Source: Shouchella miscanthi
GTDB lineage: Bacteria > Bacillota > Bacilli > Bacillales > Bacillaceae_D
DNA: 64,000 bases
Reading direction: 5' to 3'
Assembly (NCBI RefSeq): GCF_007725405.1
Contig: NZ_CP042163.1
Location: forward strand, 496,001 to 560,000
In this document: positions 1-64,000 of the stretch, one piece after another
Position numbering within the stretch: position 1 is the first letter of the stretch
How the letters are laid out: the number at the start of each line of letters is the position of its first letter
Program-made: the position numbers and the translations under genes
Notes under the pieces: generated by a model
Seen by the model: the letters and a program-made list of their open reading frames with translations, nothing else
Told to the model about the DNA's origin: nothing
Databases searched by the model: none

Positions 1-777
1 TATACGGAGCGTCCAGATTCAACGGTTGGAAATTTAGCAGAGGGAAGAATCGCCTTATTAATAGAAGGAAACCCAACAGCATTAATTTTGCCAGTATCAT
101 TTTTTAGCTTTATGCAATCTGTTGATGATTACAATGTTCATTTCGTGCTGGGTAGTTTCTTTAGACTAATACGAACTATTGCGTTGCTTATCTCTATTCT
201 ATTGCCATCTCTTTATATTTCGCTTGTGGCGTTTCATTTTGAGATCATCCCACAGCCGTTAATCATATCGGTGAAAAGTTCTTTACAGAACATTCCTTAT
301 CCTCCTCTCGTTGAAGCGTTAATTATGGAATTTACAATTGAATTAATTCGTGAAGCAGGGCTAAGGCTTCCTGCACCAATTGGTCAGACAATTGGGATTG
401 TCGGAGGATTAGTCATTGGCGAAGCCGTCGTAAATGCAGGATTAGTATCCAATATTATGATTATCGTTGTAGCCGTTACGGCAATCTCTTCCTTTGTTAT
501 TCCTAGTCCTGAAATGGGTTCAGTCGTGAGATTATCTCGCTTTCCGCTCATGCTTTCGGCAGCGACATTTGGATTAATTGGTGTTGTCTTAACGTTTTTT
601 GTTATTTTGATGCACTTAATTAAACTTGATTCTTTTGGCATTCCCTATCTAACGCCGATTGCGCCATTTAATCGCAAAGGGCTTAAGGATGCAATGGTGC
701 GCTTTCCGACCTGGCTTATCCAACGTCACACGGAAATGTCTTCAAGTCATCCATTAAAAGGGAATCAAAAAAAATAA
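1..777 (+). CDS. GerA-family spore germinant receptor subunit A (5' truncated by window edge)
   Basis: C-terminal part of a GerA/GerK-type A subunit of a spore inner-membrane germinant receptor, which senses nutrients and triggers germination. The frame is open from base 1, and the first codons read YTERPDSTVGNLAEGRIALL, the conserved core segment of the family; an ATG at 88 is internal. Several hydrophobic segments follow, with the typical APIGQTIGIVGG motif. It is the first visible gene of an A-B-C operon, 15 nt ahead of the B subunit. The specific receptor (GerA, GerB, GerK) cannot be assigned from this fragment. Confidence 0.93.
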   Translation, partial: YTERPDSTVGNLAEGRIALLIEGNPTALILPVSFFSFMQSVDDYNVHFVLGSFFRLIRTIALLISILLPSLYISLVAFHFEIIPQPLIISVKSSLQNIPYPPLVEALIMEFTIELIREAGLRLPAPIGQTIGIVGGLVIGEAVVNAGLVSNIMIIVVAVTAISSFVIPSPEMGSVVRLSRFPLMLSAATFGLIGVVLTFFVILMHLIKLDSFGIPYLTPIAPFNRKGLKDAMVRFPTWLIQRHTEMSSSHPLKGNQKK

Positions 778-792
778 GAAAGGATTCTCATT

Positions 793-1878
793 ATGGAGCA
801 ATCCCCGACACTAGGAAAGACACAACTCTATTGGTTTTTTGTTCACGCTCAAATCGGTGTTGGTCTTTTTTCATTACCAAATCATATCTATCAATTTGCA
901 AAAACGGACGGGTGGATCTCGTTACTACTTGCAAGCATCGTTGTTCAAGTGGTCCTCTATTGTTTGTATTTGCTACACAAACGTTATCCTCATGACTCGA
1001 TATTCAAAATCTGTGAAAGGGTTTGTGGAAAATGGATAGGGAAATTTTTTATTCTTTTATTAATGATCTATTTTACCTTATTAGCGGGGCTTGTCTTAAA
1101 AGGGTTTACGCAGCTTATTGCCATATGGATTTTAAGTAAAACACCAGAGCCAATTTTTATGATTTTGTTTTTGTCAGCATGTGTACCTATGTTATTTTCT
1201 CCGCTTAAAGCAATTGGTCGTATGCTAGTGGTGACGGCTCCTATTGTCTTAACGATTCCTATTATTGTAGGGTATGCCTTTATTTATGGAGATTATTTAA
1301 ATCTATTGCCACTTGGAGTAGCTGATTTCTCAGCTATTACAAAAGGGATATTTGCATCCATGTTTTCCATAAACGGCTTTATTGTGGTGGCGGTTGTCTT
1401 ACCCCATGTGGAAGGAACACCAAAGCAAAAATTTAAAGTATTGTCCGCTGCGCATTGGACTGTAGCACTTATTTACACGATTGTGTTACTGACCTCTTTT
1501 CTCACTTTTAGTCATGGAGAAATGAAGCTTCTTCCTGAGCCTTATTTATATATGATTAAATCCTTCTCGTTAACGATTATAGAAAGACTTGATTTAATTT
1601 TTCTATCCTTTTGGTCCATTAGCATTATTACAACGTATGTCATCTTTATCTACTGTGGTGCTATAGGGACGATGAAGCTTTTACAAACAACTCGATATCG
1701 TCTTATCGTCATTATTCTTCTGTTAGTGACTTTTTCCATTGAGTTTTTGCCTACTTCTATTAACGAATTTAGCCAAATGGTCACGTATATTAATAAGCCA
1801 AGTGCGTACTTAACGTTCTTACTTCCTGTCTTATTGGTTCTTTTATCAAGTGTTAAGAAAAAGGAGACGCGATTATGA
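793..1878 (+). CDS. GerB-family (GerAB/GerKB) germinant receptor subunit B
   Basis: Polytopic membrane protein of 361 residues in the APC-like spore-germination permease family (GerAB), the putative ligand-binding subunit of the receptor. About ten hydrophobic segments run through the whole length, and the N-terminus carries the family-like HAQIGVGLFSLP stretch. A GAAAGGA site lies just upstream of the ATG. It sits between the A and C subunits and overlaps the C gene by 4 nt, so the three are probably translationally coupled. Ligand specificity cannot be read from the sequence. Confidence 0.93.
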   Translation: MEQSPTLGKTQLYWFFVHAQIGVGLFSLPNHIYQFAKTDGWISLLLASIVVQVVLYCLYLLHKRYPHDSIFKICERVCGKWIGKFFILLLMIYFTLLAGLVLKGFTQLIAIWILSKTPEPIFMILFLSACVPMLFSPLKAIGRMLVVTAPIVLTIPIIVGYAFIYGDYLNLLPLGVADFSAITKGIFASMFSINGFIVVAVVLPHVEGTPKQKFKVLSAAHWTVALIYTIVLLTSFLTFSHGEMKLLPEPYLYMIKSFSLTIIERLDLIFLSFWSISIITTYVIFIYCGAIGTMKLLQTTRYRLIVIILLLVTFSIEFLPTSINEFSQMVTYINKPSAYLTFLLPVLLVLLSSVKKKETRL

Positions 1879-2993
1879 AGAAAATAATACTAATGATCAT
1901 ACCGTTGCTTCTAATGACAGGCTGTTGGGATGAGCGACTTGTGAAAGATATTAACCTCATTTATTCGCAGGCACTTGATAAGACGGATGAAGGTTTAATT
2001 GAAACGACCATTGTGACGATTGGTGGAGCGCCCAATGAAAGTGGAGCGCAAGTGAGTACGCAAAAACCAGCGATAATCTCTGCAATGGGTAACACGCCTC
2101 GTGATAGCCGGATGAATTTGGATCGGAAGGTATCTGGTGAATTATATGCTTCAAAAAACCGTGTAACGCTCTTAAGCCAACAACTTGCAGAAGAAAACAT
2201 TTATTCTATGCTGGATGTCCATTTTCGGTCGCCACTTTCCACAACCAATGCTCGTTTGGCGGTTGTTAAAGGTGATGCGAAAAAAGCGTTGCACGTTAAA
2301 GTAGCCGAAACCCCACTCATTAGTAATTATCTAGGAGATTTGCTTTTAGGGCTAGAGGAAGTAGAATCAATCCCAAAAGCGTCGATGGAGGATGTATTAA
2401 GCGCCTTGTTTGACAATGGTACTGATTTTGTATTGCCGCTATTACATGTGATTGATCATGAGAATGTTGTGGTGGATGGAGTAGCGTTATTCGCTAAGGA
2501 TCACATGAGCGGGGAAATAAACGCCGATCAAACGTTGCGATTATTGCTAATGGATGTGGACAGGAGAAAACCGAGTCGCTTTAATTTACGGGTAACCGAA
2601 AACGAAGAAGATCGTGTAAATAATTATGTTACCGTTGATGTTGAAGAAAAAAATAGAACGTTAAAAATAAAAAAAATGGCTCCTAAACAATTTTCCGCTC
2701 ACATTGATCTTGATTTAATCTTAAATGTGGTGGAGTACCCAAAAGACACACTATATATTGAGGAGAACGTCATAAAATTAAACGAAGAAATAAAAAAACA
2801 GTTGCAATTCGAATGTGAAGAAGTGCTGCGAATCATTCAAGAAGCAAACTGTGATTATTATGGGCTTGGCAAGCATATTCGTGCTTATCATTATAAGGAT
2901 TGGGAAGCGATAAACTGGGAGGAAGACTATGCCAACACTCCATTTACCGTTTCTGTTCAGACAAAGGTTGTTTATCACGGTATTATTAATTAA
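1875..2993 (+). CDS. GerC-family (Ger(x)C) germinant receptor lipoprotein
   Basis: A 372-residue lipoprotein subunit of the germinant receptor. The N-terminus is a short lysine-rich signal peptide followed by the lipobox LMTGC, then WDERLVKDINLIYSQALDK, typical of Ger(x)C proteins. The start overlaps the gerB stop in an ATGA arrangement, showing operon coupling. It ends only one base before the convergent methyltransferase gene, with no room for a terminator between them. Expression is expected in the forespore (family knowledge); no sigma-G promoter is visible because the operon start is outside the window. Confidence 0.93.
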   Translation: MKKIILMIIPLLLMTGCWDERLVKDINLIYSQALDKTDEGLIETTIVTIGGAPNESGAQVSTQKPAIISAMGNTPRDSRMNLDRKVSGELYASKNRVTLLSQQLAEENIYSMLDVHFRSPLSTTNARLAVVKGDAKKALHVKVAETPLISNYLGDLLLGLEEVESIPKASMEDVLSALFDNGTDFVLPLLHVIDHENVVVDGVALFAKDHMSGEINADQTLRLLLMDVDRRKPSRFNLRVTENEEDRVNNYVTVDVEEKNRTLKIKKMAPKQFSAHIDLDLILNVVEYPKDTLYIEENVIKLNEEIKKQLQFECEEVLRIIQEANCDYYGLGKHIRAYHYKDWEAINWEEDYANTPFTVSVQTKVVYHGIIN

Positions 2994-2994
2994 G

Positions 2995-3552
2995 TCAGGG
3001 TTTACTCGCGTCGATTAGTAAAGAAGCAAATTGGAGCGTGCCATTTTGATTTCGATGGTCAAATCGTTTTGAGCGATAAATCATACCATCTTCTTTGTTC
3101 CAGTCATTCTGATGAAACCGACCATTCTCATCATGGTATTCTAACAGTGAAATGTGAAAGCCGGCAGTCTCAAAAAGCGAGCAAAGTGTACGATAGGTAT
3201 GAACGACTTTATGGCTACTAGCAGGATGATCTGAGGGGCCTGGTCCACCAATTTGTACAGCAGTCTGGTACGCCTCGTTAGGGAAATAGCGATCAGGTAC
3301 GGCACAACGAACATACCCTCCTGGTTTTAAAAACTCATAACAAAGAGCGGCAGCTTGAGTCCCTTCTTTAATCGTAAGGTGTTCCCAGACATGTTCTGCT
3401 AAAATAACAGAAAGGCTTGATGGCTCAAAGTACGTCAGCCAATCTTCTCGCTTTATAAGATTTAGCTCATCTTCTTGTAGATGAAGCCATCCAGAGTTAT
3501 TATGATACTCACCAGCACCAACAACAATCTTTGTTTTTTGGTTTCTTGTCAT
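2995..3552 (-). CDS. SAM-dependent methyltransferase-like protein
   Basis: A 185-residue class I methyltransferase-like protein. It carries the stretch VILAEHVWEHL followed by LCYEFLKPGGYVRCAVPDR, which matches motifs II/III of the predicted SAM-dependent methyltransferase family COG4627. The canonical glycine-rich motif I is weak: only VVGAGEYHNNSGWLHL is seen near the N-terminus. It is transcribed towards gerC and ends one base from it. The ATG is preceded by GGAAGGAAGAG. The substrate is unknown. Confidence 0.75.
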   Translation of the reverse strand: MTRNQKTKIVVGAGEYHNNSGWLHLQEDELNLIKREDWLTYFEPSSLSVILAEHVWEHLTIKEGTQAAALCYEFLKPGGYVRCAVPDRYFPNEAYQTAVQIGGPGPSDHPASSHKVVHTYRTLCSLFETAGFHISLLEYHDENGRFHQNDWNKEDGMIYRSKRFDHRNQNGTLQFASLLIDASKP

Positions 3553-3698
3553 ATACGATCTCTTCCTTCCAACGTGTTTGTCCTGTTTCTTCTATTAAAG
3601 GATGAATGAATCCTGCTTAAATCGTGACAAGAATGTTTTGATACTCTCCGGAACGGTTATGGGAATAGTATAGACGAGAAAAGGGAGATGATGAAAAC

Positions 3699-3974
3699 AT
3701 GTCAACAGTACTTGCAGGGATTCAGCTTCTGCCGAACCTTAAAGAAGACCATACAGGAGGAATGATTGATCATTCTCTACAGTTGGTTGAAAAATCTGGT
3801 CTTAGATATGAGGTAGGACCACTGGAAACGGTTGTTGAAGGCGATTTAGAATCGGTTATGGGTCTTATTAAAACAATCCAAGAGGACGCTATTCAATCAG
3901 GGGCCGATGAACTACTGTCTCACGTAAAGATCCATTACCGTAAACACGGCGTTTCGTTTGAAGATAAAAAATAA
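3699..3974 (+). CDS. Thiamine-binding / MTH1187-YkoF-like (DUF77) protein
   Basis: Small 91-residue protein of the DUF77/MTH1187 family, to which B. subtilis YqgV belongs; members bind thiamine or related ligands with a ferredoxin-like fold. Family-like signatures are the N-terminal VLAGIQLLPN, the central SGLRYEVGPLETVVEGD and the final LLSHVKIHYRKHG. AGGGAGATGATGAAAAC precedes the ATG. It is followed by its own intrinsic terminator, so it is probably monocistronic. Its role in this organism is not evident from its neighbours. Confidence 0.82.
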   Translation: MSTVLAGIQLLPNLKEDHTGGMIDHSLQLVEKSGLRYEVGPLETVVEGDLESVMGLIKTIQEDAIQSGADELLSHVKIHYRKHGVSFEDKK

Positions 3975-3984
3975 AAGGTCAGTT

Positions 3985-4019
3985 ATGCGCGTATGCCAAT
4001 AGGGATGCGCGCATTTTTT
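3985..4019 (+). terminator. Intrinsic terminator after the DUF77 gene
   Basis: Stem ATGCGCG (3985-3991) pairs with CGCGCAT (4008-4014) over a 16-nt loop, followed by a run of six T. An ATG at 3993 lies inside the loop and is in frame with the next gene, but it is a poor start candidate for that reason. Confidence 0.75.
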
Positions 4020-4037
4020 AAAAGGAAGTGTGTAGAG

Positions 4038-4595
4038 TTGGATAAGCATACGGTTTTGTTAATTGTAGATTTAATTAATCCATTTGATTTTAAAGACGCT
4101 GAGAAGCTCTATGATGCGTCTTATACATGTGCACAACAAATTGCCAAATTAAAAGATACCATGCAAGAAAAGGGTTATCCAGTTATCTATGTAAACGACA
4201 ATTATGGTCACTGGAAATCTGAATTTACCCAGCTGTATCATTACATTGTCGAAAATGAACTTCCTGGCTCGCCGATTGCAACATTATTAAAGCCAAGTGA
4301 GCATGAATATTCTGTTCTGAAGCCTCAATTTTCCGGTTTCTTTGCTACACCTTTAGATATGCTTTTAAAAAGAATGGAAGCAAAAACGCTTATTATAACA
4401 GGTGTTGTCGGAAACATGTGTATTGAATTTACTGCGAATGATGCGTACATGCTCGGTTATCATTTAATTATTCCTAGGGACGGTTTTGCGTCTTTTACAG
4501 AACAGGAATATCAACAATCGTTAACTCATTTTGAGGAGATTCTTAAAGCAGATACACGATCTATTGAGGAACTAATACAAAAAAGGGATCGCTAA
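4038..4595 (+). CDS. Isochorismatase-like cysteine hydrolase
   Basis: Cysteine hydrolase of the isochorismatase/nicotinamidase superfamily, about 185 residues. The catalytic triad is visible: Asp in LLIVDLINPFDF, Lys in LKPQFSGFF and Cys in VVGNMCIEFTANDA, the last with the usual neighbouring cis-peptide motif. I place the start at TTG 4038 because AAGGAAG lies 9 nt upstream; the upstream ATG at 3993 is inside the preceding terminator. Closest functional guesses are the YecD/PncA-like hydrolases, but the substrate is not fixed by sequence alone. It converges on the alpha/beta hydrolase with a 4-nt overlap. Confidence 0.85.
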   Translation: MDKHTVLLIVDLINPFDFKDAEKLYDASYTCAQQIAKLKDTMQEKGYPVIYVNDNYGHWKSEFTQLYHYIVENELPGSPIATLLKPSEHEYSVLKPQFSGFFATPLDMLLKRMEAKTLIITGVVGNMCIEFTANDAYMLGYHLIIPRDGFASFTEQEYQQSLTHFEEILKADTRSIEELIQKRDR

Positions 4596-4611
4596 GGGCG
4601 ATTCCTTTTTT
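4584..4611. terminator. Bidirectional terminator between convergent genes
   Basis: AGGGATCGC (4584-4592) pairs with GCGATTCCT (4598-4606) over a 5-nt loop. It is flanked by a T-run on the + side and an A-run upstream, so it can act on both strands. The stem includes the stop codons of both genes. Confidence 0.7.
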
Positions 4612-5335
4612 CGTTTGTCTGCTCTGTTATCCAAGAAATAACGATCTCGATGATCGCTTCTTGCTGCTCGGCTACAGAAAGATGTGCATCCCCATCGCCA
4701 GTTTGTTCACCGTATAGACCAAAATATGCATGGTTGCCGCCTTCAATTTCAATAAAGTCGGTCGTATCTGGAAGGTTTTTGCTATTATCTTCAATTTTCT
4801 CTGGTGTGCTTAAGCCGTCTTCGGATGCACTAAGAGAAAGGACTGGGAGAGAAGAGGAGTGTAAAGATTCATTGCTCGCTGCATACGAACCGAATAAAAG
4901 TAAGCCCGCAATCGTCTCCAAGTGGTTATCTGCATACATCGCTGCAGCTGCACCACCCATAGAATGCCCACCTATATACCAATGAAGATCAGGCTCCCTT
5001 TGGATTAACTCTTCTGCTTTAGCACTATCAAAAATTGAGAGGTTTAACGTAACAGACGGAATAGCTACCGTTATACCTTGCTGAGACAATTCTTGCGCGA
5101 GGTAAGCATACGCTTCTGGTTCTACTTTCGCCCCAGGATACAAAACGAACCCGGTGTCCGCATTAGAAGCAGAATAAATAATCCAATCATCGTTTATAGG
5201 AAGAGGTTCATTTAATTCAACACCTTCAGCATTGATCAGCTCATAGGTGAACTGAGTCCAGACGAAGAAACCTGCCCCTAGAAGAAGGATAATTCCTATA
5301 AAACCAAGAAATATCCATTTTAGTCCTTTTTTCAT
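4592..5335 (-). CDS. Membrane-anchored alpha/beta hydrolase
   Basis: A 247-residue alpha/beta hydrolase of the dienelactone-hydrolase-like type (Abhydrolase_5-like). An N-terminal transmembrane anchor follows MKKGLK, and the catalytic domain carries the nucleophile elbow GGHSMGG, an Asp in SEDGLSTPE and a His in EGGNHAYFG. The start was set at 5335 because AAAGGAAACC lies just upstream; a longer ATG frame from 5398 lacks a site. The mature domain should lie outside the membrane. Natural substrate is unknown. Confidence 0.83.
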   Translation of the reverse strand: MKKGLKWIFLGFIGIILLLGAGFFVWTQFTYELINAEGVELNEPLPINDDWIIYSASNADTGFVLYPGAKVEPEAYAYLAQELSQQGITVAIPSVTLNLSIFDSAKAEELIQREPDLHWYIGGHSMGGAAAAMYADNHLETIAGLLLFGSYAASNESLHSSSLPVLSLSASEDGLSTPEKIEDNSKNLPDTTDFIEIEGGNHAYFGLYGEQTGDGDAHLSVAEQQEAIIEIVISWITEQTNEKRNRP

Positions 5336-5443
5336 GTAATGGTTTCCTTTCAGTAAGTCATCTTTCCTATTATGATCATAGAGGATGTTTTCATGCAATT
5401 CAACGCAGGAAGTCAGTAAAGCTTAGTTAAAAAGAGGTGGATT

Positions 5444-5809
5444 ATGATTGTATCGATTACAAGACTACATTTGAGAGGGATTCGGACACTGCCAACGTTT
5501 GCTTGGATGACTGTTCGCTCACATTTTCAAATACGTAAAACAAAGGGGCTCGAACACGTTTCGTACCGAAAAGAAGGCATGTTAACGTATTGGACTATGT
5601 CGATTTGGCATTCCCCTGAAGACATGAAGGCCTTTAGAAATCATGGAGCACACCTAAGAGCAATGAAACATTCTAGGCAGCTGGCAGATGAGTTACAATA
5701 CATTCAATTTTCGACAACGTCAAAAACATTGAGCTGGGATGAGTGCAAAGAAAAGCTTCATCAAAAGTATCGAGCTAATGAGTTAGTAACAGAAAAGAAC
5801 GGCTTATGA
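5444..5809 (+). CDS. Conserved hypothetical protein (ABM/DUF3291-like)
   Basis: A 121-residue soluble protein. The pattern of a short beta strand, the YWTMSIWHSPEDMKAFRNHG segment and a His-rich helix resembles dimeric alpha/beta-barrel proteins of the antibiotic-biosynthesis-monooxygenase/DUF3291 type. This is a fold-level guess and no catalytic residues are certain. AAAGAGGTGG precedes the ATG. It is followed by a strong bidirectional terminator shared with ohrA. Confidence 0.7.
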   Translation: MIVSITRLHLRGIRTLPTFAWMTVRSHFQIRKTKGLEHVSYRKEGMLTYWTMSIWHSPEDMKAFRNHGAHLRAMKHSRQLADELQYIQFSTTSKTLSWDECKEKLHQKYRANELVTEKNGL

Positions 5810-5856
5810 GGCGTTTCATTTATTATTCAAATGACATCTAAAAACAAACAAATGTA

Positions 5857-5889
5857 AAACCCGGAGGAGCGCTCTATTCCTCCGGGTTT
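5857..5889. terminator. Bidirectional intrinsic terminator
   Basis: Perfect 12-bp stem AAACCCGGAGGA (5857-5868) / TCCTCCGGGTTT (5878-5889) with T-rich flanks on both sides, between the convergent hypothetical gene and ohrA. Confidence 0.85.
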
Positions 5890-5892
5890 ATT

Positions 5893-6309
5893 TTATTTAG
5901 TGATCACTCTTTTTCTTACCTCAATATTTCCTTGGACAGCACGAGAATAAGGGCATACTTGGTGTGCCTTTTCAACAAGTTCTTCTGCTTCTTGCTGAGA
6001 CACACCATTCATTTCGACAATTAATTGTGCACTTAACCCGAATCCCTCCGGTTGTTTATCAATACTAATTTCTGCTGTAACTTCAGAAGTGATTCTTTTC
6101 TTTTTTTGCCCTGCGACCAAGTGCAATGCGCTATCAAAGCAAGCGGCATAGCCAGCAGAAAAGAGTTGTTCAGGGTTCGTGGTGCCTGCTTTTTCATTTC
6201 CGCCTAATCCTTTAGGTAATGAAAGCGATAAGTTTAACGTACCGTCCGATGATTCTACCTTTCCCTGACGTCCGCCTGAAGCTTTAGAAGATGCAGTATA
6301 TAAAGCCAT
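5893..6309 (-). CDS. ohrA: Organic hydroperoxide resistance protein (OsmC/Ohr family)
   Basis: Thiol-dependent peroxidase of the Ohr subfamily, 138 residues, which reduces organic and lipid hydroperoxides in the cytoplasm. Both redox cysteines are visible, in GYAACFDSALHL and HQVCPYSRAVQGN. The start was set at ATG 6309 because AAAAGGAG sits 8 nt upstream; a GTG at 6318 would overlap that site. It is divergent from ohrR, with a dyad operator in between, the standard OhrR-regulated arrangement. Confidence 0.93.
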   Translation of the reverse strand: MALYTASSKASGGRQGKVESSDGTLNLSLSLPKGLGGNEKAGTTNPEQLFSAGYAACFDSALHLVAGQKKKRITSEVTAEISIDKQPEGFGLSAQLIVEMNGVSQQEAEELVEKAHQVCPYSRAVQGNIEVRKRVITK

Positions 6310-6332
6310 CGTACCCACTCCTTTTAATTTTG

Positions 6333-6366
6333 TGCAATTTAATTGTACACAACTTAATTGCGTTGT
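6333..6366. promoter_or_regulatory. Probable OhrR operator
   Basis: Two repeats of the CAATTTAATTG type (GTGCAATTTAATTGTACACA, then ACTTAATTGCGTTGTG) lie between ohrA and ohrR. They resemble the known Bacillus OhrR operator built from TACAATTAAATTGTA repeats. The position right upstream of ohrA fits repression of the peroxidase gene. Confidence 0.7.
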
Positions 6367-6424
6367 GTCAATTTGTTTGATGACAGTTCAGAAATTGCTA
6401 TAATATCCTTAGGAGTGAGCCACT

Positions 6425-6853
6425 ATGATAAATGAGATATTGAGATTAGATAACCAAATTTGTTTTCCATTGTATGCTGTAAACAAGGAGATGACTAAAC
6501 GGTACCGACCATTGCTGGAAGAACTTAATGTCACCTATCCGCAGTACTTGGTCTTGCTAGTGTTATGGGAAAGTGGTGAAATGTCCGTTAAAGAACTAGG
6601 TGAACGTCTCTTTTTGGATTCAGGAACCTTGACCCCGATGTTGAAAAGAATGGAAGAGAATGAATTCATCGCTCGCAACCGTTCAAAAGGTGACGAGCGT
6701 GTTGTAAATGTCACTTTGACTGAACAAGGTGAGCAGGCTAGAGAGAAAGCAACTAAGATTCCGTTAAGATTTCTAGAGCAAACGAATTTAAATGAAGAAG
6801 AACTGATGCAGCTAAAACGAATTTTGGCTAAAATGCTTAAAAATAGTGAATAA
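6425..6853 (+). CDS. ohrR: MarR-family peroxide-sensing repressor OhrR
   Basis: Winged-helix MarR-family repressor of 142 residues. The N-terminal LDNQICFPLYAVNKEM carries the reactive sensor cysteine (Cys13 here, equivalent to Cys15 of B. subtilis OhrR), whose oxidation releases DNA. The recognition helix and wing are in ELGERLFLDSGTLTPMLKRM and NRSKGDERVVNV. Divergent gene order with ohrA and the dyad between them support the assignment. There is only the one conserved cysteine, as in the 1-Cys OhrR type. Confidence 0.93.
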   Translation: MINEILRLDNQICFPLYAVNKEMTKRYRPLLEELNVTYPQYLVLLVLWESGEMSVKELGERLFLDSGTLTPMLKRMEENEFIARNRSKGDERVVNVTLTEQGEQAREKATKIPLRFLEQTNLNEEELMQLKRILAKMLKNSE

Positions 6854-6934
6854 GCATCTGCGCTTTAATGCAATAACCGTGCTTCAGAGTAGGCTTAAAA
6901 TAAAAAAGTAAATGTGAAAATAATGAGGGTTTGT

Positions 6935-7561
6935 ATGAATCTATTCATTTTAGGAGCAACAGGGCGAGTAGGAAGGTTTATTCTACTAAACGCGCTTAAG
7001 GATAAAAACAACGTTACAGCTCTTGTGCGAGACCCTGAAAAACTAGATAGCTTTCTTAATGATGCACATTTGACTATAGTTCGTGGAAACGTATTAAACC
7101 GAGAAGATATACGTGGCGCCATAAAAAATGCTGATGTCGTCATAAGCGCTCTCAATACCGATGGAACTACTACGTTATCCGAAAGCATGCCTCAAATAAT
7201 TGAAGAAATGCAACGAGAAGGAATCAAAAGGATTATAACAATCGGTACTGCAGGTATATTAAACAGCAGAGAATATGTTGATCTATTAAGATACGCTTCC
7301 CCAGAATCAAGGAGGAGGTCAACTCGCGCCGCTAAAGAACATCATAAAGTGTATGATTTACTGAAACAGACCAATTTAAACTGGACCATTGTCTGTCCTA
7401 CTGCCCTTTCAGAAGCAGAAGCAGAAGGGGAATACCGTACAACAGTTGATTTCCTACCTGAAAATGGGAGAAAAATATCCATTAAAGACACTGCGGATTT
7501 TGCGTATATGCAGATTTTAAATCATACCCACATAAAGGCTCGTGTCGGAATTGCTTATTAA
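6935..7561 (+). CDS. NAD(P)-binding Rossmann protein (NmrA/BVR-B-like)
   Basis: A 208-residue atypical short-chain dehydrogenase of the NAD(P)H-binding (PF13460-like) type. The N-terminal MNLFILGATGRVGRF is the dinucleotide-binding motif, followed by VTALVRDPEKL, then DVVISAL, and WTIVCPTALSEAE in the substrate side. GAGGG is 7 nt upstream of ATG 6935; the longer frame from 6914 has no site. It has no clear operon partner. Possible roles are redox sensing or flavin/biliverdin-type reduction, not determinable here. Confidence 0.82.
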   Translation: MNLFILGATGRVGRFILLNALKDKNNVTALVRDPEKLDSFLNDAHLTIVRGNVLNREDIRGAIKNADVVISALNTDGTTTLSESMPQIIEEMQREGIKRIITIGTAGILNSREYVDLLRYASPESRRRSTRAAKEHHKVYDLLKQTNLNWTIVCPTALSEAEAEGEYRTTVDFLPENGRKISIKDTADFAYMQILNHTHIKARVGIAY

Positions 7562-7658
7562 AAAGAAAAGAGAACGACTTTCTTGAACAACCGAACATCA
7601 TACAAATAAATCCCTATAAATTTCCAGTGATACGCGAGCGTATTTTCTGTTTTTTCTC

Positions 7659-7687
7659 TTGAATAAGAATGTACGTTCGTATATAAT
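7659..7687 (+). promoter_or_regulatory. Sigma-A promoter with overlapping LexA-like dyad
   Basis: -35 TTGAAT (7659-7664), 17-nt spacer, -10 TATAAT (7682-7687). The spacer contains GAATGTACGTTC (7667-7678), which differs by one base from the Bacillus LexA core GAAC-N4-GTTC. It drives the mini-WYL gene. Confidence 0.6.
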
Positions 7688-7712
7688 GAGTGAAAATAAG
7701 GGAGGGCTTGCT

Positions 7713-7928
7713 ATGACCAAAGGGGTTTTAAATCGGGCGTTAGAACGTAAAGAATGTGTCACGTTAATTTATTTGAATAAAGAGGGAGTCATTTCCCAAA
7801 GAGTGATTACGGTGCTTCAGTTGAAAGAGCGCTGGTTTGTCGCCTATTGTCACAGCAAGCGCCAACGAAGAGTGTTTAAGTATGAGAATGTCCTCTCGTT
7901 GAATCAAATTAAAAGAACGGTTTCATAG
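7713..7928 (+). CDS. Single-domain WYL-like protein
   Basis: A 71-residue protein that looks like a free-standing WYL-type beta-barrel: VTLIYLNKEG, then VITVLQLKERWFVAYCHSKR and RRVFKYENVLSL reproduce the Arg/Phe-rich pattern of that ligand-sensing domain. There is no DNA-binding helix-turn-helix. GGGAGG precedes ATG 7713; the longer frame from 7659 overlaps the promoter. Small SOS-linked proteins of comparable size exist in Bacillus; here a LexA-like site sits in the promoter. Function unknown. Confidence 0.65.
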   Translation: MTKGVLNRALERKECVTLIYLNKEGVISQRVITVLQLKERWFVAYCHSKRQRRVFKYENVLSLNQIKRTVS

Positions 7929-7953
7929 TAGTGGATAATTCTTATAACAACAG

Positions 7954-8235
7954 TTACTCATTGTATCTCTTTCTAAACTGTACCCACGAATTTTTGATAC
8001 CGGAATAAGCACCAACTGCGGCATTTCCATAAAATAATCCCATGAAGATTCCAGTCAATAAGTTGTGTGGATGACTAATAAAGATGGAAATACATAATCC
8101 AAGCAATGTTGCAACAGTTGGTACAAAAGCAGACTTTATCGGAAACATCATTTTTATAGCTTGTGTCAGTAGAAGCACGCTGGGAACGGCAATAACACCA
8201 TCCCATATGTTTGTGTGAATGGTTGGATAGTCCAT
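7954..8235 (-). CDS. Small phage-holin-like membrane protein
   Basis: A 93-residue membrane protein with two to three hydrophobic segments (around VIAVPSVLLLTQAIK, VATLLGLCISIFI and NLLTGIFMGLFYGNAAVG) and a basic C-terminus. Its size and the W-D-G-x8-LTQAIK opening are reminiscent of Bacillus phage holins, but no lysis gene is adjacent. AAGGATGGATAAC precedes ATG 8235, which is preferred to the start at 8292. Confidence 0.6.
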   Translation of the reverse strand: MDYPTIHTNIWDGVIAVPSVLLLTQAIKMMFPIKSAFVPTVATLLGLCISIFISHPHNLLTGIFMGLFYGNAAVGAYSGIKNSWVQFRKRYNE

Positions 8236-8488
8236 GTTATCCATCCTTATTAATTTTTTACTAGCTTGTGCAGTAAATGGAGAATTATTCAAGAGAGTTC
8301 ACAGTTGTTTTGTGAAACAGTAGAGAGCTAATTAAACGTTTGATTAATAAAGTTGTGTTCGCTTAAAAGCATACTTCCTATGAACTGGCCTTCGTCTATT
8401 GTTTGCTCTCGCTGGAGGGGCTGTTTTCGTCTAAACTGACAACAATGAGAATGAAGTTTTTTTATTCTAACGACAAGGGAGAGCGCAT

Positions 8489-8887
8489 ATGAACGATAAC
8501 GTGATGATAAATCTTTCCATTGAAGATAAAGAAGTACCCCTATTAAGAGAAAGCGTAGGCTGGGCAAGAAGAGATCAAGATTACCCGCTTCTTTTTGAGC
8601 GCTGTACCTTTTGGGCAGGGATGAGAGGAAAGCACGGAGAACTCATTGCATTTGGTTATCTATGTGGAATGGGTTTAGAGCATGGATACATAGAAGACGT
8701 GATCGTCCACCCAGCGTATCAAGGTCTTGGTATCGGTGCTAAATTGGTGAAACGTCTGCTAGTCGAAGCAGAGACAGTTGGTATAGAAGTTGTCACAGTG
8801 ACTTTCGATACAAAACATGCATCTTTTTATCAACGATGTGGGTTTACGTGTGGAGGGGGAGGGGTTTGGCGAAAAAGAAATAGGTAA
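8489..8887 (+). CDS. GNAT-family N-acetyltransferase
   Basis: Acetyl-CoA-dependent acetyltransferase of 132 residues. Motif A is visible as VIVHPAYQGLGIGAKLVKRL and the C-terminal ASFYQRCGFTCGGGG is motif B. AGGGAGAGCGC precedes the ATG. The N-terminal part is compact and gives no clue to the acceptor substrate. A small membrane protein gene follows after 16 nt and may be cotranscribed. Confidence 0.88.
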   Translation: MNDNVMINLSIEDKEVPLLRESVGWARRDQDYPLLFERCTFWAGMRGKHGELIAFGYLCGMGLEHGYIEDVIVHPAYQGLGIGAKLVKRLLVEAETVGIEVVTVTFDTKHASFYQRCGFTCGGGGVWRKRNR

Positions 8888-8903
8888 AGCAAGGAGGAAC
8901 GAT

Positions 8904-9110
8904 ATGAATAAAAAAAGACTCATTTTCGTTCTATGGCTCGTTTTGTTTCCACTGGTCACAACGGTATGCTTGACGCTGTATCGTTTCTTTAGAGGCTTTG
9001 AAATAGGGATAGAGCAAATGACCCCTCATTTTCTGGCGTTTGTGGTGACCGGAGCAGTGGCTCGTTTCATATGGTATCAAAGTGAGACCATACATCAAAA
9101 AGGAAAATAA
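8904..9110 (+). CDS. Small membrane protein of unknown function
   Basis: A 68-residue protein with two transmembrane segments (RLIFVLWLVLFPLVTTVCLTL and FLAFVVTGAVARFIW). AAGGAGGAACG lies ahead of ATG 8904. It follows the GNAT gene by 16 nt. I do not recognise the family. Confidence 0.6.
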   Translation: MNKKRLIFVLWLVLFPLVTTVCLTLYRFFRGFEIGIEQMTPHFLAFVVTGAVARFIWYQSETIHQKGK

Positions 9111-9282
9111 AACTGTTTACGTATGGAGATGGAGGCTGAGTCGATGCTTCTTTTTTTAGGTTGCCGTGATCGTTCCTTAACAAACTTTTATAGAGACGCT
9201 CAATGTCAGCAACTCTCTTTTTTTAGAATAGTAAGCAAGTTAGAAGTAGGTAATTAAATTTGATATTTCATATAATTCATAC

Positions 9283-9311
9283 TTGACAAATAAGATTAAT
9301 CAGATTAGAGT
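9283..9311 (+). promoter_or_regulatory. Probable sigma-A promoter of the sulfur operon
   Basis: -35 TTGACA (9283-9288), 17-nt spacer, -10 TAGAGT (9306-9311). It lies about 50 nt upstream of the DUF2292 gene. The AT-rich stretch before it could hold a regulator site, but I could not match one confidently. Confidence 0.55.
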
Positions 9312-9362
9312 CTATGTAACGACGAACACATTCATTTTAAGAGAGGGTGACCGGCGATTAAA

Positions 9363-9497
9363 GTGGAGCAACAAGTAGTAGATGAGATTGTGACACAGTT
9401 AGAAAAGCTTGAATATGGTTCATTACTCATTACAGTACATAATGGCAAAGTCACACAAGTAGATTGTACAGAGAAACGTAGATTGAATAAAAATTAG
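9363..9497 (+). CDS. DUF2292 (YezD-like) small protein
   Basis: A 44-residue peptide with GTG start matching the DUF2292/YezD pattern: VVDEIVTQLEKLEYGSLLIT, then VHNGKVTQVDCTEKRR. In other Bacilli these small proteins are associated with sulfur-assimilation operons, which fits its place as first gene of the sulfonate-type operon. GAGAGGGTGA is 12 nt upstream of GTG 9363; an ATT at 9357 would be spaced slightly better, so the exact start is open. Confidence 0.7.
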   Translation: MEQQVVDEIVTQLEKLEYGSLLITVHNGKVTQVDCTEKRRLNKN

Positions 9498-9514
9498 GCT
9501 GATCGGTCAACCGA

Positions 9515-9549
9515 AAGCTCACCAGAATGATGTGGTGGGCTTATTTTAT
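9515..9549 (+). terminator. Hairpin/partial terminator after the DUF2292 gene
   Basis: AAGCTCACCA (9515-9524) pairs with TGGTGGGCTT (9533-9542) with one G-T pair, followed by ATTTTATTTC. It may attenuate transcription into the downstream ssuE-like gene or stop the short transcript. Confidence 0.55.
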
Positions 9550-9570
9550 TTCAAAAGGAGTGATGATAGG

Positions 9571-10113
9571 ATGCATGTTCTTTTTTTATCAGGAAGTCCT
9601 AACCGATTATCAAAAACGAATGCTGTACTTAAAACGGTACAACAATCGATTGAAGTACCTTATAGTACGTCTACAATTGACATACTTGACGTACCTGCCG
9701 ATGATTTAATGCAGGCAAGGTTTCAGTCTCCAGCAATTGAGAAAGTGAAAGGAGAGATAGAGAACGCAGACATTGTTGTAATTGGCAGCCCCGTTTATAA
9801 AGCGTCAGTTCCTGGCGTGCTAAAAGCATTGCTCGATCTTTTGCCTGAAGGAGCCTTAATAGGGAAAGTTGTATTACCCGTAGCAACTGGCGGAAGTATC
9901 GCTCACTATTTGTCTTTACAATATTCATTGCTTCCAGTTCTTCATATACTTGGAGCTACCTCTATTATCAAACCGATTTTCGTCTTAAGTGAGCATGTTC
10001 AGCTAGAAAATGGGGTTGCGCGCATTCAAGATACACAGTCATTAAAAAGGATAGATGAGGCTATTTCCAAGGTGAAACAATCCCTTAAACAAGCATCCTA
10101 TACAAACGTATAA
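9571..10113 (+). CDS. ssuE: NADPH-dependent FMN reductase (SsuE family)
   Basis: A 180-residue flavodoxin-fold reductase that supplies FMNH2 to the partner monooxygenase. The FMN-binding loop VLFLSGSPNRLSKTN is at the N-terminus, and the SsuE signature VIGSPVYKASVPGVLKALLD followed by LIGKVVLPVATGGSIAH is clear. ATG 9571 with AAAGGAGTGATG upstream is preferred to the longer frame at 9532. It lies between the DUF2292 peptide and an NtaA/SnaA-type oxygenase, the expected two-component partner. Confidence 0.9.
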   Translation: MHVLFLSGSPNRLSKTNAVLKTVQQSIEVPYSTSTIDILDVPADDLMQARFQSPAIEKVKGEIENADIVVIGSPVYKASVPGVLKALLDLLPEGALIGKVVLPVATGGSIAHYLSLQYSLLPVLHILGATSIIKPIFVLSEHVQLENGVARIQDTQSLKRIDEAISKVKQSLKQASYTNV

Positions 10114-10127
10114 ACAGAGTCGACCAG

Positions 10128-10172
10128 AACACTGGAGATGTGCTTAAAGCAGGTTTCATAGTGTTTTTTTTA
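10128..10172 (+). terminator. Hairpin with T-run upstream of the monooxygenase gene
   Basis: AACACT (10128-10133) pairs with AGTGTT (10160-10165), enclosing an inner TGCT/AGCA helix, followed by eight T. It could be a partial terminator or attenuator inside the operon. Confidence 0.45.
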
Positions 10173-10197
10173 ATTTAAATGAAGGAGTGGGTACGTA

Positions 10198-11541
10198 ATG
10201 GCAAATCGACATATGCATTTAGGGGCTTTTCTTATGACACCTGGTCACCATGTTGCAGCATGGAGGCACGAGGATAGTGCAAACGATGCAAAGGAGTGGC
10301 TCTCAGCAGACTATTATGTCCGTTTAGCCCAACTAGCAGAAAAAGGACTATTTGATATGGTATTCTTTGCGGATCATTATGCGGACCGGACGAAACGAGA
10401 AGAAGATGTCTCACATAGTGTGACGGCCCGATTAGATCCTATTCTTCTCTTATCTGCAATGACCCATGGAACGTCGCGTATTGGATTGTGCGCTACTGCA
10501 TCGACGAGTTTCTATGAGCCTTATTATCTAGCTCGTGCATTTGGAACCATTGATCATTTAAGTCATGGTCGAGCGGCCTGGAATGTGGTAACGAGCGGTA
10601 ATGCTTACGAAGCGCTAAATTTTAGTCGCGACGCTCATTATGACCATGCACTTCGATACGAACGTGCAACGGAAAGCTTGAAGGTGGCGAAAAAGCTTTG
10701 GGCAAGTTGGGAGGAAGACGCCATTGTTTTAGATAAGAAAGCAGGACGTTTTACAGATTCGTCAAAAGTGCGAACGATCGATCATGAAGGTCATTTCTTC
10801 TCCGTTCCTGGTCCATTGAATATACCCCGTCCCGTTCAAGGTCACCCAGTTATTGTGCAAGCTGGATCGTCTGAACCTGGGAAAGAATTAGCCGCTTCAT
10901 CGGCTGAAGTTATTTTCACCGCTTGGAAAACAAGAAAAGATGCAGAAGTATTTTATCGTGATGTGAAGCAACGATTGGTCAAGTACGGCCGGGATGCGAA
11001 TGACTTAAAAGTAATGCCGGGTGTAATGCCGATCATTGGAAAGACAGAGGAGGAAGCGAAAGAGAAAGCGGCACATTTCCGCTCATTAATACCAGAAGAA
11101 GCGGGGCTTCGCTTATTATCAGGGTTGTTAAACTTTGATTTAACAGGCTATCCACTTGATGGACCACTCCCCGATCTTCCTCCGGTTGAAACGAATAATG
11201 GGGCGAAAACACGATTCGAACTTGTGACGAAACTGGCCAAAGTAGAGAATTTGACCATTCGTCAACTGTATCAACATATTGCAGGTGCAAGAGGCCATCG
11301 TGAAATCTATGGCACGCCTGAGCAAATTGCAGATCAGCTGCAGGATTGGTTTGAAAATGGTGCTGCAGATGGCTTTAATATCATGGCACCACTATTACCA
11401 GATGGACTAGAAGAATTTATTACGGAAGTCATCCCCATTTTGCAAGAAAGAGGCTTGTTCCGTACGAACTATGAAGGAAGAACGTTGCGTGATCATTTGG
11501 GATTAAAAAAACCTAATGCTGCAGAGGTGTTACAGCGTTAA
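10198..11541 (+). CDS. FMNH2-dependent monooxygenase, NtaA/SnaA/DszA family
   Basis: A 447-residue bacterial-luciferase-like oxygenase. The opening HLGAFLMTPGHHVAAWRHED and VFFADHYADR, and the internal FGTIDHLSHGRAAWNVVTSGN, are hallmarks of the nitrilotriacetate/pristinamycin/dibenzothiophene-sulfone monooxygenase branch. It oxidises an organic substrate using FMNH2 from the SsuE-type reductase, here probably to release sulfite from an organosulfur compound. It is longer than SsuD (about 380 residues) and belongs to a different branch, so the substrate may differ from simple alkanesulfonates. A GAAGGAGTGGGTACGT site precedes the ATG. Confidence 0.9.
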   Translation: MANRHMHLGAFLMTPGHHVAAWRHEDSANDAKEWLSADYYVRLAQLAEKGLFDMVFFADHYADRTKREEDVSHSVTARLDPILLLSAMTHGTSRIGLCATASTSFYEPYYLARAFGTIDHLSHGRAAWNVVTSGNAYEALNFSRDAHYDHALRYERATESLKVAKKLWASWEEDAIVLDKKAGRFTDSSKVRTIDHEGHFFSVPGPLNIPRPVQGHPVIVQAGSSEPGKELAASSAEVIFTAWKTRKDAEVFYRDVKQRLVKYGRDANDLKVMPGVMPIIGKTEEEAKEKAAHFRSLIPEEAGLRLLSGLLNFDLTGYPLDGPLPDLPPVETNNGAKTRFELVTKLAKVENLTIRQLYQHIAGARGHREIYGTPEQIADQLQDWFENGAADGFNIMAPLLPDGLEEFITEVIPILQERGLFRTNYEGRTLRDHLGLKKPNAAEVLQR

Positions 11542-11555
11542 GGGGGTTGGTTAAG

Positions 11556-12572
11556 TTGAATTGGAAACAATCGATGATGATGTTGGGGGCCTGCGTCTTA
11601 GCTTCTTGTTCAAACCATACGAGTGCCCAAGTGGAAGAAGGAATTCCTGTTCTTCGTTACCAAGGAACAGCAAATACTGTCATGCCGTGGGAACTCGCTG
11701 ATGACCTAGGTTATATGAATGGGATCAAGTTGGAATGGATTGGTGATGGAACGAGTGGACCGGAGAGTATTCAAGCAACGATGACAGGGGATGTAGAGTT
11801 TGGTGGAGCGTTTAACGGTGCCATCCTTCAGCTACAATATGCAGGGGCTGGTGTGACATCGGTCATTCATTATTACGGGTCCGATGAAGAAACGTATGCA
11901 GGATACTATGTCTTGGAAGATAGCCCGATTAAAGAAGCGGACGATTTAATCGGTGGAAATGTTGGTGTTAATACGTTAGGTGCCCATCATGAATTTTCAA
12001 CAGTAGAGTATGCGCGACAGAATGGATTAACGAAAAGTCAGGTCGATGACATCGGTCGAATCATTATCCCTCCTGCGTCAGGTGAACAGGCGCTGCGTTC
12101 TGGGCAGTTGGAAGTAACGACGTTGAGCGGTATTATTCGAGATAAAGCATTGGAAACAGGAGGTTTGCGCCCGCTCTTCAAAGATATCGATTTATTTGGT
12201 CCATTTAATGCTGGAAGTATCGTCTTTAGAGATGATTACATAGAAGAACAGCCCGAGGCGGTCGAGGTATTTGTCAGTGGAATGGCAAGAGCCATTGAAT
12301 GGATGAAAGAGAATGAAGCAGAAGTTGTGCGGGAACGAATGCGAACTATCGTTGAAACAAGAGGTCGAAATGAACAAACGGATTTAATTGACTACTGGAA
12401 AAGCAGTGGAATCGAATCTCCTGGAGGTGCGATTCGTCAGATTGATTTTGAGCGATGGGAAGATTGGTTAGTCGAAGAGGGGCGAATGTCAAAAGGTGAA
12501 ACACAAATGGATGAGGTGTATACCAATCGGTTTAATCCATACCTGAACGAATTAGAGGAAGGAAGTGAATGA
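11556..12572 (+). CDS. ssuA: ABC transporter substrate-binding lipoprotein (SsuA/NrtA/TauA-like)
   Basis: A 338-residue extracellular solute-binding lipoprotein. The signal peptide ends in the lipobox VLASC; the domain opens with PVLRYQGTANTVMPWELADD and has the NrtA/SsuA-like GNVGVNTLGAHHEFS loop. The start is placed at TTG 11556, 9 nt after AGGGGG; a TTG at 11547 would abut that site. It delivers the organosulfur or related substrate to the adjacent permease/ATPase, and overlaps ssuB by 8 nt. Confidence 0.88.
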   Translation: MNWKQSMMMLGACVLASCSNHTSAQVEEGIPVLRYQGTANTVMPWELADDLGYMNGIKLEWIGDGTSGPESIQATMTGDVEFGGAFNGAILQLQYAGAGVTSVIHYYGSDEETYAGYYVLEDSPIKEADDLIGGNVGVNTLGAHHEFSTVEYARQNGLTKSQVDDIGRIIIPPASGEQALRSGQLEVTTLSGIIRDKALETGGLRPLFKDIDLFGPFNAGSIVFRDDYIEEQPEAVEVFVSGMARAIEWMKENEAEVVRERMRTIVETRGRNEQTDLIDYWKSSGIESPGGAIRQIDFERWEDWLVEEGRMSKGETQMDEVYTNRFNPYLNELEEGSE

Positions 12573-13365
12573 GGTGGGACACATCGCAATTAAAGTAGAT
12601 AACTTGACTCATCAATTTAAAGGAAACCGAAACGAGACCGTGACCGCCATTTCAAACTTAAGCCTGTCTGTTGAGAAAGGAGAATTCTTTGTTATAGTCG
12701 GCCCGAGCGGGTGTGGCAAATCGACCTTGCTTGATTTGCTTGCTGGGTTACAGCTACCTACTCAAGGGCGCATCGCTGTAAATGGAAAGCAGGTGTCTAA
12801 ACCGAGTTTAACTCGGGGGTTTGTGTTTCAACAATATGCCCTGTTGCCATGGAGAACAACAATTGAAAATGTAGCCATTGGCTTAGAAGAATTAGGGTTA
12901 AAGCGAAAAGAACGTCTTGCCAAGGCGGTTTCGTATATTGAACTTGTCGGGTTAAAAGGGTTTGAAGAGACGTATCCCCATCAGTTATCGGGAGGAATGA
13001 AGCAACGGGTTGCCATTGCACGAAGCTTAGCCTATGACCCCGAGGTTCTTCTCATGGATGAACCATTTGGAGCACTTGATGCCCAAACACGAGAAAGTCT
13101 CCAATTAGAGTTACTGGAGATTTGGAGGAAAACGAATAAAACGATTGTATTTATTACACACAGCATTGACGAAGCAATTGTCCTCGGTCAACGTGTCGCG
13201 GTAATGAGTCAAAGACCTGGAAGAATCTCACATATTGTGGATACACCATTATTTGAAACGAAAAAAAAGGAAGACCCCCGTTCATTACCAGCATTTGCTA
13301 TGCATAGACAAAACGTATGGAACTTGCTACATGGAGAGGAGGAGGTGTATGCATGGAACGAATAA
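12565..13365 (+). CDS. ssuB: ABC transporter ATPase (SsuB/TauB-like)
   Basis: A 266-residue importer ATPase. Walker A is GPSGCGKSTL, the Q-loop is in FVFQQYALLPWR, the signature is HQLSGGMKQRVAIARSL, Walker B is VLLMDEPFGALD and the H-loop is in ITHSID. The FGALDAQTRE segment is typical of the nitrate/sulfonate/taurine subfamily. GTG 12565 follows GAGGAAGGAA and overlaps the ssuA end. The 3' end overlaps the permease start by 13 nt. Confidence 0.93.
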   Translation: MNEVGHIAIKVDNLTHQFKGNRNETVTAISNLSLSVEKGEFFVIVGPSGCGKSTLLDLLAGLQLPTQGRIAVNGKQVSKPSLTRGFVFQQYALLPWRTTIENVAIGLEELGLKRKERLAKAVSYIELVGLKGFEETYPHQLSGGMKQRVAIARSLAYDPEVLLMDEPFGALDAQTRESLQLELLEIWRKTNKTIVFITHSIDEAIVLGQRVAVMSQRPGRISHIVDTPLFETKKKEDPRSLPAFAMHRQNVWNLLHGEEEVYAWNE

Positions 13366-14165
13366 CCCATGTGCCTGAAGCAAATCGGCAATGGTCAGCC
13401 CGGTTTAACCGTTATGCTTTCCAGAGTCTATCATTTCTTAAGTCCATAACAGCCATTGCACTTTTCTTTTTGTTATGGGAAATCGCCCCTCGAATGGGTA
13501 TGGTTGATGCTGTTTTTATGCCGCCTTTCTCTACTGTTCTGGCAAGTGGCTTCGAGTTAGCTTTAAATGGGCAGTTGTTTTCACACATTAGTGCTAGCTT
13601 TACGCGGTCGATCATTGGATTTTTAGTAGGAATGATCATTGCGATTCCTCTTGGACTAGTAATTGGGTGGTTTACGACGTTTAGTAAATGGTTAACGCCC
13701 CTTTTAGAATTGTTTCGTAATACAGCAGCGCTAGCGGTGTTACCTGTTTTCATCTTGTTGCTTGGAATAGGGGAACTCTCTAAAGTCGCTGTTGTCATCT
13801 ACGCATGTTTCTTTCCTATTCTCATTAGTACCATTAGTGCCGTTCGACATGTGGACCCCTTATATATAAAAGCAGGGAAATCGTTAGCATTAACGCCTTA
13901 CCGCTTGTTCATGAAGATAATCTTGCCAGCATCTGTACCAACGATTTTTGTCGGTCTTCGCCTGGCAGCAGCGTCATCTATTTTAGTTTTAGTTGCTGCG
14001 GAAATGATTGGAGCCAAAGCAGGGTTGGGTTATTTGATTATTAGCAGTCAACATACATTTCAGATTCCACATATGTATGTGGGCATCCTGACCATCTCTA
14101 TTATCGGTTTAGGGGTAAACGCGCTTCTTGTTTTTATTGAGAAAAAACTGTTGCATTGGAAATGA
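13353..14165 (+). CDS. ssuC: ABC transporter permease (SsuC/TauC-like)
   Basis: A 270-residue inner-membrane permease of the BPD_transp_1 type. It has about six transmembrane segments, and the EAA loop appears as AGKSLALTPYRLFMKIILPAS. The start at ATG 13353 has AGGAGG 7 nt upstream; the longer frame from 13317 lies inside ssuB. It completes the sulfonate-type importer and is the last gene before a terminator. Confidence 0.92.
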   Translation: MERITHVPEANRQWSARFNRYAFQSLSFLKSITAIALFFLLWEIAPRMGMVDAVFMPPFSTVLASGFELALNGQLFSHISASFTRSIIGFLVGMIIAIPLGLVIGWFTTFSKWLTPLLELFRNTAALAVLPVFILLLGIGELSKVAVVIYACFFPILISTISAVRHVDPLYIKAGKSLALTPYRLFMKIILPASVPTIFVGLRLAAASSILVLVAAEMIGAKAGLGYLIISSQHTFQIPHMYVGILTISIIGLGVNALLVFIEKKLLHWK

Positions 14166-14602
14166 CATCTAAGTAGTGAAAAAAGCGCTTCAGACAGTGG
14201 TTCCTTGGGTTTTCACTCGTCTGGTGCGCTATTTTGTGCTGTTTGTACTTTCACTCTCTATTACCTTTTCCTACGAGATTCGTTTATACAGCTGTCTAAC
14301 TACTCGGTGGGATGTGCAGAATCAGTCTGGTTTTTTGTCTATAAATAACGTTTCCTAGAATAGGAACAGTTGTCGCTATGTTCTTTTGCTTTAAAAGAAT
14401 TGGAAGTGCAACAAGTAAAAAGGGAAACATGGCAATACATTGGAACAAAACTAGCAAAAATCTCCTTCAACCAAAAAGCCTATATCATATAAGTTGCTCA
14501 TTTGGTATGATTTACAGAATCATTGATAGTTTCATAGAAACCTATGTTTAGCTAACCTAATATTCGGGAATGAACGATAGGTAGTTTAAAAGGAGGGGGA
14601 AA
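14166..14602 (+). other. Intergenic stretch after the sulfur operon
   Basis: Apart from the terminator near its left end I see no gene here. A 60-codon frame at 14176 consists largely of terminator hairpin and lacks a ribosome site. The right end should carry the promoter of the SH3-amidase gene, but I find no hexamer pair I trust. Confidence 0.5.
14185..14236 (+). terminator. Probable terminator of the ssu-like operon
   Basis: GCGC-tt-CAGAC (14185-14195) pairs with GTCTG-gt-GCGC (14219-14229) with a 2x2 internal loop, followed by TATTTT. It sits 20 nt after ssuC. Confidence 0.55.
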
Positions 14603-15667
14603 ATGCGTTTTTTAAAAACAGTGACAGCCCTATCGATTATTGTCTTACTCCTGTTTATGACGTATGAACAAGTGAGCGCGTCCACAAACGTTGGTGTCGT
14701 TCAAAGTGATGCGCCATTAAACGTAAGAGATCTTCCTTCTGAAGAAGGTTCCATCATTGGGAAGCTCGAACCTGGAAATAAAATTGAATATTTTCACACG
14801 TCAACAGACTGGGTTAAAATCACGTATGCTGGACAAGTAGGCTATGTGAGTAAAGCATTTATTAGTGGCACAGCGAGTACAGGGACAACGTCAACAACAG
14901 GGCATGTGGAGACGAAGACAGGTGTGATCGCCTCAACGGGTGGACTAAATGTTCGGTCTGGACCACAACAATCGGAAAGCGTTCTTGGGCAGTTGGCAAA
15001 TGGTACACAAATTGATTACATTGACTTAGGGAATGACTGGGCGCAAATAACCTATAACGGGGCAATTGGATTTATACATACTCATTACATACAATCTATG
15101 GTTATGTCACCTACAGTTACTCCTATTGTTAACGAGCCAACAGCGAAGCAAGGTTTTAAAGTCGTACTTGATGCGGGACATGGGGGCTATGATTCTGGTG
15201 CTGTTGCAAATGGTCTCTTAGAAAAGCATGTGGTGAGAGCGTATAAGGATGAACTAAAGAGAACGCTAGCAGCAGATGGCATTGATGTTATTGAAACGCG
15301 AACAGGTGATGAGTTTGTTTCCCTTTCAAGTCGAGTGAACCAAGCGAATCAAGCGCAAGCAGATTTGTTTCTAAGCATTCACGCTAATAGTTTTGCCGAT
15401 TCGAGTGTTCGTGGTTTTGAAACTCATTACTACCAATCTAGTAAAGAGGCAGTCGCCATTAATAAGGAAATTAGCCGACTGAACTCTGGTTATACAAGAG
15501 GCATCTATCAATCCAATTTCCAAGTTCTGCGTGATTCGAATGTTCCAGCTGTTTTAATTGAAGTTGGTTACTTAACAAATGCTGATGATGCCTACCGTAT
15601 GCAAACCAATCAGCATCAACAAGAAGTGAGTGAAGCCGTTCGACGTGCAGTACAGCAATTAAAGTAA
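14603..15667 (+). CDS. Secreted N-acetylmuramoyl-L-alanine amidase with two SH3b domains
   Basis: A 354-residue secreted cell-wall hydrolase. A signal peptide ends near YEQVSA; two bacterial SH3 domains follow (LNVRDLPSEEGSIIG and LNVRSGPQQSESVLG), then an Amidase_3 domain. Zinc ligands and the catalytic Glu are visible in VVLDAGHGGYDSG, LLEKHV, LSIHANSF and VLIEVGYLTN. It cleaves the amide between muramic acid and L-Ala. AAAAGGAGGGGGAAA precedes the ATG. It resembles CwlC/LytC-like autolysins with SH3 anchors rather than CwlB repeats. Confidence 0.92.
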   Translation: MRFLKTVTALSIIVLLLFMTYEQVSASTNVGVVQSDAPLNVRDLPSEEGSIIGKLEPGNKIEYFHTSTDWVKITYAGQVGYVSKAFISGTASTGTTSTTGHVETKTGVIASTGGLNVRSGPQQSESVLGQLANGTQIDYIDLGNDWAQITYNGAIGFIHTHYIQSMVMSPTVTPIVNEPTAKQGFKVVLDAGHGGYDSGAVANGLLEKHVVRAYKDELKRTLAADGIDVIETRTGDEFVSLSSRVNQANQAQADLFLSIHANSFADSSVRGFETHYYQSSKEAVAINKEISRLNSGYTRGIYQSNFQVLRDSNVPAVLIEVGYLTNADDAYRMQTNQHQQEVSEAVRRAVQQLK

Positions 15668-15677
15668 GCTAGCAATA

Positions 15678-15712
15678 AGAAGCCTTTCGTTAAGGAAGGT
15701 TTCTTTTTTTTT
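15678..15712 (+). terminator. Intrinsic terminator of the amidase gene
   Basis: AGAAGCCTT (15678-15686) pairs with AAGGTTTCT (15696-15704), one G-T pair, followed by a run of T. Confidence 0.8.
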
Positions 15713-15766
15713 GCAGGATTTGCTCTCGTTTTGTCGAAGGAAAAGAGGCATAATGAGGTGATAAGA

Positions 15767-15922
15767 GTGGAAGTGTTTCAATCTATAGGGTTGGCAGTAC
15801 TGCCAGTACTCATCATAGGTGCGTTTGCGGTTTCCGCCATTGCGATAACTGCTGTGAAGGAACAGAAGAAACAACTAGAACAGTTAGAAAGGCGACTTGA
15901 ACAACTAGAACGACAATCATAG
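15767..15922 (+). CDS. Small membrane protein with C-terminal coiled coil
   Basis: A 51-residue protein: one transmembrane segment (SIGLAVLPVLIIGAFAVSA) followed by a charged heptad-like stretch EQKKQLEQLERRLEQLER. GTG 15767 has GAGGTGA upstream. It lies 18 nt before a GNAT gene and may be cotranscribed with it. The family is not recognised; similar tiny coiled-coil anchors are common in Bacillus. Confidence 0.6.
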   Translation: MEVFQSIGLAVLPVLIIGAFAVSAIAITAVKEQKKQLEQLERRLEQLERQS

Positions 15923-15940
15923 AGAAGAGGATGTGCCATC

Positions 15941-16489
15941 ATGTTTGCACGTAAACTAACAGGACAACTGACACTGAAACTAATTGATTTTCAAGATGCT
16001 GATGCGATTTTCACATTAACGAATGAAAATCGGACGTACTTAAAAGAATGGCTCCCCTGGCTCGATCATATTAAAGAAGTAGGTGATACCGCTACGTTTA
16101 TTCGGCGTTGTTTGCAGAGTCATGCAGATAACAATGGGCTTCATACGGTTATTGTGTATGACAGTCGTGTAGTTGGAATGGCGAGTTTTAATACGTTGAA
16201 CTGGGCAAATAAAACAGCCTCCATTGGTTACTGGGTGAGTGAAAAGGTTCAGGGTAGAGGCATTGTCACAGCCGTGGCCCATGACTTAACAAACTATGCT
16301 TTCCGACAACTAAACATGAACAAAGTCGAAATTCGTGCCGCTTCCGGAAATCGAAAGAGTCAAAGAGTTCCGATGAAGCTTGGCTTTACAAATGAAGGGA
16401 CGATCAGACAAGCAGAATGGTTGTACGATCATTATGTAGATCATGTTGTATTTGGAATGTTGGCGTCTGAATGGGGAAAGACCGAGTGA
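15941..16489 (+). CDS. RimJ/RimL-type N-acetyltransferase
   Basis: A 182-residue GNAT protein of the ribosomal-protein-serine-acetyltransferase-like branch (RimL/YdaF). Evidence: the N-terminal KLTGQLTLKLIDFQDADAIF, the YLKEWLPWLDH segment and the acetyl-CoA motif YWVSEKVQGRGIVTAVAHDL. The C-terminal SQRVPMKLGFTNEGTIRQAE also fits. The precise acceptor protein is unknown. Terminated by a perfect hairpin that includes its stop codon. Confidence 0.88.
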   Translation: MFARKLTGQLTLKLIDFQDADAIFTLTNENRTYLKEWLPWLDHIKEVGDTATFIRRCLQSHADNNGLHTVIVYDSRVVGMASFNTLNWANKTASIGYWVSEKVQGRGIVTAVAHDLTNYAFRQLNMNKVEIRAASGNRKSQRVPMKLGFTNEGTIRQAEWLYDHYVDHVVFGMLASEWGKTE

Positions 16490-16508
16490 ATGAGCTCGGT
16501 CTTTATTA
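16477..16508 (+). terminator. Intrinsic terminator of the RimL-like gene
   Basis: Perfect 10-bp stem AAAGACCGAG (16477-16486) / CTCGGTCTTT (16495-16504). Confidence 0.8.
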
Positions 16509-16564
16509 AGGTTACTAGTGGGCATGTTGTACATGTCTTTTGTAAGAATGAGCCTGGAAAGTAA

Positions 16565-16819
16565 GGAACGAAACGATGTCGTTTCAAAGCCCTGGAAGAA
16601 TTAGAGACAATTGTGTTAATGGAGAAGGAAGGGACGACTCTTCACGAGTAAGATGTCATTTCCATTCGTGAGGTTTGTTACATCTCGTTTCTTGTAAGAC
16701 AGAAGACATTGGTTCCTAATGAGGGCGATACTCTTTTTGTGTTAGGTGCAAACAAGGTTAAAGCAGGGAGTAAAGCTTCTATTAGCATTGTATTGTTACC
16801 GAAGCCACAGACGCTGTAA
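16565..16819 (+). pseudogene. Possible decayed gene in a 410-nt gap
   Basis: The frame from 16565 to TAA 16817 encodes protein-like sequence (LEELETIVLMEKEGTTL, then ISIREVCYISFLVRQKT and LFVLGANKVKAGSKAS) interrupted by one in-frame stop at 16649. There is no start codon with a ribosome site. It may be a broken remnant of a TrkA-C-like or other small domain, but I cannot name the family. The rest of 16505-16914 shows no gene. Confidence 0.3.
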
Positions 16820-16914
16820 CATCCTGCTATTTTTGCTAAATGACAGTATGTCTTTGAAAACGAATGGGTATATTGAAACGATAACGTTCATTTTTCTAGT
16901 GAAGGGTGATCATC

Positions 16915-17523
16915 ATGTCCAAATCGGTTCGAATGGAGAAAGCATCGCCTTGTTCGAGGGTGGGCGCTAAGCTAAACATAATGGCTATTGAAAGCATGGC
17001 TCAAACAATTGTTGGTTCAGACGATCCTGCTATTATAGAAGAAACGATGAAAGGATTGTGGGAAGGGAAAAACAATCGCTTCAGCCACGAATTTGCTTAT
17101 GAAGCAAAAGTAGGTAACAAAACACTTGGAATGATTACGTGCTACCCAACAAGCGTCATGAATCAATTAGTTCTTCCGACAGCCAAACAAATTTTGCACA
17201 TAAGACGATTTGCTATGGTCAACTATGCAGTCAAGAATGTGCGTACCCTCTATGCCATGATGACGATGGAGGAAGGGAAGAAGGATGAGTTTCATATAGG
17301 TGCGATGGCCATACTACCTGAAAGCAGAGGGGTAGGTATTGGTGGAATGCTGCTTCATTATGCTGAAGCGCGTGCGAAAGATTGCTCTTTTAAGAAACTA
17401 TCGCTAACGGTTCGAGAAAACAATCCCCGTGCGAAGCAGTTATACGAGCGGGTTGGCTATCAAGTTGTAGGAAAGATTGATCAAGGATCTTTTAAACTTT
17501 TTCGGATGGTTAAAGCGGTGTAG
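16915..17523 (+). CDS. GNAT-family N-acetyltransferase
   Basis: A 202-residue acetyltransferase. Motif A reads [20 protein letters not shown] and motif [21 protein letters not shown]. The N-terminal half, with its [20 protein letters not shown], is like a group of longer Bacillus GNATs. ATG 16915 follows GAAGGGTGATC. A DUF2200 gene starts 29 nt later, so the two are likely cotranscribed. Confidence 0.88.
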
Positions 17524-17552
17524 CAGTAGAAAAGCAAGAAAGGAGCGAACGT

Positions 17553-17900
17553 ATGGCTAAGCATATTTACACGATGCCGTTTGCAAGCGTTTATCCACAT
17601 TATGTGAATAAGGTTGAAAGAAAAGGCCGGACAAAAGCCGAGCTTGATGAGGTCATTCAATGGTTAACTGGCTATCGTCCAGAAGCGCTAGAAGCGCATT
17701 TGGAAAAGCAAACAGATATGGAATCGTTTTTTTCAGGTGCCCCAATCATGAACCCATCACGGTCTCTTATTAAAGGTGTTATATGTGGTGTTCGGGTGGA
17801 AGATATTGAAGAACCACTTATGAAAGAAATTCGTTACTTGGATAAATTAGTAGATGAGCTGGCAAGAGGTAAGGCAATGGAGAAGGTATTACGAGGCTAG
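17553..17900 (+). CDS. DUF2200 family protein
   Basis: A 115-residue soluble protein matching the DUF2200 pattern: [20 protein letters not shown], then [32 protein letters not shown] and a C-terminal [15 protein letters not shown]. The structure-function relation of the family is not known. AAGAAAGGAGCG precedes the ATG. It follows the GNAT gene closely. Confidence 0.8.
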
Positions 17901-18055
17901 TGAACGGTCGCAACCCACTTTTCTAGTTATCCAAGTCGCTTCGTTTAGTTTCGCTTGGGATACTTAATCACTTTGAGGTGCGTACTTGTTTAGAAGAATG
18001 CTTAGGTTTATAGTCAATTTGAAACAAAAAATCTTAACGATGAAGGTGAGAATCC

Positions 18056-18832
18056 ATGAGATTTCAGGATAAAGTTGTATTAATAACAGGTGCTTCTGGA
18101 GGGATTGGGATAAAGGCAGCAGAGCTTTTTCAAGCGGAAGGAGCTAAACTCGCTTTAGTCGATTTAAATAAAGAAGCTTTAGAGAAAGCATCTGTTGAAG
18201 CAAACCTAGACAAAGACAAAACATTGCTAGTAGCTGGAGATGTTTCTAAAGAGAATGATGTCCAAGCATTTATAGAGAATACTGTTGATCACTATGGACA
18301 AATCGATATTTTTATTAATAATGCAGGAATTAATGGTGAATTTGGTTTGTTAACCGAACAAACCCTTGATAATTTTCAAAATGTCTTAAATGTAAATACA
18401 ACAGGTGTGTTTCTTGGGCTGAAGTACGTGATGCAAGTGATGAAAAAACAACAAAATGGTGTTATCGTGAATACAGCTTCCAACGGTGGGCTGCTTGGCG
18501 CACCTGGAATGGGTCCTTATGTGGCGTCAAAACATGCTGTGATTGCATTAACGAAAACGGCCGCTTTGGAAGGTGCTGCGGAAAATATTCGCGTTGTAGC
18601 TGTTGCACCTTCTGGAGTAGATACAGCCATGATTCGTTCAATTGAACAAAATACAAACCCAGATAACGTCGATGAAGCACGTAAACAATTCGAAGCGAGT
18701 GTTCCGCTTAATCGCTATGCAACAGCAGAAGAGATTGCTAAACTAATGTTGTTTTTATCCTCTGAAGAGGCATCCTTTATCACGGGTAGCTATTATCGGA
18801 TTGATGGTGGACAAGGGGCAACGTCTGTTTAA
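18056..18832 (+). CDS. Short-chain dehydrogenase/reductase (classical SDR)
   Basis: A 258-residue classical SDR. The cofactor motif is VLITGASGGIGIKAAELF, the structural motif INNAGING, the catalytic Ser lies in VNTASNGG and the YVASKHA pair gives Tyr and Lys. An acidic residue after the second strand (LALVDLNKE) suggests NAD(H) preference. GAAGGTGAGAATCC precedes the ATG. Substrate unknown; no operon partner is visible. Confidence 0.92.
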   Translation: MRFQDKVVLITGASGGIGIKAAELFQAEGAKLALVDLNKEALEKASVEANLDKDKTLLVAGDVSKENDVQAFIENTVDHYGQIDIFINNAGINGEFGLLTEQTLDNFQNVLNVNTTGVFLGLKYVMQVMKKQQNGVIVNTASNGGLLGAPGMGPYVASKHAVIALTKTAALEGAAENIRVVAVAPSGVDTAMIRSIEQNTNPDNVDEARKQFEASVPLNRYATAEEIAKLMLFLSSEEASFITGSYYRIDGGQGATSV

Positions 18833-18980
18833 ATAGCGTTGATGAATCGAAAGAGACGTAAATGTGAAAGAACCTTGTATTCTTTTCGTTAGGTTTTGAA
18901 TTTCGTCTATTTCCTGCTATGCTAGATCTACAAAAAACTAATGGATAGGGTCTATGGATAAAAAAGGAGGCGATGTAAAA

Positions 18981-19433
18981 GTGGCTAGGAAGGTTCTCTA
19001 TGTCTTCATTGCACTTTTACTTGTCAGTGTAGCAGGTATTGTTTTAGTGAATTACATTCCTGAGGAGACGACGATAGAAGAAGAGATTACTCGTTATGAA
19101 AGTGAAAACGGTGAAATCACATCTATTCAAATCATACAAGAGTCAAGTGAACGTTCACATTCAACCAGAAGAGAAGTGACGATAGATGACCGTGATAAAA
19201 TCATGGAACTCTTTGATGGAGCGACCGAACTCGTTCCGAATGACCGTGCACCAACGGTAACGTATCATCTAGAAGTTGAAACAACAGAGCAATCCATTTA
19301 TACAGCACCGACCATTCTTGTGAGCGATGCCACCTTTGCCTGGGGAGAGAATCGCTTTCATGTTAATGGAGAAAATACGTTATTTGAAGCGATTGAAACA
19401 GGTGATTTTGATTGGACGACTGACGAAGAATAG
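18981..19433 (+). CDS. Secreted or membrane-anchored hypothetical protein
   Basis: A 150-residue protein with an N-terminal transmembrane/signal segment (VLYVFIALLLVSVAGIVLV) and an acidic extracytoplasmic domain rich in Glu and Thr. GTG 18981 follows AAAGGAGG by 10 nt; an ATG at 18954 is in frame but has only a weak AGGG ahead. No conserved catalytic motif is visible. Confidence 0.65.
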   Translation: MARKVLYVFIALLLVSVAGIVLVNYIPEETTIEEEITRYESENGEITSIQIIQESSERSHSTRREVTIDDRDKIMELFDGATELVPNDRAPTVTYHLEVETTEQSIYTAPTILVSDATFAWGENRFHVNGENTLFEAIETGDFDWTTDEE

Positions 19434-19441
19434 CTCGATAG

Positions 19442-19472
19442 AGAGGCCTTTTGCGAAGGTCTCTTTTTTTTA
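19442..19472 (+). terminator. Intrinsic terminator
   Basis: AGAGGCCTT (19442-19450) pairs with AAGGTCTCT (19456-19464) and is followed by a T-run, after the secreted hypothetical gene. Confidence 0.8.
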
Positions 19473-19577
19473 TTTAACGATTCATTTTAGTGGTAGATTA
19501 TCTGCCCACTTCTCTTAAGAAAGTGGAAAACTTTGTTAAGCTAAAGTAAACAAAGGTAGATGGAGGGAGTGTGGCAA

Positions 19578-20906
19578 ATGAAGAAACAGGTAGGACTAGC
19601 AGTTGGGTTAGGTGTAGGTAGTACCCTTGCAACTCAAGGAGTCTATGCAGAAGAATTTCCTTTACATACAATGGATGCTCAGGAGGCAGAAGGTCAACAT
19701 TATGTACCCTCAACAGTGGACAATGTTCGCTGGGGAGAACTACCAAACCGGACAAGTGCACCGGTATTAAAGATGGAATCAGGCGAAACCATTACATTTG
19801 ATACAGTTTCAGCTGAAGGGCTACTTGATGATCAAGGCAGAGATCCTGTTTCTTACTTTGGTCAGTATGGTGTGAAGCCAAAAGATATTCTTTCCGAAGC
19901 GATTGCCATTGCGGAATCCGATATTGTCAATCTATTCGGCGAACATGGCCCTCATATTGTGACAGGGCCAGTTGAAATTAAAGGGGCAGAACCAGGCGAT
20001 GTATTAAAAGTAGAAACGTTGTCACTCACGCCGCGGGTTCCATACGGCGTTATTTCAAACCGACACGGTCGTGGTGCATTACCTGGAGAATTTCCTGAAA
20101 ATGAAGGACCAGCTGAAGAAGCAAGTGTTGAAAATCCAGAATGGTTTCATAACGTATCCGTTTTCACCCCTATTACAATGCGAAACGGGCAATGGTATGG
20201 TGAAATTCCAGGAGAAGATGTGTTTTTTCCACTTCAACCTTTCATGGGAATGATGGGCGTTGCAACCGACACGACCGAAAGAGTAGACAGTGTCCCTCCT
20301 ACCCGAACAGGTGGGAATATTGATATCAATGACTTAGGTGTAGGGTCAACCCTTTACTTACCGATTGAAGTGGAAGGCGGCCTGTTTTACACTGGTGATC
20401 CTCATTTTTCACAAGGAGATGGGGAAGTCGCGTTGAGTGCTCTTGAAGGGTCGCTTCGGGTAACCTTTCGTTTGTCGTTATTAAAAAAAGGTGATCCAGG
20501 TATACCCGGAAACGCTCATACGTTTACCCAACCAATTGGTGAAACAGAAGACTATTGGTTGCCAATTGGTCTTGATGAAGATTTAAATGAAGCGATGAAA
20601 GATGCCACACGTCAATCGATCGACTTCTTGGAGCATCATTACGGTATGGACCGTGCTAAAGCACTTGCTTACTTAAGCGCAGCAACAGATTTTGAAGTTT
20701 CACAAGTAGTGGATCGAACGAAAGGAATTAATGGAAAAATTCGAAAAGCGGATTTTGAAAAAAGGCTGCCCAATGAAGTAGCAGCAACAACAGAAGGTGG
20801 ACAGTTACCACAGACATCGACTAACTATGTTGCGTGGATAATTGGGGGCTTAAGTGTTGTAGGAGCAGCTTTTGCACTAGGTAGAAGAAAGAAACGATCT
20901 GTATAA
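19578..20906 (+). CDS. Cell-surface acetamidase/formamidase-family protein with LPQTS anchor
   Basis: A 442-residue protein of the FmdA/AmdA family, which hydrolyses formamide or acetamide to ammonia and acid. Unusually it is built for export: signal peptide MKKQVGLAVGLGVGS..YAEE, and a C-terminal sorting signal LPQTS, hydrophobic WIIGGLSVVGAAFAL and the basic tail RRKKRS. The family core is seen in ISNRHGRGALPGE, FHNVSVF, IPGEDVFFPLQPFMGMMGVA and YTGDPHFSQGDGEVAL. LPxTS sites are used by class D-type sortases such as B. subtilis YhcS. GGAGGGAGTGTG precedes ATG 19578. A strong terminator follows. Confidence 0.85.
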   Translation: MKKQVGLAVGLGVGSTLATQGVYAEEFPLHTMDAQEAEGQHYVPSTVDNVRWGELPNRTSAPVLKMESGETITFDTVSAEGLLDDQGRDPVSYFGQYGVKPKDILSEAIAIAESDIVNLFGEHGPHIVTGPVEIKGAEPGDVLKVETLSLTPRVPYGVISNRHGRGALPGEFPENEGPAEEASVENPEWFHNVSVFTPITMRNGQWYGEIPGEDVFFPLQPFMGMMGVATDTTERVDSVPPTRTGGNIDINDLGVGSTLYLPIEVEGGLFYTGDPHFSQGDGEVALSALEGSLRVTFRLSLLKKGDPGIPGNAHTFTQPIGETEDYWLPIGLDEDLNEAMKDATRQSIDFLEHHYGMDRAKALAYLSAATDFEVSQVVDRTKGINGKIRKADFEKRLPNEVAATTEGGQLPQTSTNYVAWIIGGLSVVGAAFALGRRKKRSV

Positions 20907-20945
20907 GAAAAAGAGGCTCAGCATGGCTGTGTCTCTTTTTCTTTT
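20906..20945 (+). terminator. Intrinsic terminator of the acetamidase gene
   Basis: AGAAAAAGAG (20906-20915) pairs with CTCTTTTTCT (20933-20942), with an inner CAGC/GCTG helix, followed by TTT. Confidence 0.82.
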
Positions 20946-21010
20946 CATGTAAATGAAACATTTTGTTCCAGTAACCGTAGAACATACAAAGGAAACAAGG
21001 AGGCGACGGC

Positions 21011-21169
21011 ATGAAACAGGAATGGTTTACTTATGCGATTACGATAGCAGCGCTGACATTTGTTGGCTTCACATCTTTTAATAACACGGCAGCTGCCCTC
21101 ATATTCGGCATTGGAAGTGGAAGTATTTTTGGCTGGGTCATTGCCTCTATTCCGAAAATAAAACAATGA
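21011..21169 (+). CDS. Small two-segment membrane protein
   Basis: A 52-residue protein: MKQEWFTYAITIAALTFVG, a polar turn SFNNTAAA, then a glycine-rich membrane segment FGIGSGSIFGWVIASI and a basic end. AAGGAGGCGACGGC precedes the ATG, which makes a real gene likely. Family not recognised. Confidence 0.6.
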   Translation: MKQEWFTYAITIAALTFVGFTSFNNTAAALIFGIGSGSIFGWVIASIPKIKQ

Positions 21170-21221
21170 TACTTTACTGTTATCACATTCGTTTATCAAG
21201 TTAAAAAAAGGAGCGCCTTTT

Positions 21222-21887
21222 ATGTTTCGTTCATATCGTCAATGGAAACGCCGAAAGAAAGTAAATAAAGTAAAGGAAGGTGACGGGCACGCGCTAAAAC
21301 CATTCCGTTTTTGGCAGCCATTCACGCGCTCTTTATTTTACTTGGAACTTACTGGTGATGAAGGTGAAACCCATGTGTATGCAGTGAACGTTCATTTTTT
21401 TAGCGAAGATAACACGGCAGAGTTATACCTTGATGGTAAGCATATGGCCACCTCAAGTCTTCCGGCGGCTTTCCCTGTACCTGGTGGTGTCATTGAAGTT
21501 GGAGCAACAGATTATGGCTTAAGTCGAATGCATTATGTGAGGGAAAGTGATCAACGAGAATACGTGTTACAGCCGGATAAGCGCTCGGGTGAAGGGTTGC
21601 GTCTAAGATTGGATCAACGGTTTCCTATAACAAGCAAAAGTTTAGGTCTGTCTGCGGTTATGGTATTGCTCGTCTCACTTATTCTCGGGTTACCACAATT
21701 ACTAGAGCTCGTTACAAGCATACCGTGGATTCACGAACATATCGGCACTTTCCAGTCTCCAATTACGCTACCTGATTGGGTGAATACAACCCTAATTGTT
21801 GCTTCTGTCCTAGCTGGGATTGAGCGCGCGCTGCTGTTAAGAAATCATTGGCTCATTGATATGGAAACAGGCTATTGGGATAGCTAA
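21222..21887 (+). CDS. Membrane protein of unknown function
   Basis: A 221-residue protein: a basic N-terminus, a soluble domain of about 125 residues, then two hydrophobic segments (LGLSAVMVLLVSLILGLPQLL and LIVASVLAGIERALLL). AAAAAAGGAGCGCC lies ahead of the ATG. The soluble region carries a beta-rich HVYAVNVHFFSEDNTAELYL stretch. I do not recognise a family and see no catalytic motif. Confidence 0.7.
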   Translation: MFRSYRQWKRRKKVNKVKEGDGHALKPFRFWQPFTRSLFYLELTGDEGETHVYAVNVHFFSEDNTAELYLDGKHMATSSLPAAFPVPGGVIEVGATDYGLSRMHYVRESDQREYVLQPDKRSGEGLRLRLDQRFPITSKSLGLSAVMVLLVSLILGLPQLLELVTSIPWIHEHIGTFQSPITLPDWVNTTLIVASVLAGIERALLLRNHWLIDMETGYWDS

Positions 21888-21977
21888 TAGAATCGTAAGA
21901 ATGCGCGGTTTAGGTTATGATGTAGTTGGTATTATTTCGAATGGAGCGTATGCTTCTTAATGAATGTGGGGAGTAAG

Positions 21978-22274
21978 ATGGAAGATATTTTTATTATTCA
22001 GTTAGTCGTAGTACTATTCGTAAGCTCCATTGTACAATTTGTCTTGAAGAAGAAAGTAAAGCGATTTACGACTTCTTTTATTCATGCATCGATTATGTTA
22101 ACGGTTTTACCAATCATATGGGCAAGAGGTTTTGAATTGCAGGCTGTCCAAGTCACTTTTTTAAATCATCAATTTCTCTACTTTATATCAGCATTTATGC
22201 TCGGCATTTGGGGCTTATTCTTGTATTTAATGGTAAGAGAAAATAAGAAAGAAACGGAAAACGCACTCTCTTAA
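21978..22274 (+). CDS. Small polytopic membrane protein
   Basis: A 98-residue protein with three hydrophobic segments (FIIQLVVVLFVSSIVQFV, FIHASIMLTVLPIIWA, FISAFMLGIWGLFLYLMV). ATG 21978 follows GTGGGGAGTAAG; the frame from 21960 lacks a site. It is terminated by a long perfect hairpin that includes its last codons. Function unknown. Confidence 0.65.
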   Translation: MEDIFIIQLVVVLFVSSIVQFVLKKKVKRFTTSFIHASIMLTVLPIIWARGFELQAVQVTFLNHQFLYFISAFMLGIWGLFLYLMVRENKKETENALS

Positions 22275-22294
22275 GATGATGAGAGTGCGTTTTT
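22259..22294. terminator. Bidirectional intrinsic terminator
   Basis: AAACGCACTCTC (22259-22270) pairs with GAGAGTGCGTTT (22281-22292), T-run following. It separates the small membrane gene from the convergent chbG-like gene. Confidence 0.85.
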
Positions 22295-22299
22295 GTGAA

Positions 22300-23007
22300 T
22301 TATTTGAGCGTCCATCCATCTGGTAATGTATACGTCATTAAAACATCTGTTTCCTTTAACCGCTCACGAACATAAGAAGAAGTGGATGTTAACGTCGTGT
22401 CTGCATAAGCTGGGTGACACATAATCTCTACAGATTGTACGCCTTTATGATCGTCAAGGATGGTGTCTAACTCCTTATGATTGACTCCTTGTTTGTAAAA
22501 CCTTTCATCAAATGCCTCTGTATACAGCTGCGTCTGTCGAGGCATCTCCTCAAAATTATGCCGCCAGGGAAGTTGATACACTGCCGCTAGTTCTTCTATT
22601 ACTGGACGTAGATGAGCCCAATTATGGATGTGATGATGGCTATCTAAATGACTAGGTGTTAACCCGAAGTCTAAGAATGTTTCAATTTGCTTCGTCCATT
22701 CTCGTAGCACGTCAGCTGGATTGATCAGACGTTCGTTTCGTTGTTCCAGAAGAGGTCTAAATTGACCAAACTGATTTGTAAGGCTTGGAACGTTATCAGC
22801 CAAAGGTGTACCGATTGTTAAGGCAAGGTGAACACCTACACGTAAGCTAGGGTGCTGGTGCGCAAGGGCAACGGCATGACGCGTGCCAGGCATATTTACA
22901 AGCATGGTCGTAGAAGATACGACTCCATGTAAGTGGCAATCTAAAATACCGTAGTTGACTCCCCGTGATAACCCGAAATCATCTGCATTAAAAACAACAG
23001 TAGGCAT
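22300..23007 (-). CDS. chbG: Carbohydrate deacetylase, ChbG/YdjC family
   Basis: A 235-residue polysaccharide-deacetylase-like enzyme of the YdjC/ChbG family. The metal-binding site is visible: NADDFGLSRGVN (Asp pair) and the His cluster SHLDSHHHIHN, plus MCHPAY near the end. ChbG removes an acetyl group from chitobiose or its 6-phosphate so that the GH4 enzyme can act. The start is ATG 23007 with GGAGG 10 nt upstream; an upstream frame overlaps the regulator. It lies 16 nt downstream of the GntR gene, in the same operon. Confidence 0.9.
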   Translation of the reverse strand: MPTVVFNADDFGLSRGVNYGILDCHLHGVVSSTTMLVNMPGTRHAVALAHQHPSLRVGVHLALTIGTPLADNVPSLTNQFGQFRPLLEQRNERLINPADVLREWTKQIETFLDFGLTPSHLDSHHHIHNWAHLRPVIEELAAVYQLPWRHNFEEMPRQTQLYTEAFDERFYKQGVNHKELDTILDDHKGVQSVEIMCHPAYADTTLTSTSSYVRERLKETDVLMTYTLPDGWTLK

Positions 23008-23023
23008 GTTCGCTAAACCTCCA

Positions 23024-23740
23024 TTAACTGTAGTGTCGTTCAATTTGAAAACTTGCTCGTTCCCCATGGAAATAGGTTTGCGAGTGCTCCGCAATCGTCC
23101 CATCTTCTAAGTAAGCGAGCGTTTCCAAGTAAAAGCACGGTGTCTGTTCTTCAGACGCAAGATGTGTGGCAATAGAAGGATCCATCGTCGTTAGTTGAAG
23201 GTGTTCCTCTGTTCGTGCAATACGGACGCTGTAGTGATCTCTCAGTGTAGAATACAAAGAAACGGAGCATTGTTCCTCTGAAATACCTGGAGCAATGGTC
23301 CAAGGTACATAAGCGATCTCATACTGTAAAGGTTTTTCATCGACGTAACGAACGCGAATGACTTTTTGAATGGCAGCATTGGCATCCGTGTGTAATAAAT
23401 GGGACAACTCTTCATCAGCCGGGATAACTTGTAATGACAATACCTTAATGAAAGGTTTTTTTCCTTGTGAAGTGACTTGTTCCGTAAAAGAGGTAACCGT
23501 TTGGGATAAATTTGTGCGTATTTTCGGCTCCGCGACAAAAGTACCTTGTCCTTGTCTTCGAACCACATAGCCTTCCTGGCTGAGCTGTTGAAGAGCAGTA
23601 CGGACAGTGGTGCGACTCACACCATATGTGTCACAAAACTCAGCTTCAGTCGGAAGTTGTGATTGAGGTGCGTATTCGTTTGCTTCTATCTTTTCGATAA
23701 TGTTTTCTTTGATTTGCTGGTGCATCGCAGACATTGGCAT
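23024..23740 (-). CDS. GntR-family (HutC/UTRA) transcriptional regulator
   Basis: A 238-residue repressor. The N-terminal winged helix reads LPTEAEFCDTYGVSRTTVRT and RRQGQGTFVA, followed by a UTRA effector-binding domain (IQKVIRVRYVDEKPLQYEIA through the conserved LETLAYLEDG). It is divergent from the GH4-PTS operon and very likely controls it in response to the phosphorylated sugar. TCTGGAGGGGTC precedes the ATG. The chbG gene follows in the same transcript. Confidence 0.92.
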   Translation of the reverse strand: MPMSAMHQQIKENIIEKIEANEYAPQSQLPTEAEFCDTYGVSRTTVRTALQQLSQEGYVVRRQGQGTFVAEPKIRTNLSQTVTSFTEQVTSQGKKPFIKVLSLQVIPADEELSHLLHTDANAAIQKVIRVRYVDEKPLQYEIAYVPWTIAPGISEEQCSVSLYSTLRDHYSVRIARTEEHLQLTTMDPSIATHLASEEQTPCFYLETLAYLEDGTIAEHSQTYFHGERASFQIERHYS

Positions 23741-23837
23741 GACCCCTCCAGATTCTATACCTTTATTGTATCATAAATGATGGGAAGTTTTCATACAAAG
23801 GTAATGACAAAATAGAGAATTACTTTTAAAGTTGTTA

Positions 23838-23905
23838 TTACAAATAGTGCTGTACATTTCTTATTTGTTATGATAAATTGTAGTTGTATTAAGAAAGCGA
23901 TTTCA
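23838..23905. promoter_or_regulatory. Divergent regulatory region: operator dyad, promoter and cre site
   Basis: Inverted repeat TTACAAATA (23838-23846) / TATTTGTTA (23862-23870) is a candidate GntR operator. It overlaps a possible -35 TTGTTA (23865-23870) with a -10-like TATTAA (23887-23892, 16-nt spacer). AGAAAGCGATTTCA (23892-23905) matches the CcpA cre consensus at 13 of 14 positions, indicating glucose repression. A further TACAAATAG copy occurs near 23920. Confidence 0.6.
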
Positions 23906-23950
23906 ATAAACAGTTATACCTACAAATAGAGTAGTAACAGGAGGGGCTAT

Positions 23951-25267
23951 ATGATGTTGAAGCTTGTCATCATAGGTGGAGGATCTAGCTATACGCCAGA
24001 AATTATAGAGGGCATGATTGACCGTCACGATCAATTCCCTGTGACGGAAATAGCGCTAGTGGATATTGAAAAAGGAAAACAAAAGCTAGACGTCATTTCA
24101 CGTTTAGCAAAGCGAATGGTCAAAAAATCAGGAAAAGACATTACGATTACAGCTAGCCTTGATCGTCGAAAGGCATTAAAACATGCTGACTTCGTGACAA
24201 GTCAAATTCGAGTGGGGGGATTGAAAGCAAGAGAAAAAGACGAACGAATTCCACTTTCTTACGGTGCTTTAGGGCAGGAAACAAATGGTGCAGGAGGAAT
24301 CTTTAAAGCTTTGCGAACGATACCGATTTTGTTAGAGGTTTCAAAGGATATGGCTGAGCTTTGTCCAAATGCATGGCTGATCAACTTCACGAATCCTGCT
24401 GGAATGGTAACAGAAGCTTTGTTGAAATATGGTTCTCATAAACGCGTCATCGGTGTGTGTAACATTCCATTTAATATGCGAACAGGTGTGGCAGAAATTC
24501 TAGGCTGCCAGACGGAAGACGTTGAAATTGAATTTATTGGCTTAAATCATTTTGTATTTGGTCGTCGCGTGCTTGTAAAAGGAGTGGACTATACATCGAT
24601 TGTGATTGAGCGATTAAAAGATCCGTCAAATCAATATTCACCAGCAAATATCGTATCAGAAGGATGGTCGTCTACATTTTTATCTTCTTTTATGATGCTG
24701 CCGAATCCTTACCATAGCTATTACTTTAAAGGGGCAGAGATGCTAGAGAAAAGTTTGAAAGAGTATTGGGAGAATGGAACACGGGCTGAAGTCGTCCAGC
24801 AAGTAGAAGAAGAGCTCTTTAAAAAATATGACGATAAAGAGTTAACAGAAAAGCCTACCGAACTTGAGAAAAGAGGAGGGGCTTTCTATAGCGATGCTGC
24901 TTGTAACGTTATGACAAGTATCTATACAAATAAAGGCGATATTCAAACCGTTAACGTTCAAAATAATGGAACCATATCAGACTTACCGAACGATGCTGTC
25001 ATTGAAACCAATGCTGTCATGGGGGCAGAGGGACCACGACCAATTTCGATAGGAGCGCTTCCACTCTCGATTCGAGGCATCATTCAATTGATGAAGAATA
25101 TGGAGGAATTGGTCATTGAAGCAGCTGTAAAAGGCGATCGTGAGCGCCTGTATCAAGCGTTAGTCATCAATCCTCTTGTTCGAGAAGAAACGCTTGCAAA
25201 CGATTTAATGGAAGAGTTATTGGAAGCACATAAAGAAGATTTGCCACAATTTTATCAGCAAGTATAA
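23951..25267 (+). CDS. 6-phospho-beta-glucosidase, GH4 family
   Basis: A 438-residue GH4 glycosidase of the LicH/CelF/ChbF type; these need NAD+ and a divalent metal. The dinucleotide motif LVIIGGGSSYTPEIIEG is at the N-terminus, the metal-binding Cys in GVCNIPFNM and the His in GLNHFVFGR. It hydrolyses the phosphorylated disaccharide delivered by the PTS. ATG 23951 is preceded by CAGGAGGGGC. Together with ChbG next door, the E. coli ChbF role on deacetylated chitobiose-6-phosphate is the nearest model, but cellobiose cannot be excluded. Confidence 0.92.
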   Translation: MMLKLVIIGGGSSYTPEIIEGMIDRHDQFPVTEIALVDIEKGKQKLDVISRLAKRMVKKSGKDITITASLDRRKALKHADFVTSQIRVGGLKAREKDERIPLSYGALGQETNGAGGIFKALRTIPILLEVSKDMAELCPNAWLINFTNPAGMVTEALLKYGSHKRVIGVCNIPFNMRTGVAEILGCQTEDVEIEFIGLNHFVFGRRVLVKGVDYTSIVIERLKDPSNQYSPANIVSEGWSSTFLSSFMMLPNPYHSYYFKGAEMLEKSLKEYWENGTRAEVVQQVEEELFKKYDDKELTEKPTELEKRGGAFYSDAACNVMTSIYTNKGDIQTVNVQNNGTISDLPNDAVIETNAVMGAEGPRPISIGALPLSIRGIIQLMKNMEELVIEAAVKGDRERLYQALVINPLVREETLANDLMEELLEAHKEDLPQFYQQV

Positions 25268-25282
25268 AAAGGGGGAATTTTT

Positions 25283-26563
25283 ATGATGCAATGGTTAGAA
25301 AGAAATGTTGTGCCGGTAGCGGGGAAAATTGGCGCACAAAGGCATTTAGTTGCCATTCGAGATGGGTTCGTGAGCGTCATTCCTCTAATTATTATTGGCT
25401 CGTTTGCCATCCTACTTAACAATTTTCCACTACCGACAATCGAACGATACCAAGCGTTTATGATGGGGATTTTCGGTGAGAACTTCACTATGTTTGGTGG
25501 GAATATATGGGATGCCTCTTATGCAATTCTGGCTCTCCTTGTTACGATGGCCATTTCCTATCACCTAGCTCGTTCCTATCATGTTGATGGGTTAGCAGCA
25601 GCAATCTTATCGGTTTCCACATTCGTTATGCTGTCGCCGTTCACTGAGGATTGGGGACTCTCACTAGCATGGACAGGATCACAAGGTTTATTCGTTGCGT
25701 TATTTAATGCAATCATTGTAACTGAATTATTCCGAGTACTCGTAAATTCTAGATTTACAATTAAAATGCCACAGGGAGTACCTGAGGGTGTAACGAAATC
25801 TTTTCGCTCACTAATTCCATTTCTTATAATTCTCATAGGACTTAGCTTGCTACAAATATTTATGACGTTAGTTGTTCAGTTAAGCGTGCACGAATTAATC
25901 TTTGAATGGATTCAAACACCCTTATTAAAATTATCAAATTCATTACCAGCAGCACTCATCGTTGTGTTCCTTAATCATTTCTTATGGTTCTTCGGTTTAC
26001 ACGGAACGAATATTATGTCACCGATTATGGAAGGTGTATACTTATCAGCAAGTATTACAAATACGGAGCTGGTTCAAGCAGGAGCGAGTATTTTTGGGGA
26101 TGAACTAGCCATTGTAACGAAAGCATTCTTTGATGCCTACGTGTTTATGGGTGGATCTGGAACCACATTGGCGCTCATTGCCGCAATCTTTATTGTAGCA
26201 AAAACGTCTCATTACCGTACGGTCGGGAAGTTAGGTGCACCAGGAGCTGCGTTTAATATCAATGAACCTATTATGTTCGGGATGCCAATTGTGTTGAATC
26301 CGTCACTGTTGATTCCATTTGTTTTATCGCCAATTCTGTTGACAATCATTTCTTATTTTGCAATTTCCCTTGGGTTTGTCGCGAAAACGGCAGTTGCGAT
26401 TCCTTGGACAACACCGCCAATTATAAGCGGATTCCTTGTTTCAGGGCACTGGTCAGGTGTGGTTTTACAGCTCTTTAACTTAACACTTGCCACACTTATC
26501 TATATACCATTTATTCGCTTATCTGAACGTGCGCAAGAACGAATTGAAAAAGAAAACGGCTAA
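25283..26563 (+). CDS. PTS lactose/cellobiose-family IIC permease
   Basis: A 426-residue PTS membrane component of the Lac/Cel family. It has many transmembrane segments, with the family hallmarks FLNHFLWFFGLHGTN, KAFFDAYVFMGGSGTTLALI and GAPGAAFNINEPIMFGMPIV (substrate/glutamate motif NEP). AAAAAGGGGGAAT precedes the ATG. IIC is separate from IIA and IIB, which follow immediately, as in licBCAH operons. Confidence 0.93.
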   Translation: MMQWLERNVVPVAGKIGAQRHLVAIRDGFVSVIPLIIIGSFAILLNNFPLPTIERYQAFMMGIFGENFTMFGGNIWDASYAILALLVTMAISYHLARSYHVDGLAAAILSVSTFVMLSPFTEDWGLSLAWTGSQGLFVALFNAIIVTELFRVLVNSRFTIKMPQGVPEGVTKSFRSLIPFLIILIGLSLLQIFMTLVVQLSVHELIFEWIQTPLLKLSNSLPAALIVVFLNHFLWFFGLHGTNIMSPIMEGVYLSASITNTELVQAGASIFGDELAIVTKAFFDAYVFMGGSGTTLALIAAIFIVAKTSHYRTVGKLGAPGAAFNINEPIMFGMPIVLNPSLLIPFVLSPILLTIISYFAISLGFVAKTAVAIPWTTPPIISGFLVSGHWSGVVLQLFNLTLATLIYIPFIRLSERAQERIEKENG

Positions 26564-26577
26564 GAAGGAGTATCATC

Positions 26578-26898
26578 ATGACAAAAACACTTGAAGAAAT
26601 TTCGTTCACACTCATTCTGCATGCGGGAAATGCTCGCTCTTTTGCGATGGAAGCCATCCAAGCAGCAAAAGCTGGAGAATTTGAGCAAGCGGCAGGTAAA
26701 TTAAAAGAAGCAGAGGATGCATTTGTGACGGCTCACCATGGACAAACGGAACTGTTGCAACAAGAAGCGCAAGGGAACGGGGTTACCCCTTCCATTTTAT
26801 TAATTCATGCACAAGATCACTTAATGACGTCGATGACAGTAAAAGAAATGGCCGTTGAAATGGTTGAACTCTATCAACGCTTACCAAAGGGAGTGTAA
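26578..26898 (+). CDS. PTS lactose/cellobiose-family IIA component
   Basis: A 106-residue IIA protein, a three-helix trimer protein that takes phosphate from HPr. The phosphorylated His lies in AHHGQTELLQQEA (HxxQ pattern) and the second conserved region ends in LIHAQDHLMTSMTVKEMA. AAGAAGGAGTATCATC precedes the ATG. It lies 14 nt after IIC. Confidence 0.92.
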   Translation: MTKTLEEISFTLILHAGNARSFAMEAIQAAKAGEFEQAAGKLKEAEDAFVTAHHGQTELLQQEAQGNGVTPSILLIHAQDHLMTSMTVKEMAVEMVELYQRLPKGV

Positions 26899-26901
26899 AA
26901 A

Positions 26902-27210
26902 ATGAATATTCTACTCGTATGTTCAGCTGGAATGTCTACTAGCATGCTCGTAACTAAAATGAGAGAAGCTGCTGAAATGAAAGGCGTAACGTGTGACATC
27001 GATGCCGTATCCGCTTCACAATTAAACGACCATTTAGAAAAAGTGGATGTCCTGTTAATCGGTCCACAAGTACGTTACATGCAAGCGCAAATTACGAAAC
27101 AAGCGGAACCATACAACGTCAAAGTCGATCTGATTAATCAAATGGACTATGGGATGATGAAAGGTGAAAACGTATTGAATCAGGCGATACAGCTCGCTGA
27201 AGGAAAATAA
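26902..27210 (+). CDS. PTS lactose/cellobiose-family IIB component
   Basis: A 102-residue IIB protein. The phosphorylated Cys is in ILLVCSAGMSTSMLVTKMRE, the standard family loop; LIGPQVRYM and LINQMDYGMMKGE follow. It starts 3 nt after the IIA stop and closes the operon, ahead of a perfect terminator. Confidence 0.92.
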   Translation: MNILLVCSAGMSTSMLVTKMREAAEMKGVTCDIDAVSASQLNDHLEKVDVLLIGPQVRYMQAQITKQAEPYNVKVDLINQMDYGMMKGENVLNQAIQLAEGK

Positions 27211-27218
27211 GGTAGTAC

Positions 27219-27252
27219 AAAAAGTATAGGCACTTGTCTATACTTTTTTTGT
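27219..27252 (+). terminator. Terminator of the PTS operon
   Basis: Perfect 11-bp stem AAAAAGTATAG (27219-27229) / CTATACTTTTT (27238-27248), T-run continuing. Confidence 0.85.
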
Positions 27253-27346
27253 GTATAATGGGGAAATAGAGAAGCAAGCAGGAATGTTTACAAGTATGTT
27301 AAGCAGCTTTGAGGGCTAGCAATCGAACAAAGTGGAGGGAAAGAAA

Positions 27347-27751
27347 TTGGACTATACAGTTATTCATGAATCCCCGCATCCAAAAGCCTATAATGAGTTA
27401 CGATTGGAAGCGGGAATGAGTGGGAAATCGCTAGAGGCAGCTGAAATCGGTCTCCGTAATTCCTTATATGCAGTGACGTTGTACGATGACGAAGTGCTAA
27501 TCGGTATGGGCAGAATCATTGGAGATGGAGGCGCTTTTTTTCAAATTGTTGATATTGCGGTGAAGCCTACCTATCAAGGAAATGGATTAGGGAGAGTTAT
27601 TATGGAGCACCTTACCAATTACCTTGACCAGAACACACTACCAGGTTCTTACGTTAGCTTAATTGCAGATGGAGAAGCAGAGCATTTATACAAGAAATTT
27701 GCGTTTAAACATACAGCCCCCCGATCCCAAGGAATGTACCGTTCGTATTAA
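27347..27751 (+). CDS. GNAT-family N-acetyltransferase
   Basis: A 134-residue GNAT protein, similar to short Bacillus acetyltransferases of the YjcF/YhhY size class. Motif A is IAVKPTYQGNGLGRVIMEHL and motif B LYKKFAFKHT. The start is TTG 27347 because GGAGGGA is 6 nt upstream; a GTG at 27332 would overlap that site. Substrate unknown. Confidence 0.85.
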   Translation: MDYTVIHESPHPKAYNELRLEAGMSGKSLEAAEIGLRNSLYAVTLYDDEVLIGMGRIIGDGGAFFQIVDIAVKPTYQGNGLGRVIMEHLTNYLDQNTLPGSYVSLIADGEAEHLYKKFAFKHTAPRSQGMYRSY

Positions 27752-27871
27752 AGAGGTTCGCCTATTTGTTCACTGGATGGTAGAAAGATAGCCAAAAGTG
27801 TGGTTTTACGTATGGGAAGAGGGGTAATCAATACACATAGGTATCAATCATGGTTAAGGAGGATATCTATT

Positions 27872-28039
27872 ATGAATCGCTTTGAGCGAGAACTGTTTCG
27901 CCGGGAGTTATTCTTTCTGAAAGCAATGAGAAGGAAAGTGACCGGTAATGAAGCTCGCTTTGTTGAGATGTTGGATGACCAAATTAAGCATCTTGAAGCG
28001 ATCCTTCATGAAGAAACAGAAAATATAATGACAGATTAG
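27872..28039 (+). CDS. Small helical hypothetical protein
   Basis: A 55-residue charged protein (MNRFERELFRRELFFLKAMR, then a helical tail). AAGGAGGATATCTATT precedes ATG 27872, a strong start; the frame from 27800 lacks one. It lies 120 nt after the GNAT gene. Family unknown. Confidence 0.55.
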   Translation: MNRFERELFRRELFFLKAMRRKVTGNEARFVEMLDDQIKHLEAILHEETENIMTD

Positions 28040-28133
28040 TGTAAAAGGATAGGGTTGACCTATCCTACATATCAACACGGGGAATCTTCCTTAACGTGAT
28101 TGATCGCTAATCGGCTGCTTGCTCTGATTCAGA

Positions 28134-28170
28134 GAAGGGGCGCATGTGTATGCACATGCGCCTTCTTTTT
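28134..28170 (+). terminator. Strong intrinsic terminator
   Basis: GAAGGGGCGCATGTG (28134-28148) pairs with CACATGCGCCTTC (28153-28165) with a bulged G, followed by TTTTT. Confidence 0.85.
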
Positions 28171-28195
28171 GTCATTATAGTAGTCACTTGTTCTA

Positions 28196-28375
28196 CTAAA
28201 ATAGAGTAAAGCTTCCCTCAATAAATTCATAGACGAAAAGAAAGATTATAAAAGCCATAAGGACAATGGACCCAATGATCATTTGCCGCATAAGGTATTT
28301 CCATGTCTTCATTAATGGGGCGCCAAGACATGCTAACGCGAGTAACATCGCAAACAATACCGCAACTTCTATCAT
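28196..28375 (-). CDS. Small two-segment membrane protein
   Basis: A 59-residue protein, MIEVAVLFAMLLALACLGAP then a basic linker and IIGSIVLMAFIIFLFVYEF. CTAGAGGTGATTTAGT precedes the ATG, giving a good start. It lies alone on this strand between the PTS region and the lanthipeptide cluster. Function unknown. Confidence 0.55.
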   Translation of the reverse strand: MIEVAVLFAMLLALACLGAPLMKTWKYLMRQMIIGSIVLMAFIIFLFVYEFIEGSFTLF

Positions 28376-28863
28376 ACTAAATCACCTCTAGATGACAATT
28401 CTTTCCTGAAGACGAACGACCTATACTAGTCTATGCGCCACGTGTTGCTTGTTTCATAAAAAAAGACAAACGAGTTGAAAGAGAAGCGTCACATGGGACG
28501 TGCTATCTTTCCGTATAGTTAAAGAATAGGTACAATTTCGTGTTTGGAAACCTGTCGCTGTGGTATATGAAAATAGAGTGAGAGGCGTCACGTGGCTTTT
28601 GAGCATGATTTTCCGATTTTGACCTTACTAAAAAACCAGAAAAATCATTTTTTTAGTAAAATAAATAAAAAAATTGAAATTTAATGGTTTTGAAACCATT
28701 CACTGTGGTATATAAATACATAAATCACGATGTTTTCCGTTTTGAAGTGTGTTCAATGCTCGTTATAATGTTTTTTACTTAATGAACGTTAACGGATTAT
28801 ATGAAATGTATTTTCAATATATAAAAAATTATTTATTTTTTATATATTTTAGGAGGATAAAAA
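28376..28863 (+). promoter_or_regulatory. Long AT-rich leader of the lanthipeptide cluster with repeated boxes
   Basis: No gene is visible in these 488 nt. Two blocks repeat imperfectly: GAAACCTGTCGCTGTGGTA (from 28547) and GAAACCATTCACTGTGGTA (from 28692), each followed by TATATGA/TATAAA. A second pair, GAGAAGCGTCACATGGGA (from 28481) and GAGAGGCGTCACGTGGC (from 28580), is interleaved with them. They may be operators or duplicated promoters. The last 60 nt before the first gene are almost pure A/T, ending in AGGAGGATAAAAA. Confidence 0.5.
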
Positions 28864-29718
28864 ATGACTGTACTTCTTGAGATGGAAAATATCAGTAAAT
28901 CGTTTAAGCGAAAAAACGTCCTTAAAAATGTTACGTTGAATGTTCCGGCTGGTTCCATTGTTGGATTTGTAGGCGATAACGGAGCAGGAAAATCGACTAC
29001 ATTTAAAACCATTTTAGGATTAATAAAGAAAGATGAAGGAACAGTTCGATTATTTGGAGAGGAAATATATGGCCAGCAATCAACTTTAAGAGAACAAGTG
29101 GGCGTTGTCTTCGATGCCATTAATCTACCTGCTGAACTTACGATTAAGCAGTTAAATAAAGTGTTTGTGAAAATGTACAGCAGTTGGGATCAAGAGGCAT
29201 TTGACAGGCTATTACAAACGTTCCATTTGCCGGTAGATAAAAAGGTAAAAGAATTTTCACGAGGGATGTCGATGAAGCTATCCGTTGCTGTAGCCCTTTC
29301 CCATAACGCTAAATTGCTTTTACTTGATGAGGCGACGGGAGGACTTGACCCATCCTCAAGAAAAGAATTATTAGATGAACTCAGTCGTTTTGTTGAGGTA
29401 AATAAAGGGGGAATCCTTTTATCCTCTCATATCATGAGTGACATTGAGAAGATTGCTGATCACCTTGTCTTTATCAAAGATGGAGAAATCATCTTAACGG
29501 AAAAGAGAGAAGTCATTCAAAATCAATACGCAATTGTTGAAATCAATGAAGAAGAACTATCGAAATTAGAGCCAGAGCATGTTGTGACATCCTATAAAGA
29601 TAACAATGCACTTGTCGTTTTGGTTTCTGATAAAAGAGAGTTACCAGAAAACATAGCTGTTAATGAGCTGACACTAGAAGATTTAAGCGTTTTCTTAGCG
29701 AGAGGTGAAAAGAAATGA
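28864..29718 (+). CDS. ABC transporter ATPase of the lanthipeptide cluster
   Basis: A 284-residue ABC-2-type ATPase. Walker A is GDNGAGKSTTFK, the signature-like EFSRGMSMKLSVAVAL replaces the LSGGQ motif, Walker B is LLLLDEATGGLD and the H-loop is in LLSSHIMSD. The SRGMSMK form is typical of bacteriocin-immunity/YtrB-like ATPases. With the permease it overlaps, it probably forms an exporter for self-protection or peptide efflux (inference). It is the first gene of the cluster. Confidence 0.88.
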   Translation: MTVLLEMENISKSFKRKNVLKNVTLNVPAGSIVGFVGDNGAGKSTTFKTILGLIKKDEGTVRLFGEEIYGQQSTLREQVGVVFDAINLPAELTIKQLNKVFVKMYSSWDQEAFDRLLQTFHLPVDKKVKEFSRGMSMKLSVAVALSHNAKLLLLDEATGGLDPSSRKELLDELSRFVEVNKGGILLSSHIMSDIEKIADHLVFIKDGEIILTEKREVIQNQYAIVEINEEELSKLEPEHVVTSYKDNNALVVLVSDKRELPENIAVNELTLEDLSVFLARGEKK

Positions 29719-30371
29719 ATGCTTTACTACTAACGAGTTATTACTTAGTTTATCGAAGTTTATTTATGTATATCGGCATATCCATTTTTGTGGCCGCATT
29801 GGTTTTAGGATTTGGTCAAGAATCCATGCACCCTTTTATTGTGTTGCTTACGCTATTATTAGTCTCCATCCCTGCAATGGAAGTAATTAAGCATGAGTCA
29901 AAGTCTGGCTACGATAAATTTGTGTTAACCATGCCAATCAATCGAGCTCATATCGTGTTTGGGCATTATCTTTTTTACTTAGCCGTACTGGCAATTGGAA
30001 TTGTCATAACAACAGTAACCTTTTTAGTGTATTTTTTCGCAGTTGAAGAGTCTTACGTTCAACTACTCGTGCAAATAGCACCTTCTATTATGCTTGTGTT
30101 GTTAATCGGTGCACTTATTTTTCCTCTGCTTTATTTATTAGGACCGGAGAAATCAGATGGTGTCTTAATTGTGGCGGCAGGGGCAGCTATCTTGGTTAGC
30201 TTTTTGATGGAACGAGTGGTTTCCAATCTTGTATTTGAACGATTCGCTTTGAATGAGGCAGAGACGTCATCAATGATTGTTTATTCACTGACTTTTGTGC
30301 TAATCGGTTTCATCATTTATATCCTTTCTTTCCTTATTGCTTTAAGTGTTTACAAGCGAAAAGAATTTTAA
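29715..30371 (+). CDS. ABC-2-type membrane permease of the lanthipeptide cluster
   Basis: A 218-residue permease with six hydrophobic segments, including the first segment SLFMYIGISIFVAALVLGFG. It matches the ABC2_membrane_5-like design, with no large extracellular domain. Its ATG overlaps the ATPase stop by 4 nt, so the two are coupled. The second region after NRAHIVFGHYLFYLAVLAIG fits the family. Likely role is self-immunity or export of the class III product. Confidence 0.82.
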   Translation: MNALLLTSYYLVYRSLFMYIGISIFVAALVLGFGQESMHPFIVLLTLLLVSIPAMEVIKHESKSGYDKFVLTMPINRAHIVFGHYLFYLAVLAIGIVITTVTFLVYFFAVEESYVQLLVQIAPSIMLVLLIGALIFPLLYLLGPEKSDGVLIVAAGAAILVSFLMERVVSNLVFERFALNEAETSSMIVYSLTFVLIGFIIYILSFLIALSVYKRKEF

Positions 30372-30399
30372 TCGATCACGTTTAAACGGGAGGACTATT

Positions 30400-30675
30400 T
30401 TGAAGAAAGATACGTTTATAAGAGATGTGTTTGAATATGGTTTGACGTTAGTAGGCGTTAATATTCTATTTATTCTTACCGAAACACTGAACCTCAATCG
30501 GTCATTTAATACGGATGGCCAAGGAAATTGGAGCATCTTTGGTTTTTCGCTACAAGATTTCTTTACGAACAATTTTGCTCTCTATGAAACCTGGGTATTT
30601 AACATGATTTTGGTTTTTATGGTTGTGGCATGTCTATTCATGATTATTTTTAGAGCCATTAGGCGTGGAATGTAG
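30400..30675 (+). CDS. Small membrane protein of the lanthipeptide cluster
   Basis: A 91-residue protein with TTG start at 30400; GGGAGG lies 6 nt upstream, and this choice avoids the overlap of the longer frame at 30346 with the permease gene. It has two membrane segments, GLTLVGVNILFILTE and NMILVFMVVACLFMIIFRAI, separated by a polar loop. It lies between the permease and the LanKC gene, the place where a LanI-like immunity or accessory protein might sit. I do not recognise its family. Confidence 0.6.
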   Translation: MKKDTFIRDVFEYGLTLVGVNILFILTETLNLNRSFNTDGQGNWSIFGFSLQDFFTNNFALYETWVFNMILVFMVVACLFMIIFRAIRRGM

Positions 30676-30712
30676 CGTTTTGCTATTGTAGAGAAAAGGG
30701 AGGATGAAAAAG

Positions 30713-33322
30713 TTGGAGGGTAATTTTCTCTATCACCAGTATTTAAAAGTAGATTCGGAACATTATGGAAAAATACGTAAAGGGGAAGGAGGAGATTTAA
30801 AAGTTGAGGGAGACATTAAGAGCATGTACTCTGTTCATAGCGATGAGGAATCCGTTTGGACACATTATCAGGTAGAAGGCGTTCATTTACCAACACAAGG
30901 ATGGAAAATCCACATTACTTCTTCTAAAAATGATGCGCAGAAAGTACTTAATAAAATAGCAAGGGTTTGTATGGAACGCAACCTTGTCTTTAAGCACTTA
31001 AAAGATCGACAGAGCTTTATGAAAATGAATTCAAAAAATGCGAACCGTGCCTCATCAGGGAAATTTATAACAGTTTATCCACTCAATGAGGAGCAATTTG
31101 TAGAGTTGTTAGATGTATTTGCTGACGCGACAAAGGATTATGAGAAAGGTCCATATATATTGAATGATAAGCGTTGGAAGGATAGTAATGTTTTTTATCG
31201 ATATGGAGGATTTAAAACGATATTAAATGAAGATGGGGAACATTGTATTTATGATGATACCGGGCAATTAATCCCGGATCAACGCAACCCATTCTATCAA
31301 GTACCACCATTTATGGAACCGTATGATGCTTACTTAGATTCATTAAACGTAAAAGATGATCTACTTTTAAACGAAGAGACGACTAAACTTAACGATTATA
31401 ACATTGAAACATCTTTAAGCTACAGTAACGCTGGGGGAGTGTATTTAGCTACAAAAAAGGCAACTGACGAAAAAGTGATTATCAAAGAAGCGAGACCGGT
31501 AGCTGGTTTAGATGGAATAGGCAGAGATGCGTTAGAAAGGCAGAAGATCGAACTAGATGCACTAACGACATTAAATCAGGTGCCTGGAGTCGTGAACGTC
31601 CTAGATCACTTCCAAGCATGGGAACACTATTTTATTGTGGAAGAATACATTGAGGGCTCTGATTTAAGGTCGTGGCTCGTACGAAACTATCCTTTTGCAG
31701 GTAGTGTAGATTTGAACGTGTATGGTGAAGAGATTGTATCAATCATGACGAACCTTTATCACATTATTGATGATATGCACCAAAAAGGCATAGCAATGGG
31801 CGATATTCAACCAGCAAATGTGATTCTGACTTCAAGTGGAGAGGTGAAATTGATCGATTTTGAAACGGCGGTTTCCGTCTACTCCACGGAAAAGCCAGGG
31901 ATGGCGACGACTGGTTTTGTTTCACAAGAAATAAAAGTTGCAGGAGCAAGAGATTGGTTTGGTTATCTAAAATTATTACGGTATATTTCTCTGCCGATCC
32001 TAACATCGGATACATTAGAAAAGTATCTTGCCCCTATTCAGTTGAATTGGATTAAGAATCAGTATCCAAGTCACGTTTATAAGCAATTTATTGATCTATT
32101 TGAAAAAGCAAACAATCAAATTCGCTACTATCAGAACGATATCCAGTTTAAGTGGCATTTAGAAGTGGACGAGCAGACAGAGGATCTGCAACTAATTGTG
32201 AAAAAACTAGTAAAAGGATTAGGTCAACATGTAACGGATGATGAAAGGTTCATCAATGGAGATATTCGTCAGTACGAGTTAAAGGATGCGAAATTTAACA
32301 TACTAAATGGTGGGAGTGGAGCAGCGCTAACCCTTAATCGTGAAGGCCATTGTGTAGAAAAGATAGATAAGTGGATGAACACTTATTTATTGGATCAACT
32401 TCCAGATGTTCAAAACGTCGGTTTATTTTCAGGACTAGCTGGTATAAGTACGTTGCTTTATGAAAGAGGACATACGGAAACGGTTCAGCAAGTAATACGT
32501 AAAATAAATCAAACAGACGAAAGAAATGACCTGACATTACGCTCTGGCCTTTCTGGTGTCGGCTTGTTTTATATAAGTATATATCTAGAAACAAATAAAA
32601 CCGAATATTTGGATTATGCTGAAAATGTGGCGGAGAAGATCGCCTTTGCAAGAAAAACGCAAAAATCATTGAAAACAAACGACTGGTCTGCGGTGCCAAT
32701 AGGGTTAATCGACGGCGTATCTGGCATTTCCTTGTTCTACGCTGCGCTCTATTCCGTTACGTCCAATGAAGATTATTTGTGTGAAGCAATTGAGTTAATA
32801 AAAGAAGATCTAGCGAAAACTCAAAAAGACGAAGAATCGGGAATCCTGCAAACACTAGATGAGAACAATCGATTATTGCCTTACTTGTCGGGAGGTTCAA
32901 TCGGGATTGGCATTGCTATTTGGTTTTTAAATCACGTTAGCGATCAACAGCTGTTTAAAGAAGAGTTTGACTCCATTTTGAATCTCTCAAAGATCAGATG
33001 TACCATTAGTGGCGGGCTCTTCGATGGTGCAGGTGGATTTCTATTGTTACCATCCTTAGTAGAAGACAGACAAGCTCAATTGGACTATACGAAAGATGTC
33101 ATTGAGTTGGCTCATTTGTTTTTAATTGAAAAAGAAGATACCTATATTTATCCAGGTAACTTTTCCTATCGATTATCGGATGATGTCTTCTCAGGTAGTT
33201 CAGGGATCATTCTAGCCTTTCAATCGATTATGAAAGAAAACCCATTGTATTGGCTGCCTCTCATAAACGTTGAAAACTTTGTAGCAAGCACGAGAGGGTC
33301 AAGACTTAAAGAAGTTCATTAA
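30713..33322 (+). CDS. Class III lanthipeptide synthetase LanKC
   Basis: A three-domain synthetase of about 870 residues that phosphorylates Ser/Thr, eliminates to Dha/Dhb and cyclises with Cys. An N-terminal lyase-like region spans about residues 1-225; the kinase domain spans about 235-480, with SNAGGVYLATKK, Lys in VIIKEARP, GDIQPANVIL for the catalytic loop and LIDFETA in the DFG position. The C-terminal LanC-like domain (about 540-870) has GLFSGLAGI, RSGLSGVGLFY, LIDGVSGISLFY and GLFDGAGGFLLL. The cyclase lacks the zinc-binding Cys/His residues (FDG instead of CHG), which indicates class III rather than class IV. TTG 30713 has GGGAGG 9 nt upstream; an ATG at 30704 abuts that site. The five precursors follow. 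Confidence 0.93.
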   Translation: MEGNFLYHQYLKVDSEHYGKIRKGEGGDLKVEGDIKSMYSVHSDEESVWTHYQVEGVHLPTQGWKIHITSSKNDAQKVLNKIARVCMERNLVFKHLKDRQSFMKMNSKNANRASSGKFITVYPLNEEQFVELLDVFADATKDYEKGPYILNDKRWKDSNVFYRYGGFKTILNEDGEHCIYDDTGQLIPDQRNPFYQVPPFMEPYDAYLDSLNVKDDLLLNEETTKLNDYNIETSLSYSNAGGVYLATKKATDEKVIIKEARPVAGLDGIGRDALERQKIELDALTTLNQVPGVVNVLDHFQAWEHYFIVEEYIEGSDLRSWLVRNYPFAGSVDLNVYGEEIVSIMTNLYHIIDDMHQKGIAMGDIQPANVILTSSGEVKLIDFETAVSVYSTEKPGMATTGFVSQEIKVAGARDWFGYLKLLRYISLPILTSDTLEKYLAPIQLNWIKNQYPSHVYKQFIDLFEKANNQIRYYQNDIQFKWHLEVDEQTEDLQLIVKKLVKGLGQHVTDDERFINGDIRQYELKDAKFNILNGGSGAALTLNREGHCVEKIDKWMNTYLLDQLPDVQNVGLFSGLAGISTLLYERGHTETVQQVIRKINQTDERNDLTLRSGLSGVGLFYISIYLETNKTEYLDYAENVAEKIAFARKTQKSLKTNDWSAVPIGLIDGVSGISLFYAALYSVTSNEDYLCEAIELIKEDLAKTQKDEESGILQTLDENNRLLPYLSGGSIGIGIAIWFLNHVSDQQLFKEEFDSILNLSKIRCTISGGLFDGAGGFLLLPSLVEDRQAQLDYTKDVIELAHLFLIEKEDTYIYPGNFSYRLSDDVFSGSSGIILAFQSIMKENPLYWLPLINVENFVASTRGSRLKEVH

Positions 33323-33373
33323 GGTTAATGGCTGTATGGACAAGCCGATTATTCTGTAAAGGAGGTGAGAAAC

Positions 33374-33511
33374 ATGAACCAAGTATTAGAATTACAAAAA
33401 CTAGCACATGATGCAGATGGTCAAGGACAGTGGAGTGTTGAAAAATCACCAGCAACCGTGACCATCACAACAACGGCAGTAGGCTGGTCAACGGCAAGCA
33501 ACGATTGTTAA
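33374..33511 (+). CDS. Class III lanthipeptide precursor 1
   Basis: A 45-residue precursor. Its leader carries the class III recognition motif VLELQKL, and its core ends GWSTASNDC, which contains the labionin-type Ser-x2-Ser-x2-Cys pattern (S39, S42, C45) after a Thr-rich run TVTITTT that can be dehydrated. A AAAGGAGGTGAGAAAC site precedes the ATG. It is the first of five paralogues. The cleavage site is not known. Confidence 0.9.
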   Translation: MNQVLELQKLAHDADGQGQWSVEKSPATVTITTTAVGWSTASNDC

Positions 33512-33542
33512 TGATAGGTTATGGATAAGAGGAGGTACCAAT

Positions 33543-33680
33543 ATGAATCAAGTATTAGAATTACAAAAATTAGGACATGATTCAGATGGTCAAGCACAAT
33601 GGAGTGTTGAAAAATCACCAGCAACCATTACAACAACAAGAACGGTCATAGGTTGGTCAACAGCAAGTAATAGTTGCTAA
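33543..33680 (+). CDS. Class III lanthipeptide precursor 2 (variant core)
   Basis: A 45-residue precursor with the same VLELQKL leader motif. The core differs from the others: ATITTTRTVIGWSTASNSC. Arg and Ile replace residues of the Thr run, and the penultimate residue is Ser instead of Asp, so a further dehydratable site is present. AGGAGGTACCAAT precedes the ATG. The Ser-x2-Ser-x2-Cys ring motif is kept. Confidence 0.9.
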   Translation: MNQVLELQKLGHDSDGQAQWSVEKSPATITTTRTVIGWSTASNSC

Positions 33681-33708
33681 AGGTACATTTACGAAGGAGG
33701 TGAGAAAC

Positions 33709-33846
33709 ATGAATCAAGTATTAGAATTACAGAAATTAGCACATGAAGTAGACGGTCAAGGACAATGGAGTGTTGAAAAATCACCAGCAACCATTACAAC
33801 TACGACAACGGCAGTAGGTTGGTCAACAGCAAGCAACGGCTGTTAA
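33709..33846 (+). CDS. Class III lanthipeptide precursor 3 (variant core)
   Basis: A 45-residue precursor with leader VLELQKLAHEVDGQGQW and a core ATITTTTTAVGWSTASNGC: six consecutive Thr/Ile positions with five Thr, and Gly before the final Cys. AAGGAGGTGAGAAAC precedes the ATG. Ring motif conserved. Confidence 0.9.
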   Translation: MNQVLELQKLAHEVDGQGQWSVEKSPATITTTTTAVGWSTASNGC

Positions 33847-33880
33847 AAGTAAGTGGGAATCTCTAAAGGAGGTGACGAAT

Positions 33881-34018
33881 ATGAATCAAGTCTTGGAATT
33901 ACAAAAATTAGCGCATGATTCAGACGGTCAAGGGCAATGGAGTGTTGAAAAATCGCCAGCAACCGTGACCATTACGACAACGGCAGTAGGTTGGTCAACA
34001 GCAAGTAACGATTGCTAA
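33881..34018 (+). CDS. Class III lanthipeptide precursor 4
   Basis: A 45-residue precursor whose sequence from Trp20 onward is identical to that of precursors 1 and 5, ending GWSTASNDC. Only leader residues differ (HDSDGQGQ). AAAGGAGGTGACGAAT precedes the ATG. Confidence 0.9.
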   Translation: MNQVLELQKLAHDSDGQGQWSVEKSPATVTITTTAVGWSTASNDC

Positions 34019-34049
34019 TAATAGGATATTTATAATAGGAGGTACCAAC

Positions 34050-34187
34050 ATGAATCAAGTATTAGAATTACAAAAGCTGGCAACTCATTCAAACGACCAC
34101 GGGCAATGGAGCGTTGAAAAATCGCCAGCTACAGTGACCATAACAACAACCGCAGTAGGCTGGTCAACAGCAAGCAACGATTGTTAA
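34050..34187 (+). CDS. Class III lanthipeptide precursor 5
   Basis: A 45-residue precursor with the most divergent leader (KLATHSNDHGQW), but identical to precursors 1 and 4 from Trp20 to the final Cys. AGGAGGTACCAAC precedes the ATG. A strong hairpin follows 5 nt after its stop. Confidence 0.9.
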   Translation: MNQVLELQKLATHSNDHGQWSVEKSPATVTITTTAVGWSTASNDC

Positions 34188-34192
34188 TTATG

Positions 34193-34229
34193 ATGCAAGT
34201 TGTTAGTCCGTTTGGCTAACAACTTGCAT
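34193..34229 (+). terminator. Long hairpin without U-tract after the precursor array
   Basis: Perfect 14-bp stem ATGCAAGTTGTTAG (34193-34206) / CTAACAACTTGCAT (34216-34229), loop of 9. No T-run follows, so it is more likely a stability/processing hairpin or leaky attenuator than a full terminator. It separates the abundant precursor message from the methyltransferase gene. Confidence 0.7.
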
Positions 34230-34275
34230 ATAGTATAGTCGGTTTGCAATAAAAACTCAAATGAGGGTGGTAGAA

Positions 34276-35106
34276 ATGGACAAGTTATTAGAAGTGGTAA
34301 AGAGTCCTGAAGTGTTTGAAGAAGGGTCGCAAGATATTTGGCTTGATCCGGATCGTGCTGATTTTGTCTTACAGTCACATCTGGATGAAACAATGGACGG
34401 TGCAAGTAAAGATGCTCATTTTATTCAGCAGTCCATTGACCTTATATGTGAGTTAGCTCCGTTAACGAACCACCAATCCATTCTCGATCTTGGCTGTGGA
34501 CCGGGACTGTACGCAGAAAAGTTAGCTGAGAGAGGATATAAGGTGACGGGCATAGATTTTGCTGAGAATTCAATTGAGTATGCGAAAAAAGAAGCGGAGA
34601 AAAAGAATCTCCCCATTGACTATCACTGTGGAGATTTCTTAACGATTAACTATGAAGAAGAATTTGATTCAACCCTATTGATTTATCAAATCTTCGGTAT
34701 TTTGAAGCCTGATGAAAGAAAAAAGGTACTATCGAACATGTATAGAGCTCTTAAACCTGGAGGATTCGTGCTGCTAGACGTATTGTCAGATAAAAGTTTT
34801 GCAGATTTCGAAGAATCGAGAGAATGGAGTCTCTCAAGTAAAAATAGTATGCTATCAAGAAAAAAGCATTTAGGGTTAATATCTACTGAGAAATATCCTA
34901 ATAATGTCTCACTTCAAAAAACCGTATTAGTGTTTGAAGACGGGGAAATCGTTAACTATCATTATTGGAATCAATACTTTAGTGTTGAAGACTTAAGACA
35001 AGAGATTGAAGAAGCTGGATTCACACTTGAACAAGTGTATGCAGACGTGAACGGTGAAACGTACAAAGCAGATGGTGAATTTATAGCGGCTGTTTTACGG
35101 AAATAA
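34276..35106 (+). CDS. SAM-dependent methyltransferase of the lanthipeptide cluster
   Basis: A 276-residue class I methyltransferase. Motif I is SILDLGCGPGLYAEKLAERG, with VTGIDFAENSIEYAK for motif II and RALKPGGFVLLDVLSD for motif III. Start ATG 34276 has GAGGGTGG just ahead. Being inside a class III cluster, it may N-dimethylate the mature peptide, as reported for the Bacillus class III peptide andalusicin; that role is inference. An alternative is methylation of some other substrate. Confidence 0.85.
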   Translation: MDKLLEVVKSPEVFEEGSQDIWLDPDRADFVLQSHLDETMDGASKDAHFIQQSIDLICELAPLTNHQSILDLGCGPGLYAEKLAERGYKVTGIDFAENSIEYAKKEAEKKNLPIDYHCGDFLTINYEEEFDSTLLIYQIFGILKPDERKKVLSNMYRALKPGGFVLLDVLSDKSFADFEESREWSLSSKNSMLSRKKHLGLISTEKYPNNVSLQKTVLVFEDGEIVNYHYWNQYFSVEDLRQEIEEAGFTLEQVYADVNGETYKADGEFIAAVLRK

Positions 35107-35234
35107 ATAGAGACATACGTGGAGTTAATGAAGGTTTCCTTTATAAGGAATTACAGAGGTTTTGTTTTTCTTTCTTTTTTCAACTTGAAGTGGTCCCACG
35201 ACTGAAACTCTAACTATGAAAAGAGACATTCACT

Positions 35235-36989
35235 ATGGAAACGTTATCGTATAAACAGTTTGTTGGAATTTTTACTACCTATAGGCCGTCTCGAATGCTC
35301 CTAACAATTGCTTTTACACTTTCCTTGGTACAAACAGGGCTGTCGTTAGTCATTCCCTTAATTGCCATGGATCTTGTGAACTTACTTATCGAAGAATCGT
35401 TTAATGGGCTCCTACTTGCGGGGTTAGTACTTTTATTCGTTACTCAAGTTGTTTTATCTGGTCTATCCTTGTACTTAATGATTTATATCGGAGAAAAAGT
35501 GATTTTACGTCTTCGAGACGATTTGTGGAATCGAGTTGTACGATTGCCGCTTACGTTTTACGACAAAAACAATTCCGGCGAAATTATGAGCCGCATTACG
35601 AACGATACGAATGTGATGAAGAACTTTTTTATTGATCATTTAGTTCCTTTCTTTACAGGACTGGTTTCGATAGTCGGCTCTTTTATCATCCTCTTTGTTC
35701 TAAACTGGTCTATGGCACTGCTTTTTTTAGTCATTTTTCCATTAGCGTTCTTTGTGATAAAGCCTCTTGGAAAACGAATGTACAACGTTTCAAGAAACCT
35801 ACAACAGGAGACGGCTTCTTTTCAAGGCGACTTAAGTAGAGTACTAGGAGACGTTCGATTAGTGAAATTTTCTGTTGCTGAAAAGCAAGAGGCAGCTGAA
35901 GGTGCTAAGCGCGCTACCAACCTTTATCGTCACGGATTATCTACTGGAAAAATACTAGCTGTTGTTGCTCCATTAATGACAACAACGATTCTACTTGTAC
36001 TTGTTATGATTATTGGATATGGAGGCTATCAAGTAGCCACAGGGAGTCTGTCAGCAGGTGCGTTGGTCGCGGTCGTCTTTTACATCTTCCAAATTATCAA
36101 CCCTCTTTCAATGATGGCACAATTTTTTACGCAAGCACAGAAAGCGATGGGTGCGACTGAGCGGGTTTATTTATTATTGAAAGAAAAACATGAAGGCACC
36201 GTTGCTTCAGTGAAAGAGTCTGTTAGAAAGAACCAACATGCTTTTAAAGGCATTCGCTTTTCAAATGTAGGGTTTTCGTACGACCAAGAGAGAAAGATTT
36301 TAAGAAAAATTAGCTTTACAGCAGAAGAAGATCATGTTACGGCTATAGTAGGACCTAGTGGGACTGGTAAGACCACAGTGTTTTCTCTGCTAGAACGCTT
36401 CTATTTAATTGATGAGGGTGACATTTTCTATAATAGTGATTCCATCTATTCCTATACATTAGAAGAGTGGAGAAGGAAAATAGCTTACGTTAGTCAAGAG
36501 TCACCGATTATGAGCGGGAGTATAAGAAAGAATATAACCTATGGGTTAAAGCAACCAAAAAGCGACCATGCCATTTACGAAGCCATAAACAAAGCGAACT
36601 TAATGAGTGAGATCATGGCGCTACCAAAAGGATTGGACACGGAAGTAGGCGAACGAGGCATTCGCTTATCCGGTGGACAGAGACAAAGGATCGCCATTGC
36701 AAGAGCCATCTTAAGAGACGCGGATATCCTATTGCTCGATGAAGCAACAGCGCACTTAGATGGACAATCGGAAGCGCTAGTTCAAGACGCGTTAAACGAG
36801 TTAATGAGAAATCGAACAACGTTAATCATTGCGCACCGGATCTCAACTGTTCAAAACGCAAACAACATTGTAGTGATGGAAAATGGAGAAGTAACAGATC
36901 AAGGAATCCATGAGGATTTATACAAGAAAAATACGTTATATCATCATTTAGTAAATAGGCAAATGGTATCGAACAACCACGGCGCCTAA
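35235..36989 (+). CDS. ABC exporter (half-transporter) of the lanthipeptide cluster
   Basis: A 584-residue exporter with six-segment membrane domain (TAFTLSLVQ region to about residue 310) fused to an ATPase domain. Walker A is GPSGTGKTTVF, the signature is LSGGQRQRIAIARAI, Walker B is ILLLDEATAHLD and the H-loop is IIAHRIS. It lacks the N-terminal C39 peptidase found in class II LanT, so leader removal must be done by another protease. It is the last gene of the cluster, with a terminator 48 nt later. Exporter of the modified peptide is the likely role. Confidence 0.9.
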   Translation: METLSYKQFVGIFTTYRPSRMLLTIAFTLSLVQTGLSLVIPLIAMDLVNLLIEESFNGLLLAGLVLLFVTQVVLSGLSLYLMIYIGEKVILRLRDDLWNRVVRLPLTFYDKNNSGEIMSRITNDTNVMKNFFIDHLVPFFTGLVSIVGSFIILFVLNWSMALLFLVIFPLAFFVIKPLGKRMYNVSRNLQQETASFQGDLSRVLGDVRLVKFSVAEKQEAAEGAKRATNLYRHGLSTGKILAVVAPLMTTTILLVLVMIIGYGGYQVATGSLSAGALVAVVFYIFQIINPLSMMAQFFTQAQKAMGATERVYLLLKEKHEGTVASVKESVRKNQHAFKGIRFSNVGFSYDQERKILRKISFTAEEDHVTAIVGPSGTGKTTVFSLLERFYLIDEGDIFYNSDSIYSYTLEEWRRKIAYVSQESPIMSGSIRKNITYGLKQPKSDHAIYEAINKANLMSEIMALPKGLDTEVGERGIRLSGGQRQRIAIARAILRDADILLLDEATAHLDGQSEALVQDALNELMRNRTTLIIAHRISTVQNANNIVVMENGEVTDQGIHEDLYKKNTLYHHLVNRQMVSNNHGA

Positions 36990-37036
36990 TGAAGGGCAGT
37001 ACAACTAGCGATGAAAAGGAAACCGTACCATGAACG

Positions 37037-37076
37037 AAAGACGAATGTCCGCCAACGGGATCATTCGTCTTTTTGT
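37037..37076 (+). terminator. Intrinsic terminator of the lanthipeptide operon
   Basis: AAAGACGAATG (37037-37047) pairs with CATTCGTCTTT (37062-37072), followed by TTTTGTT. Confidence 0.82.
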
Positions 37077-37114
37077 TGCACCGTCTATGCTTCTTACAAA
37101 AGAGTGTGCATGTT

Positions 37115-37573
37115 CTAATGGTGCGCATGATCGTTTGAAAATGGTTGTGAAGAGCCGTTTAGTAAATACTCCGCTTCTTCAGGTGTGATCTTGCCGACAG
37201 CAAAACGCTTTGTCGGCATCGCATATAAGTCACCAACCTGCGTGAAGGCTTTGGCGAAATAGAGTCCTTCCTGGGTAAAATCGACTTCCACTGCATAAAT
37301 TCCGTTTCCTTCAGCGGTAGCCGTTACATACTCATGTTGTTCATGATTATTGGACCAAACTTCAAATCGAACAAGTTCGGCATCTGTGATCTCTTCCTCT
37401 CCTTGAGAAACGGAGGCATAAATCGTTTGTTTCCCTCCTTCTGAGATAGAATCTGGCAATTCGACCCGTACTTGAAGCGGTTGAAACGCTGTGTACGCTT
37501 CAGGGTTATTACTGGTAAAGGAACAAGCAGACAGGAAAACAGTCATGCTTATGATGGTGAAAAGTAGTCGCAT
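37115..37573 (-). CDS. YtkA/FixH-like lipoprotein
   Basis: A 152-residue lipoprotein. The signal peptide ends with lipobox FLSACS, and the mature domain is a YtkA-like beta-sandwich (LQVRVELPDSISEGGKQTIY, then GIYAVEVDFTQEGLYFAKA). The C-terminus is a His-rich tail NDHAHH that may bind metal. It follows a PepSY-domain membrane gene by 12 nt in the same direction, so they are one operon. A role in copper or iron handling is conceivable but not shown. Confidence 0.8.
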   Translation of the reverse strand: MRLLFTIISMTVFLSACSFTSNNPEAYTAFQPLQVRVELPDSISEGGKQTIYASVSQGEEEITDAELVRFEVWSNNHEQHEYVTATAEGNGIYAVEVDFTQEGLYFAKAFTQVGDLYAMPTKRFAVGKITPEEAEYLLNGSSQPFSNDHAHH

Positions 37574-37585
37574 GTTATCAACCTC

Positions 37586-38944
37586 CTATGCGTGGAAAAA
37601 CGCTTTGAGACGCTTGTTTTTTTGAATAAGGAAAACGTCCAATAAGAACACAACGAGAAGAGAAAGGGCAACAAGTGGAAACACAACAGCAAATAAGAGT
37701 AGAATGACGAGCAAAGCCCGGTTATGACGAATGGAATGTGCTTTTGGAGCACCCATATGTTGTTGAGGCTTCCGGCGTCTCCATAAGAAAAACCCTGATA
37801 CAATGATGCCAACTAAGCCGATACAAATGAGTAAGCCGAACAATTGATTAAGAAGTCCGAATTCAAGCCCTTTATGAATCGTAATCCCCGTTGCCATCCA
37901 TTTTCCAACTAGACCATAGTCATCATACCGATAATCGGCGAGAACAGCACCTGTATATTGATCCACATACATGGTCGCCTCGTCTCTTGCTTGGTCAGGA
38001 AAGGCAGAAAGCGTGAAGGAGCCTGTTTCACTTCTTGGAAAGTAAACGGTGTAGCTCGGGTGTAATTCCCGGTGCAGTCCTGTTGTGACCACGTCATCAA
38101 TCGAAACCTGTTCATACCCTTGCTCATTTCCAGAAAGCGGTACAGGTAATTTCTGTGCAGCCCAGGCTGATTCTGCCACATCCTCTGTTAAGGATTGCGG
38201 AGCATCACCTACCCAAATAGACGGGGGATAGCCATGTCCTGTACTTGTGGCTATATGCTGCACCCCGTTTCCCCAAAAACCAGTCCACAACATTCCTGTT
38301 AAAACGAAAAACAAGAGGCCAATGGATAGCCACGCAGCAGGCACTGCGTGTAAATCGCGAACAAGAACACGCTTGCCTTTTCGCACCCGCGGTAGCCAGA
38401 CCCCATAGAGGTTGGGTTTGGAGCGCCTTGGCCACCACAAATAAAGGCCACTAGCGATCAAAATAATGGTCCACGAAGCTGTGAGCTCAACAACTCGATC
38501 CCCAAACGTTCCGAGCATCAGCTCGCTATGTAATTCTATTAACCGTTCCATCACTCGATTTTGATCCAGGAGCACCCCTAACGATTCCCCAGTGTATGGA
38601 TTCATGAAGACGGTGCCGGATGCCCCGTCGTCAAATGAAGCGCCAATAGCAACAGATCGAGTGGCTTCTTCACTAGGGGAATAAGAGGTAACCGTTGCAA
38701 TATCCTCGTGAGCAGTGAGCGCATTTGCGATCAACTCACTAGGCGGATACGTCACACCATCTTGGTTAGGACGCACATCGTAATACTCGCTGTAGATGGA
38801 AGCTTCAATCGTCCCTTTAAACAAGTAAATGCCTCCTGTAATCGCTAGGAGAAGTAAGATCGGTGCAATGATAAGACCAGCGTAAAAATGCCATCGCCAA
38901 ACCGTACCATAACGCTTTAACGATCGAGGTGGATCTGTTTTCAA
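37586..38944 (-). CDS. PepSY-associated transmembrane protein
   Basis: A 452-residue membrane protein of the PepSY_TM family, found near siderophore/iron-uptake and redox systems. It has an N-terminal membrane helix after WRWHFYAGLIIAPILLLLAI, two large extracytoplasmic PepSY-type regions, internal helices (IILIASGLYLWWPRR, SIGLLFFVLTG) and a C-terminal helix pair. Conserved His in WRWHFYAG, DLHAVPAAW and TIHKGLEFG are typical haem or metal candidates. The TTG start has GAGG a few bases upstream. The adjacent YtkA lipoprotein is cotranscribed. Confidence 0.85.
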   Translation of the reverse strand: MKTDPPRSLKRYGTVWRWHFYAGLIIAPILLLLAITGGIYLFKGTIEASIYSEYYDVRPNQDGVTYPPSELIANALTAHEDIATVTSYSPSEEATRSVAIGASFDDGASGTVFMNPYTGESLGVLLDQNRVMERLIELHSELMLGTFGDRVVELTASWTIILIASGLYLWWPRRSKPNLYGVWLPRVRKGKRVLVRDLHAVPAAWLSIGLLFFVLTGMLWTGFWGNGVQHIATSTGHGYPPSIWVGDAPQSLTEDVAESAWAAQKLPVPLSGNEQGYEQVSIDDVVTTGLHRELHPSYTVYFPRSETGSFTLSAFPDQARDEATMYVDQYTGAVLADYRYDDYGLVGKWMATGITIHKGLEFGLLNQLFGLLICIGLVGIIVSGFFLWRRRKPQQHMGAPKAHSIRHNRALLVILLLFAVVFPLVALSLLVVFLLDVFLIQKNKRLKAFFHA

Positions 38945-39255
38945 TGGTCATTCCTCATTTCGATTATAATAATATAATGTTTGTTGAACTAACTATACAA
39001 CAAGGATAACGAAATAATGTGAACTAATTGTGTGTTTAGGTTGGGAAAATAAAAAAAGCACCTAAACGGTTTAGGAACGAGCCTTTTCCATATCGTTGGT
39101 CGCTTTTAATTCTTTATAAAGTCCTGCTTGCGCCGCTCGTATCAAACGAACCACCTCGACTTACCCTTCTAAATCACCATTTTATACTTTTCTCCATCTC
39201 ATGATTGATTTTTTCGCGAAGCTTTCTCTTTTTCTAGTAGAGGGGGGAACATCAT
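38945..39255. other. Intergenic region between divergent operons
   Basis: No convincing gene. It holds an AT-rich promoter-like stretch before the PepSY gene, and a hairpin CCTAAAC-GTTTAGG near 39061-39075 whose minus-strand side is followed by a T-run (a minus-strand terminator shape with no clear gene above it). A 27-codon frame on the minus strand (39071-39154) lacks a ribosome site. Confidence 0.4.
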
Positions 39256-39420
39256 ATGGAAAATCTACCTGATTGGGCAATTTTGTTAGGGAACTTTGGT
39301 TTTCCCACGCTCGTGGCTGTTTATTTACTCATTCGTTTTGAAAAACGGATTGAACATTTAACAGATGCGATTCGTGAACTAGAGAGAAGCACACATCAAC
39401 AGAATGGAGGAAAACGATAA
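39256..39420 (+). CDS. YvrJ family small membrane protein
   Basis: A 54-residue protein of the YvrJ family: MENLPDWAILLGNFGFPTLV, a single hydrophobic segment ending VYLLIRFEKRIEHLTD and a hydrophilic tail. AGAGGGGGGAACATC lies upstream. Its stop overlaps the start of the amidase gene by one base, so the two are translationally coupled. Such proteins accompany lysis or cell-wall genes in some Bacilli. Confidence 0.75.
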   Translation: MENLPDWAILLGNFGFPTLVAVYLLIRFEKRIEHLTDAIRELERSTHQQNGGKR

Positions 39421-40109
39421 TGGAACTAAAACAAGATTTTATCCCACAATCAAATTCAAATCGTCCGCAGACTGCTTTACGCCCAACGCATATTACGGTT
39501 CATGAGACCGCTAATACGTCTAATGGGGCAAATGCCGAAATGCATGCACGTTACGTAAAGGGGGCAGATGCTCAGGCAAGACAAGTCTCATGGCATGTGA
39601 CGGTGGATGATACTCAAGCGATTCAACACTTGCCTTTTAACGAAGTCGGTTGGCACGCTGGTGCAAACGGGAATCGCCAATCAATAGGGATTGAAATTTG
39701 TGTAAACCGAGATGGCAACTTTCCGCAGGCACGAGCAAACGCCATTTCCTTAGTGCGACGATTAATGAATGAACTATCAATTGGCATCAATTCAGTTGTT
39801 ACGCACCAACATTGGACAGGCAAAAACTGTCCAGCAAATTTATTACCTTCTTGGAATCAATTTATTGCGGATGTTCGAGCAGGTACAAGCCCTGAACCGG
39901 CACCACCGATGGAGGGTCGTCTACTTCGCGTTATTGTCGACAGCTTATGGATTTACAATCGACCGGATTGGAATGCACGCTATACGACGGTTTCAAGAAA
40001 TGAAGTGTTCACCATTGCCGAGCAATTAACAGTAAATGGCTCACGCATGTATCGATTAAAAAGCGGGCTCTATATTACGGCGAATCCGTCCTACGTTCAA
40101 TTGATCTAA
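39420..40109 (+). CDS. N-acetylmuramoyl-L-alanine amidase (Amidase_2/PGRP type)
   Basis: A 229-residue peptidoglycan amidase. The zinc ligands are visible in HITVHETANTS, THQHWTGKNCP and the Cys of the last segment, with LPFNEVGWHAGANGNRQSIG between them. The C-terminal part (about residue 160 onward, LRVIVDSLWIYNRPDWNARY) resembles an SH3-type wall-binding domain. No signal peptide is present, which points to a prophage-style or holin-dependent release, possibly with the YvrJ protein. A terminator follows immediately. Confidence 0.88.
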   Translation: MELKQDFIPQSNSNRPQTALRPTHITVHETANTSNGANAEMHARYVKGADAQARQVSWHVTVDDTQAIQHLPFNEVGWHAGANGNRQSIGIEICVNRDGNFPQARANAISLVRRLMNELSIGINSVVTHQHWTGKNCPANLLPSWNQFIADVRAGTSPEPAPPMEGRLLRVIVDSLWIYNRPDWNARYTTVSRNEVFTIAEQLTVNGSRMYRLKSGLYITANPSYVQLI

Positions 40110-40115
40110 AAAAAC

Positions 40116-40147
40116 AGCCTGTCTCACTAGTGTGGGACAGGCTTTTG
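40116..40147 (+). terminator. Intrinsic terminator of the amidase gene
   Basis: AGCCTGTC (40116-40123) pairs with GACAGGCT (40136-40143), with further inner pairing CAC/GTG, followed by TTTT. Confidence 0.8.
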
Positions 40148-40208
40148 TAAAGTTTGTGTAAATGTATTTTGTAAGATGTGACGCAAACCGCTTCCGGTTA
40201 AGAGAATT

Positions 40209-40450
40209 TGCTATAATCCTCTTACACCAAATGCGTGAGGAAGCCCGAACGTAAAGGTGTTTAGCCAACAATACGTTAACGATAGGGAGGGACACCCATT
40301 GGGAAGGCGACGCTTTTTAACAGAAATCAAACGGAACTAGCGCAAGAAACGGTTGCTTTTCTAAGCTGCCCTCTTTGTCATTCATAAAAGATTGAGGAGC
40401 TAAAGAGAAAAGTGAATCTGTTTCTGAGAGTGACCGAAACCAACAACAAT
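40209..40450 (+). promoter_or_regulatory. Promoter and structured leader; candidate Mg2+ (M-box) riboswitch
   Basis: An extended -10 (TGcTATAAT, 40209-40217) gives a predicted leader of about 260 nt before the CNNM gene. In order it contains GTGAGG (40235-40240), GACGC (40309-40313), AACAGAAATCA (40319-40329), AGCTG..TTGTC (40364-40379) and GCTAAAG (40399-40405). These match, in the same order, blocks I recall from the M-box (ykoK) Mg2+ riboswitch. The P4 pairing after AACAGAAATCA is not obvious, so the assignment is tentative. Confidence 0.45.
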
Positions 40451-40454
40451 TCTT

Positions 40455-40487
40455 GGAGGTGAATCCCTTCTTTAAGGGAAATCATTG
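40455..40487 (+). promoter_or_regulatory. Hairpin-bridged ribosome binding site of the first CNNM gene
   Basis: Shine-Dalgarno GGAGGTGA (40455-40462) is followed by hairpin CCCTT-CTTT-AAGGG (40465-40478) and then the TTG start (40485). Linear spacing is too long; removing the hairpin leaves about 8 nt. A GTG at 40459 opens a 11-codon leader frame ending TAA 40492-40494, but it overlaps the SD. Confidence 0.6.
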
Positions 40488-41816
40488 GAAGTAAGCACAT
40501 TTATTAATCTCTTGCTCATTGTACTATTTTTAGCATTAACCGCTTTCTTTGTAGCTTCTGAATTTGCGGTCGTCAAGATCCGAAGCTCACGAATTGATCA
40601 ACTGATTGCGGAAGGAAATAAACAGGCGACTGTCGCCAAAACAATTACGCAGAACCTCGATTACTATTTATCGGCCTGTCAGCTTGGGATTACCGTAACA
40701 GCTTTAGGTCTAGGTGCACTTGGTAAGCCTGCTGTAAGTAGTTTAATGTATCCTTTGTTTGACTTCTTTAATGTGTCAGACTCCTTATCATCTGCCATTT
40801 CTTATGCGGTTGCGTTTCTACTTGTGACCTATTTACACGTTGTCATCGGGGAAATGGCGCCTAAAACATTGGCAATTCAATTCTCGGAAAAAATGACTTT
40901 GCTTTTATCAGGACCATTGTATTGGTTCGGTAAACTGATGTACCCATTTATTCTGACGTTAAATGGTGCCTCTCGTTTATTGTTAAGCGTGTTTGGCGTC
41001 AAGCCGCTTGGTCATGATCAAGCGTACACAGAAGAAGAACTTAAAATTATTATGGCGCAAAGCTATGCAGGCGGGGCGATTGATAAAGAAGAACTTCAAT
41101 ATATGGAGAACGTCTTTTCATTTGACGAACATGTGGCAAAAGACATTATGGTGCCACGTACAGAAATGATTACCATCCATGAAGGCATGACGATAGAGGA
41201 ACTCGTGGCGTTAATGGATCGCTACAACTATACGCGATACCCAGTTATAGAAGATGGCGACAAAGACAATATTATTGGCGTCGTCAATGCGAAGAAAATG
41301 CTTCAAGCGATTGTTGCTGGAAAAGACGTATCCATTAAGTCCTATATGCGCGAACTTCCATTTATTTTTGAAGCAACGAGCATTCAAGATGTGATGCACA
41401 AAATGCAAAAAGAAAAAGTGCATATGGCTGTCATTATTGATGAATTCGGTGGTACGGCAGGTCTTGTCACAATGGAAGAAGTCATTGAAGAATTGGTCGG
41501 GGAAATACGTGACGAATTCGATCGGGATGAAGAAAGCGATATCGAACAAGTCGGACCGAACGATTACTTGATTAACGGTCGTGTGCTGTTAAATGATTTA
41601 GAGGAGAAATTTGGATTGGTGTTTCATGATCGCGAACACGTGGATACCATCGGTGGCTGGCTCTTACAAAACAGTCACGTCATGGATGGAGCGATCGAAG
41701 GCATCCAAATGGAAGTAGAAGGCCATGTTTGGTCGGTTGTCGAAGCAGACGAACACCATGTTAAGAAAGTAAAGTGGACGCAACCCCAACCAGTTAAGCT
41801 TACTCAAGCAACTTAA
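40485..41816 (+). CDS. CNNM/CorC hemolysin-family membrane protein (first paralogue)
   Basis: A 443-residue CNNM-domain protein (DUF21 + two CBS + CorC_HlyC), a family implicated in Mg2+ extrusion/homeostasis (B. subtilis YhdP/MpfA group). The DUF21 part has several membrane segments and the hallmark LYWFGKLMYPFILTLN. The CBS pair includes DIMVPRTEMITIHEG and VVNAKKMLQAIV, then DEFGGTAGLVTMEEVIEELV. The C-terminal CorC_HlyC domain runs from about 365. TTG start is supported by alignment with the next gene and by the SD-hairpin arrangement. The leader carries M-box-like blocks. Confidence 0.9.
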   Translation: MEVSTFINLLLIVLFLALTAFFVASEFAVVKIRSSRIDQLIAEGNKQATVAKTITQNLDYYLSACQLGITVTALGLGALGKPAVSSLMYPLFDFFNVSDSLSSAISYAVAFLLVTYLHVVIGEMAPKTLAIQFSEKMTLLLSGPLYWFGKLMYPFILTLNGASRLLLSVFGVKPLGHDQAYTEEELKIIMAQSYAGGAIDKEELQYMENVFSFDEHVAKDIMVPRTEMITIHEGMTIEELVALMDRYNYTRYPVIEDGDKDNIIGVVNAKKMLQAIVAGKDVSIKSYMRELPFIFEATSIQDVMHKMQKEKVHMAVIIDEFGGTAGLVTMEEVIEELVGEIRDEFDRDEESDIEQVGPNDYLINGRVLLNDLEEKFGLVFHDREHVDTIGGWLLQNSHVMDGAIEGIQMEVEGHVWSVVEADEHHVKKVKWTQPQPVKLTQAT

Positions 41817-41823
41817 ATGATAC

Positions 41824-41860
41824 GGAGGTGAACCCTTCTCTACATGAGAAGGATGAATTG
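41824..41860 (+). promoter_or_regulatory. Hairpin-bridged ribosome binding site of the second CNNM gene
   Basis: SD GGAGGTGA (41824-41831), hairpin CCTTCTC-TACAT-GAGAAGG (41834-41852), then TTG start at 41858; removing the hairpin leaves about 7 nt. The hairpin bases differ from those of the upstream paralogue while the architecture is the same. Confidence 0.6.
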
Positions 41861-42916
41861 GACCCAATTATTAGTGTAAATCTAACCCTTGTCGCACTCT
41901 TTATTCTTTTGACCGGACTGTTTGTCGGTGGAGAATTTGCGATTTTAAAGGTTCGGATGTCAAGGCTTGATCAGCTCGTTTCAGAAGGGAACAAAAAAGC
42001 GGTTCTTGCTAAGAAAGTGGCACATGAGCTTGATTACTACCTATCTGCCTGCCAGCTAGGGATTACCATTACAGCGCTTGTGCTAGGTGCATTAGGTGAA
42101 CCAACTGTTCAAAATATCCTGCGACCTGTGTTTGACTACTACAGCGTCCCAGACGCATTGGCAACCGCTATGTCTTACGCCATTGCCCTTGCTATCGTCA
42201 CTTTTCTCCACGTGGTAATTGGAGAATTAGCGCCAAAAACACTTGCGATTCAGTTTCCTGAGAAGATGACGCTTCTATTAGCACCTCCCCTTTACTGGTT
42301 TGGGGTCATCATGGGACCCTTCATTCGCATTTTAAACGGATCAGCCCGCAAGTTACTAGGGTGGTTTGGCGTTAAACCAGCAGGACATGAGACCGTCTAC
42401 TCAGAAGAAGAGTTGAAGCTTATCGTCTCAGACAGTTACAATAACGGACAAATCAACCAAACTGAGCTAGCTTATTTGGAAAACATCTTCTCATTTGATG
42501 GACGAACATTAAGCGAGATCATGATTCCGCAAGAGCAAGTCGTGACGTTACAGGAAAACATGGAGATCGATGACATTTTAACAACCATTGAGCAACAAGG
42601 ATACACCCGTTATCCCGTTATAAACCGAGAAGGAACAAGGATCGTTGGTTTTGTAAACACGAAAGAAATGCTCACAAGTATCGCAGCAGGTCGTGCGAAC
42701 GGGATCGATTCGTACTTGCACCACATCCCACGTGTAAAAGAATCTTTGATCATACAAGACGTCTTCTTAAAGATGAAAGCCACACGCACCCATATGGTGA
42801 TGGTGACAAATGATCAAGGTGATACATGTGGTCTTGTGACGATGGAAGACATTCTAAGTGAAATTGTCGGTGACTTGGAAGAAGAAGATTACGATAACGT
42901 CGGTTTGGCAACGTAA
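41858..42916 (+). CDS. CNNM/CorC hemolysin-family membrane protein (second paralogue)
   Basis: A 352-residue CNNM protein closely parallel to its neighbour (GEFAILKVRMSRLDQLV, AYLENIFSFDGRTLSEIMIP, TCGLVTMEDILSEIVGDL). It stops shortly after the CBS pair and lacks the C-terminal CorC_HlyC domain present in the first. The N-termini of both align from the TTG, so TTG 41858 is preferred to GTG 41828, which overlaps its own SD. It follows the first gene by 41 nt, likely one operon, and may act as partner or modulator. Confidence 0.88.
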   Translation: MDPIISVNLTLVALFILLTGLFVGGEFAILKVRMSRLDQLVSEGNKKAVLAKKVAHELDYYLSACQLGITITALVLGALGEPTVQNILRPVFDYYSVPDALATAMSYAIALAIVTFLHVVIGELAPKTLAIQFPEKMTLLLAPPLYWFGVIMGPFIRILNGSARKLLGWFGVKPAGHETVYSEEELKLIVSDSYNNGQINQTELAYLENIFSFDGRTLSEIMIPQEQVVTLQENMEIDDILTTIEQQGYTRYPVINREGTRIVGFVNTKEMLTSIAAGRANGIDSYLHHIPRVKESLIIQDVFLKMKATRTHMVMVTNDQGDTCGLVTMEDILSEIVGDLEEEDYDNVGLAT

Positions 42917-43328
42917 ACGAAAGCCTTTAGGGATTTTTCGTGTAAGTCCGGAGAGCGTTATACACACGTGGACACGTATCTTTCAGAAAATAGATCGGGA
43001 AACGTTTTAATAGAGGTATCTGTAACGACCAGACTTTTGTCTGGTCGTTTTTGTGCTTTTAAGGTAGTAAGATATAACGAGGCTCTATTGAGATGACTTA
43101 GACATGACTCCTTGAATCCATTTCAAAAGGAACAAGGTCACTATCGTTTGTTAGAATTTATCTGAAGGTATATGTAAGGAAGATCACGAAAAGTGTTTAA
43201 GATCGACTCTAGAGAATCTAGCTATCTTTACTGAATGACAAACTGCAAAAGCCAATTTTGATGTCCAGAGGAATAAACAACTTCCTCTACACAATGGAGG
43301 TAAGTATCCTTAGGAAGGAGGATGTTTG
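42917..43328 (+). other. Intergenic region before the yesK-like gene
   Basis: Besides the terminator listed separately, nothing coding is visible in these 412 nt. The last bases carry AAGGAGG for the next gene. No clear promoter was found. Confidence 0.4.
43024..43054 (+). terminator. Intrinsic terminator of the CNNM operon
   Basis: AACGACCAGAC (43024-43034) pairs with GTCTGGTCGTT (43039-43049), followed by TTTTGT. Confidence 0.85.
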
Positions 43329-43592
43329 ATGTTAATAACGGTTCCTTTAGGAATTGGTTTAGCTATCGGTCTAATTGTTTTCTTAATAACCGTTTTGTTA
43401 GGTAGAGGTAAACAAAGTAAGAAAATAGTCTATGTACCGGCAATAATAGCTATTAGTAGTTCATTAGGGTTATTTGCTTATGGTTTTGTAGTTGTTCGAG
43501 GTTTTGAAGGAGCAGCTTATTTGTTTTTATCAATAACGATCATTATTAGTGCTACATTTATTTTGTTTTACAGTAAGAGAAAATTGCAATAA
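43329..43592 (+). CDS. YesK-like small membrane protein
   Basis: An 87-residue protein with three hydrophobic segments: LITVPLGIGLAIGLIVFLIT, IVYVPAIIAISSSLGLFAYG and FLSITIIISATFILFY. It resembles the YesK family of Bacillus in size and topology. ATG 43329 has AAGGAGG 8 nt upstream; TTG 43326 is also possible. Function unknown. Confidence 0.6.
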   Translation: MLITVPLGIGLAIGLIVFLITVLLGRGKQSKKIVYVPAIIAISSSLGLFAYGFVVVRGFEGAAYLFLSITIIISATFILFYSKRKLQ

Positions 43593-43652
43593 TAAATAAG
43601 AGCTAAGATTATGATTTATAAAAAGGGCTAAAATTTGGGAATGAGTTAATAA

Positions 43653-43685
43653 TAAAAAACTACGAGGAAGAGCACTCCTCATAGT
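43653..43685 (-). terminator. Minus-strand terminator
   Basis: ACTACGAGGA (43659-43668) pairs with TCCTCATAGT (43676-43685); the A-run at its left gives the U-tract on the minus strand. It lies just after the small minus-strand gene. Confidence 0.7.
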
Positions 43686-43689
43686 GATG

Positions 43690-43803
43690 CTAACGTTTTA
43701 AGTATTTTCGTAGAGCTTTGGCGCTAAGAAAAAGTAAGTAGAAGACAAAACCAAGACCTATAAAAGCGATCACTTGCAACAATACCGTACCGAAATCGAA
43801 AAT
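43690..43803 (-). CDS. Small membrane protein, start probably ATT
   Basis: A 37-residue hydrophobic protein: one membrane segment through FDFGTVLLQVIAFIGLGFVF, then FYLLFLSAKALRKYLKR, a pattern common among tiny Bacillus proteins. AAGGAGG is 8 nt before an ATT codon at 43803, while the nearest canonical start, GTG at 43812, overlaps the site. A terminator follows at once, which supports a real gene. Confidence 0.5.
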   Translation of the reverse strand: MFDFGTVLLQVIAFIGLGFVFYLLFLSAKALRKYLKR

Positions 43804-44068
43804 GATAAGCACCTCCTTGAATCGTTCTAGTTAGTCAATCTACGACGAAGGGAAAGAGGGGGTTTCATTATAATGGGCTCGTAAGCATTCGTGCGATTGA
43901 TATCTTAATGGGTATTTACTAGCAAAACGAATATATTCCCAACCTAAAGAGACGAATGGGATTGCGAATTTTTTGGAAGTTTGAAATAATTGATAGGGAA
44001 CTAAAAGTGAACGACGACAGTCTTACACTTGGTAAAGCAAAATGATGATTCCAATAAGGAGGATGTTT

Positions 44069-44578
44069 ATGCGTCCACGGCCTTTGTCTATTGAAAATCC
44101 AGAGCATGATCGGTATGTGAGCCTTGTTCCTGATGGCGATATTAAAGACATACTTACTAATCAACGAAATGAGAACATTCCCTTCCTAAGCAGCGTGTCA
44201 GAGGAATTAGCAAAAAAGGCATATGCTCCAGGGAAATGGACTTTAAAAGAAGTAATTGGGCATATGACCGATTCGGAACGTGTGATGGCGTATCGAATGC
44301 TTGCCATTGCGCGAAATGAAAGGGAACCACTCCCAGCAATGGACCAAAATCAATATGTTTATGCAGCAAACTTTAACAAACAATCGTGGGAACAGTTACT
44401 AATTGGTTTAGACGCGGTACGCGCCAACACGTTAAGCCTCATCTTAACGATTGATGATGAGGCGTGGGTTCGTTGCGGGACTGTAATGAACAGTTCGGTA
44501 TCGGTAGGCGCCATTGCATATGGCATTGCCGGGCACGAATTACACCATATGAAAGTAATTAGAGCTACATACGTATAA
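44069..44578 (+). CDS. DinB superfamily protein
   Basis: A 169-residue four-helix-bundle protein of the DinB/DUF664-like superfamily, members of which include thiol transferases and metal-dependent enzymes. Candidate metal His are in VIGHMTDSERVMAYR and in the C-terminal GHELHHMKVIRATY. ATG 44069 has AAGGAGGATGT ahead; the 44042 frame does not. The physiological role is not known; the name refers to a fold, not to polymerase DinB. Confidence 0.85.
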   Translation: MRPRPLSIENPEHDRYVSLVPDGDIKDILTNQRNENIPFLSSVSEELAKKAYAPGKWTLKEVIGHMTDSERVMAYRMLAIARNEREPLPAMDQNQYVYAANFNKQSWEQLLIGLDAVRANTLSLILTIDDEAWVRCGTVMNSSVSVGAIAYGIAGHELHHMKVIRATYV

Positions 44579-44658
44579 GACTGTTTCTAACGATGTACAG
44601 AAAAAATCATGGTGTAAGATTTTGGCTGAATCTCAATGTATGGAGTCATTGAAATTGT

Positions 44659-45027
44659 TTAAGAGCTGTGGCATGTAAGCGTATCATCACTGCGTTTTTT
44701 CTGTTTAAACTTTATAATGTCCCAATTTCCATATAATTCCTCATCGCTGAATGTCATTCTCACTTCATAGGTATCATGATTGTCATAAGCAACTAAATCA
44801 ACTTTGAATTGATGTCCTTCTAAAGTTTTCTTAAAAGAATGACCATGTACGCAACTGAAACTCATTGGATTATCAAATTTCATTTTGAGTTCGTTGGAAA
44901 TAGTTACGAACAGTATCGATTCAATAATCTGATCTTGTTGACTTTGGGAATTCAATTCGACTTGAGCCTGTATTGGTGTCGTGAAAAGGAAGGTTGCAAC
45001 CAATAGTATGAGTATAGGTACTTTCAT
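44659..45027 (-). CDS. DUF3888-type exported protein
   Basis: A 122-residue protein with a signal peptide (MKVPILILLVATFLFTTPIQ ending AQA-like) and a mature domain with the pair of cysteines in FSCVHGHSF and LTCHSS. The DQIIESILFVTISNELKMKF segment fits DUF3888 of Bacillus. GGAGCTGAATGA precedes the ATG. Function unknown, probably extracytoplasmic. Confidence 0.7.
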   Translation of the reverse strand: MKVPILILLVATFLFTTPIQAQVELNSQSQQDQIIESILFVTISNELKMKFDNPMSFSCVHGHSFKKTLEGHQFKVDLVAYDNHDTYEVRMTFSDEELYGNWDIIKFKQKKRSDDTLTCHSS

Positions 45028-45188
45028 TCATTCAGCTCCTTAAACAGCATTGTCGTTATTATGTACTAAAAGAAGAATGTAACTCACTTTTCACTGCAAG
45101 TATTTCCATTCGAAAATGTTAAAAACCGTTGTTTTTTTTCATATATCTTCTCTATAGACCGTATTACTTTAAAAAGGAGAGGATTTGA

Positions 45189-46391
45189 ATGACTGACATG
45201 CAAGCTGAAAATGAGCATACGGGGATAGAGCTAAAAAAGGTTATACGCACTACTATCCAAACAGGGGATACACCGTTTTTAAAAACCGATGGGAAGAAAA
45301 TGCGGAATGAGTTTGGTACTGGTGATGAAGTCATTTTACGTGGAACAAATGCTGGCGGTTGGCTGGTTATGGAGAACTGGATGTCACCAACAAACGCACC
45401 TGATCAAAAAACCGCAATGGATACCCTCACTTCACGCTTTGGTGAAGAAACAGCTTGGGAGCTTTTTAACCTTTTTCAAGATACGTACTGGCAAGAAAGT
45501 GATTTTGATCGCATTAAAGCGGAGGGAATGAATGTCATCCGGCTTCCCTTCACTTATTTTGAAATGTTGAACGATGACGGTAGCCTAAAAGCAACTGCTT
45601 TTGAGCGAATGGATTGGTTTATAAATGAAGCGGAAAAACGAGCACTGTATATTATTTTGGATATGCATGGCGCGCCTGGCTCCCAAAATGGAAAGGACCA
45701 TTCTGGCGACACACGGTTCCCTGACGTAGGGAATTTATATGGGAACGCTGAGAATATGGATCGGACTGTCTTTTTATGGGAACGTATTGCAGAACGATAT
45801 AAAGACCATCCATGGATTGCTGGGTACGATTTACTGAACGAGCCTGGCGGTGCAAGTGGAAAGGAACAGTTTGACTTTTATGATCGCCTTTATCGAGCAG
45901 TTCGCAGAAAAGATCCAGATCACATCATTATTATAGAAGCGATTTGGGACCCGATGGACCTTCCGCACCCTGACTTGTACGGTTGGCAAAATGTTGTCTA
46001 TTCGTATCACTTTTATGGATGGGACGACATTAACAACCTTGACTATCAGAAACAGTTTGTGGATTCAAAAGTGACGATGGTTAATGAATGGACCAATTAC
46101 CCTGTCCCTCTTTTGGTTGGAGAATTTACATTGTTTAGCAACCTACAGAGTTGGGATTACGCGTTACGGGTGTATGATGACCAACGATGGAGTTATACAA
46201 CTTGGACATATAAGGTAACCGGTCAAGGAAGTAGCTGGGGCATGTACACGGGCAATCCGTTGGAAGTTGATATTTACGCCGACAGTGAAGCAGACATTAG
46301 AAGAAAATGGGCAACAGCAGCAACGGAAACCAGTTTCACACGCAATGATCCTATTGTAGATGTCATTCAAAACTATACAAAACGCCCATAG
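45189..46391 (+). CDS. Glycoside hydrolase family 5 (cytosolic-looking)
   Basis: A 400-residue GH5-type glycosidase. The acid/base Glu is in GYDLLNEPGG, the nucleophile in PLLVGEFTLF, and the family opening is LRGTNAGGWLVMENWMSP with NVIRLPFTYFEML. This form resembles exo-beta-glucanases/cellulase-like GH5 members. No signal peptide is present (MTDMQAENEHTG), so it may act on imported oligosaccharides or be released by lysis. AAAAAGGAGAGGATTT precedes the ATG, and a perfect palindromic terminator follows. Confidence 0.88.
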   Translation: MTDMQAENEHTGIELKKVIRTTIQTGDTPFLKTDGKKMRNEFGTGDEVILRGTNAGGWLVMENWMSPTNAPDQKTAMDTLTSRFGEETAWELFNLFQDTYWQESDFDRIKAEGMNVIRLPFTYFEMLNDDGSLKATAFERMDWFINEAEKRALYIILDMHGAPGSQNGKDHSGDTRFPDVGNLYGNAENMDRTVFLWERIAERYKDHPWIAGYDLLNEPGGASGKEQFDFYDRLYRAVRRKDPDHIIIIEAIWDPMDLPHPDLYGWQNVVYSYHFYGWDDINNLDYQKQFVDSKVTMVNEWTNYPVPLLVGEFTLFSNLQSWDYALRVYDDQRWSYTTWTYKVTGQGSSWGMYTGNPLEVDIYADSEADIRRKWATAATETSFTRNDPIVDVIQNYTKRP

Positions 46392-46395
46392 CGTG

Positions 46396-46430
46396 AAAAA
46401 AGAGCAGTCGCCTAGGCGACTGCTCTTTTT
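46396..46430. terminator. Palindromic terminator of the GH5 gene
   Basis: AAAAAGAGCAGTCGCC with its mirror GGCGACTGCTCTTTTT forms a near-perfect palindrome (centre near 46413), so it can act on both strands. Confidence 0.85.
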
Positions 46431-46518
46431 AGTAGTCCTTATGAAGCTTATTCAATTCGCATGTTGTAGTCAGACACAACCTGTTGGTCCACATTCTTAC
46501 GTTTGAAACGTATCTACG

Positions 46519-46974
46519 CTAGCGGTTTAGTTGAAGCCACTCACTTAAATACATTCGTTCAGTCAGTTCTCTTTTGTTATCAAGTTTACAAATCAATTCT
46601 AAACTGTTACCGTCAGGGTCATTAAAATGAATTTTTGCATGTGCATATCCTTTTTGAGGCATGACAAATGGCTCGATTGGTTCAAATCCAAAGGCTTCTC
46701 TTGGTTTGTAACCGCGAGTATGTAGCCAATCAACTGAATGCATTAGGTCTTCTAACGATACTTGGAATGCTATGTGTCGGATAGAAGGATGATACTCATA
46801 ATAGACTTCTTTTGTTTGCCATAAACCTAGCCAACTTTCATTCTTTACAATCCATAAAAAAGCTAGTTTATCTTCAACAGTATGATCCAGTTCAAGTCCT
46901 AGACCTACATAAAATTCAATTGATTTCTTGATGTTACTCACAGGTAGATGTGCTTCATATAAACCTTTAATCAT
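46519..46974 (-). CDS. VOC-family (glyoxalase/dioxygenase-like) protein
   Basis: A 151-residue VOC metalloprotein: MIKGLYEAHLPVSNIKKSIE, then AFLWIVKNESWLGLWQ, IRHIAFQVSLEDLM and a final KIHFNDPDGNSLELIC. Metal-binding His/Glu candidates are H9, H in IRHIAF and E in SLELIC, as in fosfomycin-resistance/lactoylglutathione-lyase relatives. Start ATG 46974 has GGAGGTTGCTAGA; the upstream frame to 47136 is hydrophobic filler. Substrate unknown. Confidence 0.85.
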   Translation of the reverse strand: MIKGLYEAHLPVSNIKKSIEFYVGLGLELDHTVEDKLAFLWIVKNESWLGLWQTKEVYYEYHPSIRHIAFQVSLEDLMHSVDWLHTRGYKPREAFGFEPIEPFVMPQKGYAHAKIHFNDPDGNSLELICKLDNKRELTERMYLSEWLQLNR

Positions 46975-47483
46975 TCTAGCAACCTCCGTTTCGTTGTGTT
47001 GTAGATGTCTAATAAAACTATAATGGAAATGCCGGTTGAACACTTCAAACATAAGGCATACACAGTCTACAACTTTAGTCGTAGAGTACAACACGATCAA
47101 CCAAACAAAAAGTAAGTAAAAGAAAAAATAGATCATAGAGTAAAGATGTTTGAGAGAATTTAGAAGAATGATTTAGTTTTAAGAAGAGATTGACGCGAAA
47201 TAGTGTCAATCTTTTTTATATTTAAGGTGGGAACTGGACAATCATCATAAGAATAGAAGATAAATCCCAACCAATTTTCTAACGTAAGCATTACTAATTG
47301 GCGAAATCAATAAGATCAAATAGGGGGAGAGGAACACCAACGATCTATACTCATGGGATCAAGCAATCTGAAGGAATATGGCATCCTACGCTTTTTAAGG
47401 AAGAAAAATCCTGCTTATGAGAGGTTTAAACCTCCAGATGAACGGTAAAAGATGCATATGAATGAAACGGAGGAGAATGACAT
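46975..47483. other. Intergenic region with an orphan terminator
   Basis: No gene is supported. AGATTGAC (47187-47194) pairs with GTCAATCT (47205-47212) and is followed by TTTTTT, a plus-strand terminator with no recognisable upstream gene. A short protein-like string (THGIKQSEGIWHPTLFKEEK) near 47343-47410 may be a gene relic. Confidence 0.4.
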
Positions 47484-48470
47484 ATGGATCACATAAACGA
47501 ATTACTGACTCAAAAAATAGGACTTGGTACAGCACCCCTAGGCAATATGTTCCGGGAAGTGCCAGAAGTAGAAGCCCAAGCGACAATTGAAGCAGCCTGG
47601 AATGCAGGCATTCGTTATTATGACACCGCACCATTTTACGGGGCAGGTCTGGCCGAGCTTCGTTTAGGGAAGTTTCTCTCCAAGCAAAACCGAGATGACT
47701 ATGTTTTAAGCACAAAGATCGGTCGCGTCATAGAAGATGAAACAGAGGAAAAAGAAGGTCTCTTTACGAATGGTCGAACGAACAAAATTACAACCGACTA
47801 TTCGGCAGAGGCTACGCACACTTCCATTGATCAAAGCATGGAAAGACTGCAAACAAATCGTCTGGACTTTGTGTTCGTGCACGATTTGTCTCCTGATTTT
47901 CTCGGGGACGAATGGATTGCCAAATTTGAAGAAGCACGAACAGGTGCATTCCTTGTTCTTGATGACTTAAAGAAACAAGGTGTCATAAAAGGATGGGGTC
48001 TTGGTGTAAACACAACCATCCCAATTGAGCTTGCTCTTCAACTTGAACAAGTGCATCCAACTATTAGTCTACAAGCAACTCAATACACCCTTCTCGATCA
48101 TGAAGACACATTGCGCCGAATGATGCCTGAAGTCGAGCAATCGAATTCAGCCATTGTGGTAGGTGCACCGTATAGCTCGGGTGCCCTTCTTGGCGGAGAT
48201 CACTATAACTACGGGGAGATCCCAGGAGACGTTCAAATAAAAATAAACAAACTAACAGAAGTAGCAAAGTCTCACGGCGTCAGCCTAAAAGCAGCAGCGC
48301 TCCAGTTCTCAACAGCGCATCCAGCTGTCGCTGCGGTTATTCCGGGATCAACGCGACCTGACCGCATTAAGGAAGACCTCAACGCGTTACAAGAGACGAT
48401 CCCAGAAGCATTCTGGCAGGAATTAATTGAAAAACAACTCATTTCAGCGGTTGCACCATTGCCGTTGTAA
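47484..48470 (+). CDS. Aldo/keto reductase
   Basis: A 328-residue NADPH-dependent aldo/keto reductase of the D-threo-aldose dehydrogenase-like branch. The N-terminal KIGLGTAPLGNMFREV and GIRYYDTAPFYGAGLAELRL contain the catalytic Asp/Tyr, followed by STKIGR with Lys, and LDFVFVHD with His. The cofactor end is VIPGSTRPDRIKED. AACGGAGGAGAATGAC precedes the ATG. A decayed duplicate of the gene lies at 59382-59969. Confidence 0.9.
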   Translation: MDHINELLTQKIGLGTAPLGNMFREVPEVEAQATIEAAWNAGIRYYDTAPFYGAGLAELRLGKFLSKQNRDDYVLSTKIGRVIEDETEEKEGLFTNGRTNKITTDYSAEATHTSIDQSMERLQTNRLDFVFVHDLSPDFLGDEWIAKFEEARTGAFLVLDDLKKQGVIKGWGLGVNTTIPIELALQLEQVHPTISLQATQYTLLDHEDTLRRMMPEVEQSNSAIVVGAPYSSGALLGGDHYNYGEIPGDVQIKINKLTEVAKSHGVSLKAAALQFSTAHPAVAAVIPGSTRPDRIKEDLNALQETIPEAFWQELIEKQLISAVAPLPL

Positions 48471-48475
48471 AGGAA

Positions 48476-48505
48476 AAAGACATTCAGCACACGCTGGATG
48501 TCTTT
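48476..48505 (+). terminator. Terminator of the aldo/keto reductase gene
   Basis: AAAGACATTCAGC (from 48476) pairs with GCTGGATGTCTTT, followed by TT. The same hairpin with changes is found after the pseudogene copy at 59970-60003. Confidence 0.8.
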
Positions 48506-48911
48506 TTATCTGTGAAAAGAACGAGTCAAAACAAAATGAGGTAGTCGGATTGTATCGAACAAATAGAAGTTATTTAGAATGGGTCGATATTGATTGGTGC
48601 AGTTATTATGTGGACTGTTTTATTTTCGTTTGTGAATAATGAGTGAAAGGGGAGAAGCATTGGGGAAATTGAGGTCCTAGTAGGGAAATTTTTCATTTAA
48701 AACAAAAGTTGCCGATTTTTAGTCAAGCATAACAAACTAGATTTTTAATGGATCGAATGACACACATTTTTATGAAGTACCTTTTGGGAAAATACAGTGT
48801 TGAAAAAACACGCCATTAACAGGCGTGTTTTTTTAATAATTTAACGTCTTCTCGTCCATTTAAAAGCGGTGTAGGACTGGTCCGCTGAACAACAAACAAG
48901 TTAAGCTACTC
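48506..48911. other. Intergenic region before the beta-lactamase gene
   Basis: No gene is supported in this 406-nt stretch. A bidirectional terminator AAAAAACACGCC (48803-48814) / GGCGTGTTTTTT (48822-48833) closes the minus-strand bla gene. The first 45 nt are shared with the pseudogene region near 60030. Confidence 0.5.
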
Positions 48912-49820
48912 TTAAGGCATTTGGCTTGCTCCATACTCGAAATCGTCAATCAGCATGCGCAATGCAGCTTCAGTCGCTTCGGCAATGAGCGCATCATCGG
49001 ACTCAGCATCTGCTTGTTCCTTGCTTGATAACACAGCGATTACAATTGGATCTTCATCTGGTGGCCAAATAATGCCGATGTCGTTTCGTGTTCCGTAGGA
49101 AGCAGAGCCGGTTTTATCGCCGACAAGCCAACCTTCAGGAACACCGGAACGGATGAGTGCGTCGCCTGTGGTGTTATGGATCAGCCAGTCGTTTAACAGC
49201 GTTTGTTTTTCTTCGTCAAGTGCATCTCCAAGTGAAAAGGCATAGAGGCTTTCCGCAAGAGCCTTAGCTGTGCTTGTATCGCGTGTTTCTCCAGGTTTAA
49301 CATCATTTAGTTCCGTCTCCATTCGTTCTGGTTCCGTCGCTTCATCTCCGATTTCTCGGAGTGCCTCTTTAAACCCTGATGGACCGCCAATTTCATTGAA
49401 AATAAGATTAGCCGCTGTATTGTCGCTGTAGCGAATCGAGGCATCGCTTATTTCGTGTAGACTCATACCTGTCTCCACATGCTGCTCAGTAATCGGACTA
49501 TATGTAACAAGGTCAGCTTCGGAAAACAGAATCTGCGTGTCTAACTCGTCAAGGGAAAGCTGTTGTAACAGCACGCCAACCGCCAACGCTTTGTGGGTCG
49601 AAGCATAGGCAAAGCGTTCATCCTCGTTGTATGCGATGGTCTGTCCATTACCCGTATCAAATGCATACACGCCTAAGCGTGCATCATAGTGATCTTCAAG
49701 CACGGAAAATGTTGCTGCACTGTTCTCGTCATCTGGTTGCTGCTGCTCGGTTGTCTCAGGTGTTCCGCAGGCAGCTAATACGGTTAATGTAAAAATGGCT
49801 CCATATCTCTTCAATGTCAA
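48912..49820 (-). CDS. bla: Class A beta-lactamase, lipoprotein type
   Basis: A 302-residue class A beta-lactamase that hydrolyses beta-lactams outside the membrane. All four hallmarks are visible: STHK (nucleophile and Lys), YSDN, the omega-loop Glu in EPERMETELND and GDKTGS. The signal peptide ends in the lipobox LAACG, so it is a membrane-anchored penicillinase, as in B. licheniformis BlaP. It is divergent from blaR1-blaI with two BlaI-type operators between. TTG start at 49820 is preceded by GGAAGG. Confidence 0.93.
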   Translation of the reverse strand: MTLKRYGAIFTLTVLAACGTPETTEQQQPDDENSAATFSVLEDHYDARLGVYAFDTGNGQTIAYNEDERFAYASTHKALAVGVLLQQLSLDELDTQILFSEADLVTYSPITEQHVETGMSLHEISDASIRYSDNTAANLIFNEIGGPSGFKEALREIGDEATEPERMETELNDVKPGETRDTSTAKALAESLYAFSLGDALDEEKQTLLNDWLIHNTTGDALIRSGVPEGWLVGDKTGSASYGTRNDIGIIWPPDEDPIVIAVLSSKEQADAESDDALIAEATEAALRMLIDDFEYGASQMP

Positions 49821-49841
49821 TCAACCTTCCGTTATTAAGAT

Positions 49842-49869
49842 TACAACTGTAGTCAATATTACAAATGTA
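49842..49869. promoter_or_regulatory. Two BlaI operator dyads
   Basis: TACAACTGTA (49842-49851) and TACAAATGTA (49860-49869) both match the TACAnnTGTA core bound by BlaI/MecI. They lie between divergent bla and blaR1, so one operator cluster should control both directions. Confidence 0.75.
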
Positions 49870-49944
49870 ATCTAATTCTGTCAAACGATATTTATTCGTG
49901 GTATGATAAACGAAAAACGAAACAAGTGGAGGAGCGTATAACGA

Positions 49945-51693
49945 ATGCTAGTGACACTTCTAGTGCTAACGTTGCTCATTAGCGCACTTTTTCTCGTTCG
50001 TCAGGGTATGAAACTAGTGCGACTACCGGCCATTTGGTTGGATCGTTTCTGGTCTCTTCTCTTTGTAGTACTTTTGCTCCCATTTCTCCCCCTTCAAGCC
50101 GTTCCTTTTTTTGCTGGAGAGACGAGGGGAGTAGAGCAACTTCCTCAACTTCCTGGAGAAGCGCAACTGACAGAAGCAACAAACATGACGATTTCTGACT
50201 TTAGCGTGTCTGTTACTAGGTTTGATTTAGGCTGGCTTGAGTCTGGTTTATTCGTGGTTTGGCTTGGAGGAATCGGATTTGGGTTGTGTCTTATTTTCCA
50301 ATCCCTCTTTAAGCTAAAAACAATAATTGCTAAGGCGAGAGCTGTAAAGGACTCTCGGTTAACGATCGCTTATGACGCCTGTGTCAAGGAGCTAGGGCTT
50401 AAAAAGAAACCACGGCTATTGGAGTCAGACTCAATCGAGTCACCCGTAACATGCGGAATTCTCCGTCCTTATCTCCTTGTTCCGGAAGGTTTGTATAATC
50501 TTTTTTCTACCGATGAGATTCGTTACATGTTCCTGCATGAACTAAAGCATCATCAGCTGCACCATCCTCGGATAAATGCGACCGCGCTCTTATTTCAAAT
50601 CGTTTATTGGTTTCACCCGCTCGTCTGGCTCGCACGAAAAAAGATGGTAATGGACCGAGAGCTTGCCTGTGACGCAGCTGTTATTGAAACAATCGGCATG
50701 TGCGAGCGCAAAGCTTACGGGAGGACGCTGCTTCAGTTCATTGAGAAAAAACAATCCCATTCGTCGCTTGAACTCGGTGTTGGCGGGACGAAGAAACAGA
50801 TTGAGACACGCATTTATTCTCTTATTCACTACCGCAGTTCTTCTAAAAAAGATACGGTCAAAGGTAGTCTTATTTACACGCTCGTAGTGTTGTTCATTGT
50901 CCTGCAGACGCCATGGCTTGCTTTAGGAGAGGTAGAGGAGCAAAGGTATTCATTTGATCAGTCAAATGCCAGCTATGAGGAGCTGTCTTCCTTTTTTGCT
51001 GATCATGATGGAAGCTTTGTGCTCTACAGCGCTAGACAGGATCACTATTTCATTCATAATCGAGCCAGAAGTGAGCAACGCTATTCACCGAACTCCACAT
51101 TTAAAATTTATAGTGCCTTGATCGGGCTTGAAGAAGGCATCGTTCAGCCAGATACCGTCCTCGCTTGGGACGGGACAGCACATGATTACCCTGAATGGAA
51201 CCAGCAACAAACCCTCAATAGCGCGATACAGTATTCGGTTAACTGGTATTTTGAAAAAATAGAAGCAGACATGTCACTTAACCAGATGATGACTTATATC
51301 AACGAGTTGAATTACGGCAACAAATCGATTGAGGGGCCGACGCCAGTTTGGCTCGAATCTTCGCTAACCATTTCTCCGGTTGAGCAAGTTGATTTGCTAC
51401 ATCGGTTGTATAGCAACGAACTTCCGTTTCAAGGGGAATCCGTCACGGCGGTTAAAGACGCGCTCTTGCTTGAGCAAACGGGTGAAACCGCATTTTATGG
51501 CAAAACAGGGACTGGTGTGGTGAATGAACGGGCTGTGAACGGTTGGTTTGTGGGTTTTGTGGAAACGGCAGACGATACGCTGTTTTTTGCTACGCATCTA
51601 GCTGGTGATGAAGAGGCTACGGGACAAAGTGCGGCTGACATAACCCGAGCCATTTTAGTAGATAAAGGAATTCTAACAGGGGGATTGGAGTAA
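49945..51693 (+). CDS. blaR1: BlaR1-type beta-lactam sensor-protease
   Basis: A 582-residue sensor: an N-terminal membrane/M56 metalloprotease half with the zinc motif FLHELKHHQLHHPR, and a C-terminal penicillin-binding sensor domain with STFKIYSA (active Ser), YSVN and YGKTGTG. Binding of beta-lactam to the external domain activates the protease, which inactivates BlaI. It opens the blaR1-blaI operon, separated from blaI by a single base (TAAATG overlap). GGAGGAGCG precedes the ATG. Confidence 0.93.
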   Translation: MLVTLLVLTLLISALFLVRQGMKLVRLPAIWLDRFWSLLFVVLLLPFLPLQAVPFFAGETRGVEQLPQLPGEAQLTEATNMTISDFSVSVTRFDLGWLESGLFVVWLGGIGFGLCLIFQSLFKLKTIIAKARAVKDSRLTIAYDACVKELGLKKKPRLLESDSIESPVTCGILRPYLLVPEGLYNLFSTDEIRYMFLHELKHHQLHHPRINATALLFQIVYWFHPLVWLARKKMVMDRELACDAAVIETIGMCERKAYGRTLLQFIEKKQSHSSLELGVGGTKKQIETRIYSLIHYRSSSKKDTVKGSLIYTLVVLFIVLQTPWLALGEVEEQRYSFDQSNASYEELSSFFADHDGSFVLYSARQDHYFIHNRARSEQRYSPNSTFKIYSALIGLEEGIVQPDTVLAWDGTAHDYPEWNQQQTLNSAIQYSVNWYFEKIEADMSLNQMMTYINELNYGNKSIEGPTPVWLESSLTISPVEQVDLLHRLYSNELPFQGESVTAVKDALLLEQTGETAFYGKTGTGVVNERAVNGWFVGFVETADDTLFFATHLAGDEEATGQSAADITRAILVDKGILTGGLE

Positions 51694-52071
51694 ATGAGTA
51701 AAACCATGCCGAGCATTTCAGATGCAGAGTGGGAAGTGATGAAGGTACTCTGGAAAAATCCGCCGAAAAGTGCACGTCAAGTCGTGACAGAGCTCAAGGC
51801 GCTCGTTGACTGGAAGCCCAAAACAATCCGCACGCATCTTGACCGTTTAACCAAAAAAGAGATTATCAAAGTGAATCGAGATGAGCGGATTTACACGTTT
51901 ACGCCACTCTTTTCAGAAGATGAGTGTAAGCGGGCAGAAACCAATTCGTTTATTAAACGTGTTCATGACGGCACAACAAAGTCCATGATGCTACAATTCA
52001 TTGAAGACGAAACCCTCACAAAAGAAGATCTACAGGAGCTTCGGTCCTTGCTTGATGAAAAGCTAGATTAA
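51694..52071 (+). CDS. blaI: BlaI/MecI-family repressor
   Basis: A 125-residue winged-helix repressor: PSISDAEWEVMKVLWKNPPK, ARQVVTELK, then KPKTIRTHLDRLTKKEII and the cleavage-prone middle region. It represses bla and blaR1 via TACAnnTGTA operators and is cleaved after BlaR1 signalling. It is the last gene before a strong terminator. Confidence 0.93.
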   Translation: MSKTMPSISDAEWEVMKVLWKNPPKSARQVVTELKALVDWKPKTIRTHLDRLTKKEIIKVNRDERIYTFTPLFSEDECKRAETNSFIKRVHDGTTKSMMLQFIEDETLTKEDLQELRSLLDEKLD

Positions 52072-52081
52072 AGAAAGAGCT

Positions 52082-52111
52082 GCAAAGGCAGAAGCATCTG
52101 CCTTTGCTTTT
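52082..52111 (+). terminator. Terminator of blaR1-blaI
   Basis: GCAAAGGCAGA (52082-52092) pairs with TCTGCCTTTGC (52097-52107), followed by TTTT. Confidence 0.85.
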
Positions 52112-52184
52112 ACCAATGGAGAATAGCACCAATCCATCCGCGTCAATTTTATAGCGTAAAGACGGTAAAGTGTATTGAATACGG

Positions 52185-52208
52185 AAAAAAACCAACGAAT
52201 CGGTTGGT
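52185..52208 (-). terminator. Minus-strand terminator
   Basis: ACCAAC (52191-52196) pairs with GTTGGT (52203-52208); the A-run at 52185-52190 supplies the U-tract on the minus strand for the small gene at 52224. Confidence 0.65.
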
Positions 52209-52223
52209 ATCAATCGTACTCAT

Positions 52224-52424
52224 TTATTTCTCTAAAAATTTCTTACCTCTGTTTTTGTCAACGGCTAAACGTAATAAAACGAAAAGGACACCAACGCCAA
52301 TCCCAATAGCGGTATAAGCCATAACGTTTCCAACTGTATACTCATCAGAAACTAGAAAACCAACACCGGTAAATACAATAGCAAATGCAACAAGCAATAC
52401 GGTGATTTTCACACCAGCGTTCAT
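52224..52424 (-). CDS. Small two-segment membrane protein
   Basis: A 66-residue protein: GVKITVLLVAFAIVFTGVGF, a polar turn DEYTVGN, then AIGIGVGVLFVLLRLA and a basic tail KNRGKKF. ATG 52424 follows GGAAGGGTG. A matching minus-strand terminator lies 16 nt beyond its stop. Function unknown. Confidence 0.6.
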   Translation of the reverse strand: MNAGVKITVLLVAFAIVFTGVGFLVSDEYTVGNVMAYTAIGIGVGVLFVLLRLAVDKNRGKKFLEK

Positions 52425-52482
52425 CTGGAACACCCTTCCATTTGTGACCTTATACGGTGGATTCCCAATAGTTACAAAATGA

Positions 52483-52510
52483 AACATGAGGGGAATATTC
52501 CCCTTATGTT
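52483..52510. repeat. 28-nt near-perfect palindrome
   Basis: AACATGAGGGGAATATTCCCCTTATGTT: the only non-Watson-Crick position becomes a G-U pair in RNA. It lies upstream of the small membrane gene, 60 nt above its start. It could be an operator or a transcript hairpin. Confidence 0.5.
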
Positions 52511-52574
52511 TATGAGCAGCGTCCGTCGTCTGTAACCTATGCATGTAATGTGCTACAAGCTGATCCTGCAATAA

Positions 52575-52793
52575 GTGCTGCAACACCTTAAAGGTTTGGC
52601 AAATTCAAAAGTTGGAATTCTATTAGTAACACCTGCAATGTTACGCCGCCTTCTCATACCGATAGTACACGATACCACGTATGAAGCTCTCCGAGATGTC
52701 AGTCTGTTACTCGGGTCCAGAAGCGGTCTAGACACCGCTGAAGAACCATTAGCGGATCTTGCTGTTAAACTTGCAGAGCTTGATGAATTGTAA
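52575..52793 (+). pseudogene. Probable remnant of a plus-strand gene
   Basis: A 72-codon frame with protein-like composition (KVGILLVTPAMLRRLLIPIV, then LADLAVKLAELDEL). A plus-strand terminator follows within 60 nt. No ribosome site precedes the GTG, and a stop lies directly before it, so it appears 5'-truncated. Family not recognised. Confidence 0.35.
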
Positions 52794-52827
52794 GATTTTT
52801 TTTGGCATTTAGTGCAGCTAGTTAGTG

Positions 52828-52857
52828 AAAACCTGTCCAATAAGGGCAGGTTTTTTA
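52828..52857 (+). terminator. Intrinsic terminator
   Basis: AAAACCTGTCC (52828-52838) pairs with GGGCAGGTTTT (52844-52854), with one mismatch-tolerant G-T pair, followed by TT. Confidence 0.75.
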
Positions 52858-53008
52858 TTAGTGTTTTTGAAAACATATGGCTCCGAGCAACCATTTCAAT
52901 TAAAAATATCTTGTACTTTTATTAGACGAATAACTGTTCAGTATTAACTAAAATTAACTTTAATAAATCACAACGATTTATTAATTCTACTAAAAGGAGC
53001 AATCATTT

Positions 53009-53371
53009 ATGGCAACTATTTATCGATCTTATAACCGTCAGATGCACGGAGGTGTTGAATTAAAACCTATTGAAACAGCTATTACCTATGCAATTTCCTC
53101 ACACAACAATATACCAGTTTCAGTGTACAATTGCGGACCATGTTACGCTTCTTGTGGAACCGTAGATATTCGATTACAACGTATGGTGACGTCTGCGGTT
53201 TATGAAACAGTCGGAACAAGGTTAAACAGAAGGTATGGAGACACACGTATTTGCCCTGCTAGAAGTGTTGAAGAAACCTTCACAAATGTACGAAAATCAA
53301 GCGTACCTATGCGCGTTCTCTGGACGTTAGAAGGTATCAACGAAACATCTCCAACTTTTTATCACGCTTAA
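53009..53371 (+). CDS. Hypothetical protein upstream of the DUF1906 gene
   Basis: A 120-residue protein with a good site (AAAGGAGCAATC) ahead of the ATG. It has two to three Cys in VYNCGPCYASCGTVD and RICPARSVEE, and no signal peptide or membrane segment. I do not recognise the family. The downstream DUF1906 protein gene starts about 55-155 nt later, so they may be functionally linked. Confidence 0.65.
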   Translation: MATIYRSYNRQMHGGVELKPIETAITYAISSHNNIPVSVYNCGPCYASCGTVDIRLQRMVTSAVYETVGTRLNRRYGDTRICPARSVEETFTNVRKSSVPMRVLWTLEGINETSPTFYHA

Positions 53372-53526
53372 TTTTCATCTAATTAAGATCACTATCTTTG
53401 AACAAGAAAAATAACTATTAATGAACCAGGAGGAAAAATCCAGTTAACTCTTTTGGGCCAGCTACCTTAGCGGCATGTCCGACTTTACGAAAGGGTGATA
53501 ATAATCATGTCGATTCCATAATCGTC

Positions 53527-55587
53527 ATGATTCTTCAAGGAGCTATGTGGTGCAAAGGATACAGCCCTGGAGGTTTAACAGGAACATTCGGTCCTGGAAC
53601 TGAAGATGGTGTCAAACAAATGCAAAGTGACGCTGGACTTACTCCAAATGGAATTGTTACACCGCGTATTTTTCAGGCAATGTTAAATATGGACGCCTAT
53701 AGATTAGTTAATAATGGCGATGAGAATATCCGATTAATTCAAAGAAATTTGAATGGAAACTACTATAATACAACAGCAATTCAACCTGCTGATGGTCATT
53801 ATTCAAGAGACACAAATACAGCTCTAATCTATGGCTTGCAACTAGAAGCTAATGTTAGTGGAGCAAATGGTCACTTCGGTCTTGGTACAAGGGCCGCAAC
53901 TCCAACAATTAGAATAGGTGACTCTCGAACAAACTTTGTTCAATTAATTCAATACTGTTTATATGTGAATAATTATAACCCTGGAAATTTTGGTGGGCGT
54001 TTTGATTCAACTATGGAAAATCAGGTTAAAGAATTTCAATCTTTCCACAAGTTACCTTCGGATGGTGTCGTCAATTTAAATACATGGATGTCGTTGCTTG
54101 TAAGTACAGGAAACCCTGATGTAAAAGGTTTAGGTATTGATACTTCTTACACTATTACTCCTGCTAGAGCACAAACCTTAGTCAACGATGGAAGACAGAT
54201 AGTTGGGCGTTATTTAACAGGTTCTTTTGCACTATCATCGGCGGAGTTGAACACCATTTACGGATCAGGTCTTAGAGTTTTTCCGATCTATCAACGATTT
54301 GCAGATCATGCGGAATGGTTTTCTTATAATCAGGGCATTATTGATGCGAGAGATGCGATACAAGCAGCAACAACTCTACAGTTTTCTTATAATACAATTA
54401 TTTATTTTGCAATTGATTTCGATGTGTCATTGCAACAAATAAACAATCTCATAATTCCTTATTTTACGGGTGTACATGAAGAGATAGATCGGTACCATGC
54501 AATGGGAGTTTCCTATAGAATTGGTGTCTACGGGCCTAGATATGCATGTACAGTTTTATCAGAAAGAGGATTAACCACTTCTAGTTTTGTAAGCGGTATG
54601 TCGACAAGTTTTTTCGGTAATAAAGGACACGTGTTGCCTGAAGACTGGGCTTTTAACCAAGTCAAAGAACACTCAATTGGATCTGGTGCAGGGCTATTAG
54701 ATATCGATAATTTAATTGTCTCAGGTCGGGACCAAGGAGTATCTTCAAAAGATAATAGTGTCACTACTCCCAATATAGGAGACTATGTTTCCGAAAATGC
54801 TCCATTTATGAATAAGTTAAATGAATTATTTAACTTCGCATACGAACGATCAGATGGTGACAATCGAATTGCTAGCATATTGACTCTGAATTATTTACGA
54901 AGCGAAAATTATAATTCAACTGTTTGGATTCCTATTGCCGGAGCTATTGATTCAAACTTTGTAGAAGAAGCAGAACAAAGATTTGGCAAACCTTCAGACT
55001 TCCCAATTTTATACGATCCAATTACGGGGACTGATATGGATTTTATGCACATGTCAGCAACCTTAAATGCAATACTTTTCCAAAAAACTTTTACAATTGG
55101 AGATTTAGCCTCAAAACTCTCTGATTTCGCGGGATGGTTAGGCGATTTAATTACAGTAATAGATGATGCAAAACGTGCATTTGAACAAGGTCGGTTTAAT
55201 TCCTTATATGATGCTGCTTACTATTATATCGGGCATACATCAGATTCAGCGGGGACATTTCCATTAGAAGATTTATTAGGAGATATGGATGCAATTAATA
55301 TTGGTAGAGCATTAGATCTTAATGATACCAACGCTAACGTTTATGAGGAAATGAACACTTACTATCGTTTAGGGTTTCGTCGAAGATTCAAACAAGCTGC
55401 ACATAATCGTTTTGAATATAACCGAGAAGAGATTTATAATGAAGCTTATCAACTATTGACTACTTTAAACCCATTGATTTCTACACCACGTACTTTATTC
55501 AGACAAGCTTTCAATGTGGATTCATTTACAAATGAGGAAGCAGAAAATGTAGCAAAGCATTTAGAGACGTTTGTTCAGAGTGGTTAG
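53527..55587 (+). CDS. DUF1906 glycoside-hydrolase-like protein with peptidoglycan-binding repeats
   Basis: A 686-residue protein in frame from ATG 53527. Peptidoglycan-binding-type repeats fill residues 1-200 (QGAMWCKGYSPGGLTGTFG, then GNFGGRFDSTMENQVKEFQ), followed by a DUF1906/Rv2525c-like TIM-barrel domain (LGIDTSYTITPARAQTLVND and VFPIYQRFADHAEWF, IYFAIDFD), then a helical C-terminal part of about 270 residues. The repeat consensus FGPATLAACPTLRKGD is encoded upstream of this ATG (53449-53496), so the natural protein must begin earlier. No start codon with a ribosome site exists upstream in frame; the gene may be 5'-truncated or mis-started. Confidence 0.78.
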   Translation: MILQGAMWCKGYSPGGLTGTFGPGTEDGVKQMQSDAGLTPNGIVTPRIFQAMLNMDAYRLVNNGDENIRLIQRNLNGNYYNTTAIQPADGHYSRDTNTALIYGLQLEANVSGANGHFGLGTRAATPTIRIGDSRTNFVQLIQYCLYVNNYNPGNFGGRFDSTMENQVKEFQSFHKLPSDGVVNLNTWMSLLVSTGNPDVKGLGIDTSYTITPARAQTLVNDGRQIVGRYLTGSFALSSAELNTIYGSGLRVFPIYQRFADHAEWFSYNQGIIDARDAIQAATTLQFSYNTIIYFAIDFDVSLQQINNLIIPYFTGVHEEIDRYHAMGVSYRIGVYGPRYACTVLSERGLTTSSFVSGMSTSFFGNKGHVLPEDWAFNQVKEHSIGSGAGLLDIDNLIVSGRDQGVSSKDNSVTTPNIGDYVSENAPFMNKLNELFNFAYERSDGDNRIASILTLNYLRSENYNSTVWIPIAGAIDSNFVEEAEQRFGKPSDFPILYDPITGTDMDFMHMSATLNAILFQKTFTIGDLASKLSDFAGWLGDLITVIDDAKRAFEQGRFNSLYDAAYYYIGHTSDSAGTFPLEDLLGDMDAINIGRALDLNDTNANVYEEMNTYYRLGFRRRFKQAAHNRFEYNREEIYNEAYQLLTTLNPLISTPRTLFRQAFNVDSFTNEEAENVAKHLETFVQSG

Positions 55588-55602
55588 ATAAAGAAGATTA
55601 AT

Positions 55603-55640
55603 AATAACGACCACGATATATATCGTGGTCGTTATTTCAT
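55603..55640. terminator. Palindromic terminator after the DUF1906 gene
   Basis: AATAACGACCACGATATA with its mirror image TATATCGTGGTCGTTATT, followed by TTC; strong on both strands. Confidence 0.75.
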
Positions 55641-55923
55641 AGCATCCAATCAGACAGCCATAAGATCCTAACAATACTAAATAACTAAACTAGAACGAGG
55701 GCTGTTTGAAATACCCTAACAGGATTAAGTTTTTGCTTCCTCTCGGAAATACAATATGAACAAATAAAATCTAAAAAAGGCACATTAAAGATCTTTTTTA
55801 TTCCTACTGGAAGCTGATTTACAATCTCTCACGATAACTCTTTATTCATAAGTATACGATTTTGAAAAAAGAACTAAATTCCCCTGTCGAGGTCAAGAAC
55901 AAAAGTTTTCAGACTCTTAAAAA
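55641..55923. other. Intergenic stretch, nothing recognised
   Basis: No gene with a ribosome site is visible on either strand in these 283 nt. Confidence 0.4.
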
Positions 55924-56241
55924 TCATGGTTCTAAGAACGCACCCAAAGCAAATAATACCATTAGTAGAATCCAAAATAACCACGTTAATGATAAGGGAA
56001 TTATTAGCAACAACATAAACAATCTGTGATAACGATTGGAATTAAAGAATATACTAATGGAAATTAGTGGGGTTAAGAACAAATAGATAGCTGCTACTAC
56101 ACCAAAAAATTGTTGCGAAAAAAAATAAAAGTTATAGGGAATAACAATTAACACTAATAGTACAATTAATAATAAGAGATTTACTTTTTCGCTCTTTTCG
56201 GTTTTTAATAATTGCTTCAATAAATCCAATTTATTGCTCAA
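55924..56241 (-). CDS. Small polytopic membrane protein
   Basis: A 105-residue protein with a charged N-terminus (LLKQLLKTEKSEKVN) and three to four hydrophobic segments (LLLLIVLLVLIVIPYNFYFF, IYLFLTPLISISIFF, LLIIPLSLTWLFWILLM). TTG start; AAAGGAA is directly before it, so the start may be one or two codons later. Function unknown. It lies in the AT-rich accessory region. Confidence 0.6.
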   Translation of the reverse strand: MSNKLDLLKQLLKTEKSEKVNLLLLIVLLVLIVIPYNFYFFSQQFFGVVAAIYLFLTPLISISIFFNSNRYHRLFMLLLIIPLSLTWLFWILLMVLFALGAFLEP

Positions 56242-56394
56242 TTCCTTTCTCTCTTTAACACTTAGTTTTTAACTTGAAAAACGTTTTCTCTAAATAAATT
56301 GTTTTTCTTATATATTATAATGCTAGTATCAGTAATAATTCTAACATTTGATTACACCGACTTACATGCTGTTTCTGTAATCGGTTTTGTGAAA

Positions 56395-56586
56395 TTAAAA
56401 ATAGTTGCTTGTAACTAACATAACTAAACTAATTGTAAAATCTCGTATTTCCTTCTTCTTTGATTCAAATCTATCTAGAAAACGATATATAATCGTTCGT
56501 GAAACGCCCCACATTTTAGCAATATCTTTTATCGGCGTGCCATTTGAAACGAGAGTCTTCAACATTTCAATATCTTTATTAGGCTA
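56395..56586 (-). pseudogene. Serine-recombinase C-terminal remnant
   Basis: About 60 codons reading PNKDIEMLKTLVSNGTPIK, then DIAKMWGVSRTIIYRFLDRF, match the C-terminal helix-turn-helix of resolvase/Hin-type serine recombinases (D-x-E-M-L..S-x-x-DIAK-x-x-GVSR pattern). The catalytic domain is absent and the frame is cut by a stop at its 5' side. A relic of a mobile element. Confidence 0.7.
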
Positions 56587-56605
56587 CCTCTGAATTGTCT
56601 CGATT

Positions 56606-57463
56606 TTATTTATCTGGGAGAGTTTCTATTAGACGCTCAATGTTAAGCGTTGCTTTAAATACATACTTATAGGCTTCTTCATAATCATGGTAACTTATGG
56701 AATCAGCAACTTGTAGATACTGTCTTGTTTCAGATGACCATAAATGCAATTCTTGATATTCTTTTAGATAGGGTTCTATATAATCCAGCTGTGTTTCAAT
56801 ACGATCAATTGTAGCTTGTAAAGCTCCCCAGCCTTTTGGTAACCTACTCTCTTCTTGATTGACCGTATATAATGAGTCATCATTTAAATATGTATGTTCT
56901 TCCTCCGTTAACTCCTCTTCAAGTGAGTCTACTCGCTCACCATTAGGAGATACGAAACCGTCGGTATATAATTCTTTAACAATACTCATGAACAAACCGA
57001 CAGCTTGGGTTTCAAAAGGTTGTATAGGGTCAAGCGTGTTTGAATCATATCCAAAAATATTGGTACTCGTTGTCATATTAGTATCCCTATCAAAAATGAG
57101 AAAGTTCTTGTAATAGATCTCACTTTCTGAAAAATCATAGTTAAAATCTACTTCTCCATCTTGCTCATAGTACTCCCTTGCCTCATCAAGGTTTAAGCGC
57201 CCTTCTTCCGGCAGCTTAAATGTATGGAAAAATGTTTCAATATTAGTGTAATCCTCTTGATTTAATTGGGATTCTAAACTATATAAATCTCGTTCGACAT
57301 TATCCCAATCGTACTCATACCCAATGGTAACTGAACCCTCGCTTGAATGATCGGTTGTTGATGCTGTATGATCTGATGTCTCACTATCTTCGGTATTTAT
57401 GCTTTCATTAGAACAACCTGAGATGAAGAACAGCAATGGAACAAATATATATCTATATTTCAT
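56606..57463 (-). CDS. Hypothetical lipoprotein, acidic
   Basis: A 285-residue lipoprotein: MKYRYIFVPLLFFISGCSN with lipobox ISGCS, an acidic Ser/Thr-rich linker, then a helical domain with regular Glu/Leu/Tyr spacing. AAAGGTGAC precedes the ATG. Unknown family; it lies between two recombinase relics with another lipoprotein gene. Confidence 0.7.
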   Translation of the reverse strand: MKYRYIFVPLLFFISGCSNESINTEDSETSDHTASTTDHSSEGSVTIGYEYDWDNVERDLYSLESQLNQEDYTNIETFFHTFKLPEEGRLNLDEAREYYEQDGEVDFNYDFSESEIYYKNFLIFDRDTNMTTSTNIFGYDSNTLDPIQPFETQAVGLFMSIVKELYTDGFVSPNGERVDSLEEELTEEEHTYLNDDSLYTVNQEESRLPKGWGALQATIDRIETQLDYIEPYLKEYQELHLWSSETRQYLQVADSISYHDYEEAYKYVFKATLNIERLIETLPDK

Positions 57464-57485
57464 ATGTAAGTCACCTTTCTGTCAT

Positions 57486-58064
57486 TTAAATATTACCCAC
57501 TTTAATTGATTCATCTACGTCTACTTCACAGTCATATCTTCTCTCTCCAACAGACCCTACTTCTTCAACACTCACCCTTTCTAAAATGTTGCCACCCTTC
57601 GTGTTTATCGTAACTTCAATCCCTAACTGATCTTCATCAGCAAAATAAAAGCGTGGTGTGTCTGTTTTTTCACCATATAATTCGGCTACCATTTGATTAT
57701 TGCAATTTGGCCCCTTGTATTCATATTCCTTTGGTACAAAGCGTTCATTGATTTCGTTTAAAGCTTCTTCAAGTGATTCGAGAGATGTAATTTCACCACG
57801 TATAGTTCTCGCTCTGTATTCCTCATCATAATCTGCAAATGCAACATTTAAATTATTGCTTAAAAAATACGCTGTTGGGAAACTTTGTGATTCATCCAAT
57901 TCATAATCACCATATAAATCTTCAAAATCATCCAAGGAATCTCCTATTTTTGCTGAATCGTTAAAGATACACCCACTAAGAGTTATCATTAAGACGGACA
58001 GATAACCAACAAGATGAATTCTGATAATAAAACCTCCCCATTTTTTATTCTTTGAATAACTCAA
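57486..58064 (-). CDS. Hypothetical lipoprotein
   Basis: A protein of about 180-192 residues. The signal peptide ends in lipobox MITLSGC. The start is uncertain: the SD-like GGGGAGG lies 7 nt before an ATT/ATC (near residue 13-14 of the long form), while the long form from a TTG at 58064 has no site. The mature part has two Cys pairs (GPNCNNQ and YDCEVD). Unknown function, 22 nt after the other lipoprotein gene in the same direction. Confidence 0.65.
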   Translation of the reverse strand: MSYSKNKKWGGFIIRIHLVGYLSVLMITLSGCIFNDSAKIGDSLDDFEDLYGDYELDESQSFPTAYFLSNNLNVAFADYDEEYRARTIRGEITSLESLEEALNEINERFVPKEYEYKGPNCNNQMVAELYGEKTDTPRFYFADEDQLGIEVTINTKGGNILERVSVEEVGSVGERRYDCEVDVDESIKVGNI

Positions 58065-58069
58065 TTGAA

Positions 58070-58255
58070 CTAGCGCTCACCCCAATGTAAGGGTAAGGGC
58101 GCACCGTTTTTCTTTAGCCTGTATTCACTAACATAGCCTTCTTTCGTCTGACTTGAGGCAAATCCTACCGTTCGCTGCACTTGTTGAATTGGTACATGTA
58201 ATTCCATAACGGAATAATTGACAGAAAAATGTCGAAACCAGTGAGGGCTGACACT
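58070..58255 (-). pseudogene. Tyrosine-recombinase C-terminal remnant
   Basis: Codons after a stop read SVSPHWFRHFSVNYSVMELHV, then PIQQVQRTVGFASSQTKEGY and VSEYRLKKNG. This matches the HxxR box and following part of phage-type integrases. The N-terminal half is missing, and an in-frame stop (GRK-stop-GSVSP) breaks it. A relic of an integrase adjacent to the BREX locus. Confidence 0.65.
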
Positions 58256-58382
58256 GCCTTATTTTCTTCCAATATCATTTACTAATATACTGAACGCCAA
58301 CGATCGTTCTTTTGTGTGTAAATGTACAGTGGTGAGAACCGATAAACAGGGTAGAGGATACGAAGAAAGGACTGCACCCGAC

Positions 58383-59237
58383 ATGCCAAATGAACGAACA
58401 GCGATGATGTATTTTCCAGATTCGACCCACGCTTCTTCTTTAAAAGTGGTACAGGAGCCAACAAGCCAAATTCGCGGCTTTTACTTCAAAAAGAGCCTTT
58501 TAGCAGAGGTAGAGAAACTTGAGCACGCCAATAACTATGCCGTTTACTTTCTTATCTCGGATGTCGATGAACCAAGTATCTACATTGGTCAGTCGATACA
58601 CGGCATTAAACGATTAAAAGAACACTTAAAGCAAAAAGACTTTTGGCAGTTTGGCATTTTATTTGTTACCGACAATAATAGCTTCGATAAGCAACTCATT
58701 GATTTTCTTGAATATGAATTTATCCAGCGCTTTAACGCTTCGACTTATATTGTAGAGAACCGGGATATGCGCATCAATAAGCCGAATGTTAATTGGTATA
58801 TGGCAGCAGCAATGAACACATTTGCTGGGCAAATTACCTTCTTGCTAGAAGCATTAGGCGTGACAATAAAGCAAGCAAAGCAAGTAGAGTCGTATGAAGA
58901 AGAGCGAATCTATTACCCAGCCGAAAAAAACCACCCTGCTACCATCTATCTTCACGATGGACAATTTGTGATTACAAAGGGCTCTACCGTCCTCTTTCCA
59001 CAAGAGAAATTAAAACACTATAAAGACGAGGGAAAACTCTATCAGAAATTAAAAGCAAAAATAAACCAACTCATTCAAGCAAACCAAGCTGAGCCCATCG
59101 ATGAAAAATCCGCTCGCCTAACAGAAGACATCGTGTGTCCAAGTCCAAGCTATGCGGCAGACTTATGTAGCGGTGCGTCAAAAAATGGATGGGAATATTG
59201 GCAAGGATTAAGGGAAGAGCGGGAGAGGTTAGGGTGA
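58383..59237 (+). CDS. GIY-YIG nuclease-family protein with C-terminal DUF4357
   Basis: A 284-residue protein. The GIY-YIG-type core reads NYAVYFLISDVDEPSIYIGQ, then IKRLKEHLKQKDFWQFGILF and LEYEFIQRF with Glu. The C-terminal stretch GQFVITKGSTVLFPQEKLKH to the final GWEYWQGL is DUF4357-like. Start ATG 58383 has GAAAGGA 11 nt ahead; a GTG at 58314 gives an N-terminus that looks non-coding. It sits in the accessory region near BREX but is not one of its known components. Confidence 0.82.
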   Translation: MPNERTAMMYFPDSTHASSLKVVQEPTSQIRGFYFKKSLLAEVEKLEHANNYAVYFLISDVDEPSIYIGQSIHGIKRLKEHLKQKDFWQFGILFVTDNNSFDKQLIDFLEYEFIQRFNASTYIVENRDMRINKPNVNWYMAAAMNTFAGQITFLLEALGVTIKQAKQVESYEEERIYYPAEKNHPATIYLHDGQFVITKGSTVLFPQEKLKHYKDEGKLYQKLKAKINQLIQANQAEPIDEKSARLTEDIVCPSPSYAADLCSGASKNGWEYWQGLREERERLG

Positions 59238-59381
59238 AGATAAAATTTCACTTTAATTAATTGAAGCAAACTATTTTCAGTTCTAATCGCTAACTTGCAT
59301 GCGTCCCAGGGCTTGAAATTTCTTTCATGTCACTAATAAGAAACCAGTCTCTTACATAAATTCCTTGTTTTTTAAGATTGA

Positions 59382-59969
59382 GCTGAGCTTTATTTAAGGA
59401 AGTTTTTCTTCAAGCAAAATCGAGATGACTATGTTTTAAGCACAAAGATCGGTCGCATCATAGAAGACGAAACAGAAGAAAAAGAAGGTCTCTTTACGAG
59501 TGTATGAACGAACAAAATTATTACAACAGACTATTCGGCAGAGGCTAAACACACTTAGTTTATGAGCAACCCCATACACTCTTCTTATCATGAAGACACC
59601 CTTTGCATAATTGTGCCTGAAGTCGGACGATCACAATCATCATTGTTTTAGGTGCATCGTATAGTTCCGAAGCATTACTTGGCGGGAATTACTATAATTA
59701 CGGCGACGCTCCATCTAACGTTAAAACGAAAATTGATGAACTAATAGAAATAGCAGAGTCTCATGGCGTCAGCCTAAAAGCATCGGCTCTACAGTTTACA
59801 TCGGCTCATCCAGCTGTAGCGGTGGTCATTCCTGGATCAACCCGAACTGATCGCATTAACGAAGGCCTAGAAGCCTTACAAGAGACGATCTCAGAAGCAT
59901 TCTGGCAGGAATTAATTGAAGAACTGAAGAACAACTCATCTCAGCGGTTGCGCCATTGCCATTGTATAG
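59382..59969 (+). pseudogene. Decayed duplicate of the aldo/keto reductase gene
   Basis: DNA parallel to 47652-48470 with frameshifts, small insertions and a central deletion. Readable parts include ATHSTD-like fragments, VPEVGRSQSSL, LASKASALQFTSAHPAVAVV and VIPGSTRTDRINEGLEALQ, the last matching the intact protein (VIPGSTRPDRIKEDLNALQ). The N-terminal 57 codons are missing, and so are about 237 nt corresponding to 47826-48063. Flanking terminator DNA is also duplicated. Confidence 0.88.
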
Positions 59970-60603
59970 GGAAGACATCCAGTGGGTGGTGGATGTCTTT
60001 TTATCTGAATAGAACGAGTCAAAACTAAATAATGAGGTAGTTGGACTGTATTTAATGTAACTATCTTAATCTAGCTCTGCATTAAAAAGCAACGAATAAA
60101 ATTGTTCGATTGATATATCGCCTTAGTTTCTTCCAACAAGGCTGATGGAGCGCACGTAGTTTATATTTTTAGAGAAGTCTTTCGTTTTATTAGGAGCAGG
60201 TGGTTTTTTAAAAGATATAAAGCTGATAAAAAAGATTGTAGTGAAAAGAATAATCGATTTTAGAATGATAGAGCCTCCAGTCATGTATCTTTTTTACATT
60301 CAAATAGAAGCTGCTTTTCAAAGCGGAAATAAATATAATTTTTTAGGCGGTGGATTTTGTGAAAACGACTCATACCCATATAACTGTTTCTTGTGGATTT
60401 TCTAAAACCTGTTTAGCAAATTATGTACGAAATAACCATTCTCCGTCTGGTAAGTAGATATAAAACATCATATCGTGAGTGTGTACAAGGATTGGTAATT
60501 GGCGGAATAGTCCTCCTAAATAATCAATTTGTTAAATCTTGTTTTTTAAATTTAATAAGCTTAAAATAAATTTTAAATAAGAATAGGATAAGAGGTGAAT
60601 TGT
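59970..60603. other. Gene-poor region ahead of the BREX operon
   Basis: The first about 75 nt parallel the DNA downstream of the intact aldo/keto reductase. A minus-strand frame at 60118-60282 (hydrophobic MTGGSIILKSIILFTTIFFI) lacks a ribosome site. -35 TTGTTT (60539-60544) and -10 TAAAAT (60562-60567) with 17-nt spacer are the probable BREX promoter. Confidence 0.5.
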
Positions 60604-60867
60604 TTGGAAGTGAAGTTATTTTATCGAACCCAAAGAGATCTAGCTGTAGATCTAAATAAATTAATTGATTCATATTGGAACGAAGATGTTAAAGAAAATG
60701 AGCTTGTAGCTACTGTTAAATACATATATGAAAATAATACTGAAAAACTAATAAAGAATAACGAATTCACTAAAGTGGTTCAGCAACAGTGCGGAAAAAG
60801 ACGTTTAATCGTTGTGGAGAAAATATTGGAGAATCTAAATTATAGAAGTGATGTATGGAAGGTATGA
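60604..60867 (+). CDS. Small BREX-associated protein (first gene of the operon)
   Basis: An 87-residue protein (LEVKLFYRTQRDLAVDLNKL, then IYENNTEKLIKNNEFTKVVQ). Short genes of this type precede brxA in Bacillus BREX operons (a TIGR04540-like small protein; recalled, not checked). AAGAGGTGA lies 6 nt upstream of TTG 60604. Its stop lies 5 nt before the brxA start, so they are cotranscribed. Function unknown. Confidence 0.65.
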   Translation: MEVKLFYRTQRDLAVDLNKLIDSYWNEDVKENELVATVKYIYENNTEKLIKNNEFTKVVQQQCGKRRLIVVEKILENLNYRSDVWKV

Positions 60868-60871
60868 TAGG

Positions 60872-61480
60872 ATGAAGAAAGAATTACATTATTCTTCAAG
60901 TTTAAATGGAGCATCTTTTTTATTATATGAGTTAAAGCAAGTTCTAAAGTTAAAGCATATTGGTTTATCTACTGAAGAAATTAGGAGAAAGGTAAAAGAA
61001 GAAAATTTGTTTCAATTCAACAATTTAGGAAGAATTAATAGGGCATTACCTTCTGTTATAAAAAGGGCAAACGTTATAGACAGTACTCTTACCAACTTAA
61101 TACTAAATGGTCCTGTTGAAGTAGGGAAAGTGCTTAATTTGTATGCAATTATGAAAACCGATGTGCTTTTCTGTGAGTTCATGGAAGAAGTTATTAGTGT
61201 CAAGCTAAGAAATAGTGATTATCTAATAGAAAAAAAGGATGTAAACATCTTTTTTATTTCTCAATCGGAACAAAGTGAGCAAGTCTCAAATTGGAGTGAA
61301 ACAAATATACAAAAATTAAAAAGGGCATATATGCAAGTATTATTTGAATGCGGAATTCTGAAGTCTAGACAAGGTAAAGAAATGAATAGGTTGTTTATTG
61401 ACGAACAGATCAAAATTCATCTCTCTCACAATGGGGACGATCGCTATATAGTAGCAATGGGTGAGGAAGCTATTATATGA
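60872..61480 (+). CDS. brxA: BREX protein BrxA (DUF1819)
   Basis: A 202-residue protein matching DUF1819/BrxA: YSSSLNGASFLLYELKQVLK, then GLSTEEIRRKVKEENLFQFN and PSVIKRANVIDSTLTNLILN. BrxA is a small DNA-binding-like BREX component required in type 1 systems. ATG 60872 follows GGAAGG by 9 nt. It overlaps brxB by 4 nt (ATGA). Confidence 0.88.
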   Translation: MKKELHYSSSLNGASFLLYELKQVLKLKHIGLSTEEIRRKVKEENLFQFNNLGRINRALPSVIKRANVIDSTLTNLILNGPVEVGKVLNLYAIMKTDVLFCEFMEEVISVKLRNSDYLIEKKDVNIFFISQSEQSEQVSNWSETNIQKLKRAYMQVLFECGILKSRQGKEMNRLFIDEQIKIHLSHNGDDRYIVAMGEEAII

Positions 61481-62043
61481 GCAATTTAAAGGCTAGGGCT
61501 GACAAAATTGTTACGAAAATTAAAGAAGAAAAGTTTATAAACGGTCGTGGATTAGGTAATGAGATTAGTTTTTATGTCTTTGATTATCAACCTAGTCAAG
61601 AATTATATATGAGGGATTATGTTCAGCGCATAAAAAAACAATTAAATTACGACGGTTCTAACCGAAGAATTATTGAATTTGATTTGTATAAAATGCTTAT
61701 CGAAATCACAAAAGAGAAAAGAATATTTGAACGTATATCTGAAATGGAAGAGCGTCAAGGGAAAGAGGCATTGTTCAAAGCGATGACAACATTTGCTAGA
61801 CCAGAAATCTTTTTAAGTAAAATTAAAGAGCAAGTGGATGGCTATAATGTAGTGTTCCTCACTGGAATAGGCAAGGTTTATCCATTTGTACGGTCTCATA
61901 ATATTTTAAATAACTTACAAGAAGTATTGGATGATGTACCTGTTATCTTGTTTTTTCCAGGTGAATATGATGGTCAGTCACTACATTTGTTTGGAAAGTT
62001 TAAGGATGATAACTATTATCGGGCATTCCGATTAGTCGATTAA
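61477..62043 (+). CDS. brxB: BREX protein BrxB (DUF1788)
   Basis: A 188-residue protein of the DUF1788/BrxB family: LGNEISFYVFDYQPSQELYM, VVFLTGIGKVYPFVRSHNIL and VPVILFFPGEYDGQSLHLFG. It is part of the BREX core together with BrxA and the BrxC ATPase. The start overlaps brxA, and brxC begins 17 nt later. Its exact biochemical role is not settled. Confidence 0.9.
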   Translation: MSNLKARADKIVTKIKEEKFINGRGLGNEISFYVFDYQPSQELYMRDYVQRIKKQLNYDGSNRRIIEFDLYKMLIEITKEKRIFERISEMEERQGKEALFKAMTTFARPEIFLSKIKEQVDGYNVVFLTGIGKVYPFVRSHNILNNLQEVLDDVPVILFFPGEYDGQSLHLFGKFKDDNYYRAFRLVD

Positions 62044-62060
62044 TGAGGTAGGGGATAAAG

Positions 62061-64000
62061 ATGATCATTAAAGATATGTTTCAGAAAGATATTGAACGTG
62101 ATATTCGTGGGGTCATAAAAGTAGCTCAACAGGACGAAGAAAACATCTATCAGGAATTAGATGAGTATGTTGTTACTCGTGAATTACAAAAACACCTTTC
62201 TAAGTTTTACGAGAATTATCAGAAAGGGATTAATGGTGCAACTGATAAAATGGGGGTTTGGATTTCAGGTTTCTTCGGTTCTGGTAAGTCACACTTTTTG
62301 AAGATACTCGCTTATTTGCTTGAAAATAACAATGTTAAAGGGAAGCAAGCCATTGAGTTCTTTCAAGATAAAGTACAAGATCCACTTGTCTATGCGAATA
62401 TGCAAAGAACGGCTGATGTGGAAACAGAAGTCATCCTGTTTAATATAGATTCAAAAGGGTCACTTGATAATAAATCCAAAGAAGATGCCATACTTCGTGT
62501 CTTTATGAAGGTATTTTATGAACACCGTGGCTATTATGGAGATATACCTGGTGTAGCTGAAATGGAAAAGTATTTAGATAAACAAGGGATCTATGGTGCT
62601 TTTAAAGAAGAATTTGAAGTCGCGGCTGGTGAATCATGGGAAGAACGCCGTAATAGCTTTTATTTTGATGCAGATTTTGTAATTGCTGCCTTAACAAAAG
62701 TCACCGACATGTCGGAAGAATCGGCTCGTAATTGGTTTGAAAACGGTGTTAATAATTTTGAAATTAGTATTGAAAAGTTTGCGAAGGACGTAAATGAGTA
62801 CATAACAAGTAAGGGGAAAGATTTTCACCTCATTTTTCTTGTGGACGAGATAGGCCAATACATTGGAGATAACCGTAATTTGATGTTGAACTTGCAGACA
62901 GTAGCAGAAGACCTAGGAACCCATTGTAAGGGGAAGGTTTGGATTATGGTGACTTCCCAAGAGAGTATTGATAGCATTATCAAAGTCAAAGGCGATGACT
63001 TCTCACGTATTCAAGGGAGGTTCGATACAAGGCTTTCTCTATCCTCTATCTCAGTTGACGAAGTAATTAAAAAACGTATTCTATTGAAGAAAGATTATGC
63101 TCATGACAAATTGAAGGTTCTACATCCTGAAAAAAGTGCTATTTTAAAGAACTTGATTAGTTTCAGGGGAAGTACAGCAGATTTACGTGGTTATGATAAT
63201 GAACAGGAATTTGCTGATGTTTACCCGTTCATTCCTTATCAATTCAAATTGTTACAAAGCGTATTTGAGCAAGTAAGAAAACATGGTTCTTCTGGTAAGC
63301 ATTTATCTGAAGGGGAGCGTTCTATGTTATCGGCTTTTAAAGAAGCTGGTCTTCAATATAAAAATGCTGAAGAAGGGACACTCATTCCATTTTATGCTTT
63401 CTACGACACAATTAAGGAATTCCTGAGTCCTTCAATATCGAGAGTGATTGAAGGGGCCTATGAGAATCCTATGTTAAAAGATACTGATATTAATGTGGAT
63501 CTATTGAAGGTTCTATTCATGATTAAGTATGTAAAAGAACTTCCAGCAAATCTCGACAACATTGCCACTTTAATGGTTACACATATAGACGAAGACAAGT
63601 TGCAACTTAAAGAAAAATTAAAAGTCTCTTTAAGAAAATTAATCTCTCAAACGTTGGTACAGAAAAATGGCGATCATTATATCTTTTTAACAGATGATGA
63701 ACAAGACATTAATAGGGAAATTAAATCTTTAAATATTGATGAGGACATCGTTAAGCGAGAGTTAGCTAACTACATTTTCCAAGATTTATACGATGAAAAA
63801 CGTTTTCGTTACAACAGTGAATACTCATTTACTTATAACCAGAAAATGGATGAGAAAAACTATGGAAATCAAACATCTAACATTGGAATGCAAATTCTTT
63901 CTCCATTATCTGACCATTATCATAAGTCTGAGCAGGAACTCATGATGATGACTTCTGGAAACGGAGAGATGACCATTAAACTTGGTGGAAATGAAGCTTA
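62061..64000 (+). CDS. brxC: BREX ATPase BrxC (3' end beyond the window)
   Basis: The frame is open from ATG 62061 to the window edge; 646 of the expected about 1200 residues are present. Walker A is GFFGSGKSHFLKIL, and Walker B is in HLIFLVDEIGQYIGDNRN, as in the DUF499/BrxC family. BrxC is a large AAA-like ATPase of BREX, a defence system that methylates self DNA and blocks phage replication. GAGGTAGGGGATAAAG precedes the ATG. Downstream pglX, pglZ and brxL are expected outside the window. Confidence 0.92.
   Translation, partial: MIIKDMFQKDIERDIRGVIKVAQQDEENIYQELDEYVVTRELQKHLSKFYENYQKGINGATDKMGVWISGFFGSGKSHFLKILAYLLENNNVKGKQAIEFFQDKVQDPLVYANMQRTADVETEVILFNIDSKGSLDNKSKEDAILRVFMKVFYEHRGYYGDIPGVAEMEKYLDKQGIYGAFKEEFEVAAGESWEERRNSFYFDADFVIAALTKVTDMSEESARNWFENGVNNFEISIEKFAKDVNEYITSKGKDFHLIFLVDEIGQYIGDNRNLMLNLQTVAEDLGTHCKGKVWIMVTSQESIDSIIKVKGDDFSRIQGRFDTRLSLSSISVDEVIKKRILLKKDYAHDKLKVLHPEKSAILKNLISFRGSTADLRGYDNEQEFADVYPFIPYQFKLLQSVFEQVRKHGSSGKHLSEGERSMLSAFKEAGLQYKNAEEGTLIPFYAFYDTIKEFLSPSISRVIEGAYENPMLKDTDINVDLLKVLFMIKYVKELPANLDNIATLMVTHIDEDKLQLKEKLKVSLRKLISQTLVQKNGDHYIFLTDDEQDINREIKSLNIDEDIVKRELANYIFQDLYDEKRFRYNSEYSFTYNQKMDEKNYGNQTSNIGMQILSPLSDHYHKSEQELMMMTSGNGEMTIKLGGNEA

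Follow-up and report, generated by a model that had tools for sequence, protein, structure and literature searches.

A probable andalusicin-type class III lanthipeptide gene cluster with five precursor genes in Shouchella miscanthi

Andalusicin and related class III lanthipeptides

Andalusicin (Thur/Anc) of Bacillus thuringiensis NRRL B-23139 is the closest studied relative of the peptides considered here. The available text of PMC10604976 describes a gene cluster with seven near-identical precursors and an alpha-N-methyltransferase, ThurMet, which adds two methyl groups to the leader-free peptide; the M16B protease pair is not clustered. The same text gives a ring mass of 755 Da including one Ala, and PMC11557216 gives a ring mass of 683.84. 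Andalusicin inhibits B. cereus ATCC 4342, and an analogue without the two methyl groups was 20 +/- 10-fold weaker, possibly owing to their loss (PMC11557216).

The Pre_24 group, which includes the bacinapeptins and paenithopeptins, comprises 115 precursors, spread over 48 clusters of Alkalihalobacillus, Bacillus and Paenibacillus, according to the available passages of PMC8960859. The paenithopeptin cluster also has seven precursors, and in the pathways covered by the available text of PMC10604976 and PMC8960859 leaders are removed by M16B pairs encoded outside the cluster. S. oshimensis and other Shouchella were formerly named Alkalihalobacillus (available part of PMC8543038), and the cluster described below may be among the 48.

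Gene content and chromosomal setting

The window analysed here is a stretch of 64,000 nucleotides from the genome of Shouchella miscanthi, a single contig of 4,250,608 bases. According to ORF and domain calls, positions 28864-36989 carry LanKC and five precursors, preceded by an ABC pair and a small membrane protein and followed by a methyltransferase and an ABC exporter, all on the + strand. The features are as follows.

28864..29718, +, ABC ATPase, PmtA-like, with a putative role in immunity or export (ABC_tran)
29715..30371, +, ABC-2 type permease, partner of the ATPase (PF13346, 99.4 bits)
30400..30675, +, small membrane protein, 91 aa from TTG 30400 (GGGAGG ahead of the start)
30704..33322, +, LanKC, class III lanthipeptide synthetase, 872 aa (domains, NCBIfam model, ThurKC alignment, tree)
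33374..33511, +, precursor 1, core A, EKSPATVTITTTAVGWSTASNDC (ORF, NF038154, repeat)
33543..33680, +, precursor 2, core B, EKSPATITTTRTVIGWSTASNSC (ORF, NF038154, repeat)
33709..33846, +, precursor 3, core C, EKSPATITTTTTAVGWSTASNGC (ORF, six-frame NF038154 search, repeat)
33881..34018, +, precursor 4, core A (ORF, six-frame NF038154 search, repeat)
34050..34187, +, precursor 5, core A, divergent leader (ORF, NF038154, repeat)
34193..34229, +, 16-pair stem-loop between precursor 5 and the methyltransferase (z -5.64, fold of 34180-34262)
34276..35106, +, class I SAM methyltransferase, 276 aa, predicted alpha-N-dimethyltransferase (Methyltransf_25, 84.6 bits)
35235..36989, +, ABC exporter with fused membrane and ATPase domains (ABC_membrane, ABC_tran; no peptidase domain reported)

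It is reasonable to conclude, with a probability of about 0.9, that this locus is a complete andalusicin-type class III lanthipeptide cluster working by the scheme of modification, cleavage, export and immunity proposed below. The original prediction had placed genes at these positions and on this strand, and ORF and domain calls agree. It had also described a LanKC with lyase, kinase and zinc-free cyclase domains, which the domain matches, the NF038151 score and residues S729/F773/D774 bear out; the class III assignment follows from the domains, NF038151, the ThurKC match and the tree. The five 45-residue precursors ending in Ser-x2-Ser-x2-Cys were recovered with NF038154, a repeat finder and a leader regex, with the refinement that they encode three cores only.

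The cluster is accessory and occupies a fixed site on the chromosome, since its flanks align with genome G005 and its interior is replaced there. The aligned flanks correspond to window positions 26000-28466, with a short gap inside (26000 being the first position of the query and not necessarily the limit of the alignment), and 37117-39076. At E 1e-3 there was no alignment to positions 28467-37116, and 1.6 kb of other DNA occupies the site. The limits obtained in this way match the boundaries first assigned to the cluster. The cluster recurs in a second genome of the same species (G450), where it matches at 99.4% across 12.5 kb and includes the same five precursors. Matches to the precursor model NF038154 are present in 5 of the 13 genomes of the genus examined and in 10 of 397 genomes of the order, the window's own genome counted in both. 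The search of genome contigs yielded one relative, in S. oshimensis. No LanKC relative was found on viral contigs, and none of the 86 plasmid records matching LanKC reached 60% identity. A decaying cluster is ruled out, since the cluster genes are open frames and the cores are under purifying selection. The Rfam search returned no family reaching its gathering score. Promoter-like sites were not enriched (24 versus a shuffle mean of 28.1); terminator-like sites numbered 8 versus 5.7. Scanning five other window proteins with PADLOC returned a single weak match, to an oxidoreductase.

Synthetase and precursor array

LanKC contains a RamC_N lyase domain (residues 45-205), a protein kinase domain (242-407) and a partial LanC-like match (664-754). 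It scores 761.4 bits against the class III model NF038151 (cutoff 575) and 322.1 bits against the class IV equivalog model, below the cutoff of 650. The nearest solved structures are those of ThurKC (8sap, 8sam, 8sao), with which LanKC shares 55.9% identity over 861 aligned residues. The cyclase is zinc-free; S729, F773 and D774 are the counterparts of ThurKC S726, F770 and D771, which replace the zinc ligands. The same letter is found at 23 of the 24 functional positions named for ThurKC in the available text of PMC10604976, the sole difference being ThurKC S608, which is T611 in LanKC. N366, counted among the 23, does not allow a clean comparison, since the letter in that text disagrees with the chain as numbered here, which reads Q. 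In a tree of 19 synthetases, which carries a long-branch warning for its other parts, LanKC and the S. oshimensis synthetase group with ThurKC, G334 and G149 at 100/100 support.

Membership of this synthetase clade does not by itself establish labionin as the product, because the precursors of G334 and G149 lack the Ser-x2-Ser-x2-Cys end. Plain lanthionine, or a mixture, could be formed at the C-terminus instead; the S-x2-S-x2-C motif permits either ring, as stated in the available text of PMC11251773. However, the ThurKC residues required for labionin, R519, R610, D657, D667, F770 and D771, are all identical in LanKC, and the ThurKC, bacinapeptin and paenithopeptin enzymes form labionin on the same motif according to the available parts of the reports on them. 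The chance of a lanthionine product seems very small, and labionin is the ring assumed below.

The precursors are all 45 aa long, and GGAGG precedes each. The array is a 153-nt repeat with spacings of 169, 166, 172 and 169; relative to the first copy, the others are 80-89% identical. The three precursors scanned with NF038154 all passed (64.9, 64.2 and 52.6 bits; cutoff 22), and a six-frame search with the same model recovered five precursors from this genome, each of them scoring above the cutoff; 14 control genomes yielded none. The leader regex, run on both strands of the whole window, found these five and no further copy. A chance repeat is ruled out by the curated family scores, the same order in S. 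oshimensis and the unchanged core amino acids. The five leaders are distinct, but from residue 23 onward there are only three distinct cores: copies 1, 4 and 5 encode core A, copy 2 encodes core B and copy 3 encodes core C. Each core has a single C-terminal Ser-x2-Ser-x2-Cys, and the ring ends read STASNDC, STASNSC and STASNGC. The leader MNQVLELQKLAHDADGQGQ compares with MNTVLELQKLAHDTEGKGQ of ThurA1; in 8sam the ThurA1 leader is MNTVLELQKLAHDTEGKGQAAE ahead of the linker, with MNQVLELQKLAHDADGQGQWSVE as the counterpart here. A relative in G662 has the leader GKGQAVEATWTW.

S. oshimensis has five precursors in the same order with all five cores identical. Over the five pairs, 22 synonymous changes (88.3 sites) and no nonsynonymous change (256.7 sites) separate the cores, and 21 synonymous (60.3 sites) and 10 nonsynonymous changes (269.7 sites) separate the leaders. 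The cores are under purifying selection. By nucleotide, copies 2, 4 and 5 are nearest to the S. oshimensis copy in the same position (92, 95 and 98%); copies 1 and 3 match theirs at 89% and 88%, values not above those of some paralogues. The presence of the same five precursors in G450 and S. oshimensis rules out an array newly made in this strain. Because the cores are letter-identical and in fixed order across two species, they could be separate components of one multi-peptide antibiotic, dosed at roughly 3:1:1 by gene copies, with selection acting on the array and not on a single peptide. This is considered quite unlikely, and the preferred reading is that of three congeners.

Five precursors had been thought to stand out from a norm of one or a few, an expectation that fails on comparison. 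The leader regex found 0 to 7 precursors near LanKC in 18 related loci, with at least five in 3 of the 18 (five in L003, seven in L040, six in L041) and none in L042; single hits in L003, L030 and L038, located elsewhere and without the leader, are left out of these counts. Together with the seven precursors of andalusicin and paenithopeptin, these loci rule out five as exceptional; the number is at the upper end of the range, yet not unusual.

Predicted maturation, export and immunity

The gene content, the synthetase and precursor families, the catalytic residues, the leader match, the presence of a protease pair and the selection on the cores can be read directly from the DNA, and from them we infer which modifications occur, where the leader is cut, in what order the steps follow, what the transport and immunity genes do and what activity the product has. 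LanKC would bind the VLELQKL leader helix, phosphorylate Ser and Thr of the core and then eliminate phosphate to give Dha and Dhb, followed by zinc-free closure of one C-terminal labionin from Ser39, Ser42 and Cys45. An M16B pair of YmfF/YmfH type, encoded elsewhere, would cut off the leader, most likely after Glu23, so that the best guess for the core is 22 residues beginning at Lys24. The methyltransferase would dimethylate the N-terminal amine exposed by this cut. Export of the product would fall to the fused ABC exporter, and protection of the producer to the PmtA-like ABC pair, perhaps aided by the small membrane protein. The five genes would thus give three congeners, A from three copies and B and C from one each, that are most likely active on other Gram-positive bacteria. 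For a cut after Glu23, complete Ser/Thr dehydration and two methyl groups, the calculated [M+H]+ values are 2076.996 for core A, 2130.070 for core B and 2002.959 for core C.

ORF and domain calls revealed no protease gene inside the cluster. The genome has three M16_C matches, two of them adjacent. The adjacent M16B pair is flanked by genes for FtsK/SpoIIIE and an SDR, a CDP-alcohol transferase gene follows at a greater distance, and one member of the pair has a catalytic M16 domain that reads HFLEH. The pair is presumably YmfF/YmfH, a naming that rests on the gene order in B. subtilis. By analogy with the studied pathways, it is likely the leader peptidase for these precursors.

The probable start of the methyltransferase is ATG 34276, not the first possible start. 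Homologues adjoin LanKC in S. oshimensis (L003, 95%) and in L028 (49%). Inspection of L081 by eye showed a similar frame after a precursor. A methyltransferase match was found in 213 plasmid records, and two of the neighbourhoods were inspected: in Staphylococcus haemolyticus the homologue (34%) belongs to a class II cluster, where it follows LanM and an S8 protease, and in Enterococcus gallinarum the listed neighbours of the homologue (39%) include no lanthipeptide gene. The best matches among solved structures are generic; LahSB, a lanthipeptide methyltransferase, is seventh and CypM (7wzg) eighth, at 46 bits. It is possible that the enzyme is idle or acts on a target other than the N-terminal amine, as the generic matches would allow. 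However, the gene sits in the cluster, its homologues adjoin LanKC in two other loci, and ThurMet, from the same kind of cluster, dimethylates a leader-free peptide (available text of PMC10604976). Another target, or none, is fairly unlikely, and dimethylation of the freed amine is the predicted step.

The stem-loop ahead of the methyltransferase has no T run behind it and is absent from the terminator scan output. In S. oshimensis its stem letters are unchanged and its loop has one change, but this conservation alone says little because most of the surrounding DNA is equally unchanged. The stem-loop is perhaps a transcript-end or partial-termination signal.

The ABC ATPase scores 235.8 bits against the PmtA model NF047565, below the cutoff of 350. 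Its homologues adjoin LanKC in L003, L035 and L036, and those of the permease in L003, L028, L035 and L036. A role of this ABC pair in immunity is plausible. The small membrane protein probably starts at TTG 30400 (109 aa if at GTG 30346); it has a weak YfzA match under the cutoff and no assigned family, and at E 1e-5 a homologue was found only in L003 among the 18 loci. It is perhaps also involved in immunity. Homologues of the ABC exporter adjoin LanKC in L003, L029, L030, L035, L036, L040 and L041.

Alternatively, the same biosynthesis may yield peptides that are not antibiotics and serve the development or surface of the producer itself, as SapB does in Streptomyces. Slow evolution of the cores fits a target in the producer, and Streptomyces class III peptides are described as morphogenetic in the available text of PMC13380574. 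Against this, andalusicin inhibits B. cereus, the PmtA-like ABC pair fits self-protection, and the absence of the cluster from the same site in G005 indicates that the genus does not need it. A function in the producer is thus unlikely, and activity on other Gram-positive bacteria is the preferred reading.

Comparison with known systems

No description of the cluster was found in the literature searched for Shouchella or Bacillus clausii class III lanthipeptides or for the leader VLELQKL, nor in the available passages on Alkalihalobacillus lanthipeptides, and the available passages naming oshimensis with a lanthipeptide concern classes other than class III. The kind of cluster and its multi-copy precursors are already known, and labionin formation and N-methylation, both anticipated in the original prediction, would be what the andalusicin family does; close homology to that experimentally studied pathway supports them. 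The suggestion that the product may be new holds for the exact cores and not for the cluster kind. The computed ring masses (643.21, 615.22 and 585.21) do not fit the published andalusicin ring, which rules out identity with andalusicin. Among the compositions tried, STISNNC or its Leu isomer minus three waters does fit (684.28, or 755.31 with Ala). Since the ring ends here do not fit the published mass, the products should be new congeners.

In other respects the two systems are alike. They have in common LanKC enzymes that are 55.9% identical, the type of leader, near-identical multi-copy precursors, a methyltransferase in the cluster, a protease pair outside it and a single C-terminal ring. 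Andalusicin has seven precursors, whereas the present cluster has five with three cores; andalusicin undergoes 11 dehydrations, whereas the cores here contain 9, 10 and 10 Ser/Thr. The Pre_24 group resembles the cluster by description, with a single S-x2-S-x2-5-C motif, LanKC, a methyltransferase, a transporter and an M16B pair in the available text of PMC8960859. The LanKC of PDB 9wj0/9wop also matches over its full length, at 919.6 bits, a lower score than that of ThurKC, and its precursor reads MNQVLDLQKL...STVSNNC. L035 and L036, which resemble the 9wj0/9wop system, each contain two precursors, and neither showed a homologue of the methyltransferase at E 1e-5. The cluster leaves the picture of class III lanthipeptides unchanged. 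What it contributes is three natural variants of the core, in a small family of labionin peptides with a solved synthetase structure, and these variants help to map the core letters on which LanKC, the M16B protease and activity depend.

Stem-loop behind precursor 5 and the cluster site in a related genome

Window 34193-34229: strong stem-loop of 16 pairs, lacking a T run, in the stretch that separates precursor 5 from the methyltransferase gene
L078, G005:C1:500000-508000, 3531-5120: 1.6 kb of unrelated DNA

The stem is unchanged in the S. oshimensis counterpart of this stem-loop. At L078, in a related genome with the same flanks as the window, the unrelated 1.6 kb takes the place of the lanthipeptide cluster.

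Split LanKC relative and leader-like frames beside NRPS genes

L031, G006:C138, 328-2908: LanKC relative in three separate open frames
L098, G007:C2:97000-116999, about 6098-19998: M16 peptidase gene, short class III leader-like frames and three NRPS genes

The three-frame LanKC relative, which has a single precursor-like ORF next to it, is either a broken gene or an assembly error; the genome that holds it is 86% complete. At L098, in another genome of the genus, the peptidase gene and leader-like frames directly precede the NRPS genes, whose domains are Condensation, AMP-binding and PP-binding. Among the frames are weak matches to the class III precursor model NF038154 (23.4 and 25.1 bits; cutoff, 22 bits), one of them with an internal stop, and a 39-residue frame at 7979 that lacks Cys. 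They are possibly a RiPP leader adjoining an NRPS line, or else remnants.

Methyltransferase relative in a class II cluster

L099, Staphylococcus haemolyticus plasmid p2, 3557-10548: class II lanthipeptide cluster with a methyltransferase relative

This relative, 34% identical to the window methyltransferase, has an S8 protease on one side and an ABC transporter on the other. Its class II setting hints that the methyltransferase group comprising both enzymes acts on leader-free lanthipeptides from more than one class.
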